Shown here: piece by piece, positions 1 to 28,600 of the stretch
Layout of the letters: each line of letters begins with the position of its first letter
How positions within the stretch are numbered: position 1 is the stretch's first letter
IMG/VR virus record: IMGVR_UViG_3300031851_006037
Coordinates: 1-28,600 of that record
From: a virus
Strand: one strand, 5' to 3'
DNA length: 28,600 nucleotides
The notes under the pieces: generated by a model
Seen by the model: the letters and a program-made list of their open reading frames with translations, nothing else
What the model was told of the DNA's origin: nothing
The model's database searches: none
Program-made: the position numbers and the translations under genes

Positions 1-642
1 TTTAAAATTATATTGTATGTCTTCCTTTATCGAGCCTGAAAAAATGGGGTAAACCGTGAAACATAATAATTCACAAGGATTTCCTTTTTTATCAATTGAT
101 TCGCCTTGAGGGTATACTTCTAGACCGTGTTTATCGATTGGTATATCAAGACCAACTAATCTTAAAAAAAGTTTTTTAATGAAGCTATTAAATATATAAT
201 AATATTTTTGATGTTTAATTTTTCCACTTTCTTCAGTGATAGATTTGCTGTAATTTAGTAAAGAATTATTTCTTTTTAAACCTGAAATAGATTTCGAGTA
301 CGAGCCGGTTATTAAGTGGGCTCTGAAAGAGAAAATGGTTCCAGAAATACCAACATTTCTATTTAGATTCTGCGGGCTTAAGTTGTTGAAAAACAAAGAT
401 TGGGATAAATTTAAAAAATTTTGATCTTGAAAAAAACACATTTTAAAACTTTCATTCATTTTAGGTTTTTTTTCTAGTATTTTTAAATATAATTTGATAG
501 ACAGAATCTTTTCTTCGTTATAATTTATTCCTATGCCATCAAGACATTGATTGTTTTCTTTTAAAAGTTTATATTCCCTCGCGAAGAAAGAACCGTATCT
601 GTTCTCTGTTAAAAACTTTAAAATTTCGTCATTTACATTCAT
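1..642 (-). CDS. Hypothetical protein, last visible gene of the cargo operon (partial, C-terminus outside window)
   Basis: An uninterrupted frame runs leftward from ATG at 642 to the window edge, giving 214 codons without a stop. The start overlaps the 3' end of the citrate synthase-like gene by 14 bases, the same tight overlap seen throughout this operon, which supports a real gene. The protein begins MNVNDEILKFLTENRYGSFF. Near residue 40 it has DGIGINYNEEKILSIKLYLK, a pattern of alternating hydrophobic and charged residues typical of a beta-strand. The middle is rich in Ser, Asn and Lys, and the visible end carries GLEVYPQGES and LLCFTVYPIF. No signal peptide or membrane segment is visible. 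I do not recognise the family. The strand near residue 40 faintly recalls ABBA-type prenyltransferases, which is only a guess. Existence is well supported; function is unknown. Confidence 0.72.
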   Translation of the reverse strand, partial: MNVNDEILKFLTENRYGSFFAREYKLLKENNQCLDGIGINYNEEKILSIKLYLKILEKKPKMNESFKMCFFQDQNFLNLSQSLFFNNLSPQNLNRNVGISGTIFSFRAHLITGSYSKSISGLKRNNSLLNYSKSITEESGKIKHQKYYYIFNSFIKKLFLRLVGLDIPIDKHGLEVYPQGESIDKKGNPCELLCFTVYPIFSGSIKEDIQYNFK

Positions 643-1237
643 GCCTAATAACCTCAAAAGAAGGTACCACTTTGTTAAATCTGGTTTTGGTTTTGTTGTA
701 TATCTTCAGCCAGCCAAACATTCTTCCTAAAAGAGGAAGGAAGAGGCAATTATCCGAAGCTATTCCATTGTCTAGAGATAAGCAAGCTATAATACAACCT
801 ATATTCATTGGCACTGGCGTAATTTTTTCCAAATTTATGCAAAAATTTGTATTATCACCGAATGCTGGTTTGTATTTATTTTTTAGAAAAACAACTCTAT
901 CATCTTCATTTTTTATGGATGGGTGGCCAAACCCCGGGATTTTTTGATTAGCATACCTGCCCAGTACTTCTTGGGGGCTGTATTTATGATTTTTGTGTAT
1001 AAATTCTGCAATTTGTTGTATCGGCAAATGTTGATCACTAATACAATTTAGTCCTGCAGATAGGGCGTGGGCTAGCGATACGCCCGAATTACAAGCTAGA
1101 GCAATAACTGCTGAGCTTGGCGGTTCTATTTTTACAGGAAAATCTATAAAAATATTAGACAAATCATTAAATAAATCTAATTGAATTTCTGTTAAATTGT
1201 CTCCTGCAAGATATTTGTATATATTATTTTTAAACAT
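629..1237 (-). CDS. Truncated citrate synthase / citryl-CoA lyase-like protein, probably catalytically altered
   Basis: This 202-residue protein resembles the C-terminal half of the citrate synthase superfamily. Residues 52-80 (GVSLAHALSAG, then SDQH) match the helix that carries the first catalytic His, here His70, although the usual HGGA is HLPI. Residues 101-114 (PGFGHPSIKNEDDR) match the hallmark GFGHxxYKxxDPR with the second catalytic His, here His105. Residues 144-177 (MNIGCIIACLSLDNGI, then LLGRMFGWL) match the segment PNVDFYSG...ARTVGW, but the catalytic Asp is replaced by Gly147. Citrate synthases have about 380-430 residues and lyase-type relatives about 270, so the large N-terminal domain is mostly missing. 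It overlaps the upstream acetyltransferase gene by 8 bases and lacks a clear ribosome site, so translational coupling is likely. It may bind acyl-CoA without condensing it. Family call is fairly firm; activity is unknown. Confidence 0.68.
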   Translation of the reverse strand: MFKNNIYKYLAGDNLTEIQLDLFNDLSNIFIDFPVKIEPPSSAVIALACNSGVSLAHALSAGLNCISDQHLPIQQIAEFIHKNHKYSPQEVLGRYANQKIPGFGHPSIKNEDDRVVFLKNKYKPAFGDNTNFCINLEKITPVPMNIGCIIACLSLDNGIASDNCLFLPLLGRMFGWLKIYNKTKTRFNKVVPSFEVIRHECK

Positions 1238-1730
1238 TTAATGAAACTTCGTGTTTTGTGGATATTAAGTTGGTCTGAGCTTTATATTTTTGTACGATTT
1301 TTTGTGAGTTTTTTATGGATGCCTCATTTTGAGAATGAATTTCATAAATGAATTTACTGATACCAATATCTTTTAAAAAATTAGCCATAAAAACTCTTAG
1401 TTGAGACCCAACTTTTTGCCTTCTTTGGTTTTTGTCTACAACGGTTAACACTCCTAAGGCTATCGATTCTTGTAGGTCATAAATTTCGTTCAGCTTTGTT
1501 GATGCGCAGGTTAAGCCTATGAGGTCTCCTTCTAAACTGTAACCAAAAATTGGCTGATCTTCAAAAATGATCGGGAAAATTTCTGATTTATATAAGGAAT
1601 ATGCGTTTTTTTCTGTAGGCTTTAAGTTTCCTATAAATAATGAATCATTATTCATTATGCAGGATTTTAAAAGTTTAATTATTTTTTCTTCATGTTGAAA
1701 GTTTAAAGTATGTATTCGGTCGTCACACAT
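1230..1730 (-). CDS. GNAT-family N-acetyltransferase
   Basis: The 166-residue protein has the GNAT core. A beta-strand (ALGVLTVVDK, residues 91-100) leads into the acetyl-CoA pyrophosphate loop QRRQKVGSQL (102-111), which fits R/Q-x-x-G-x-G/A except that the last position is Gln. A long helix (VFMANFLKDIGI) and a second strand (KFIYEIHSQN) follow, then the NEASIKNSQKI element common at the end of GNAT domains. An earlier strand pair (IFGYSLEGDLIGLTCA, 61-76) fits beta2-beta3. The start ATG has a GGAG ribosome site 8 bases upstream. It overlaps guaC and the citrate synthase-like gene by 8 bases each. The substrate cannot be read from sequence; the neighbours suggest a small molecule or a nucleotide, but a protein substrate is equally possible. 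Confidence 0.75.
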   Translation of the reverse strand: MCDDRIHTLNFQHEEKIIKLLKSCIMNNDSLFIGNLKPTEKNAYSLYKSEIFPIIFEDQPIFGYSLEGDLIGLTCASTKLNEIYDLQESIALGVLTVVDKNQRRQKVGSQLRVFMANFLKDIGISKFIYEIHSQNEASIKNSQKIVQKYKAQTNLISTKHEVSLNV

Positions 1731-2700
1731 AATGGTACTCCACGGTTGATAAGCTCTCTAAGTTTTTACCGCCCGCATAACTTATCGAGCTCTGAAGATC
1801 TTGTTCGATTTCTTTTAGTTTTTGCTTAAATGTCATTCTGTTATTCTTGATTGTGTTTAATTTTCCTTCGATATGGCTTGTATGATTTTTATTTTCATAA
1901 CTTGCTGAACCGAAATAAGCTTTGTGAAATTCTCCGTTGATTTCCACGACCCCAGCAGGGCTATCCGTGCAACTTGCAAATAAACTTCCTGCCATAACCA
2001 TACTGGCTCCTGCGACTATAGATTTTGCAATGTCTCCGTTGCATTTTATTCCTCCGTCTGCAATAATAGGAACTTGAAATAGATCTTCTTCATTGTGCCC
2101 CGCATATGTACTCGAGCAATCTTTAACGCAATTAAACATTGGTAATGTAAAACCAGTTTTATCTTTTGTTGTGCAAGCCGAACCCTGCCCTATTCCAACT
2201 TTTACTATATCTGCACCAGCATTAGCTAAATCAATTACAGCCTGCCTTGTCGCCACATTTCCTGCGATAATTTTTGTGCTAGGCAGTTCTTTTTTAACAA
2301 ATTTAATCATTTCGATCATTCTTTTTGAGTGGCCATGTGCAATATCTATTGTTAGAAAATCAATAGTGTTTCCACGCTTTTTTATTTTATGAATTTTATC
2401 TTTATCTATTTCTTGCACCCCTGTACTAAAAGATATTATTTTCCAATTCTCAGCGTTTGCAATAGCTACATTATCAGCAAGATCGTTATAAAAACGATGC
2501 ATAACATAAAAATAGTTATTTTCACTCATCCATTTTGCTAAACTCATGTTAATAACAGACCGCATATTAGCTGGGATGATTGGAAGCTTGAAGTTAAATC
2601 CGCAAAAGTCAACGCTTGCGTCGCATTCTGATCTACTTAAACATTCGCTATACTTTGGTATTAAAGCGATATCTGAGTAATCTCTGTATTTAATTGTCAT
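1723..2700 (-). CDS. guaC: GMP reductase (GuaC, Bacillus-type)
   Basis: GMP reductase converts GMP to IMP and ammonia with NADPH, linking guanine to adenine nucleotides. The 325-residue protein matches the Gram-positive-type GuaC along its whole length: DYSDIALIPK (7-16), SRSECDASV (22-30), KLPIIPANM (38-46), ENNYFYVMHRF (60-70), TIDIAHGHS (117-125), AGNVATRQAV (146-155), VGIGQGSACTTK (168-179) with catalytic Cys176, ADGGIKCNGDIAKS (214-227), YFGSAS (262-267) and DLQSSISYAGG (301-311). There is no CBS pair, unlike most IMP dehydrogenases. An in-frame ATG lies 87 bases upstream, but those codons encode a hydrophobic stretch absent from the family and overlap another small gene; ATG at 2700 with an AGAAGA ribosome site fits the family N-terminus. 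It overlaps its neighbours on both sides. All catalytic motifs are intact, so it should be active. Confidence 0.93.
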   Translation of the reverse strand: MTIKYRDYSDIALIPKYSECLSRSECDASVDFCGFNFKLPIIPANMRSVINMSLAKWMSENNYFYVMHRFYNDLADNVAIANAENWKIISFSTGVQEIDKDKIHKIKKRGNTIDFLTIDIAHGHSKRMIEMIKFVKKELPSTKIIAGNVATRQAVIDLANAGADIVKVGIGQGSACTTKDKTGFTLPMFNCVKDCSSTYAGHNEEDLFQVPIIADGGIKCNGDIAKSIVAGASMVMAGSLFASCTDSPAGVVEINGEFHKAYFGSASYENKNHTSHIEGKLNTIKNNRMTFKQKLKEIEQDLQSSISYAGGKNLESLSTVEYHYV

Positions 2701-2812
2701 AAAAATCGTCTTCTTTTTTCTTGTTGAGCAGCCAAATAATACCACCCATAATCCCGAAAACCAAAAAGTCTCCAGTAAAAAATTCAAAGTAAGAAGTTGC
2801 TAATAAGTGCAT
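2690..2812 (-). CDS. Small single-pass membrane protein (40 aa)
   Basis: A 40-codon frame starts at ATG 2812, sharing the A with the stop codon of the deoxyribosyltransferase-like gene (TAATG), and ends inside the first codons of guaC with an 11-base overlap. The protein has an aromatic N-terminal stretch (SYFEFFTGDFLVF), a hydrophobic helix FLVFGIMGGIIWLL (residues 16-29) with a GxxxG-like glycine pair, and a charged tail NKKKEDDFYDN. This is one membrane segment with the basic end predicted on the cytoplasmic side. The exact stop-start fusion, and the otherwise unexplained 110-base gap in a tightly packed operon, are the main support. It could link translation of the flanking genes or be a phage inner-membrane effector. 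No family is recognised. Confidence 0.6.
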   Translation of the reverse strand: MHLLATSYFEFFTGDFLVFGIMGGIIWLLNKKKEDDFYDN

Positions 2813-3351
2813 TATCTATATTCCTTTTTAAGAAGTCTCCATCTGTCAGAATCAATAGGCTTGTTTCCGCAGTCTATAGCAAAAAGCATATCTATGATCT
2901 CATCGACTGTATTATAAATATATTTATGCGGGAACATTCCAAGCATCCATAGAGGGGTCTTTGATTTTCCCCCTTCCATGCTTACGAAAACTGGTTTTTT
3001 TTCTCTAACCGCCGTAACAATTTCCTCTGCACTTCCCCAGCTTGCAACTTCGGGTACAAGGTGAGCTATAATGAAATCGCTGCGATCAACTAAATTTAAA
3101 TCATACGCTCGAACGGTTTTCATTCGATCTGTCACTCTATCGTATTGCTTCGTTTTCATCCAAGTCTCCATTTCTTGGCGAGATGCCTCATCCTCTTCTA
3201 CATCTTTAATAAATGGTTTCTTATAGGGGTCGAAGCAAGTGATTCCCATTGGATCTAGTTTTTCTGTTACATGCTCTCTCCAATTCCTGCCACTAACATA
3301 TTGCATGTGGCCCACTAAATAACATTTAGTTCTGTACAATAGATTATTCAT
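2812..3351 (-). CDS. Nucleoside 2-deoxyribosyltransferase-like protein
   Basis: The 179-residue protein has the fold signature of the nucleoside 2-deoxyribosyltransferase superfamily. The first strand is KCYLVGHMQYV (9-19), then GRNWREHVTEKL with the typical Trp, a GITCFDPYKKPF segment (36-47), the acidic strand NLVDRSDFIIAHL (86-98), and WGSAEEIVTA (105-114), where Glu110 sits at the position of the nucleophile in the family GTxxEIG motif. KKPVFV follows as the next strand. Members cleave or transfer N-glycosidic bonds of (deoxy)nucleosides or nucleotides, so the protein may recycle bases or destroy a particular nucleotide. A long insert (residues 48-80, rich in Glu, Asp and Lys) separates the first two motifs. 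It is the first gene of the cargo operon and starts just after a consensus promoter, without a ribosome site. The substrate is unknown. Confidence 0.75.
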   Translation of the reverse strand: MNNLLYRTKCYLVGHMQYVSGRNWREHVTEKLDPMGITCFDPYKKPFIKDVEEDEASRQEMETWMKTKQYDRVTDRMKTVRAYDLNLVDRSDFIIAHLVPEVASWGSAEEIVTAVREKKPVFVSMEGGKSKTPLWMLGMFPHKYIYNTVDEIIDMLFAIDCGNKPIDSDRWRLLKKEYR

Positions 3352-3357
3352 GCCTGA

Positions 3358-3386
3358 ATTATATCAGACAAGGGATTAAATGTCAA
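3358..3386 (-). promoter_or_regulatory. Consensus sigma70 promoter for the cargo operon, leaderless geometry
   Basis: Read on the minus strand, TTGACA (3386-3381) and TATAAT (3363-3358) are both perfect, with a 17-bp spacer. Six bases (TCAGGC) separate the -10 box from the ATG at 3351, so the expected transcription start falls on or next to the A of the start codon. It lies between the stop of the fibre gene and the first cargo gene. No ribosome site exists in the gap. Confidence 0.85.
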
Positions 3387-3389
3387 GAC

Positions 3390-5075
3390 TTATCTTGCGG
3401 CGATAACATGAACATCGTATTGAGACTTTAATTGCTCTTGAAAATTTAATGTAAATTTTTGTTGATCAATATTAGATAATGTATATTTCATGGGTGTAGG
3501 TATATTTTCATACGGCCATGTATATATCGCAGCCTCTTTCCATTCATTTGCTTCGTTTGAATATATATAAACATAATCTTCTCCAATATGGAAATCGTCT
3601 AAGTCTGTGTCTTCGCTCTCATTAAAATCTGCTCCGCTAACGCTTATTTTAGACCAAAAGTCTTCGCCTGTACATATATATAAGAAATTTCCTTGAACCT
3701 CTTTATCTCCCGCGGAGCCAGAAGTTCTTTGTTCGATCGTAGCTGACACTCTTTTCCATTCGTTCGATTCAGAATAAAAATATTGATACGGATCTTCGAA
3801 TGCAAAATCTCCTTGTTGCCCAAAATCATTTGGCTTCCGACTTTGCTTTAATTGTAAAGTTAAATTCACTACGGGTTTTTTATTAAATTGTTCCGGAAAA
3901 TAAATGTCGTACGAAACATTACCTTCGTGGATCCCCGTGGAAAAAGATTGCATTTTCGTCTCATGCACCGACATGATTTTGGGTGTAGAAGCGCTAACTT
4001 GCAAGAAGTAGCCCGTTCCGGTAATTAAGTTTTCTAAATTTAATTTAAAAGAGTTTTCGGTTACATCAGATATATAATAATTAATAAAAGGCTCTGCAGA
4101 ATTATTTAATAATGTTGTTTGTATTGATGGAATTGACCCGAAAGTTTTTGGTAAATCGATGTCATAACTAATAAGCCCTGCATTAATCTTTTCGGAAAAG
4201 AAAACTGGCTCATCGTATTTTTGAGGAACCACCCTTTCGTAAGACCCATCTTCACCTGTTACATATAATTCCTGTATATATGCGTCTCCAGATATATTTA
4301 AAGATCCAGAATTATTATCTGTGTTGATACTTACATTTCCTGAATTGCTGATAGAGAATTTATTTTCTCCAGAGATAACAACATCTATTCCTGAATTTAT
4401 ATTTAAATAATTGGAGTCGTCTGCAGCAATCCTTAAATGGCCTGAGGAGAATTCAATAAAGCCTTCATGCTGATTGGATTTTAAGATCCCAGATAAATAC
4501 AAATCTCCATCTATAGATAAATTTCCTCCGCAAAAAATATCTCCAGAAGAAGTAAGGGTTCCACCTATATTCGCTTGATTGTTTGTAGTCAAGCTTTCTG
4601 AAGAGACACTTCCAGAGAATATTCCAGAACCTTGAGATGTAAAGTTTCCTTCGGAATAAATTCCTCCGTCAACCTCCAGAGAGGCTTGAGGATCTACTTC
4701 TCCGCCAGAAAACTTGTCTCCGATTCCAACTTTATTGAAATAAATTTGTTCCCCTATGAAGTTGTACCCGCTTATATCTCCTTCTTGAGTTGTATCTACA
4801 ATTTCTTTTGTGAATAATTTACCATTAAATGTGCAATCGTCTTCAAATATTTTTTTACCTCTAATTACTTGATCCCCCGTTATTGCAACAGTGTCATTCA
4901 CTATAGAACTTTTTAGGTCTTTAAAATTAATTACAGAATTATTTTCGTTGGGTTTTGTAACAAGAAACAAAAAATTGTCATGCTGATTGGACTGGGTGTT
5001 GCTTGGGGGTATTTGGTTCGGGAATGCATGCAGTGCGTCAATTTTTTGAAAACTTGATATGCGATTATTTTTCAT
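3390..5075 (-). CDS. Tail fibre-like structural protein
   Basis: This 561-residue protein looks like a trimeric fibre or receptor-binding protein. It is related to the next gene upstream: both start with an Arg-Ile-Ser motif, then a strand FLFLVTKPNENNSVINF (36-51) and TGDQVIRGKKIF (66-77), a motif frequent in fibres of uncultured marine phages. Residues 95-260 are short repeated strands rich in Gly, Ser and Asn (SGSVSSESLTTNNQANIGG and similar), as in beta-helical shafts. The C-terminal half has two segments resembling H-type lectin-like beta-sandwiches (SYDIDLPKTFGSIPSI and SYDIYFPEQFNKKPVV). Between residues about 408 and 515 sit three short hairpin units ending in a Trp (SNEWKRVSA, EDFWSKISV, NEWKEAAIY), also found in the gene at 6778. 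It is followed directly by the cargo promoter. Receptor binding is inferred. Confidence 0.72.
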   Translation of the reverse strand: MKNNRISSFQKIDALHAFPNQIPPSNTQSNQHDNFLFLVTKPNENNSVINFKDLKSSIVNDTVAITGDQVIRGKKIFEDDCTFNGKLFTKEIVDTTQEGDISGYNFIGEQIYFNKVGIGDKFSGGEVDPQASLEVDGGIYSEGNFTSQGSGIFSGSVSSESLTTNNQANIGGTLTSSGDIFCGGNLSIDGDLYLSGILKSNQHEGFIEFSSGHLRIAADDSNYLNINSGIDVVISGENKFSISNSGNVSINTDNNSGSLNISGDAYIQELYVTGEDGSYERVVPQKYDEPVFFSEKINAGLISYDIDLPKTFGSIPSIQTTLLNNSAEPFINYYISDVTENSFKLNLENLITGTGYFLQVSASTPKIMSVHETKMQSFSTGIHEGNVSYDIYFPEQFNKKPVVNLTLQLKQSRKPNDFGQQGDFAFEDPYQYFYSESNEWKRVSATIEQRTSGSAGDKEVQGNFLYICTGEDFWSKISVSGADFNESEDTDLDDFHIGEDYVYIYSNEANEWKEAAIYTWPYENIPTPMKYTLSNIDQQKFTLNFQEQLKSQYDVHVIAAR

Positions 5076-5080
5076 TATAA

Positions 5081-6727
5081 TTAACTAATTCTTTGGTTTT
5101 GTTTTTTGGTTGCTATTGTGTGAACTGTGAAATTATTTTGCGGAGCATTTTCAAAATTTAAGATGTACCCTGTGCTATTTACACCCGAAATTAAAAATTT
5201 ATCTTCCATATTAAGATTTTCTAGAGTTGCGGATATTTTAACGTCTTGATATTCTTCGGGAAAGTTTATTTCATATCTTTCACCTTGCACATTTAAGGAA
5301 TTTGAGAAACGGTATATTGATTTATTTTTTGATGCAAAAGTAGAATCTGAACCTCCCATAACAATTGTATGCAGTTTAGATTCATTGCTCTCTATATTTG
5401 AGTCAAATTCGATTTCATAAGAGTATTTATCGACCCCGTAAATTTTATAATTATTAACTCCGGTTTGGTTTTTGAAACAATTTTCTGTTGATGCAGAGAT
5501 TACAGGAACGCTTTTAAAAGTTTTTGGGAAAAAAATTGTAAAGTTTTTCTCCCCTGAATTTAAACGAGTAGAAAAAGCCATAGACTCTTCGTTTCCTCCT
5601 ATAAACTGTCCGGACCTATGATAAATAGATGAAATAAATGATTTTCCAGAAAATGAAATTTCTCCAGAAGTAACCCCGTTTCCTAGCACGTTAGATTCTC
5701 CGATGCGTATATAATTTTCAATATTACATGTTCCGGTGTTCGATAAGTTGAAAAGATCCTTAGATGAATCTTTAAAAATTAAATTCGAACCTATCGTCCC
5801 CGTAAAATTTTCCACTTTAATAATTCCTGACATTGCATTAGGGTGGGAAGTACAATAGTAACTATAACTCCCTGTTTCTGCTGCGGAAAAAACTGTTTGA
5901 CCACCTTCTTCTGAAGCGATAATATCGTCAGAGGAATCTTTTATTTCGAATGGGTGTCCCTCGCCTATATTGTTAAATATTAAAGTATTGCCTATGTAAG
6001 CTGTAATGGTCGGATCATCGCCTTGGACATCTTCAGTGAAACTATAGTCGGTTCCGTTTCCTATGATGTTAATATTTAAAGTTCTTGTATCTGAAATTTC
6101 TGCTTCTTTAGATATAAAATTTAATTGAGAGTCTGGGTAAAAAACAGAATCCTTGATTGACGTTTGGTTTCCGCTAACACTAAAATCATCTAGTCCAAAT
6201 ATATTGGTGCTAGAATTTAAGTTTTTAAGGCTCACCTCCTGCGCGACAATAATATTGTCGCATTGTAGGGCGTTGAAAGAGCTTGAGTTCTCATTGTTTA
6301 CAACCAAGTTTTCTAGGCAATCAATATCTAATGTGTTGCATCTAAATTTTTCCGGCACAGTTTTAATGTTTAATTGTTTGAAATATCCCGTTTTAGCTTC
6401 AAAGTTTACGCCCGAAGCGTTTTCTCCGGTCGATACTGATCCAATTGAATTTATTGAAAGCCTTCTGTTTATGCGAACTTCATTATCAAATATTTTCTTT
6501 CCGCTTATAGTTTGATCCCCCCTAAGATGTATAACTTCGGCCAGGGTTGAGTTGTATAATCCAGAAAATGATATAATTTCATTGCTTATCTTTGGATTAA
6601 TTACCATGAAATACCATTCATCGTTAAGCTCAGAGTATGAAGGCGGAGAACTTTCGTAGTTGAAATTCGTGCCGGAGGAAAAAAGCGGTCCAGTTTTAGG
6701 TAATTCTGATATTCTTTGATTTGGCAT
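5081..6727 (-). CDS. Tail fibre-like protein with a cupredoxin-like domain
   Basis: The 548-residue protein is a paralogue of the gene downstream, sharing the N-terminal RIS motif, the strand WYFMVINPKISNEIISF (38-54) and GDQTISGKKIF (70-80). Residues about 218-308 form an inserted domain with the plastocyanin/amicyanin ligand set: His258 (GEGHPFEI), Cys292, His295 and Met299 in YYCTSHPNAM, followed by the closing strand SGIIKV. This matches a type-1 copper site. The C-terminal third has beta-sandwich segments (NFTIFFPKTFKSVPVI and YEINFPEEYQDVKI) like those of its paralogue. Five bases separate the two fibre genes, so they are probably co-transcribed. Similar YYCxxH segments occur in structural proteins of marine phages, so a structural metal site or adhesion role is more likely than electron transfer. 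Confidence 0.74.
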   Translation of the reverse strand: MPNQRISELPKTGPLFSSGTNFNYESSPPSYSELNDEWYFMVINPKISNEIISFSGLYNSTLAEVIHLRGDQTISGKKIFDNEVRINRRLSINSIGSVSTGENASGVNFEAKTGYFKQLNIKTVPEKFRCNTLDIDCLENLVVNNENSSSFNALQCDNIIVAQEVSLKNLNSSTNIFGLDDFSVSGNQTSIKDSVFYPDSQLNFISKEAEISDTRTLNINIIGNGTDYSFTEDVQGDDPTITAYIGNTLIFNNIGEGHPFEIKDSSDDIIASEEGGQTVFSAAETGSYSYYCTSHPNAMSGIIKVENFTGTIGSNLIFKDSSKDLFNLSNTGTCNIENYIRIGESNVLGNGVTSGEISFSGKSFISSIYHRSGQFIGGNEESMAFSTRLNSGEKNFTIFFPKTFKSVPVISASTENCFKNQTGVNNYKIYGVDKYSYEIEFDSNIESNESKLHTIVMGGSDSTFASKNKSIYRFSNSLNVQGERYEINFPEEYQDVKISATLENLNMEDKFLISGVNSTGYILNFENAPQNNFTVHTIATKKQNQRIS

Positions 6728-6777
6728 GGCAGCAAGCTTTATTACACCAAAACAGGAGAATTTGTGTAATAACTTTA

Positions 6778-9465
6778 ATGGTACAAGGAGTAATGGACAG
6801 GTTGACCTATGAGCGGTTGGGGGTAATATTAACTGACGCTCCCGCGTACAAAGAGAGCGGGTCTAAATACAAGGATTTAATTAGGGTTCAAAATATGAGT
6901 TACGAATTAACTCATCAAGCCATAGATATTAAGGCGGTAGGAAGCGATGCGTTGGTTACTAGGGGTGGCCAAAGCCCCGTTGTTAGAGCTCCAGACGTTT
7001 CTTGTGATATAGGGTATTTATTTACTCACGGACTAAACGAAAGCAGTATAGGGTTTCATTTGAAGGAAGACGGCAGTATTTTAAAAAATTTTTTATTACA
7101 AAATCATACTGACGATATAAATATATTAATTGTTTCTTCAACCAAAAATGATCACGAGGATATTACTTTTTTGCAGTCCGAAAGTGATTTTGAAGATTTT
7201 AACATTATAGGTGTTGGTAACGCATTTCTGTCTCGCTATGCGTACAGCGCTTCAGTTGGCCAATTCGCCTCTAGCGTTGTTGCTTACGGAGGAAGTAATA
7301 TTCAATTTGATTTATATTCTTCTCAGAACAGGCCAAAGCTACCAGCTATAAAATTAGGTATTGACAATATCAGATCTAGTGAAGTATTAGAGTTGAGTCC
7401 GGAAAAGTTTGCAGATCTAGACCATGCTCCAGATAAAATATTTGATTCTCATGTTTTTCCTGAAATTTCTGCTATTAGTCCCGGAACAATAACTGCAACT
7501 ATTTTTAAAATTAGCGGTGACAGGGGTGGTGCTATTTTAGATTCTGCACATGCAGCCGTACAAAATATTAACATCGACCTTCCCATCCCAAGACAAGAAA
7601 TTTATGGATTGGGCAGCAACTTTATATTTGATAGGAAGTTAAAACTGCCCATTATTGGATCTCTTTCTATAGACATGATATTGAGAGAATATTCTCAAGA
7701 TCAGCTCAGCGGCTTCTTGAATAAGACAAATACTTATGATATTAAGATTGATCATAAAATTCATTCTTCTATAAACGGAGATAGCGGTGATTTTTTTGCG
7801 GACGACCTAAGTGAAAAATTTTACATTAACATAGGTGATGGACAATGGAAGGTCACATCTATTAGTCAAGCATCTATTGAAGAAAATTCTTCTCCACCTT
7901 TTGATGAAGAAGAATACATCTCTGGGCAAGAAGATTTTTATTATGTTAAGGTAAGGGGGTCTACATGGTTGAAAATTCCTCTTGAGGCTAGCGATTTTAC
8001 ACTTGCGGGCAGCGATGTATTATCTAAGTTCTATCAGGGAGATTATGTGCATATCAAGACCGAAAGTTCTTTTCGCAAATTTGCAGTAACAGATGTTATT
8101 ATTGATAATGACTTAATTCAAGAATTGTCTTTTGATTCTGCTGTAAAAATAGTTAACAACATTACATTCGAAATTAACAACGCGCAATTGCAAAACCAGT
8201 CTTACACTCATGAAATAGGTTCTGATGTAATGGTTAGCTCCGCTTTATCTTTTGGAGTAACGAAAAATGATGGCTTAAAACTTTATCCACGATTTATACC
8301 AAGAGATCCTCCTGATTGGTCTAGCGGTTTCGACTCTATAACTCATGATGAAAATAACTCTTCTGCACTAAATTACGATAAAACTTTAGAACGTGGCGAC
8401 AGCAAGGTCAACTTTTCAGCGGGAGGTGCAGATGGGCAATATTTTGAAGTGCATCCAGATGGAGAAATATTTTTTCTTGAGGCTCCAGACTTTGAAACTA
8501 AATCTACTTATTCGTTATCTATAACAGCAACAAATGATGCTGGATCGTCTTCAAAAAATATAGACGTTCAAATTATAGATAAAAATGATTCTAATCCTGT
8601 TTGGAGCCTGAGGGAAGAAGCCGTAGATCACTTAGAGGGAGAAACTATAGTAAATTATAATCAGTCTTTAAATATAGATTCTGCACTTAGTTTTTACGGT
8701 TTATCTGGAGAAGATAAGAAATATTTTTCTTTATCCTCTTCAGGAGAACTATCTTTCAATTTTACTCCAGATTATGAAACCGCTACGAAAAAGACTTATA
8801 ATTTATTTATAACCGCTTTTAATGAGTTTGGAAATACAGATAAGTTGCTAAGTATCAATCTTATAAATCAAATAGATTCTTCTCCAGAATGGGTAATTAA
8901 TTCTGAAGATATTCTTATCGAAAGAGGTGATTTAACTAATTTAAATATTATTGGTCAAATAAAAGAATTTCAAGATCACCCTGTTTCATACTCTATATTA
9001 GGACAAGACTCTGCGCTATTCCAAATCTCAGCAGAGGGGAATATATCTTTCGTTGGGCAGGCTAGCTTAATAAATAAGACCTCACTTTATTTCGAAGCTG
9101 AAGCCTCTAATAATATAGGTTCGAATGTTAAACAAGTGAGCATAAAGATTAATCAAGCTGTATTTATCGAGGACAGTCGAGTTGTGTTTGAGGGGGCTGT
9201 TCCTGGAGAATACCTTAAGGTCGGTTCCGTTCAAGAGTTTAGAATTTTACCTGCTTACGGGTTTAGGGAGGATTATTCTGTCATGGATTTCGCTTATTTC
9301 GCCGCAGGCGGATACGATTGGGCTAAGGTCGCCTTGGTTCCATCTGAGTTAAGCGATCAAGAAGAATTCGATGTTGCTCAAGAGGGCGATAAGGTCTTCA
9401 TCGAAGATTACGTTCATATTTATACAAATATTAGCGGTTGGATGAAAACCATACTCACCCAATAA
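6778..9465 (+). CDS. Tail tube-like protein fused to cadherin-like repeats
   Basis: The 895-residue product starts with a region homologous to the tail tube protein at 9520. Matching pieces are RVQNMSYEL with RVQSANYSF, GVGNAFLSRYAYSASVG with ALGNGFVTNYSVEASVG, LPAIKLG with LPAINNQ, and VQNINIDLPIPRQEI with VQSFSIDIPVGRSTI. Near 7789-8090 lie short Trp hairpin units shared with the fibre at 3390. From about 8310 to 9165 there are three cadherin-like repeats with PDFETK and PDYETA, ITATNDAG, and IDKNDSNPVW, the last close to the calcium-binding DxNDNxP motif. ATG at 6778 was chosen; a TTG at 6721 would overlap the divergent fibre start, and ATG 6793 has AAGGAG only 2 bases away. The gene is alone on its strand between minus-strand blocks and ends in its own terminator. 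It may decorate the tube or tip and bind cell surfaces. Confidence 0.75.
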   Translation: MVQGVMDRLTYERLGVILTDAPAYKESGSKYKDLIRVQNMSYELTHQAIDIKAVGSDALVTRGGQSPVVRAPDVSCDIGYLFTHGLNESSIGFHLKEDGSILKNFLLQNHTDDINILIVSSTKNDHEDITFLQSESDFEDFNIIGVGNAFLSRYAYSASVGQFASSVVAYGGSNIQFDLYSSQNRPKLPAIKLGIDNIRSSEVLELSPEKFADLDHAPDKIFDSHVFPEISAISPGTITATIFKISGDRGGAILDSAHAAVQNINIDLPIPRQEIYGLGSNFIFDRKLKLPIIGSLSIDMILREYSQDQLSGFLNKTNTYDIKIDHKIHSSINGDSGDFFADDLSEKFYINIGDGQWKVTSISQASIEENSSPPFDEEEYISGQEDFYYVKVRGSTWLKIPLEASDFTLAGSDVLSKFYQGDYVHIKTESSFRKFAVTDVIIDNDLIQELSFDSAVKIVNNITFEINNAQLQNQSYTHEIGSDVMVSSALSFGVTKNDGLKLYPRFIPRDPPDWSSGFDSITHDENNSSALNYDKTLERGDSKVNFSAGGADGQYFEVHPDGEIFFLEAPDFETKSTYSLSITATNDAGSSSKNIDVQIIDKNDSNPVWSLREEAVDHLEGETIVNYNQSLNIDSALSFYGLSGEDKKYFSLSSSGELSFNFTPDYETATKKTYNLFITAFNEFGNTDKLLSINLINQIDSSPEWVINSEDILIERGDLTNLNIIGQIKEFQDHPVSYSILGQDSALFQISAEGNISFVGQASLINKTSLYFEAEASNNIGSNVKQVSIKINQAVFIEDSRVVFEGAVPGEYLKVGSVQEFRILPAYGFREDYSVMDFAYFAAGGYDWAKVALVPSELSDQEEFDVAQEGDKVFIEDYVHIYTNISGWMKTILTQ

Positions 9466-9497
9466 AAAACCCCCTAATTTTCATTAGGAGGTTTTTT
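9464..9497. terminator. Bidirectional Rho-independent terminator between convergent genes
   Basis: AAAAAACCCCCTAAT (9464-9478) pairs with ATTAGGAGGTTTTTT (9483-9497) around a TTTC loop, giving a 15-bp stem with one C/A mismatch. The run of T after the GG on the plus strand and the run of A before the CC provide a T-tract in both directions. It sits in the gap between the stop codons of the convergent genes ending at 9465 and 9520. Confidence 0.88.
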
Positions 9498-9519
9498 AAA
9501 ATAGAGCTATTAATTTAAA

Positions 9520-10794
9520 TTAAGCGAAATACTGATGTATTCCTGTGGCATTTCTTGATCCAGAAATAAATAGTCCGTTTCCTGTGTCTTGTGGGCCACC
9601 AATTTGAGCTGTAAATGTTAAATCTACTGTTTTATTATCTCCAATCGAAGAACTGAAAGATTCTCCTTCCAACCTTGCGTTTCTGATTGTAAACAGCATT
9701 GCAATGTCTCCGGTTCCGAATTGGTCTGGCTCTCTTAATGTAAATTGTAAATCGTGCTGTTCTTGATCAAACAGAATGTCTGTAACATTGCCTTCTTTTA
9801 GGTCAGAAAGTATAGCACTTACAGAAACATTAATATTTAATGGAAAATCTACAACTTTACTGTATCCATATGGGTTTCCAAGTCTTTCAATAGTGCTTCT
9901 TCCTACTGGAATATCAATACTAAAACTCTGAACGTGAGCGCTGCCTGCATCATAATCTTTTTCGGGGTCAGAAAAAGGAAGCGGTTCGAACAAACTTGCT
10001 CGACCTCCGTTGCCTAGCGCCATATGAATATCTCCAGGACGTAAGCAAGAGAGCCCTTCTTTGCCAAAATCAATCTCACTGTCCACATCGTGCACTCCGC
10101 TAATCGCAGGAGGAATAGAAAACTCTCCCCCTGTCATTGGAATACCAAATTGATTGTTGATTGCTGGAAGCTCAAGGTCTTGAGTTCCTGTATAACTTCT
10201 TAAATTAAATCCGTCAATTGTAACCGAGGCTGTCGGCATTCCACCTACAGAAGCTTCAACCGAATAATTTGTAACAAAACCATTTCCAAGGGCTATTACG
10301 TTCTTAAAAGATTCTGCATCTTCGTTTCCTACTGCATCTGTACCCTCTTGGGTCGTAATAATGAAAAAGTTCTTTCCTCCTGGGTTTTCCGCATCTTCAG
10401 TTCTTCCAAGGAGAATATCTCCTGCAATCGCTGATGAGGCTCCGTCAACATTCATTCCTAGAATTTTTTCATTAATACCGTTGGTTAGGTAATATGAAAA
10501 ATCTAATGTAACTGTGGGCGGCTCAAGCGAAACCGAGTCGATTCTCGCTAGTTGGCCGAATTGATTGACGTCTTCTCTGTTTACTGTGAAACTATAATTT
10601 GCGCTTTGAACCCTGCGCAATTGCATGATTCCAGTACGCATATCTCCCCCTGCAGCAACCGCTTCTGCTCTGGTGGAGTATCCTGTTTTTGTTGACCAAC
10701 CGTCGCTTGATACGCTGTAGTGATTACCTGTGGCATCAACTGTTCCGGCGTACAACGCCTCGCTTTGATAAATTACTCTTGCTCTATTTGCCAT
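9520..10794 (-). CDS. Major tail tube protein (candidate)
   Basis: This 424-residue protein is the last gene of the minus-strand connector block, where lambda-type phages place the tail tube gene V. The sequence is rich in beta-strands and small residues. Marker segments are RVQSANYSFTVN, a strand pair VTLDFSYYLTNGINEKILGM, NVIALGNGFVTNYSVEASVG, HVQSFSIDIPVGRSTI and RLEGESFSSSIGDNKTVDL. These recur in the proteins at 6778 and 23062 and more weakly at 23937, which marks a tube-fold family. Being the most compact copy, with no extra domain, and standing next to the connector genes makes it the best candidate for the main tube subunit. No ribosome site is visible before ATG 10794; the 67-base gap upstream may hold a promoter. 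The function is inferred from position and paralogy. Confidence 0.68.
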   Translation of the reverse strand: MANRARVIYQSEALYAGTVDATGNHYSVSSDGWSTKTGYSTRAEAVAAGGDMRTGIMQLRRVQSANYSFTVNREDVNQFGQLARIDSVSLEPPTVTLDFSYYLTNGINEKILGMNVDGASSAIAGDILLGRTEDAENPGGKNFFIITTQEGTDAVGNEDAESFKNVIALGNGFVTNYSVEASVGGMPTASVTIDGFNLRSYTGTQDLELPAINNQFGIPMTGGEFSIPPAISGVHDVDSEIDFGKEGLSCLRPGDIHMALGNGGRASLFEPLPFSDPEKDYDAGSAHVQSFSIDIPVGRSTIERLGNPYGYSKVVDFPLNINVSVSAILSDLKEGNVTDILFDQEQHDLQFTLREPDQFGTGDIAMLFTIRNARLEGESFSSSIGDNKTVDLTFTAQIGGPQDTGNGLFISGSRNATGIHQYFA

Positions 10795-10861
10795 AATATT
10801 TTTATATGTATGAAGTTAAATTTCTGTTTAAAATTACATTTTTTATGTTATAAAGGGAACT

Positions 10862-11710
10862 TTATTGTCTTGGAAATCTTAAATTGGTTATTTCGAAATC
10901 TAAAAATCCAATAAATAATGATTGATCTATGTTTTTATTTATACGATCACTTAGTTTTGATGCCCTGACATCTTCTATATGAAAAAGTTTAGATTTTTTT
11001 TCTAAAGCGAGTGTTTTATAGTTGAATCCTGAAACGTCTCCAAATTCATTTAATGGGTAATCGGAAAATTCTAATTTTGAGAAAACTTCATTTTTTGAGT
11101 CTGAGAATGCAGATAAAGCCCCATCAAGCTGAAAAGTATTTTCTGCAAAAATTACGCATCTTATATTTGTCGTCGTTTTATCTTCCCCTCCAAACGCAAA
11201 AGCTTCGTTTTGAACTAATTCTGGATTGACAAAAATTGCAGGAACAACTTGTTTATGAGGAGCAATTCCAGAAGAATTCTGCTTGAATCTTCCGTTCGAG
11301 TCAAATTTACTTTCAACTATAAGCTGCTCCTCTGTTTGGTTGGTTATATAAAAATTAAATTCTTTTACAGAGTATTCCCCGCTTAACGAATTATTGTCTC
11401 CGCCAAAAGACGAATTAAGTATAACCCTGCCATCGTCAAAATCCAAAATTAATCCGTCCTCCCCTCTTTCCATGAAAACTCCGTCATTGTAAATTCCGCT
11501 GGGTACTTGCGCACCCTCAACGCTTTCATCAAAAACCCACTGTTTGTGAGGACTGCTATACGTGACAAATCCGTCTCCAAGTTGATCGTCTGTAGCCATT
11601 GGATAAAGAGATGACGTATAATTTTGGTAAGCCTCCGCTTTGTTTGTGATAAAATTATCCGCCCAAAGCATGAAGCTTGTAGTTAGTTCGTGTTGGAATT
11701 GGGGTTTCAT
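10862..11710 (-). CDS. Tail completion/terminator-like structural protein (unassigned family)
   Basis: The 282-residue protein begins MKPQFQHELTTSFMLWADNF, a helical N-terminus, then continues mostly as predicted strands (GLILDFDDGRVILNSSFGG, VKEFNFYITNQTEEQLIVES, TNIRCVIFAENTFQLDGALS). The end is SLFIGFLDFEITNLRFPRQ. It starts 2 bases after the stop of the connector-like gene and lies just before the tail tube gene, the place of the tail terminator (lambda gpU) in related maps. It is much longer than gpU (about 130 residues), so the role is inferred from position only. No catalytic motif, signal peptide or membrane segment is visible. Confidence 0.5.
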   Translation of the reverse strand: MKPQFQHELTTSFMLWADNFITNKAEAYQNYTSSLYPMATDDQLGDGFVTYSSPHKQWVFDESVEGAQVPSGIYNDGVFMERGEDGLILDFDDGRVILNSSFGGDNNSLSGEYSVKEFNFYITNQTEEQLIVESKFDSNGRFKQNSSGIAPHKQVVPAIFVNPELVQNEAFAFGGEDKTTTNIRCVIFAENTFQLDGALSAFSDSKNEVFSKLEFSDYPLNEFGDVSGFNYKTLALEKKSKLFHIEDVRASKLSDRINKNIDQSLFIGFLDFEITNLRFPRQ

Positions 11711-11712
11711 TT

Positions 11713-12336
11713 TTAAAAGTTTTTAACAGAAACTCGTGAAGCTTCAATTGAATTTAAGTTATTTTCGAATTTTGATAAAATTTCTTTAACGTATGGCATT
11801 CTAACCATTCCCCCTTCAGTCTTGTTTTTGTTTTGAAATCCTGCCCCGGAGCGACTTCCTCCGCTGGGCTTATACATATACTGACCGAGGTTCGGAATTC
11901 CTCGCCCCTCGAGCTCCCTGAGCCAACTGGACCCGTTGGACCACGGCATAGGTGTGTTTGAATACAATTCTTGCAGGGAGGGCGAAGTGACTATATATGT
12001 CCAAATGAAACCATGTGTTCCAATGCTTCTGTTTTTAATAAAGATGCTTGTTTTTTCTAATAAATTAGATAAAGGACTTATTGGATCTGTTCCTTCCGTA
12101 AATCCTATAAAGCCATATAGATTACCTTCTGATAAAGTATTACTTATGTTTGATGATCCTGAACCAGCTTTAAGTTCTCTCGTAACAGGGTGACCCTCAA
12201 AGTCTCTAATCATCTGATTTTTTACATTCCTAAATTGTTTCTCAATGATTAGTCTAGCCTGAATAAACAAGTCTTTATCTTTTTTAAGTTGAGATTTAAC
12301 TGAACTTCTAATTGATCTATTCAGTGCTTTGGCCAT
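11713..12336 (-). CDS. Head-tail connector/neck-like protein
   Basis: The 207-residue protein starts at ATG 12336 (MAKALNRSIRSSVKSQLKK); an in-frame TTG at 12345 is an alternative. The basic helical N-terminus, followed by a helix IIEKQFRNVKNQMIRDFEGHPVT with charged spacing, then strands and a Gly/Ser-rich loop (SGGSRSGAGF), fits the general look of HK97 gp10-like neck and tail-completion proteins. It overlaps the head closure candidate by 20 bases and is followed at once by the tail completion candidate. No specific motif proves the family; the call rests on gene order and composition. Confidence 0.5.
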   Translation of the reverse strand: MAKALNRSIRSSVKSQLKKDKDLFIQARLIIEKQFRNVKNQMIRDFEGHPVTRELKAGSGSSNISNTLSEGNLYGFIGFTEGTDPISPLSNLLEKTSIFIKNRSIGTHGFIWTYIVTSPSLQELYSNTPMPWSNGSSWLRELEGRGIPNLGQYMYKPSGGSRSGAGFQNKNKTEGGMVRMPYVKEILSKFENNLNSIEASRVSVKNF

Positions 12337-12802
12337 TTTGTTCAATTGGTCTCAAGAATAATGTTATAAACTGAACTTTATCAAAAAGTCCGTGAGCTCT
12401 AGGGTCAGACTCCACATGAAACATTCTTCCGTCTAATTCCACTCTTTTTGCTTCTTTTAAATAATCGTAATCTTCCAGCTTTAATTTTATTCTTACCACA
12501 CTACTAGGATCTGGTCTATTAACTTTTATTTGTGTGCCCGCTTCTCCAAATTGTTCCAGCGTTCGATCCGTATCGTATCTTATTCTTGCTTTAAAAACTT
12601 TTTTAACAGGAACGTTTTGTACGCTAGGAGTTGACTTTCCAGAATTTCCGTATAGATAATTATAATTAGGGTCTGTACTTATAATTACTTTTTTAGCTTC
12701 TTTATAAACGATAATATCTCTTCCAAATGTATCGTGAAGGTTGAGTAAGTTTTCGGCAATACTCTCTTTTTCTTCGGCTGAAAAGAAATCTGTCATAAGC
12801 AT
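12317..12802 (-). CDS. Head closure / head-tail adaptor-like protein
   Basis: The 161-residue protein is the first gene of the minus-strand virion block. A helical start (SAEEKESIAENLLNLHDTFG) is followed by strands IIVYKEAKKVIIST, VKKVFKARIRYDT, VVRIKLKLEDYDYLKEAKRVELDGRMF (residues about 102-128) and VQFITLFLRP. The pattern of an oligomeric beta-barrel with a long loop is seen in head closure proteins such as SPP1 gp16, and a similar position is held by lambda FII/Z. There is no ribosome site before ATG 12802; a second ATG lies two codons later. The divergent gene starts 67 bases away. The assignment is by position and general structure only. Confidence 0.5.
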   Translation of the reverse strand: MLMTDFFSAEEKESIAENLLNLHDTFGRDIIVYKEAKKVIISTDPNYNYLYGNSGKSTPSVQNVPVKKVFKARIRYDTDRTLEQFGEAGTQIKVNRPDPSSVVRIKLKLEDYDYLKEAKRVELDGRMFHVESDPRAHGLFDKVQFITLFLRPIEQNGQSTE

Positions 12803-12869
12803 ATTTACACTAAAGATTATTTTTTGTGTATCTGTTTATAGGCACAAGGTTAAATAAAGGTATAAGTAT

Positions 12870-13157
12870 ATGGAAGCAGAAGACATTTTTAAAAAATGTT
12901 ATCATCGGAATACAGTTTCTCTGTTTAAGGGTTTCTTGATTATTCTCGAGGATTTATATAAAGAGCATCAAATAAGTTTTGATAAATTAAAGAGCAACCT
13001 TCCAGAGGGCTGCATACCTGTTGTTGACCAGGCCGATTATTTCAGCGAAGAGAAATTAAAGCATCTTCGAAAGAAAACTTTAGATATTGGTAATGAAACT
13101 ATTAGAAATATCGAGAGTGAATTAGATAATTATACTATAGGATTTACATTTAAATAA
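12870..13157 (+). CDS. Small helical protein, first gene of the chaperone/tape measure operon
   Basis: The 95-residue protein is predicted to be almost all helical (FLIILEDLYKEHQISFDKLK, EEKLKHLRKKTLDIGNETI), with a short loop LPEGCIPVVDQADYF between helices. An AAAGG ribosome site lies 9 bases upstream of ATG 12870. It opens the plus-strand operon and ends 2 bases before the next gene. The place just before tail chaperones and tape measure suggests a role in tail assembly, possibly a small chaperone partner. I do not recognise the family. It is unlikely to be a false call: the gap from the divergent gene is short, the ribosome site is good, and spacing to the next gene is tight. Confidence 0.62.
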   Translation: MEAEDIFKKCYHRNTVSLFKGFLIILEDLYKEHQISFDKLKSNLPEGCIPVVDQADYFSEEKLKHLRKKTLDIGNETIRNIESELDNYTIGFTFK

Positions 13158-13159
13158 TC

Positions 13160-13984
13160 ATGACAAAATCAGCAACAGAAGAAAAACTAGAGACAATGGA
13201 CGATACTCGAAAAAAGTTGAGAGAAATCTACAGCTTCACTTTTGAGAAAGAAGAAAAAACAAAGAAAACTGAGACTAGCGAAGTTACTAATCCTGAGACT
13301 GGCGAAAAAGAAGAGGTCTCTGTAACTAAAGAAGTGTCTGAGGAAATTCCATACAGAATCATAATGAAGCAGCCTACGCGAAGGCAAATTGAAGAAGCTG
13401 AGTTGGAGTTTAGTGTTGAGATGAGCAACTGCATCAAGAAAGGTATTCTCACGAAAGCTATGTTGGCTAAAAAATACAGTGATACCGGAGGTTTATTAGC
13501 GGAAGACGACGCAAAAGCCCTGACTAAAATGTATGTTTCTTATGGAGAACTGTCTCAAGAAAGTGAAAAATTAAACGTAAAAACTACTGGACGCACAGAA
13601 AAAGATGATGCAAGAATTAAAGAAATATCTGGCGAAATCTCGTTATTAAGAAAAGATATTATTAATGTAGAAACTTCGTACGCTAATCTATTTAATCATA
13701 CTGCAGATGTTCGCGCTGAAAATAAAGTTATTCAGTGGTATATTTTAAATTTAACACATATTCAAAAAGATGATGAAGATAGCTCGAAGCCTTTATTTGA
13801 AGGCAGAGATTTCGAAGATAAGCTTCAACGTTATTATGAATTAGAAGAAGAAGGCGACGAAGTTTACGATATAATCGGCGGGAAAGTTGCTGCTTTATTT
13901 AGTTTTTGGTATTATAGTTCTGGCGCTGTTACTAAGGCAGACTTTGAAAAACTTGATAGCGATATCGAAGAGGGTAATATATAA
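13160..13984 (+). CDS. Tail assembly chaperone-like protein 1
   Basis: The 274-residue protein is highly charged (long runs of Glu and Lys in residues 27-62) and predicted helical, as tail assembly chaperones are. The core from residue 65 reads YRIIMKQPTRRQIEEAELEF, then KKGILTKAMLAKKYSDTGG and AEDDAKALTKMY. The next gene has the same order: VVYIKHLTPHDQVELEEIEE, KKRGVPTEQDMLDYLKEEGQ and TEDDEKTITEKT. This points to a duplicated family just upstream of the tape measure, the usual place of chaperones gpG/gpGT. The C-terminus FEDKLQRYYELEEEGDEVYD is acidic. No signal or membrane segment is visible. The role is inferred from location and the helical, charged composition. Confidence 0.62.
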   Translation: MTKSATEEKLETMDDTRKKLREIYSFTFEKEEKTKKTETSEVTNPETGEKEEVSVTKEVSEEIPYRIIMKQPTRRQIEEAELEFSVEMSNCIKKGILTKAMLAKKYSDTGGLLAEDDAKALTKMYVSYGELSQESEKLNVKTTGRTEKDDARIKEISGEISLLRKDIINVETSYANLFNHTADVRAENKVIQWYILNLTHIQKDDEDSSKPLFEGRDFEDKLQRYYELEEEGDEVYDIIGGKVAALFSFWYYSSGAVTKADFEKLDSDIEEGNI

Positions 13985-13987
13985 TAT

Positions 13988-14974
13988 GTGGAAACTACAA
14001 GGCGCAGAAGAGTATTTAGAGATGTAGTCAGAGGTCATTCTACTACAGTTCTAGACGACAAAGTCGTATACATTAAGCATCTTACTCCTCATGACCAGGT
14101 AGAGCTTGAGGAAATAGAGGAGCGCTATTTCGAATCCGCGAAAAAACGGGGCGTCCCAACTGAGCAAGATATGCTTGACTATCTAAAGGAAGAGGGTCAA
14201 TGGACAGAAGACGACGAAAAAACTATCACCGAGAAAACTTTATATATTGAAAACTTAAGAAAAACATTAACTAAATTAGTTTTAAAGGCAGAAATTGATC
14301 AACAGAAAAAAGTAATTGAAGAAGAAAGCTCTATTCTTACTCGCAAACAAAACGAAAAAATTAATTTAATTGGCAATACTTGCGAAAGATATGCAAAAGA
14401 AAGATTAAATGATTTTTATATGATTTATTCTTTTTATAAAGATGAAGATATGAGTTGTAAGTTGTTTAGTGAGAACGAGTTTGATGAATTAGAAAACGAA
14501 GATATAAAGCTTGTTATAAATAAATATAATCAAGTATTCGAAGGATTCTCAGAAGAAAATATACAATATACTGTTCTTGAAGATTTTTATAATCCTTATC
14601 TTAGCTTTGCTGAAGACAGTCTTCAGTTTTACGGAAAGCCATTTTGTGAATTAACATATAATCAAATAAGATTAATCGTTTATACTAGAGTATTTAAAAA
14701 TATATTTGACACAAATGAAAATATACCAGAAAAAATAAGAAAAGATCCTGCGAAACTTTTAGAATTTGGTAGCAGCTCAAGAGAAGAGAGGGAAAAAATA
14801 AAAGATAAAGTGACGAGTGGGGACGGAGGTACTATTGTTGGGGCCAAAAAAGAAGATTATGATCGATTGGGAATAGAAAGACCTACTGGCAGCGTTAATT
14901 TACACGAAGAAGCCAAAAAGAAAGGTGGTAGCCTTAACATGGAAGATTTAATGAAATTGCACGGAGTCGTTTAA
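13988..14974 (+). CDS. Tail assembly chaperone-like protein 2
   Basis: The 328-residue protein starts at GTG 13988, three bases after the previous stop; an overlapping ATG at 13986 in another frame ends after 13 codons and is rejected. Its first 150 residues align in order with the upstream gene (see KKRGVPTEQDMLDYLKEEGQ, residues 52-71, and CERYAKERLNDFYMIYSFYK). A second half without a match carries FYNPYLSFAEDSLQFYG, LTYNQIRLIVYTRVFK and a C-terminal GGSLNMEDLMKLHGVV. It lies directly before the tape measure. The two chaperone-like genes are separate frames, so the classical programmed frameshift of G/GT is not needed. Function is inferred from position and paralogy. Confidence 0.6.
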   Translation: METTRRRRVFRDVVRGHSTTVLDDKVVYIKHLTPHDQVELEEIEERYFESAKKRGVPTEQDMLDYLKEEGQWTEDDEKTITEKTLYIENLRKTLTKLVLKAEIDQQKKVIEEESSILTRKQNEKINLIGNTCERYAKERLNDFYMIYSFYKDEDMSCKLFSENEFDELENEDIKLVINKYNQVFEGFSEENIQYTVLEDFYNPYLSFAEDSLQFYGKPFCELTYNQIRLIVYTRVFKNIFDTNENIPEKIRKDPAKLLEFGSSSREEREKIKDKVTSGDGGTIVGAKKEDYDRLGIERPTGSVNLHEEAKKKGGSLNMEDLMKLHGVV

Positions 14975-14991
14975 TTTTTAGTGTATAGATA

Positions 14992-15010
14992 CCTTATCTA
15001 AGGAATAAGG
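14992..15010 (+). promoter_or_regulatory. Hairpin covering the tape measure ribosome site (candidate)
   Basis: CCTTAT (14992-14997) pairs perfectly with ATAAGG (15005-15010) around a 7-base loop. The AAGG of the 3' arm is the nearest ribosome-binding sequence, four bases before ATG 15015. A second AAGGA lies in the loop at 14999-15003. Folding would hide the nearer site. The stem is short and AT-rich, so chance cannot be excluded. Confidence 0.35.
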
Positions 15011-15014
15011 AAAA

Positions 15015-18000
15015 ATGGCTATTAATCTTGACGTACACGGTAATACACAACCTCTTGAGGCAGCGGTTCAAGCTGCAGTAAATAGAATTCGCAGAACGCC
15101 AATTAAAATAACTGTTGACGATAAGGGTGCGACACAGCCTTTAGGCAACATGAAGCGCGGGGCTGACGAATTTACAAAATCAATGGAGGCCGCTAATGCT
15201 CGTATTATAGCATTCGGTGCTTCTATGGCAATTATAAATGGCGTAGCAGATTCTTTTAAAGCTATGGTTAGGAATATGGTTGAGGTTGAAAAATCTCTTG
15301 CGGACATTAATGTTGTTATGGGCTTGAACGCTCAAAGCCTTGATAAATTTAGCGATGGTTTATTTAAAGTCGCAAAAGAAACTGGGGCAGCGTTTAAAAT
15401 AGCAGCTGATGCGGCAACAGAATATGCCCGTCAAGGCCTTAATGTAGAAGAATCTCTTAAGAGGACTAAAGACGCTCTTATTCTTACTCGATTAACAGGA
15501 ATGGATTCTGCAGAGGCGGTAAAATCTTTAACTGCCGCAATGAATACTTACGGGCACCAAATAAAAGATACTACTCAATTGGTAAGTAAGTTTGCTGCCG
15601 TAGATGTAAAGTTTGCTGTTAGCGCAGAAGATTTTGCTGACGCTATTTCCAGAACTGGTGCTGCAGCAAAAGGAGCTGGTGTAGATATTGACGAATTAAT
15701 AGGTTTGGTTACCGCCGCCCAACAACAAACTGCTCGAGGCGGAAAGGTTATTGGTAACTCGTTTAAAACAATTTTTACTCGTATCGGAAGGACAGATACA
15801 TTAAATCAATTAGAAAATCTTGGCATTGCTGTTAGGGATATTGAAGGTAAAACTCTTGGCGCTAAACGAATACTCTCTGATTTAGCTAATACATTTGATA
15901 CATTATCTGAGGCTCAAAAAGCTCAAATAGCTCAAACTGTTGGTGGAGTTTTTCAAATCAACGTTTTGAAAGCTGTTCTTGGTGACGCTGCAAAGCAAAA
16001 TGGTATTCTTGCAAATGCCACGCAAATATCTGCAAGTGCAACAAACGAGGCTATAACAAAAAATGAACAACTAAGAAACACAATGGCCGCAATGGCCACA
16101 GAAACAGGTCTCGCAATAAAACAAGTTAGCGCTCAAGCGGGCGAAATAGCATTAGGCCCTGGAATAGAAAAAGTACTTAATACAGTTAAGGCTCTCGCCG
16201 AAAACATAAGTGGTTCGTTAGGTGATGGAGAGGGCGCTGGAAATGAATTCGCTAAAGGTTTATTAAGAGGTATTGGTAATGTTATTACGGGTCCTGGATT
16301 AGTAGTTTTAACGACGGTCTTTATTAAATTATTTGGACAAGCGTTTAAGTTTACTAGAGATAGTTTAGGGTCTTTAATTGGCATAACTAGTGAAGCTCAA
16401 AAGCAAAAAGCCATTCAAACGTCGCTTGTTACTTTATTTGGGCAAAACGCCGCATTAAGCAAGGAAATGTTGCGCACAGATATAAGTAGAACCGAGAAAG
16501 AAAAGGTGATTTTAGGTTTGCTTAAAGCTCAAGTCGCTGAAGCTAATGTTTTAAATAATGTCAGCAAGCAAGCCGCCGCAACTTTGTACTCTAAAGGGTT
16601 TGGCGCAAGCTTGACCCCAAGAAAAGGTCGCGCCTACGGCCATATTCCTAATTTCGCTCACCCAGAGAGAGAGCAAGCCGCTAAAGGTGGATACTCTGCA
16701 GGAAATATTCGAGAAATGAATATGCCTGGGGAGGGCCCAATTATTTATAATAGCTCTGAGACGGTTAAGAATTTTAAGGGGATGAATCAGCCTGCAATTA
16801 TGCCTCCTCAATCAAGCAAAGCTGGAAAAAACTATCAACAAGCATTTGGTGATATACATGGGTTTGATCCTTATGCTGCAGGGGGGTATATACCGAATTT
16901 TATAAAGCCTTCAATAAAATTAAAAGATAGGCCTGATATAACCACAAGGAAGCAGGCTGAAGAAGCGGGTTATAGTGGTGCTTCAATTGGTTCAAGATTT
17001 GGTAAGACTAAGGCTAGTAAGTCATCTGATTTAAATAAATCGAGATTCAAAAATATTAACCCTCTTGGAGAAAAGTATGTTGTATTAACCGCATCTGAAG
17101 GTCCGGACTCTGTTGCCGGATCATACTTTGTTGGGAATAAAAACATGAAAAAGGGTAGAGCCCAACAATATCCTTCGGCGTTTAAAAATCTAAAAAATGT
17201 TGCTCCAGCTAAGGTAGATGTACCTTTTTATTCTTTAGATGCTAGAGATAAAGAATTAAATGCAGGTAAAAACTCTCCTTTTAAAAACACAATATATGAT
17301 GGACTTAAAAAATCTGGCGGACAGTTAGTTGGTAAAATATTAAGCGACTTAGGTTTTTCTTCTAAGGTCAACAAAAGAGACGTTCTTACAGACAGGGACG
17401 TTTCTGCTATGGGGGGCAACGTTTTCGAGGGTGTTATAGCTTCTGTATTAAACGATAAAAACTTTAATGAGTATAAAGGTCGAGGAGAGACTGCAAGAAT
17501 TGATCTTCCTAGAGACGATGACTTGTATAGGCTTTTCGGCGTAAAAGGTGGAAAATTAGGGGCAGAGGCAAAAATAACCTCTCGAAAAGACAATATTAAG
17601 GACGCCGCTGTTAAATTTTACGACATGATTATGCCTGGAATGTCTGAAGGTTATATCCCTAATTTCGCAAAAGTAAAATGGTCCATCGATAAAAAGAAAG
17701 GTCAATATGGATTGACCGGGTCTCATATGGAATTAATGCAATTCGTGGATTACCTTGAAAGAGCTGGCGTCGAACCTAAGAAACTAGAAGTTTTAAAAAC
17801 AAGAATTAAGAAAATCCAATCAAACGTAGGCAAAAAACGAACAGAATTTAAGCAAAATAATGTTCCAGGTTTTGGTAAATCTGGAGCAAGGTATTACGAC
17901 CAACTTAGGGCTATCAGTGAAGGTAGCTATCTTGATACAAAAGGAACTTTCATAAAAGACCTTGGTAAGCATGTTAAGGATTTTAATCGAGGTGGAGGTA

Positions 18001-21000
18001 TGTTTGCTGCTAGTCTAAATGCAGGCAAAGGTTTTATACCTAACTTTGCAGCAGATCCCTTAACTGATGCGATAGGCAGAGAGCGTGACGCAGGAATTCC
18101 TGTTTCTCAAATCAGAGTAGGAACTCATTCAGCCTTAATGAATAAAGGTAATCCAATTGGTCTTGGCGTAACTAATACAAAAGATGAGCCGAATGGTTTG
18201 CGCGATGTGTTTGGTTCGGCTAATGGATTTGTGCCGAATTATGCTATACCCACACTTTCTGCAGGCGATATGGGCTTCAGGATAGATAAGACTCAGCAAC
18301 AATTAGCTGATCAATACAATTCAGAATTAAAGAAAAGAATCAAAAGAATGAAGAAGGGGGATTATTCCTTTCAACAATTACAAAGATCTATTTCTACCTT
18401 AAATGATAGGTATAATATAAGCGCCAGCGCGCAACAAAATGTCAATAAAGAAATAAGAAGCTTAAGCGGTCCTATTATTAGCACTAAAAGAGCTTTTTCT
18501 TCTCTAGCTAAAGGTGCATCTTCTGTAAATAAATCTTTTTCGAGATCGCCAATAGGTAAAGGCTTAAGCTCTTCAGGGGCGCAAATGGGCTTAATTATGG
18601 GAGCTCCAATGTTAGGGGGTATGCTTCAAGGAGAAGGTCCTGGAAAAGTGGGCAATTTTCAGTATCAAGCTGGCGGAGCCCTAACGGGGATAGGGACTGG
18701 GGCGTCCATGGGTATGATGTTTGGCCCTCTTGGCGCCGCTATCGGTGGTGTTGTCGGAGGTTTTGCTGGTCTTTTAAGCTCATCTAATGAATTGAAAGAG
18801 GCCCAAGAAAAGGCGGCTGAATCTATAGCTCAAAGAAAATCTGAGTCGATTTTAACTTCTCCTGTAGCTAATGAAGCTTTTGGTAAAATAGGAGAAGATC
18901 AAATGGGTAAACTAGCAGCTCTAGAAAAAGAATTACAAAAAAGTTTTGAACCTCAGTTGAAGAAACAACTTGCAAACATAGAAAATAACCGAAGAGATGT
19001 AGTGTCCAAAGGGACAAATATGATGGTCCCGGGAGCTTCGTCAGCATTGAATCTTGGATTTTCTACCCGTAAAGAAAAAGCAATAACAGAGAACTCTGTG
19101 AAATTAAATGTTGAAGCTGCAAAGCAAAGAAAAAGTGCATTGCTCAACGCTTTGAAAACTTTAGATCCTTCTACAGAATTTATGGGCAAGGATATTAAAA
19201 CAGGAAAAGAAAAAACTTATACAACATCGTCTTTTATTGAAGATATTAATCAACTTGACATAACAAAAGAAGAAGATCAAAAAGCCTTAAAGAAAGCATT
19301 TGAAAACGGCAAAACTCTACAGGAGAAGACTAACCTTGGGCTTGAAAAACAGCGCAAAGCAGTTATTCTTCAACTCAATCTTCAGAAAGCAATTATGCAA
19401 GCTCAAATGCAAGCTAAGCAGTCTCAACTTGATATTAAAGAAAAGTATTTCAAACAATCTAATATGATTGATTCTCAAACTAAAATTTTGGGAGATCTGA
19501 TGAATGAAGAGGTTAAGGCTAGGCTGATTTATAATAAAAAGTTGATTGAAAGCGCTGAAAAAAGAGACGCCGGAGAGCAGGCCGCAAGAGACACAGCTCG
19601 ATTAAATATTCTTCAAGACATTAAAAGCTCTCAGGGTGGAGGTTTAGAGCAAGCCTTAAAGCAAGCATTGTTTAACAAAAAAGATAAAGAAGAATTGGCT
19701 GGTATATCATTTAAAGACTTAACTGATAAATTAGATAAAAAATCAGCGGAAGATTTACTGGAGATATTGCTTGAGCTACCACAAGCAAACGCAGAGGCAG
19801 GCGAAATTGCCGATCAGAGAGGTAAACAGTTGACAGCTCAAATATCTATATTAAATAAAGAGAAAATGCTAAGAGATAATATTTCTGCCATTGAACACAA
19901 AGATCTGGGCAATATTAGTCGAAAAAAAGATGCTTTAAATTTGGTTAATTTAGAATTAAGCGAATATGTTCGTGGCCTTGAGCATGCCGCAAGTATAAAG
20001 GGAATCGAGCAAAACATTGCCGGAATTAAGTTTTCGAGCCCAAGAGCAGGAAGAGGAATATATAGAAGTGAGGAAGAAAAAATTCAATTTGAAAAAAGAA
20101 TGCTAGATGAAAGACCTAATAGGCTGGAAATTAATCAAATTAATGAAGCCAAAAGGTTAGTCGAGTCTCTAAAGATAGACCCATCTAATATTGATTTAAA
20201 AGAAATGATCGATCCAGAAACAAAAGCTATAGATATTGAAGCTTTAAGGCAAAAAATAACTGATTCTACGCTGAAACCTTTTAAAGAAAAAAATGATGAA
20301 TTTTTAAAAGAAAATAAAGCTGAATTAATTGGGTTGGAGTCTGGAAGAGAACAAAGATCTGAGAAGATAACTGAAATAATTACTGTCAACATGGATAAAA
20401 AGACAGGTAAGTTAAAAGACTTAAGCGCTGAGGATCAAAAAATTATCGACGACGAATCTAGGTATCAACAGTTGCTGGAGCAAAAAAATAATCTCGAAGC
20501 GCAGTCTTATAATTTATCTAAAGAAACCTCAACTGAAATAGAATCTGGATTGCAATCTCTTAAAGATGCTGTCGAGCTGGAAGGAAAAAGAAACGAAGAG
20601 CTTCGTACGCAATTGAATCAACGAGAAGAATTATTAAAATATAAAAGGGGCGAGGCTATCGGTTCTGACGACCGCTCTGCAATAAGTAGAGGTATGTCTG
20701 ATTCATTTGCCGAAATGAGAGATCAGGCTCAATACATGCATTATGAAATAGGCAAAAGAGTTCCTAATTTATTGGCTGATGGCTTAGCTGATGCCATGCA
20801 AGTAGCTTTAAATGGCGCAGATGATCTTGGTGACGCAATGACTCAAATAGGAATAAATTTTTTGCAATCTATACAATCTGCATTTTTACAGCAAGCCGCT
20901 CAAGGTATTGTTGGAATGATGGGTTTTAATGCCACTAATAGATATAATGGTGGACCTATAAGGAATTACTCCAAAGGCGGATCTGTTCCCGCTATGGTTT

Positions 21001-23060
21001 CCGATGGAGAATACCTTATGAGTAAAGAAGCTGTTAATAGGTACGGCGGAAGCTTTATGCATACTTTAAATTCTGGCGGTAAAATACCTAAATATGCTAA
21101 TGGAGGATGGGTTGACTCAGGCTTGAGTGGTGCTTTTGCATCTACCCCATCTACTTCATCTCCTCTATCACCTCCTTCCACGTCTTTCGATAATTTCTTC
21201 GCTCCTCAACCAGAGTTTAGCGTTCTCCCTCCCAAGAGTTTTAAGCAAAAAATGATGGGCTTTATAAATGATGATGACAATATGAAATTGTTTGAGCAGG
21301 AGTATCAAAAAGCTCAAGCTGAAGCTTTTGCTCCAAGCACTGCTCTTGCAGATGTGTTTAGTAATCCTCCTGCGTCGCCTATATTTACCGAACCTCCTTC
21401 AGAGTTTAGCGTTCTTCCTCCAAGAAGCTTCAAAAATAAAATGATGGACTTTCTTGGTGACTCAGATAATATGAAATTGTTTGAAGACCAGTATGGTTTA
21501 GCTCAAAAGAAGGCTGCTGGAATAGAAGCGTTTTCTTTAAAAAACCAACCTAGCCCCCAACAAAAAATGGAGAAAGCAACTTCCCCATTCAACTGGAAAC
21601 AGAATAGCGATGGAACTGTTGATTTTGGATCAACACCATTCGAAACTCCTTTGAGAAGGTCAACTACCGTTAGTGATATAGATGGAACTGGAAACACTAA
21701 AAAAGGTAATTGGGATCCATTTGCTTTAATTGACCCTAATAAAATCCAAGGGCCACCTGCAGTAGATCAAAGCGCAGACATTCTTAAGCTCGTAGAAAAG
21801 CAATTGGTAAAAGAAAGATCTCAAGAAGTACGGCAAAAGGGTGCTAATATATCTCAAATAAGGAAGAAATACGATTACCTTTTAAATAGTCTAAGAAATA
21901 AAGATGAAAATGTTTTTGATTACGGCGAAACACAGGATGAGACTTTTTCGGATTTAATATATTCTACTGAGAATGGTAAATTCAGGGGTTGGGATACTTC
22001 TGCATATGGCCCGACCCCAAAAAAGAAAGTTCGATATACAAACTCGCTAGATAAATGGTTGCGGGGGTATATTCACGAAAAAAGAAATCCGCCTTTTAAT
22101 AAGAGGGGCTTTTCTAAAGGAGGAAGAGTTCAGAATTTCGCAGAAGGAGGAGATGTTGAAAAGCTTATTCCAGAAGAAGGGTCTGCGTTAGCTGAAAACT
22201 TTGGAGGAGGAAGAGCGTTTGAGTCAGGGAGAGCCTATCAGTCTAAGGCTATGAGCGGATATTTTTACAGTGGATTAGCTGGCAATGTCGGAATAGAAGA
22301 TGACGCTTCAAAGCTTAGAGAAGTTCTTGCGGAAGAAGAGCGTCAGCGACAAAAAGCTTTAATGAAAAAAAGGAAAAAGAAGCAGTTTTGGCAAAGTTTA
22401 GCAGGAACAGCTTTAAGTGCTGGAATAGCTTGGGGAACTAAAAGTCTTGGCGACATGTTTCAAAAACCAGATGCAACGTTAGATCTGTCTAGAGAAGCAA
22501 TACTTGGCGCGCCTAGCGAGTCTTTTAATATGGGTTTAGGAGACGGTTTTGGTTCTTTTGATAACATTAATAGCCTAGGCAGTTCTTCTCTCGCCAATCA
22601 GTATGATTATTTTGGAAGACCTAAGATTGGCAGAAATAATGGAGGTTTTATTAGGAAATACGCTGGAGGCGGTCATATTTCAGGTAAATCTGGTATAGAT
22701 CAAATTCCAGCAATGCTGAGTGAGGGTGAGTATGTTATTAAAGCAAGTAGCGCAAGAAAATTAGGTAAGTCAACTCTTGACGGTATAAATGCTGGCAAAT
22801 TTAATGATGGCGGACCTGTATCAGGTGAGTTCGGATCATCTGATAGTAATGTTTCTGGAGGCAACACTAATAATATTAATATTTCAATAAATATGGAGCG
22901 AGGAAAGGCTTCTAGCGAAAGCGAACAAAAATCAGGCCAAAACCCTGCAGAACAATCAGAAGATCAAAGTAGCAATGTAGCCCTGGCAGATAAAATTAAA
23001 CAGCAAGTAGTTTCGGTTATAGCTGAAGAACAAAGACCTGGCGGTTTATTAAGCGGTTAA
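15015..23060 (+). CDS. Tape measure protein with embedded nuclease-like domain
   Basis: The 2681-residue protein sets tail length and is threaded inside the tail tube. Residues about 60-350 form a TP901/PhageMin_Tail domain (GLNAQSLDKFSDGLFKVAKE, ARQGLNVEESLKRTKDALIL, TARGGKVIGNSFKTIFTRIG). Residues 540-1080 hold five GxIPNFA-type motifs (543, 625, 880, 1007, 1072) separating compact segments. The segment 625-880 contains a PD-(D/E)XK-like core: Glu805 (NVFEGVIASVL), Asp830 (ARIDLP) and Glu851-x-Lys853 (GAEAKIT). A glycine-rich hydrophobic stretch (about 1196-1256) is a possible membrane segment. Residues 1290-1900 are long helices rich in Lys, Glu and Gln. The C-terminal part has two PAMxSxGEY motifs (about 1990 and 2560) and one QNFAEGG (2372). 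At 0.15 nm per residue a helical ruler of this size would give up to about 400 nm of tail; globular inserts make this an upper value. Confidence 0.94.
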   Translation: MAINLDVHGNTQPLEAAVQAAVNRIRRTPIKITVDDKGATQPLGNMKRGADEFTKSMEAANARIIAFGASMAIINGVADSFKAMVRNMVEVEKSLADINVVMGLNAQSLDKFSDGLFKVAKETGAAFKIAADAATEYARQGLNVEESLKRTKDALILTRLTGMDSAEAVKSLTAAMNTYGHQIKDTTQLVSKFAAVDVKFAVSAEDFADAISRTGAAAKGAGVDIDELIGLVTAAQQQTARGGKVIGNSFKTIFTRIGRTDTLNQLENLGIAVRDIEGKTLGAKRILSDLANTFDTLSEAQKAQIAQTVGGVFQINVLKAVLGDAAKQNGILANATQISASATNEAITKNEQLRNTMAAMATETGLAIKQVSAQAGEIALGPGIEKVLNTVKALAENISGSLGDGEGAGNEFAKGLLRGIGNVITGPGLVVLTTVFIKLFGQAFKFTRDSLGSLIGITSEAQKQKAIQTSLVTLFGQNAALSKEMLRTDISRTEKEKVILGLLKAQVAEANVLNNVSKQAAATLYSKGFGASLTPRKGRAYGHIPNFAHPEREQAAKGGYSAGNIREMNMPGEGPIIYNSSETVKNFKGMNQPAIMPPQSSKAGKNYQQAFGDIHGFDPYAAGGYIPNFIKPSIKLKDRPDITTRKQAEEAGYSGASIGSRFGKTKASKSSDLNKSRFKNINPLGEKYVVLTASEGPDSVAGSYFVGNKNMKKGRAQQYPSAFKNLKNVAPAKVDVPFYSLDARDKELNAGKNSPFKNTIYDGLKKSGGQLVGKILSDLGFSSKVNKRDVLTDRDVSAMGGNVFEGVIASVLNDKNFNEYKGRGETARIDLPRDDDLYRLFGVKGGKLGAEAKITSRKDNIKDAAVKFYDMIMPGMSEGYIPNFAKVKWSIDKKKGQYGLTGSHMELMQFVDYLERAGVEPKKLEVLKTRIKKIQSNVGKKRTEFKQNNVPGFGKSGARYYDQLRAISEGSYLDTKGTFIKDLGKHVKDFNRGGGMFAASLNAGKGFIPNFAADPLTDAIGRERDAGIPVSQIRVGTHSALMNKGNPIGLGVTNTKDEPNGLRDVFGSANGFVPNYAIPTLSAGDMGFRIDKTQQQLADQYNSELKKRIKRMKKGDYSFQQLQRSISTLNDRYNISASAQQNVNKEIRSLSGPIISTKRAFSSLAKGASSVNKSFSRSPIGKGLSSSGAQMGLIMGAPMLGGMLQGEGPGKVGNFQYQAGGALTGIGTGASMGMMFGPLGAAIGGVVGGFAGLLSSSNELKEAQEKAAESIAQRKSESILTSPVANEAFGKIGEDQMGKLAALEKELQKSFEPQLKKQLANIENNRRDVVSKGTNMMVPGASSALNLGFSTRKEKAITENSVKLNVEAAKQRKSALLNALKTLDPSTEFMGKDIKTGKEKTYTTSSFIEDINQLDITKEEDQKALKKAFENGKTLQEKTNLGLEKQRKAVILQLNLQKAIMQAQMQAKQSQLDIKEKYFKQSNMIDSQTKILGDLMNEEVKARLIYNKKLIESAEKRDAGEQAARDTARLNILQDIKSSQGGGLEQALKQALFNKKDKEELAGISFKDLTDKLDKKSAEDLLEILLELPQANAEAGEIADQRGKQLTAQISILNKEKMLRDNISAIEHKDLGNISRKKDALNLVNLELSEYVRGLEHAASIKGIEQNIAGIKFSSPRAGRGIYRSEEEKIQFEKRMLDERPNRLEINQINEAKRLVESLKIDPSNIDLKEMIDPETKAIDIEALRQKITDSTLKPFKEKNDEFLKENKAELIGLESGREQRSEKITEIITVNMDKKTGKLKDLSAEDQKIIDDESRYQQLLEQKNNLEAQSYNLSKETSTEIESGLQSLKDAVELEGKRNEELRTQLNQREELLKYKRGEAIGSDDRSAISRGMSDSFAEMRDQAQYMHYEIGKRVPNLLADGLADAMQVALNGADDLGDAMTQIGINFLQSIQSAFLQQAAQGIVGMMGFNATNRYNGGPIRNYSKGGSVPAMVSDGEYLMSKEAVNRYGGSFMHTLNSGGKIPKYANGGWVDSGLSGAFASTPSTSSPLSPPSTSFDNFFAPQPEFSVLPPKSFKQKMMGFINDDDNMKLFEQEYQKAQAEAFAPSTALADVFSNPPASPIFTEPPSEFSVLPPRSFKNKMMDFLGDSDNMKLFEDQYGLAQKKAAGIEAFSLKNQPSPQQKMEKATSPFNWKQNSDGTVDFGSTPFETPLRRSTTVSDIDGTGNTKKGNWDPFALIDPNKIQGPPAVDQSADILKLVEKQLVKERSQEVRQKGANISQIRKKYDYLLNSLRNKDENVFDYGETQDETFSDLIYSTENGKFRGWDTSAYGPTPKKKVRYTNSLDKWLRGYIHEKRNPPFNKRGFSKGGRVQNFAEGGDVEKLIPEEGSALAENFGGGRAFESGRAYQSKAMSGYFYSGLAGNVGIEDDASKLREVLAEEERQRQKALMKKRKKKQFWQSLAGTALSAGIAWGTKSLGDMFQKPDATLDLSREAILGAPSESFNMGLGDGFGSFDNINSLGSSSLANQYDYFGRPKIGRNNGGFIRKYAGGGHISGKSGIDQIPAMLSEGEYVIKASSARKLGKSTLDGINAGKFNDGGPVSGEFGSSDSNVSGGNTNNINISINMERGKASSESEQKSGQNPAEQSEDQSSNVALADKIKQQVVSVIAEEQRPGGLLSG
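17056..17640 (+). other. PD-(D/E)XK nuclease-like domain inside the tape measure
   Basis: This stretch encodes tape measure residues about 681-875, between the second and third IPNF motifs. It shows the order helix-Glu805, Asp830, Glu851-Ala-Lys853, then a helix (DNIKDAAVKFYDMIM). The 25- and 21-residue spacings fit the PD-(D/E)XK fold. The preceding 120 residues (from NPLGEKYVVLTAS) look like a separate folded part. The metal-binding residues are all present, so an active nuclease is plausible. Confidence 0.6.
21213..21505 (+). repeat. Tandem duplication within the tape measure gene (2 copies, 189-bp period)
   Basis: Copies at 21213-21316 and 21402-21505 encode EFSVLPPKSFKQKMMGFIND and EFSVLPPRSFKNKMMDFLGD, each followed by a DNMKLFE element and a YxxAQ end. 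The period is 63 residues. The spacer and flanks are rich in Pro, Ser and Ala. The copies have diverged at the DNA level, so the duplication is not recent. Confidence 0.85.
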
Positions 23061-23061
23061 T

Positions 23062-23940
23062 ATGAGTTATTCTAATTACGAGCAAACTGTAATTATCAAT
23101 GGTTACGAATTATTAGGTGTTCAGTCTGTAGATGGTAGCTACGGAATTAGCGAGAAACCAATTAGAGTTGCTGGCGTAGGATTTATTGACGCATTAATTG
23201 ATTCTCCTTTGCAAGGGAACTTTTCTATAGGTAGGAAAATGGTTGGCTATGACCCTTTGTTGGAGAAAAATATATATGGTAAGTATAAATTTGATGAGGA
23301 GGAAATTAACGGTTCAATATTATATGAAAATAATACAAAGGGTTTTGGGTTTACGAAAGGAAGAGTTTCGAGATACTCTGTAAACTGTTCGGTTGGTGAA
23401 ATTCCTGATATTCAAACTGATATCATAGTTTATGGACAACTCGGAAAAGATGTATCCATGAATCCTGCAACAAAAGAAAATAAAAATATAAAATATCCAG
23501 ATCAGTCAACAATCAGGGTTACTATTAGCGATTTTTCAATCGATGCAGTTAGTTCTTTTGCTTATAGCAGGGGAATAAATGTAAATGCTGTATATGGTTT
23601 ACCTAAAGGTGATTCTTCTGACTGGGAAAACTCTCAAGCTTCCGTTAAAAACTTAGAGCCAATTCAGATCGATACTCAGTATCCAATAGAAACAGATATA
23701 AATGTATCCATTATTGCTGATCAATACGAAATCAGAGAAATAAAAGATAGAATTCAGTCCGCTCCAAAAAGCGATGTTAAAATAGAAATTTTAGATTCTT
23801 ACGCACAAACTGATATCAATACGTTTGAGATTGAGAGCGCTCGATTAATTAGTGAGGCAATCAATAGTACTGTTGCAGAGGAAATGAATATTTCTTTAGC
23901 TTACAAAGGCTACGAAACCTACCACAACCCTTTAGTATGA
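23062..23940 (+). CDS. Tail tube-like protein (third paralogue)
   Basis: The 292-residue protein starts one base after the tape measure stop codon and shares the tube-family markers. FTKGRVSRYSVNCSVGEIPD (113-132) matches LGNGFVTNYSVEASVGGMPT of the protein at 9520, IRVTISDFSID with HVQSFSIDIP, YPIETDINVSIIADQYEI with FPLNINVSVSAILSDL, and ESARLISEAINSTVAEEMNI with NARLEGESFSSSIGDNKTVD. The size is smaller than the candidate major tube protein. Position after the tape measure and before the M-like gene is where distal tail proteins are encoded, so it may form a ring joining the tube to the tip. It overlaps the next gene by 4 bases (ATGA). The role is inferred. Confidence 0.65.
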   Translation: MSYSNYEQTVIINGYELLGVQSVDGSYGISEKPIRVAGVGFIDALIDSPLQGNFSIGRKMVGYDPLLEKNIYGKYKFDEEEINGSILYENNTKGFGFTKGRVSRYSVNCSVGEIPDIQTDIIVYGQLGKDVSMNPATKENKNIKYPDQSTIRVTISDFSIDAVSSFAYSRGINVNAVYGLPKGDSSDWENSQASVKNLEPIQIDTQYPIETDINVSIIADQYEIREIKDRIQSAPKSDVKIEILDSYAQTDINTFEIESARLISEAINSTVAEEMNISLAYKGYETYHNPLV

Positions 23941-24839
23941 GTGATAAATTATTAAGATTTGAAGATGGTAAAGTTACTATCGGGGGTAAAGATTTATTGG
24001 CTAGCTCTGCTAATTTATCTATATCTCCTAAGCTTGAGGCGGAAAGAGTATACGGCGATTATGATAGTTCTATTGTTGGCGCGAAAACAGAGTTTGTAAA
24101 ATTTGCTCCTGTTGGAGGGTTAACTGGTAAATTATCTATAAATTTTTATATATCTTCTGATAAATTTACTGTTGATGGTAATCCTAATTCTATAGAGAGA
24201 ATGTTTGATATTGTTGCAGGTATGGATGAACGTTCTATTAATAATAATATTGTTGGCAGATATAGTTTTAATAATATGTATTTAAATTCTTTTGGTTTTG
24301 AGATGTCTCCTTTTAAGATGGTTATGGCCACCGCTTCTTATGATATATATGGATCAATTGAAAGAGTGATAGATCAGAGGTTTCGTCAATCTGATGTGAA
24401 TTTTGCGCACGGACTTAAGTCTTTCGGGAATATACTTGCTAGTGGGGTTGAACAAAATGAATTTGAAATTTCTAAGTTAAAATATACTATTGTTGTTAAT
24501 AGAAAAATACATGATCAGATACGAGCTAATGAAAACACTTCAATAAATACTAGCCCCAGCGGAACTGTTCCTGTGAGATGCTCTGTAGAAAATATAGAAA
24601 AGGAAATGAGAATCGAAGGTAATGAAATTATTGAAAAAATAAATATATATGGGGGCAAACAGACGTCTTCCGTTGCGGAAGGAATAGAAGACTCTAAAAT
24701 AGAAGCGTTTCTTTTGTCTCTTGAGGGGGAAAAGGTCGCGAGGTTTTCTGCTAAAGGCAAAATTCAGACTCAAGATATTGCTATATCAGAGGGGCAGCAC
24801 GCTATGGCCAATATAACAATAAAAGAAATTATTAAATGA
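23937..24839 (+). CDS. Tail tube-like / distal tail protein (fourth paralogue)
   Basis: The 300-residue protein starts in the ATGA shared with the previous stop. Its order of strands is like the protein before it: KLSINFYISSDKF, then NNMYLNSFGFEMSPFKMVMA in place of the family GNGFVTNYSVEASVG segment, then CSVENIEKEMRIEGNEIIEK and a C-terminal KIQTQDIAISEGQHAMANIT. The similarity to the other three tube-like proteins is weaker, so a common fold is inferred from the pattern. It ends in a 4-base overlap with the M-like gene (ATGA). Together with the preceding gene it probably forms rings at the distal end of the tail tube. Confidence 0.58.
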   Translation: MSDKLLRFEDGKVTIGGKDLLASSANLSISPKLEAERVYGDYDSSIVGAKTEFVKFAPVGGLTGKLSINFYISSDKFTVDGNPNSIERMFDIVAGMDERSINNNIVGRYSFNNMYLNSFGFEMSPFKMVMATASYDIYGSIERVIDQRFRQSDVNFAHGLKSFGNILASGVEQNEFEISKLKYTIVVNRKIHDQIRANENTSINTSPSGTVPVRCSVENIEKEMRIEGNEIIEKINIYGGKQTSSVAEGIEDSKIEAFLLSLEGEKVARFSAKGKIQTQDIAISEGQHAMANITIKEIIK

Positions 24840-27160
24840 TGAATAATTTAGAAGGGTTGTTGAAATCTCAAAACGTAACTCACGTAACTAATTATTCTGG
24901 GGAGTTTCAAACTGGGGTTGATTATAAAAAATTTGACTTCGTATATTACACTGGAGACGGTAGATTTTATTACGCAAAAGAAGACGCGATTAATGGCGGG
25001 GGCAATTTTATAGAGGCAAGTCAGCGGTTAGCTTTAGTTCCTGATGGGCCAATATCTAGCGAGGGACAAACTCACTATATAGTTGATTTAATGAATAGGC
25101 CTGACGCTGTTAATTTAGAATTGCGAGTTGGTCAAGTTTTAAATCTAGAAGGTTGCACTGGTGATAATAGCGGAATATATAGAGTTCTTGATATACAAAA
25201 AGATATTAAATCTTTAAATAATGACCCCGACTTAGAGGGGACTGCCATACAGGTTTTGCCTGTTAGTGGCGGATTTAATAATTTTGAACCCATTGGCCCT
25301 CAAACTATTTCGTTATCTTCTATAAATACTTATCCATCTGATAATTCAAACACTTGGACTGCAGATAAATTTTTCTTTGACGCCGATTATAATTCAACAG
25401 CTAATTTTAAAGCAAATAATTATAAATATCAATATGGAAATGGTTACTATGTGGTTCAACCAAAAAACATTAATTCATTAACTTTCGAATTAGATTTAGA
25501 ATTTAAAAATAGAACTAATAGAGAATCGAATGCAATAGTTCATTTCCTTGAAAATCATCAGGGGCAGCACGAAGAAGACATGCCTTCTCCTAATCTAAAA
25601 TATTCTCAAGGTATATCTGGTTTTAAGTGGGACGGCAATGCGGCGTTTTTCCCTTATAACTCGAACGAGATGCAACTCAAGAAATTTTACTGCAACGAAT
25701 GGAGTCATGCATTAAATTTTGAAAATAGTAATGATATCACTGTTAGGTTAAGGAATCTGGATACGTCAATATTAAATAAATCGGAGGGACTTTTTCTTAA
25801 TCCTCCAAATGAATATTCTGAGGCTGAATATTATGAAAAAAATGATGTTGTATACTCTAATGAAAATAAAAAATTTTATTATTGGAGCGGAGAATCCCCT
25901 GAGGTAGGAAAGTCTCCTGTGGAGGCTCAGGATTCTTGGACTAGAGAAAATGGTTATTTTAAAGATGTTAATACTGAGTATTGGAGCAGATCATTCTTTT
26001 GGAGACCTTCATTGAGTTTAAATGTTACTCAAAAGCCAAGAATGAATGAAATAATGTCTGAGGGAGGATATTCTCAGATGTATCGTGATGGAATGAATGA
26101 AAGCCTTCTTTCTTTGGAGCTTGAATTTAGTAATAGAAGTGAAGGCGAAGCTTATGGTATTCTGCATTTCTTGGAGCAACATTTGGGGTATATACCTTTT
26201 GAATTTAAGCCTCCGTCTCCATACGAATCTTCTAAGAATTTTATATGTCAAGAATGGCAGCATAAGTACACTTATAAGAATAATCATTCTATTAAGTGCG
26301 TATTCGAACAGTTCCCTTTAGATTTTACCGCTTCAGAGTACGATAATAATATTAGCCCTTCTTCAGCTTTAAAAGGCGAATTGCTTTGCCCTAACCCATT
26401 GATCATTGCTGAAGCTAATATTGATGAGCCTGTCTATTTAGGTAATTACGCCAAAAAGAGGGTGGAACTTAGAAATATAGGAGGTGAAAGCGTTACAGTA
26501 TATAATTTAAAGCAATTAGATGAGTATAGCCCTTTATCAATAGTTTCTCAGTCTTCAGATGACGATGTGTGCCTTGTTAATTTAAATTCATTAAACTCCG
26601 AAGATTTTATCTATCAGCTGGACAATGATAATTCTCTGCCGTTTAATTTATCTAATCAATACGTTAAAGTTGATAAATCTTACACTGAAGGGTTGAATGG
26701 AGGGCAGTTCTTTACTATTATGGATAGAGATGGAGATAACTATACCCTGCGGTCATATAATGGCTTGACGGATAAGTACTTTCAAGATAATCGTGGTAAT
26801 ATAAAATCGATAGCCAGGGCCCAGTCAGGGGAATCGGTAAGCTCTGCCTTGCATAGCGAATTTTTAATTAAAAACTTTTTTGTAAAAAATAAAGCAAATC
26901 AAATTCCTGGCGGTCAAAGCGCTTTTTTTGACGTAGCATTTTATGGAGAAATAAATCCACTGAATTATGATTTTATATATCATATGAATAATGAAAATGC
27001 TGAACTTGGTGATTTAGTTTTTGTTACTGAAGGTGGAGAGGAAGTGTTAATTAGCTCTTTATTTGGTCAAGGTTATTATGGTGGTGGAATTAGTGTTGGA
27101 AATTCTTCTTTAAATAGTAATATACTTATTAATGCTTCTATATATATAAGCGATGTCTAG
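24836..27160 (+). CDS. Minor tail protein with two lambda gpM-like domains
   Basis: The 774-residue protein has two copies of the Phage_tail_M fold. Copy 2 (residues 385-497) is typical: RSFFWRPSLSLNVTQKPRMN, GYSQMYRDGMNESLLSLELE, GILHFLEQHLG, FEFKPPSPY, and CQEWQHKYTYKNNHSIKCVF. Copy 1 (177-308) has the same order (DADYNSTANFKANNY, LTFELDLEFKNRTNRESNAI, VHFLENHQG, FYCNEWSHALNFENSNDITV). Before each copy is a small aromatic unit (DYKKFDFVYYTGDGRFYYAK, 29-48, and YYEKNDVVYSNENKKFYYWS, 332-351) resembling CBM5/12-like modules. The C-terminal 250 residues form further strands with no recognised family. Lambda gpM has about 109 residues, so this is a large fused version. It overlaps both neighbours (4 and 8 bases). 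Confidence 0.84.
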   Translation: MMNNLEGLLKSQNVTHVTNYSGEFQTGVDYKKFDFVYYTGDGRFYYAKEDAINGGGNFIEASQRLALVPDGPISSEGQTHYIVDLMNRPDAVNLELRVGQVLNLEGCTGDNSGIYRVLDIQKDIKSLNNDPDLEGTAIQVLPVSGGFNNFEPIGPQTISLSSINTYPSDNSNTWTADKFFFDADYNSTANFKANNYKYQYGNGYYVVQPKNINSLTFELDLEFKNRTNRESNAIVHFLENHQGQHEEDMPSPNLKYSQGISGFKWDGNAAFFPYNSNEMQLKKFYCNEWSHALNFENSNDITVRLRNLDTSILNKSEGLFLNPPNEYSEAEYYEKNDVVYSNENKKFYYWSGESPEVGKSPVEAQDSWTRENGYFKDVNTEYWSRSFFWRPSLSLNVTQKPRMNEIMSEGGYSQMYRDGMNESLLSLELEFSNRSEGEAYGILHFLEQHLGYIPFEFKPPSPYESSKNFICQEWQHKYTYKNNHSIKCVFEQFPLDFTASEYDNNISPSSALKGELLCPNPLIIAEANIDEPVYLGNYAKKRVELRNIGGESVTVYNLKQLDEYSPLSIVSQSSDDDVCLVNLNSLNSEDFIYQLDNDNSLPFNLSNQYVKVDKSYTEGLNGGQFFTIMDRDGDNYTLRSYNGLTDKYFQDNRGNIKSIARAQSGESVSSALHSEFLIKNFFVKNKANQIPGGQSAFFDVAFYGEINPLNYDFIYHMNNENAELGDLVFVTEGGEEVLISSLFGQGYYGGGISVGNSSLNSNILINASIYISDV

Positions 27161-28220
27161 TTCTGATCAAAATTTTAACAAAAGTTTATTTTCAATAAAT
27201 CCAGATGTTATTATCGATTTGTTTGAAATTGACTTTAGTAACCTTCAATCTAGTTTTGACGAACTTAAGGATGTATATGGAGTAAATTTAGGCGCTGAAT
27301 CTGTTTATAGATTTTGCTCCATGATTAATGGATCTAACCCTGTTGTATGGCAAGGAAACTCGTATCAACCTTTACCTATATCTATAGAGGGTTTTGAGCA
27401 GAAATCGGATGGCACGCTTCCTCGGCCTAAATTAAAAATCGCTAACCCTCAAGGTTTATTTTCTAAAATATTTTATTCTAACGAAGATTTTGTTGGGTGT
27501 AAGGTTTCAAGAAAAAGAACTTACGTTAGGTTTTTAGATGATGAAAATTTTCAACAACAAAGCGGGAACCCTTTTGGGAGTGCAGATCCTAATGCTAGAT
27601 TTAATGATGATGTATTTTTTGTAAATAGAAAAACGTCTGAGGATAAAAAATTTATAGAAATCGAACTAACTTCCGTGCTTGAGCTCGAAGAGTCTTGGGT
27701 CCCCGCTAGAATTATTTTAGCAGATTATTGTAATTGGACTTATAGGTGCGAGATTGGTTGCGGTTATAAAGGTCTCGCTATAGAAACTGCAGACGGAAAA
27801 ACATTAACTGAGGGGTTTGGTTTTAAAGATTCTTCGGGGAAAATAGATCCTTCTAAATACAATAGTTCAGACCAAGTCCCTGAGTGGAATAAGGAAGGAT
27901 TAAATGAATCAGGAGTCCAGCAAAATGGTTATAAGTTGGGTGACGTTATTAAGGTTAGCCCCATTAGTAATAAGGACGCTTATAAGAGATCGGTTAGCTT
28001 ATTTGTCTGCATTCAAGATCATAATGACCCAGAGAAACATCACCCGTTTTTTGATAGAGAATATTGGTTAAAGGATGAATGTTCAAAAACTCTTGAGTCT
28101 TGTCAGAAAAGGTTTAGTAAAGATAATGCTGATTTAATAGAATTTAATAAAATTAATTCTACTCATGAAGGCTTAAGGTTTGGAGGATTCCCTGGAACAG
28201 AGAGATATAGTATTGAATGA
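27153..28220 (+). CDS. Minor tail protein L-like, predicted Fe-S cluster cysteines
   Basis: The 355-residue protein matches lambda gpL. The N-terminal part has NPDVIIDLFEIDFSN and PLPISIEGFEQKSDGTLPRP (strand plus loop). The C-terminal part has DYCNWTYRCEIGCGYKG (191-207), CSKTLESCQKRF (310-321) and the family end LRFGGFPG (341-348). Cys193, Cys203, Cys310 and Cys317 are the likely ligands; lambda gpL is known to bind an iron-sulfur cluster through its C-terminal cysteines. Cys199 is an extra one. Between the two cysteine pairs lies an insert of about 100 residues with YKLGDVIKV and FVCIQDHND followed by a Pro and YWLKDE, like a CBM5/12 unit. Lambda gpL has 232 residues. It overlaps the M-like gene by 8 bases and the K-like gene by 8. 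Confidence 0.9.
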   Translation: MSSSDQNFNKSLFSINPDVIIDLFEIDFSNLQSSFDELKDVYGVNLGAESVYRFCSMINGSNPVVWQGNSYQPLPISIEGFEQKSDGTLPRPKLKIANPQGLFSKIFYSNEDFVGCKVSRKRTYVRFLDDENFQQQSGNPFGSADPNARFNDDVFFVNRKTSEDKKFIEIELTSVLELEESWVPARIILADYCNWTYRCEIGCGYKGLAIETADGKTLTEGFGFKDSSGKIDPSKYNSSDQVPEWNKEGLNESGVQQNGYKLGDVIKVSPISNKDAYKRSVSLFVCIQDHNDPEKHHPFFDREYWLKDECSKTLESCQKRFSKDNADLIEFNKINSTHEGLRFGGFPGTERYSIE

Positions 28221-28539
28221 TATCCCTGAGCGGATACTAAGTAATATTAAAAACTTGTCTCATCTAAATAGTGATGAGGAAGTTTGTGGCATTATTTATA
28301 ATAAGAATCAAGAGGTTATGGAATGTCAGAATATTAGCAACAATAAATCTAACTCTTTTTGTATTGATCCTTGCATTTTTATTGAATATGATGTTAGTGT
28401 AGTGTTTCATTCTCATATTATGGGAAGCTCTTCTCCTTCTTGTTGGGATATGAATTCCTCGAGAAAAATAAATCTACCGTATTTAATATATAGTTTAAGA
28501 GATAAAGACTTTTACTTATATAATAATGTAGGTGTATAA
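28213..28539 (+). CDS. JAMM/MPN metallopeptidase (lambda gpK N-terminal-like)
   Basis: The 108-residue protein carries a complete JAMM motif. With the TTG start at 28213, Glu23 lies in DEEVCGIIYN and the metal site is His66-Ser-His68, seven residues, then Ser76-x-x-Asp79, exactly HxH-x7-S-x2-D. Lambda gpK joins such a domain to an NlpC/P60 peptidase; here the frame ends after the JAMM domain. Gene order M-L-K supports the assignment. TTG at 28180 is an alternative start giving 11 more residues; TTG 28213 has AGAGAG about 8 bases upstream and matches the usual short lead into the first helix, overlapping gpL by 8 bases. The likely job is processing of a tail protein or peptidoglycan during tail-tip assembly. 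Confidence 0.86.
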   Translation: MNDIPERILSNIKNLSHLNSDEEVCGIIYNKNQEVMECQNISNNKSNSFCIDPCIFIEYDVSVVFHSHIMGSSSPSCWDMNSSRKINLPYLIYSLRDKDFYLYNNVGV

Positions 28540-28561
28540 AATATATAAGGTTTAAGGTAAA

Positions 28562-28600
28562 GTGAAGAAGATTTTTTTACATGGAGAAATTGGCGCTCTT
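28562..28600 (+). CDS. Lambda gpI-like tail assembly protein, N-terminal fragment
   Basis: A GTG at 28562 opens a frame to the window edge with 13 codons, MKKIFLHGEIGAL. The strand ending in LHGExG is the usual start of gpI-like tail assembly proteins, which follow gene K. Two AAGG ribosome sites lie at 28547-28550 and 28554-28557. Only the fragment is visible, so the call rests on this motif and on gene order. Confidence 0.55.
   Translation, partial: MKKIFLHGEIGAL

Follow-up and report, generated by a model that had tools for sequence, protein, structure and literature searches.

The question raised by this locus is whether a viral tail fibre contains a cupredoxin domain equipped to hold copper, and what such a domain may do there. 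The stretch of DNA analysed (28,600 nucleotides, hereafter the window) belongs to a linear virus record (G000) of 28.6 kb with a G+C content of 34–38%, and its features of interest are collected in Table 1. From N- to C-terminus, the protein at issue, fibre A, consists of a region common to its neighbouring paralogue, a middle stalk, the cupredoxin domain and an H-type-lectin-like C-terminal region. The paralogue, fibre B, resembles fibre A over the N-terminal ~130 residues and the C-terminal region (BLASTP E 2e-13), so that the paralogy covers the N-terminus and the C-terminal half while the cupredoxin domain is missing, and fibre B gave no match to the domain profile, in keeping with the preliminary description. 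Both fibre genes are followed by a lambda-like tail module comprising a tape measure protein with PhageMin_Tail and M/L-like minor tail proteins (Phage_min_tail, Phage_tail_L). Considering the conserved fibre N-terminus and C-terminal region together with the adjoining tail genes, fibre A is a predicted tail fibre.

Several neighbouring products deserve mention in their own right. The Pfam H_lectin match of fibre B (26.1 bits) suggests glycan binding, and the fibre A orthologue of a related phage (G001) has a weak H_lectin match. A protein resembling IMP dehydrogenase/GMP reductase is encoded beside the fibres and kept in relatives (Pfam IMPDH, 206.8 bits), and a nucleoside 2-deoxyribosyltransferase-like protein, which found just one match in the phage collection, adjoins fibre B in the window and in G001, G003 and G006. 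A 914-residue ORF transcribed divergently carries cadherin/Ig-like repeats (Cadherin 26.2 bits, slightly under the cut-off), and a 202-residue ORF resembles the C-terminal domain of citrate synthase (26.5 bits against a cut-off of 27), with no N-terminal half seen.

Table 1. Positions in the window of the fibre genes, the predicted copper site and neighbouring ORFs
Feature	Position	Strand	Length	Remarks
ORF resembling citrate synthase C-terminal domain	629–1237	-	202 aa	
IMP dehydrogenase/GMP reductase-like protein	1723–2787	-		Pfam IMPDH
Nucleoside 2-deoxyribosyltransferase-like protein	2812–3351	-		
Fibre B	3390–5075	-		Paralogue without cupredoxin domain; Pfam H_lectin match
Fibre A ORF	5081–6727	-	548 aa	
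Segment missing in G003 fibre	5789–6121	-		Residues ~203–313
Predicted cupredoxin domain	5807–6091	-		Residues ~213–307; Pfam PF00127, AF2, Foldseek, VIA, independent profile
Met299 codon	5831–5833	-		Axial ligand; loop CX2HX3M
His295 codon	5843–5845	-		Ligand
Cys292 codon	5852–5854	-		Thiolate ligand
His258 codon	5954–5956	-		First ligand; motif GHPF
ORF with cadherin/Ig-like repeats	6721–9465	+	914 aa	Divergent transcription

That fibre A contains a cupredoxin domain, as had been proposed from a first reading of the sequence, was borne out by profile searches. With 22.2 bits, the match to Pfam Copper-bind, the model of the plastocyanin/azurin family, exceeds the cut-off of 21.2 and spans the C-terminal half of the model only; the G001 orthologue fell slightly under the cut-off (19.7 bits). 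With an independent profile of 29 phage relatives, from which the window sequence and every row with the HPN loop type had been left out, fibre A was the sole match among the six-frame ORFs of the window (47.5 bits, E 2e-14). Shuffled fibre A sequences of the same composition scored nothing reportable on this profile, and one of 20,000 shuffles of the fibre A protein gave the ligand pattern H..[YF]xCxxH..M. The range originally assigned to the domain, positions 5806–6076, took in residues ~218–307 and stopped short of its N-terminal edge, the domain running from residue ~213.

Structure prediction, which the preliminary description had put forward as a check, returned a cupredoxin fold with blue copper proteins as best matches. 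AlphaFold2 supplied with an alignment of 35 sequences gave a model of nine short strands (pLDDT 88, pTM 0.80), which was used instead of the single-sequence model (pLDDT 71). Foldseek matched the predicted domain to blue copper proteins (E 6.5e-7), and the best VIA match was the N-terminal cupredoxin domain of Hyphomicrobium nitrite reductase (Z 12.6, 1.9 Å, 92 residues), with rusticyanin (Z 10.1) and auracyanin (Z 9.4) behind it. Laccases and the purple cupredoxin Nmar came next, near 9; since this is about the level of a common arrangement, the weight rests on the top structure matches. The phage-domain profile searched against PDB sequences found amicyanin and rusticyanin (E ~1e-6). The entry at the top of that search, 8prj, was rejected, being a repeat protein aligned over columns 2–43 only, in its repeats and without ligands. 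By sequence and predicted-structure criteria the domain is a member of the cupredoxin family, residues ~213–307 being modelled as a cupredoxin fold of ~100 residues, of the eight-stranded Greek-key beta-sandwich type. It shares its predicted fold, strand order and the positions of H...C-x2-H...M with amicyanin, rusticyanin, auracyanin and the Hyphomicrobium nitrite reductase domain, and differs from characterised cupredoxins in lying within a fibre with no redox partner identified.

How the domain came to lie in fibre A is indicated by two phages closely related to the one in the window, which were located via the latter's minor tail protein (91% identical in G001, 84% in G003). The orthologous fibre of G001 is 75% identical and has all four ligands; within the cupredoxin domain the identity is 64% and dN/dS is 0.17, with 0.15–0.17 in the flanks (rough values, dS exceeding 1), and in this pair the domain is, as far as sequence comparison tells, under purifying selection. 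The orthologous fibre of G003 (439 residues) is 56–57% identical on either side of the domain and lacks the whole of it. The earlier view of the domain as an insertion, drawn from its absence in the paralogue, is upheld, and this empty orthologue shows it better than the paralogue does. Moreover, since the domain profile found no match in the fibre homologues of G004 and G010 or in fibre B, we infer that the domain was gained by insertion, which is more parsimonious than loss. In G006 a different fibre, of 1,218 residues and adjoining the paralogous fibres, carries a copy whose ligand motifs are GHPL and YRCKSHPNSM.

The predicted domain of fibre A holds a complete type-1 ligand set, His258, Cys292, His295 and Met299, and the residue numbers first given for it proved exact. 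When the phage profile is aligned with the amicyanin and rusticyanin sequences, its H, C, H, M columns coincide with the copper ligands of those two proteins, and the four residues are invariant in alignments A2 (12 rows) and A3. The full set is present in 79 of 84 full-length domains, Gln standing for Met in four and the first His missing in one; Gln is the axial ligand in stellacyanin-type sites. A second type of cupredoxin-like domain, with its axial Met likewise replaced by Gln (CHHHTGQG), was seen in L065, L068 and L071, near residue 206. The survey of ligand conservation that had been suggested, carried out on domains clustered to below 60% identity (n=29), found Cys and the second His in all 29 and the first His and Met in 28 each, the five most conserved columns being the four ligands and the Tyr two before Cys. 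The likeness to plastocyanin and amicyanin noted previously stands for the ligand set and not for the loop: amicyanin has CX2HX2M, and fibre A, with CX2HX3M, exceeds it by one residue and stays within the C-x(2-4)-H-x(2-4)-M pattern of type-1 cupredoxins. Most phage copies have the amicyanin-type spacing (n=72; n=9 for that of the window), and in most of them Pro replaces the Asn that follows the first His in characterised cupredoxins. We know of no characterised cupredoxin with the CX2HX3M spacing.

It is in this conservation that the best-surviving alternative must be weighed, namely that the domain is a mere Ig-like beta-sandwich decoration in which metal binding is incidental or lost. Ig-like domains are common in phage fibres, and L050 contains truncated or degenerate repeat copies without ligands, so that the fold is apparently usable without a copper site. 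Against this, the ligands supply four of the five most conserved columns across 29 divergent copies, and the G001 orthologue retains all four at the domain identity given above; we consider decoration unlikely.

The preliminary description implied a singular context for the domain, which did not hold, the same kind of domain being widespread in tail proteins of marine cyanophages. With the window domain as tblastn query, 18 records were matched, from cyanophages or marine viruses, and with the P-RSM6 version 337, from marine cyanophages nearly throughout, most of the latter matches listed being annotated as gp9 baseplate wedge tail fiber connector. In gp9 of S-SSM5, residues 1–138 correspond to Pfam T4_gp9_10_N and the cupredoxin domain is C-terminal. 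Other carriers are S8-protease tail proteins of S-CAM4, ACG-2014e and S-H9-1, among proximal fibre or spike proteins the tail spike of P-SSM2 (with two cupredoxin copies) and a tail fibre of S-CAM1, tail-region proteins of the podophages P-GSP1 and P-SCSP2, and a protein of a freshwater Actinomycetia phage in which the domain follows a YHYH domain; the BFVD models gave the same list. In the Actinomycetia phage DSL-LC01 (L122:2128–3498), the neighbours of the YHYH and cupredoxin protein are collagen-like proteins and a tryptophan halogenase. Considering these carriers, which include several unrelated proteins, the module occurs with tails of long contractile, podoviral and lambda-like type. In IMG/VR, whole fibre A found no match, the window domain alone found four, and cyanophage versions found 38 and 27. 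Patterns taken from two of the phage versions found no relative in bacteria or archaea, in two shallow genome scans that depend on close peptide matches and are no proof of absence. Hundreds of cyanophage records contain the predicted domain, in virion or tail proteins and without a cupredoxin label. Its nearest known counterpart in context, the gp9 connector (phrog_677), has the same domain and ligands and also belongs to the tail-fibre apparatus of marine phages; it differs in that the carrier protein is unrelated, the domain is C-terminal rather than internal and goes without a cupredoxin annotation, and the tail of the window phage is of lambda-like type.

We suggest that a mobile cupredoxin with a type-1 site was inserted in the fibre shaft, where it would act as a copper staple and as an interaction surface in adsorption rather than as an electron carrier, a reading to which we give a probability of roughly 0.6. 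The blue-copper domain would have entered the shaft with the attachment part on its N-terminal side and the lectin-like part on its C-terminal side. Each subunit would bind one Cu through the four ligands, copper binding being indicated by a site that is complete and conserved where the remaining domain varies. Less surely, the copper may serve as a staple by which an exposed beta-sandwich stays folded, and the domain may, judging from its context, be an interaction surface of the adsorption apparatus. Stabilisation, redox sensing and binding of a host surface target, put forward in the preliminary description, are candidate roles. Because the cytoplasm, where virions are assembled, is poor in copper, our guess is that the site would probably be filled at the envelope or once the cell has lysed.

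The metals known from phage tails are mainly iron and zinc, in trimeric fibres. The iron-binding HxH fibres (T4 gp37, Alteromonas phage R22Y) likewise place metal in the adsorption apparatus, and their iron site lies between trimer chains, whereas that of fibre A is a predicted single-chain copper site in a beta-sandwich. Such HxH motifs in marine phage fibres provide a precedent for metal in fibres, and have been proposed to act as bait (PMC11705849); copper held by fibre A could in the same way be recognised by a copper-uptake or copper-binding protein of the host surface, and such a role would suit the recurrence of the domain among the adsorption proteins of marine phages. However, type-1 sites are normally buried, which would leave the copper unexposed, and the gp9 copy is located in the fibre socket, not at the tip. 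We therefore prefer a staple and interaction surface to a bait, which seems to us a shade less likely again than mere decoration. Somewhat less likely still is a redox-active site, by which the fibre would pass electrons to or from a protein of the host envelope, or change conformation on sensing redox state, as might be read from the full type-1 set with axial Met and natural Gln variants, typical of redox-tuned sites. No cytochrome, oxidase or copper chaperone, and no other partner, was found among the window proteins scanned, and no phage homologue has a demonstrated redox role; it is this lack of a partner gene that favours a staple and interaction surface over electron transfer. Finally, capture of a photosynthetic plastocyanin gene (petE) as an auxiliary metabolic gene fused to the fibre is highly improbable, for although petE is known in cyanophages (PMC2984593) and a weak match to phrog_515 PetE was obtained (E 0.056), tail families match far better (phrog_677 gp9 connector, E 3e-8), Copper-bind is reached at E 0.01 in only 20 of 35 relatives, the plastocyanin loop is C-x2-H-x4-M, the best structure matches are non-plastocyanin cupredoxins and the tail genes of the window are lambda-like. 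By its loop and best match, the putative domain is not a captured plastocyanin gene.

Our literature search turned up no account of a cupredoxin domain in a phage tail, and in the papers on plastocyanin and phage structural proteins examined, plastocyanin figures only as petE; since subscription journals were mostly outside the search, this is weak evidence of novelty. Once identified as a cupredoxin, a domain so far called hypothetical or connector has a name that points to a function. In addition, the spread of the predicted domain across cyanophage tail proteins suggests that copper may be present in many marine phage particles. A bolder proposal, tentative and on balance doubtful, is that blue-copper domains are a standard, overlooked adsorption module of marine phages, with several Cu per virion and with copper or redox state controlling adsorption. 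If copper is indeed bound, virions would be copper carriers, and their adsorption may be copper- or redox-dependent.

Follow-up and report, generated by a model that had tools for sequence, protein, structure and literature searches.

In phage T5, the tube domain of the tube protein pb6 is duplicated, and the protein assembles into trimeric rings (PMC8718954). The same phage carries p140, which is described as a duplicate of the tube protein that is only 9% identical to it, forms one ring at the tip, does not have the Ig-like domain of the tube, and lies inside the p132 collar that holds the side fibres (PMC10038345). In SPP1 gp17.1* and lactococcal TpeX, domains borne on the tube can aid host contact. 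Known tail decorations are of two kinds: either the main tube subunit bears added domains, or a plain paralogue of it forms a ring at the tip. In the consulted portions of the literature, including PMC6669499, PMC10276861, PMC8718954, PMC10038345, PMC3556154 and PMC4332376, we found no tube paralogue that has a gene of its own and carries an internal insert or cadherin-type domains.

The locus compared here with these systems lies in the IMG/VR record IMGVR_UViG_3300031851_006037, taken in full (28,600 bases, hereafter the window), which may be part of a larger genome. The record includes a tail region of siphovirus type, in which an ORF of 2681 aa occupies the place of the tape measure and lambda M-type and L-type tip genes are present. 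We propose, with a probability of roughly 55%, that one gene of this region, referred to as the cassette, encodes a second, dedicated minor tube-type ring protein displaying host- or fibre-contact domains.

The cassette gene and its surroundings

The genes and repeats of the locus are the following.

3390..5075, minus strand: fibB, a fibre-type gene with an H-type lectin domain (Pfam H_lectin, E 9.2e-6) and an insert-like domain at 3501-3824
5081..6727, minus strand: fibA, a divergent fibre-type gene with a cupredoxin-like stretch at 5810-5938
6739..6772, no strand: conserved inverted repeat TTATTACACCAA/TTTGTGTAATAA in the gap from which the cassette and fibA diverge
6778..9465, plus strand: cassette gene (895 aa), encoding a tube-type protein with an insert, three cadherin-like domains and a C-terminal module; open reading frame, start backed by relatives
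9463..9498, no strand: two-way terminator-like inverted repeat between the cassette and the tube gene, preserved in relatives
9520..10794, minus strand: tail tube gene with a double tube domain of T5 pb6 type (fold match), adjoining the tape-measure gene in distant relatives

The original prediction placed the cassette alone on the plus strand, from position 6778, and both points hold: the ORF is real, and the flanking fibA and tube genes are both on the minus strand. The mechanical ORF opens earlier, at a TTG at 6721, but the start at 6778 is backed by the relatives, in which an in-frame stop lies shortly before the corresponding codons (GTG GCA CAA GGA). The claim that the cassette ends with its own terminator stands in part. 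A terminator-like hairpin is indeed located at its end (16 nt, 94% complementary, with an A run and a T run); however, it can serve both converging genes, the cassette and the tube, and is thus not solely that of the cassette. This repeat is absent from the list produced by a terminator scan of the window.

The repeat between the divergent starts has the pattern TTACAC-N-GTGTAA and occurs at exactly one site per record in 8/8 whole-cassette records and at none in six others; it is perhaps an operator or a shared promoter. Promoter-like sites did not exceed those in shuffles. A Shine-Dalgarno match of at least 4 bases is missing from 17 of the 19 genes of the window, with the cassette start taken as 6778, so that its lack at the cassette means little.

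The AF2 model of the main tube protein is poor (pLDDT 49). Its best fold matches are double-domain tubes, those of T5 (Z 14.2, 268 residues, rmsd 4.3) and P74-26 (Z 13.7), with further matches to the DT57C and SH-Ab15497 tubes; a PDB sequence search with this protein returned weak, unrelated matches only. The protein ends with its tube domain and has no C-terminal extension. In the related record L015, the tube gene is in two overlapping frames (6093-7413; 219 + 239 aa), perhaps through an assembly error. The block ending with the tube (9520-23060) is opposite in direction to the tape-measure block in the group of the window, an inversion that leaves the cassette and the fibres on its far side; in the distant relatives L005, L022, L025 and L026, tube and tape measure have the same direction. 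Two proteins are encoded after the tape measure (23062-24839). The first, T2 (23062-23940), shows a weak match to the C-terminal half of the tube profile (probability 85, E 5.9e-6), so one more ring of tube type may be present in the tail. T2 gave no match to the cassette and none in a PDB sequence search. T3 was also considered as a tube relative and was rejected, as the comparison gave no signal.

Two further observations concern the neighbourhood. Residues 264-306 of fibA (5810-5938) are cupredoxin/plastocyanin-like (Pfam Copper-bind, 22.2 bits for a cut-off of 21.2) and contain GHPFEI and CTSHPNAM; L004 has a similar stretch, and fibA of L003 is shorter and without it. A GMP reductase-like gene is found near the tail genes (1723-2787; 349.8 bits, above the NCBIfam cut-off of 344), with two small neighbours whose products resemble nucleoside 2-deoxyribosyltransferase-type and acetyltransferase-type proteins.

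Domain composition of the cassette protein

The cassette protein can be divided as follows, all parts being on the plus strand.

6778..7317, plus strand: N-terminal arm with tube domain 1, residues 1-180 (similar to the tube by BLASTP and hhalign)
7549..7749, plus strand: tube domain 2, opening part, residues 258-324 (hhalign match with the C half of the tube)
7750..8145, plus strand: insert splitting tube domain 2, residues 325-456 (132 aa), homologous to a fibB domain by the insert HMM
8146..8286, plus strand: tube domain 2, closing part, residues 457-503; cassettes of the short form end two residues beyond
8302..8598, plus strand: cadherin-like domain 1, residues 509-607, with the DKNDSNP linker (Pfam Cadherin, fold match)
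8599..8886, plus strand: cadherin-like domain 2, residues 608-703 (self-similarity to domain 1, fold match)
8887..9156, plus strand: cadherin-like domain 3, residues 704-793, without the calcium motif (fold match, self-similarity)
9283..9453, plus strand: C-terminal module, residues 836-892, in which the insert module recurs as a weaker copy (insert HMM)

The predicted homology of the first part to the tail tube protein is corroborated by BLASTP (E 4e-18, 26% over residues 34-329 as numbered from 6793, five residues later) and by hhalign (probability 99.6, E 3.5e-24), and it covers both tube domains of the cassette (approximately the first 503 residues). When residues 325-456 are removed, the C half of the cassette matches the C half of the tube almost to its end (hhalign, E 1.6e-13). 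As the match resumes beyond the insert and continues nearly to the end of the tube, residues 1-503 seem to make up a complete double tube domain of T5 type rather than a part of one. One point missed by the original prediction is that the second tube half, according to these profile comparisons, is split by an insert of ~130 residues homologous to a domain of fibB. Compared with each other, the N and C halves of the cassette give a probability of 3.4, and those of the tube protein 59 (E 9e-5).

The N-terminal arm is among the best conserved cassette windows (4 of 314 as good), with 21 of its 26 positions (residues 8-33) invariant across eight cassettes. The second long loop also ranks among the best conserved (21 of 312 windows as good); the first is not unusually conserved (62 of 306). 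The loop sequences are distinct from those of the tubes. In T5 pb6, the published description attributes the ring-ring contacts to such segments, an N-terminal arm and a long loop (PMC8718954).

Structure prediction of the fusion was informative for one part of the protein only. With an alignment of nine rows, AF2 gave a mean pLDDT of 43, with residues 1-336 under 50; it left the tube part unresolved, and the fold assigned to this part therefore rests on homology. The Foldseek list for the model is filled by cadherins, which makes the lack of tube matches in it uninformative. A PDB sequence search with the cassette gave no match. The low-confidence model nevertheless has residues 508-794 matching cadherin EC domains (Foldseek E 1.3e-12), and its domain 3 aligns with EC1 of cadherin-23 (VIA-align Z 11.0, rmsd 2.8, 97 residues).

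The presence of three cadherin-like repeats after the tube part (residues 509-793) was confirmed by self-comparison: repeats 1 and 2 score 146, versus 29.5 +/- 5.4 in shuffles (0/500 as high), repeats 1 and 3 score 81 (0/500), and repeats 2 and 3 score 57 (1/500). The Pfam Cadherin profile matches one repeat with E 9.9e-6 and 26.3 bits, under its curated cut-off of 28.8, and reaches 19.8 bits in the cassette of the nearest relative, L009. As for the DxNDxxP calcium-type motif originally reported, it is complete at one linker only (DKNDSNP, residues 601-607, 8578-8598); linker 2 reads NQIDSSP, repeat 3 is without the motif, and L009 has DKVDSNP in place of DKNDSNP. Calcium binding at every linker of the cassette was consequently rejected.

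The insert is present in 8/8 distinct cassettes compared. The insert HMM matches fibB of the window (E 3.8e-13) and of L009 (7.7e-10), as well as the f1 fibres (fibB) of L010, L011, L013 and L014 (E ~1e-25 to 2e-24), and it also matches the C-termini of two long cassettes, those of the window (E 9.4e-5) and L009 (6.5e-7). Among the other proteins of the window tested, fibA gave E 0.47 and the remaining 16 gave 0.9 or worse; in L012 and L015, both fibres (340-360 aa) are without the module by the same HMM. By eye, the insert-like domain is situated inside the lectin-like C-terminal part of fibB. Part of the insert has weak matches in structural proteins of Synechococcus phages (24 records, E 2e-3 to 8e-2).

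Relatives, age and divergence

Profile searches over 14 viral records besides the window found the whole cassette core in eight, at the same place in all eight, with a shared order of fibre-type genes, inverted repeat, cassette, terminator and tube. The contig of L016 ends within the cassette, its visible end being of the short type, and that of L019 stops ahead of it; the cassette is constant in every record of the group spanning the site. In the more distant L005, L022, L025 and L026, the tube alone matches in the cassette and tube profile searches. These relatives were found by alignments, strict patterns from a single sequence having missed copies that are 68% identical. A search of 50,697 phage records for cassette relatives gave none (3 records, best E 4), and a pattern scan of genome contigs gave 33 pattern matches, of which 0 were confirmed.

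Two forms of the cassette exist. The long form, with a C-terminal Ig-type extension made of cadherin-type domains, is found in the window, L009 and L008, the latter two differing at one residue; 6/8 whole relatives have a short form without the cadherin part, which ends two residues past the tube domain. The cadherin part is thus a lineage-specific addition, a second point that the original prediction missed. The simpler reading is that the extension was gained in the branch of the window, as the main tube is also without an extension; its loss in the other branch is a less simple alternative.

A tree of 21 proteins groups the cassettes in a single clade (100/100), well separated from every tube, near or distant, and cassette-tube identity is 22-26%, about equal for near and far tubes. 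The cassette is therefore an old dedicated protein, and its origin as a recent copy of the tube of its own phage was rejected on the same grounds.

The window and L009 were compared by identity, the cassette dS being saturated or undefined. The tube is 97% identical and the tube parts of the cassette 84% and 90%; the fast parts are the insert (53%), the cadherin domains (64/67/52%) and the C-terminus (49%), and the fibres fall in the same range, with 57% for fibA and 62% for fibB. The tape measure entered this comparison with its first 1350 residues only. Such a pattern is that expected of a conserved core bearing outward-facing, changing parts, if the parts are so arranged. The evidence for exchange of the cassette together with the fibres is mixed. 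The fibB-fibA-cassette block of L010 is 89-93% like that of L011/L014, and its tube is closer to L012/L013, as if the block moved together. In L003 and L004, the cassettes are 100% identical by rounding, with fibA 56% and fibB 62% alike, and this indicates that cassette and fibres are not tightly matched.

Proposed role and comparison with known systems

The proposal of a dedicated minor ring is substantiated by the tube homology over both halves, the separate clade, the conserved arm and loop, the fibre-like divergence and the occurrence of the insert module in fibB; it is weakened by the AF2 model, in which the tube part is not resolved, by the two halves of the cassette, which do not detectably match each other, by the unexceptional conservation of the first long loop, by the differing fibres of L003 and L004, and by T2, which is placed where a tip ring is expected and could fill this role. 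We hypothesise that three cassette subunits would form a pseudo-six-fold ring, which would cap the tube or be stacked on it at one special site or a small number of them, the neighbourhood of the fibre-bearing tip being the most likely. The insert, and in this phage the cadherin arm, would project sideways, with three arms per ring, and may contact the surface of the host or hold the fibres in place. The original description as a decorated tube subunit or a tip protein remains apt in that the sequence is best read as a tube-fold protein that projects extra domains, but projecting cadherin domains cannot be the basic job of the cassette, as 6/8 whole relatives and the edge fragment of L016 do without them. 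What all cassettes have in common is the insert of tube domain 2, which the adjacent fibre shares. A more specific version can be advanced tentatively, in which the cassette is an old dedicated adhesin ring, one per tail, whose exchangeable host-contact modules are drawn from the fibre pool and whose three cadherin-type arms, acquired in one branch, may stiffen in calcium-containing water.

A first alternative is that the cassette is a decorated subunit scattered along the tube, like gp17.1* or TpeX, and provides weak, many-copy host contact along the tail. The fold family and the C-terminal Ig-type extension are as in these two proteins, and in the 936 phages several tail proteins have a binding module in common, comparable to the insert here. 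We consider this rather unlikely, since the cassette has a gene of its own on the opposite strand, only 22-26% identity to the tubes and distinct loops, and most of the whole relatives (6/8) have no C-terminal decoration. It is improbable that the cassette instead forms a tail-completion or neck ring between tube and head, with whisker-like projections as in neck passage structures. Its gene does lie near the tube and the preceding block of small genes, which are connector or completion genes by position only, and neck passage proteins of lactococcal phages carry binding modules; however, homology of neck type was not found, and the constant other neighbours of the cassette are fibre-type genes. 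Finally, an independently transcribed moron-type accessory gene, a cargo outside the virion, would suit the opposite strand and the terminator at the cassette end but is very improbable in view of the tube homology, the constant presence across the group and the domain in common with the fibre.

If the dedicated minor ring protein is real, a tube paralogue that is separately encoded, evolves independently and shares a module with the neighbouring fibre would represent a third means of arming a tail. The cassette would also be a concrete protein to seek in virions. We regard T5 p140 as the nearest precedent for such a ring. Like the cassette, p140 is a double-domain tube paralogue with its own gene, in a phage with side fibres. 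The differences are that the cassette has the insert and, in one branch, cadherin-like domains that would project, p140 being described without a projecting domain, and that the cassette gene adjoins the tube and fibre genes and does not follow the tape measure. In its long form, the cassette resembles SPP1 gp17.1* and TpeX, in which a tube domain is followed by C-terminal Ig-type or binding domains that decorate the tail. Their extended forms arise by frameshift from the tube gene, whereas the cassette is an old paralogue with its own gene on the opposite strand, and what is constant in it is the internal insert. T5 pb6 is of the same double tube type as the tube of the window. Both pb6 and lambda gpV have a C-terminal Ig-like domain on the main tube subunit; here, in contrast, the main tube is unextended, and a second protein bears three cadherin-type domains. 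The 'evolved' Dit of lactococcal phages, likened here by description, also has a binding module within a tail ring protein that is common to other tail proteins, but both the ring protein and the module are different. As the cassette lacks one defining feature of gp17.1*/TpeX and one of p140, it is best regarded as a variant that would work like them and not as a member of either type.
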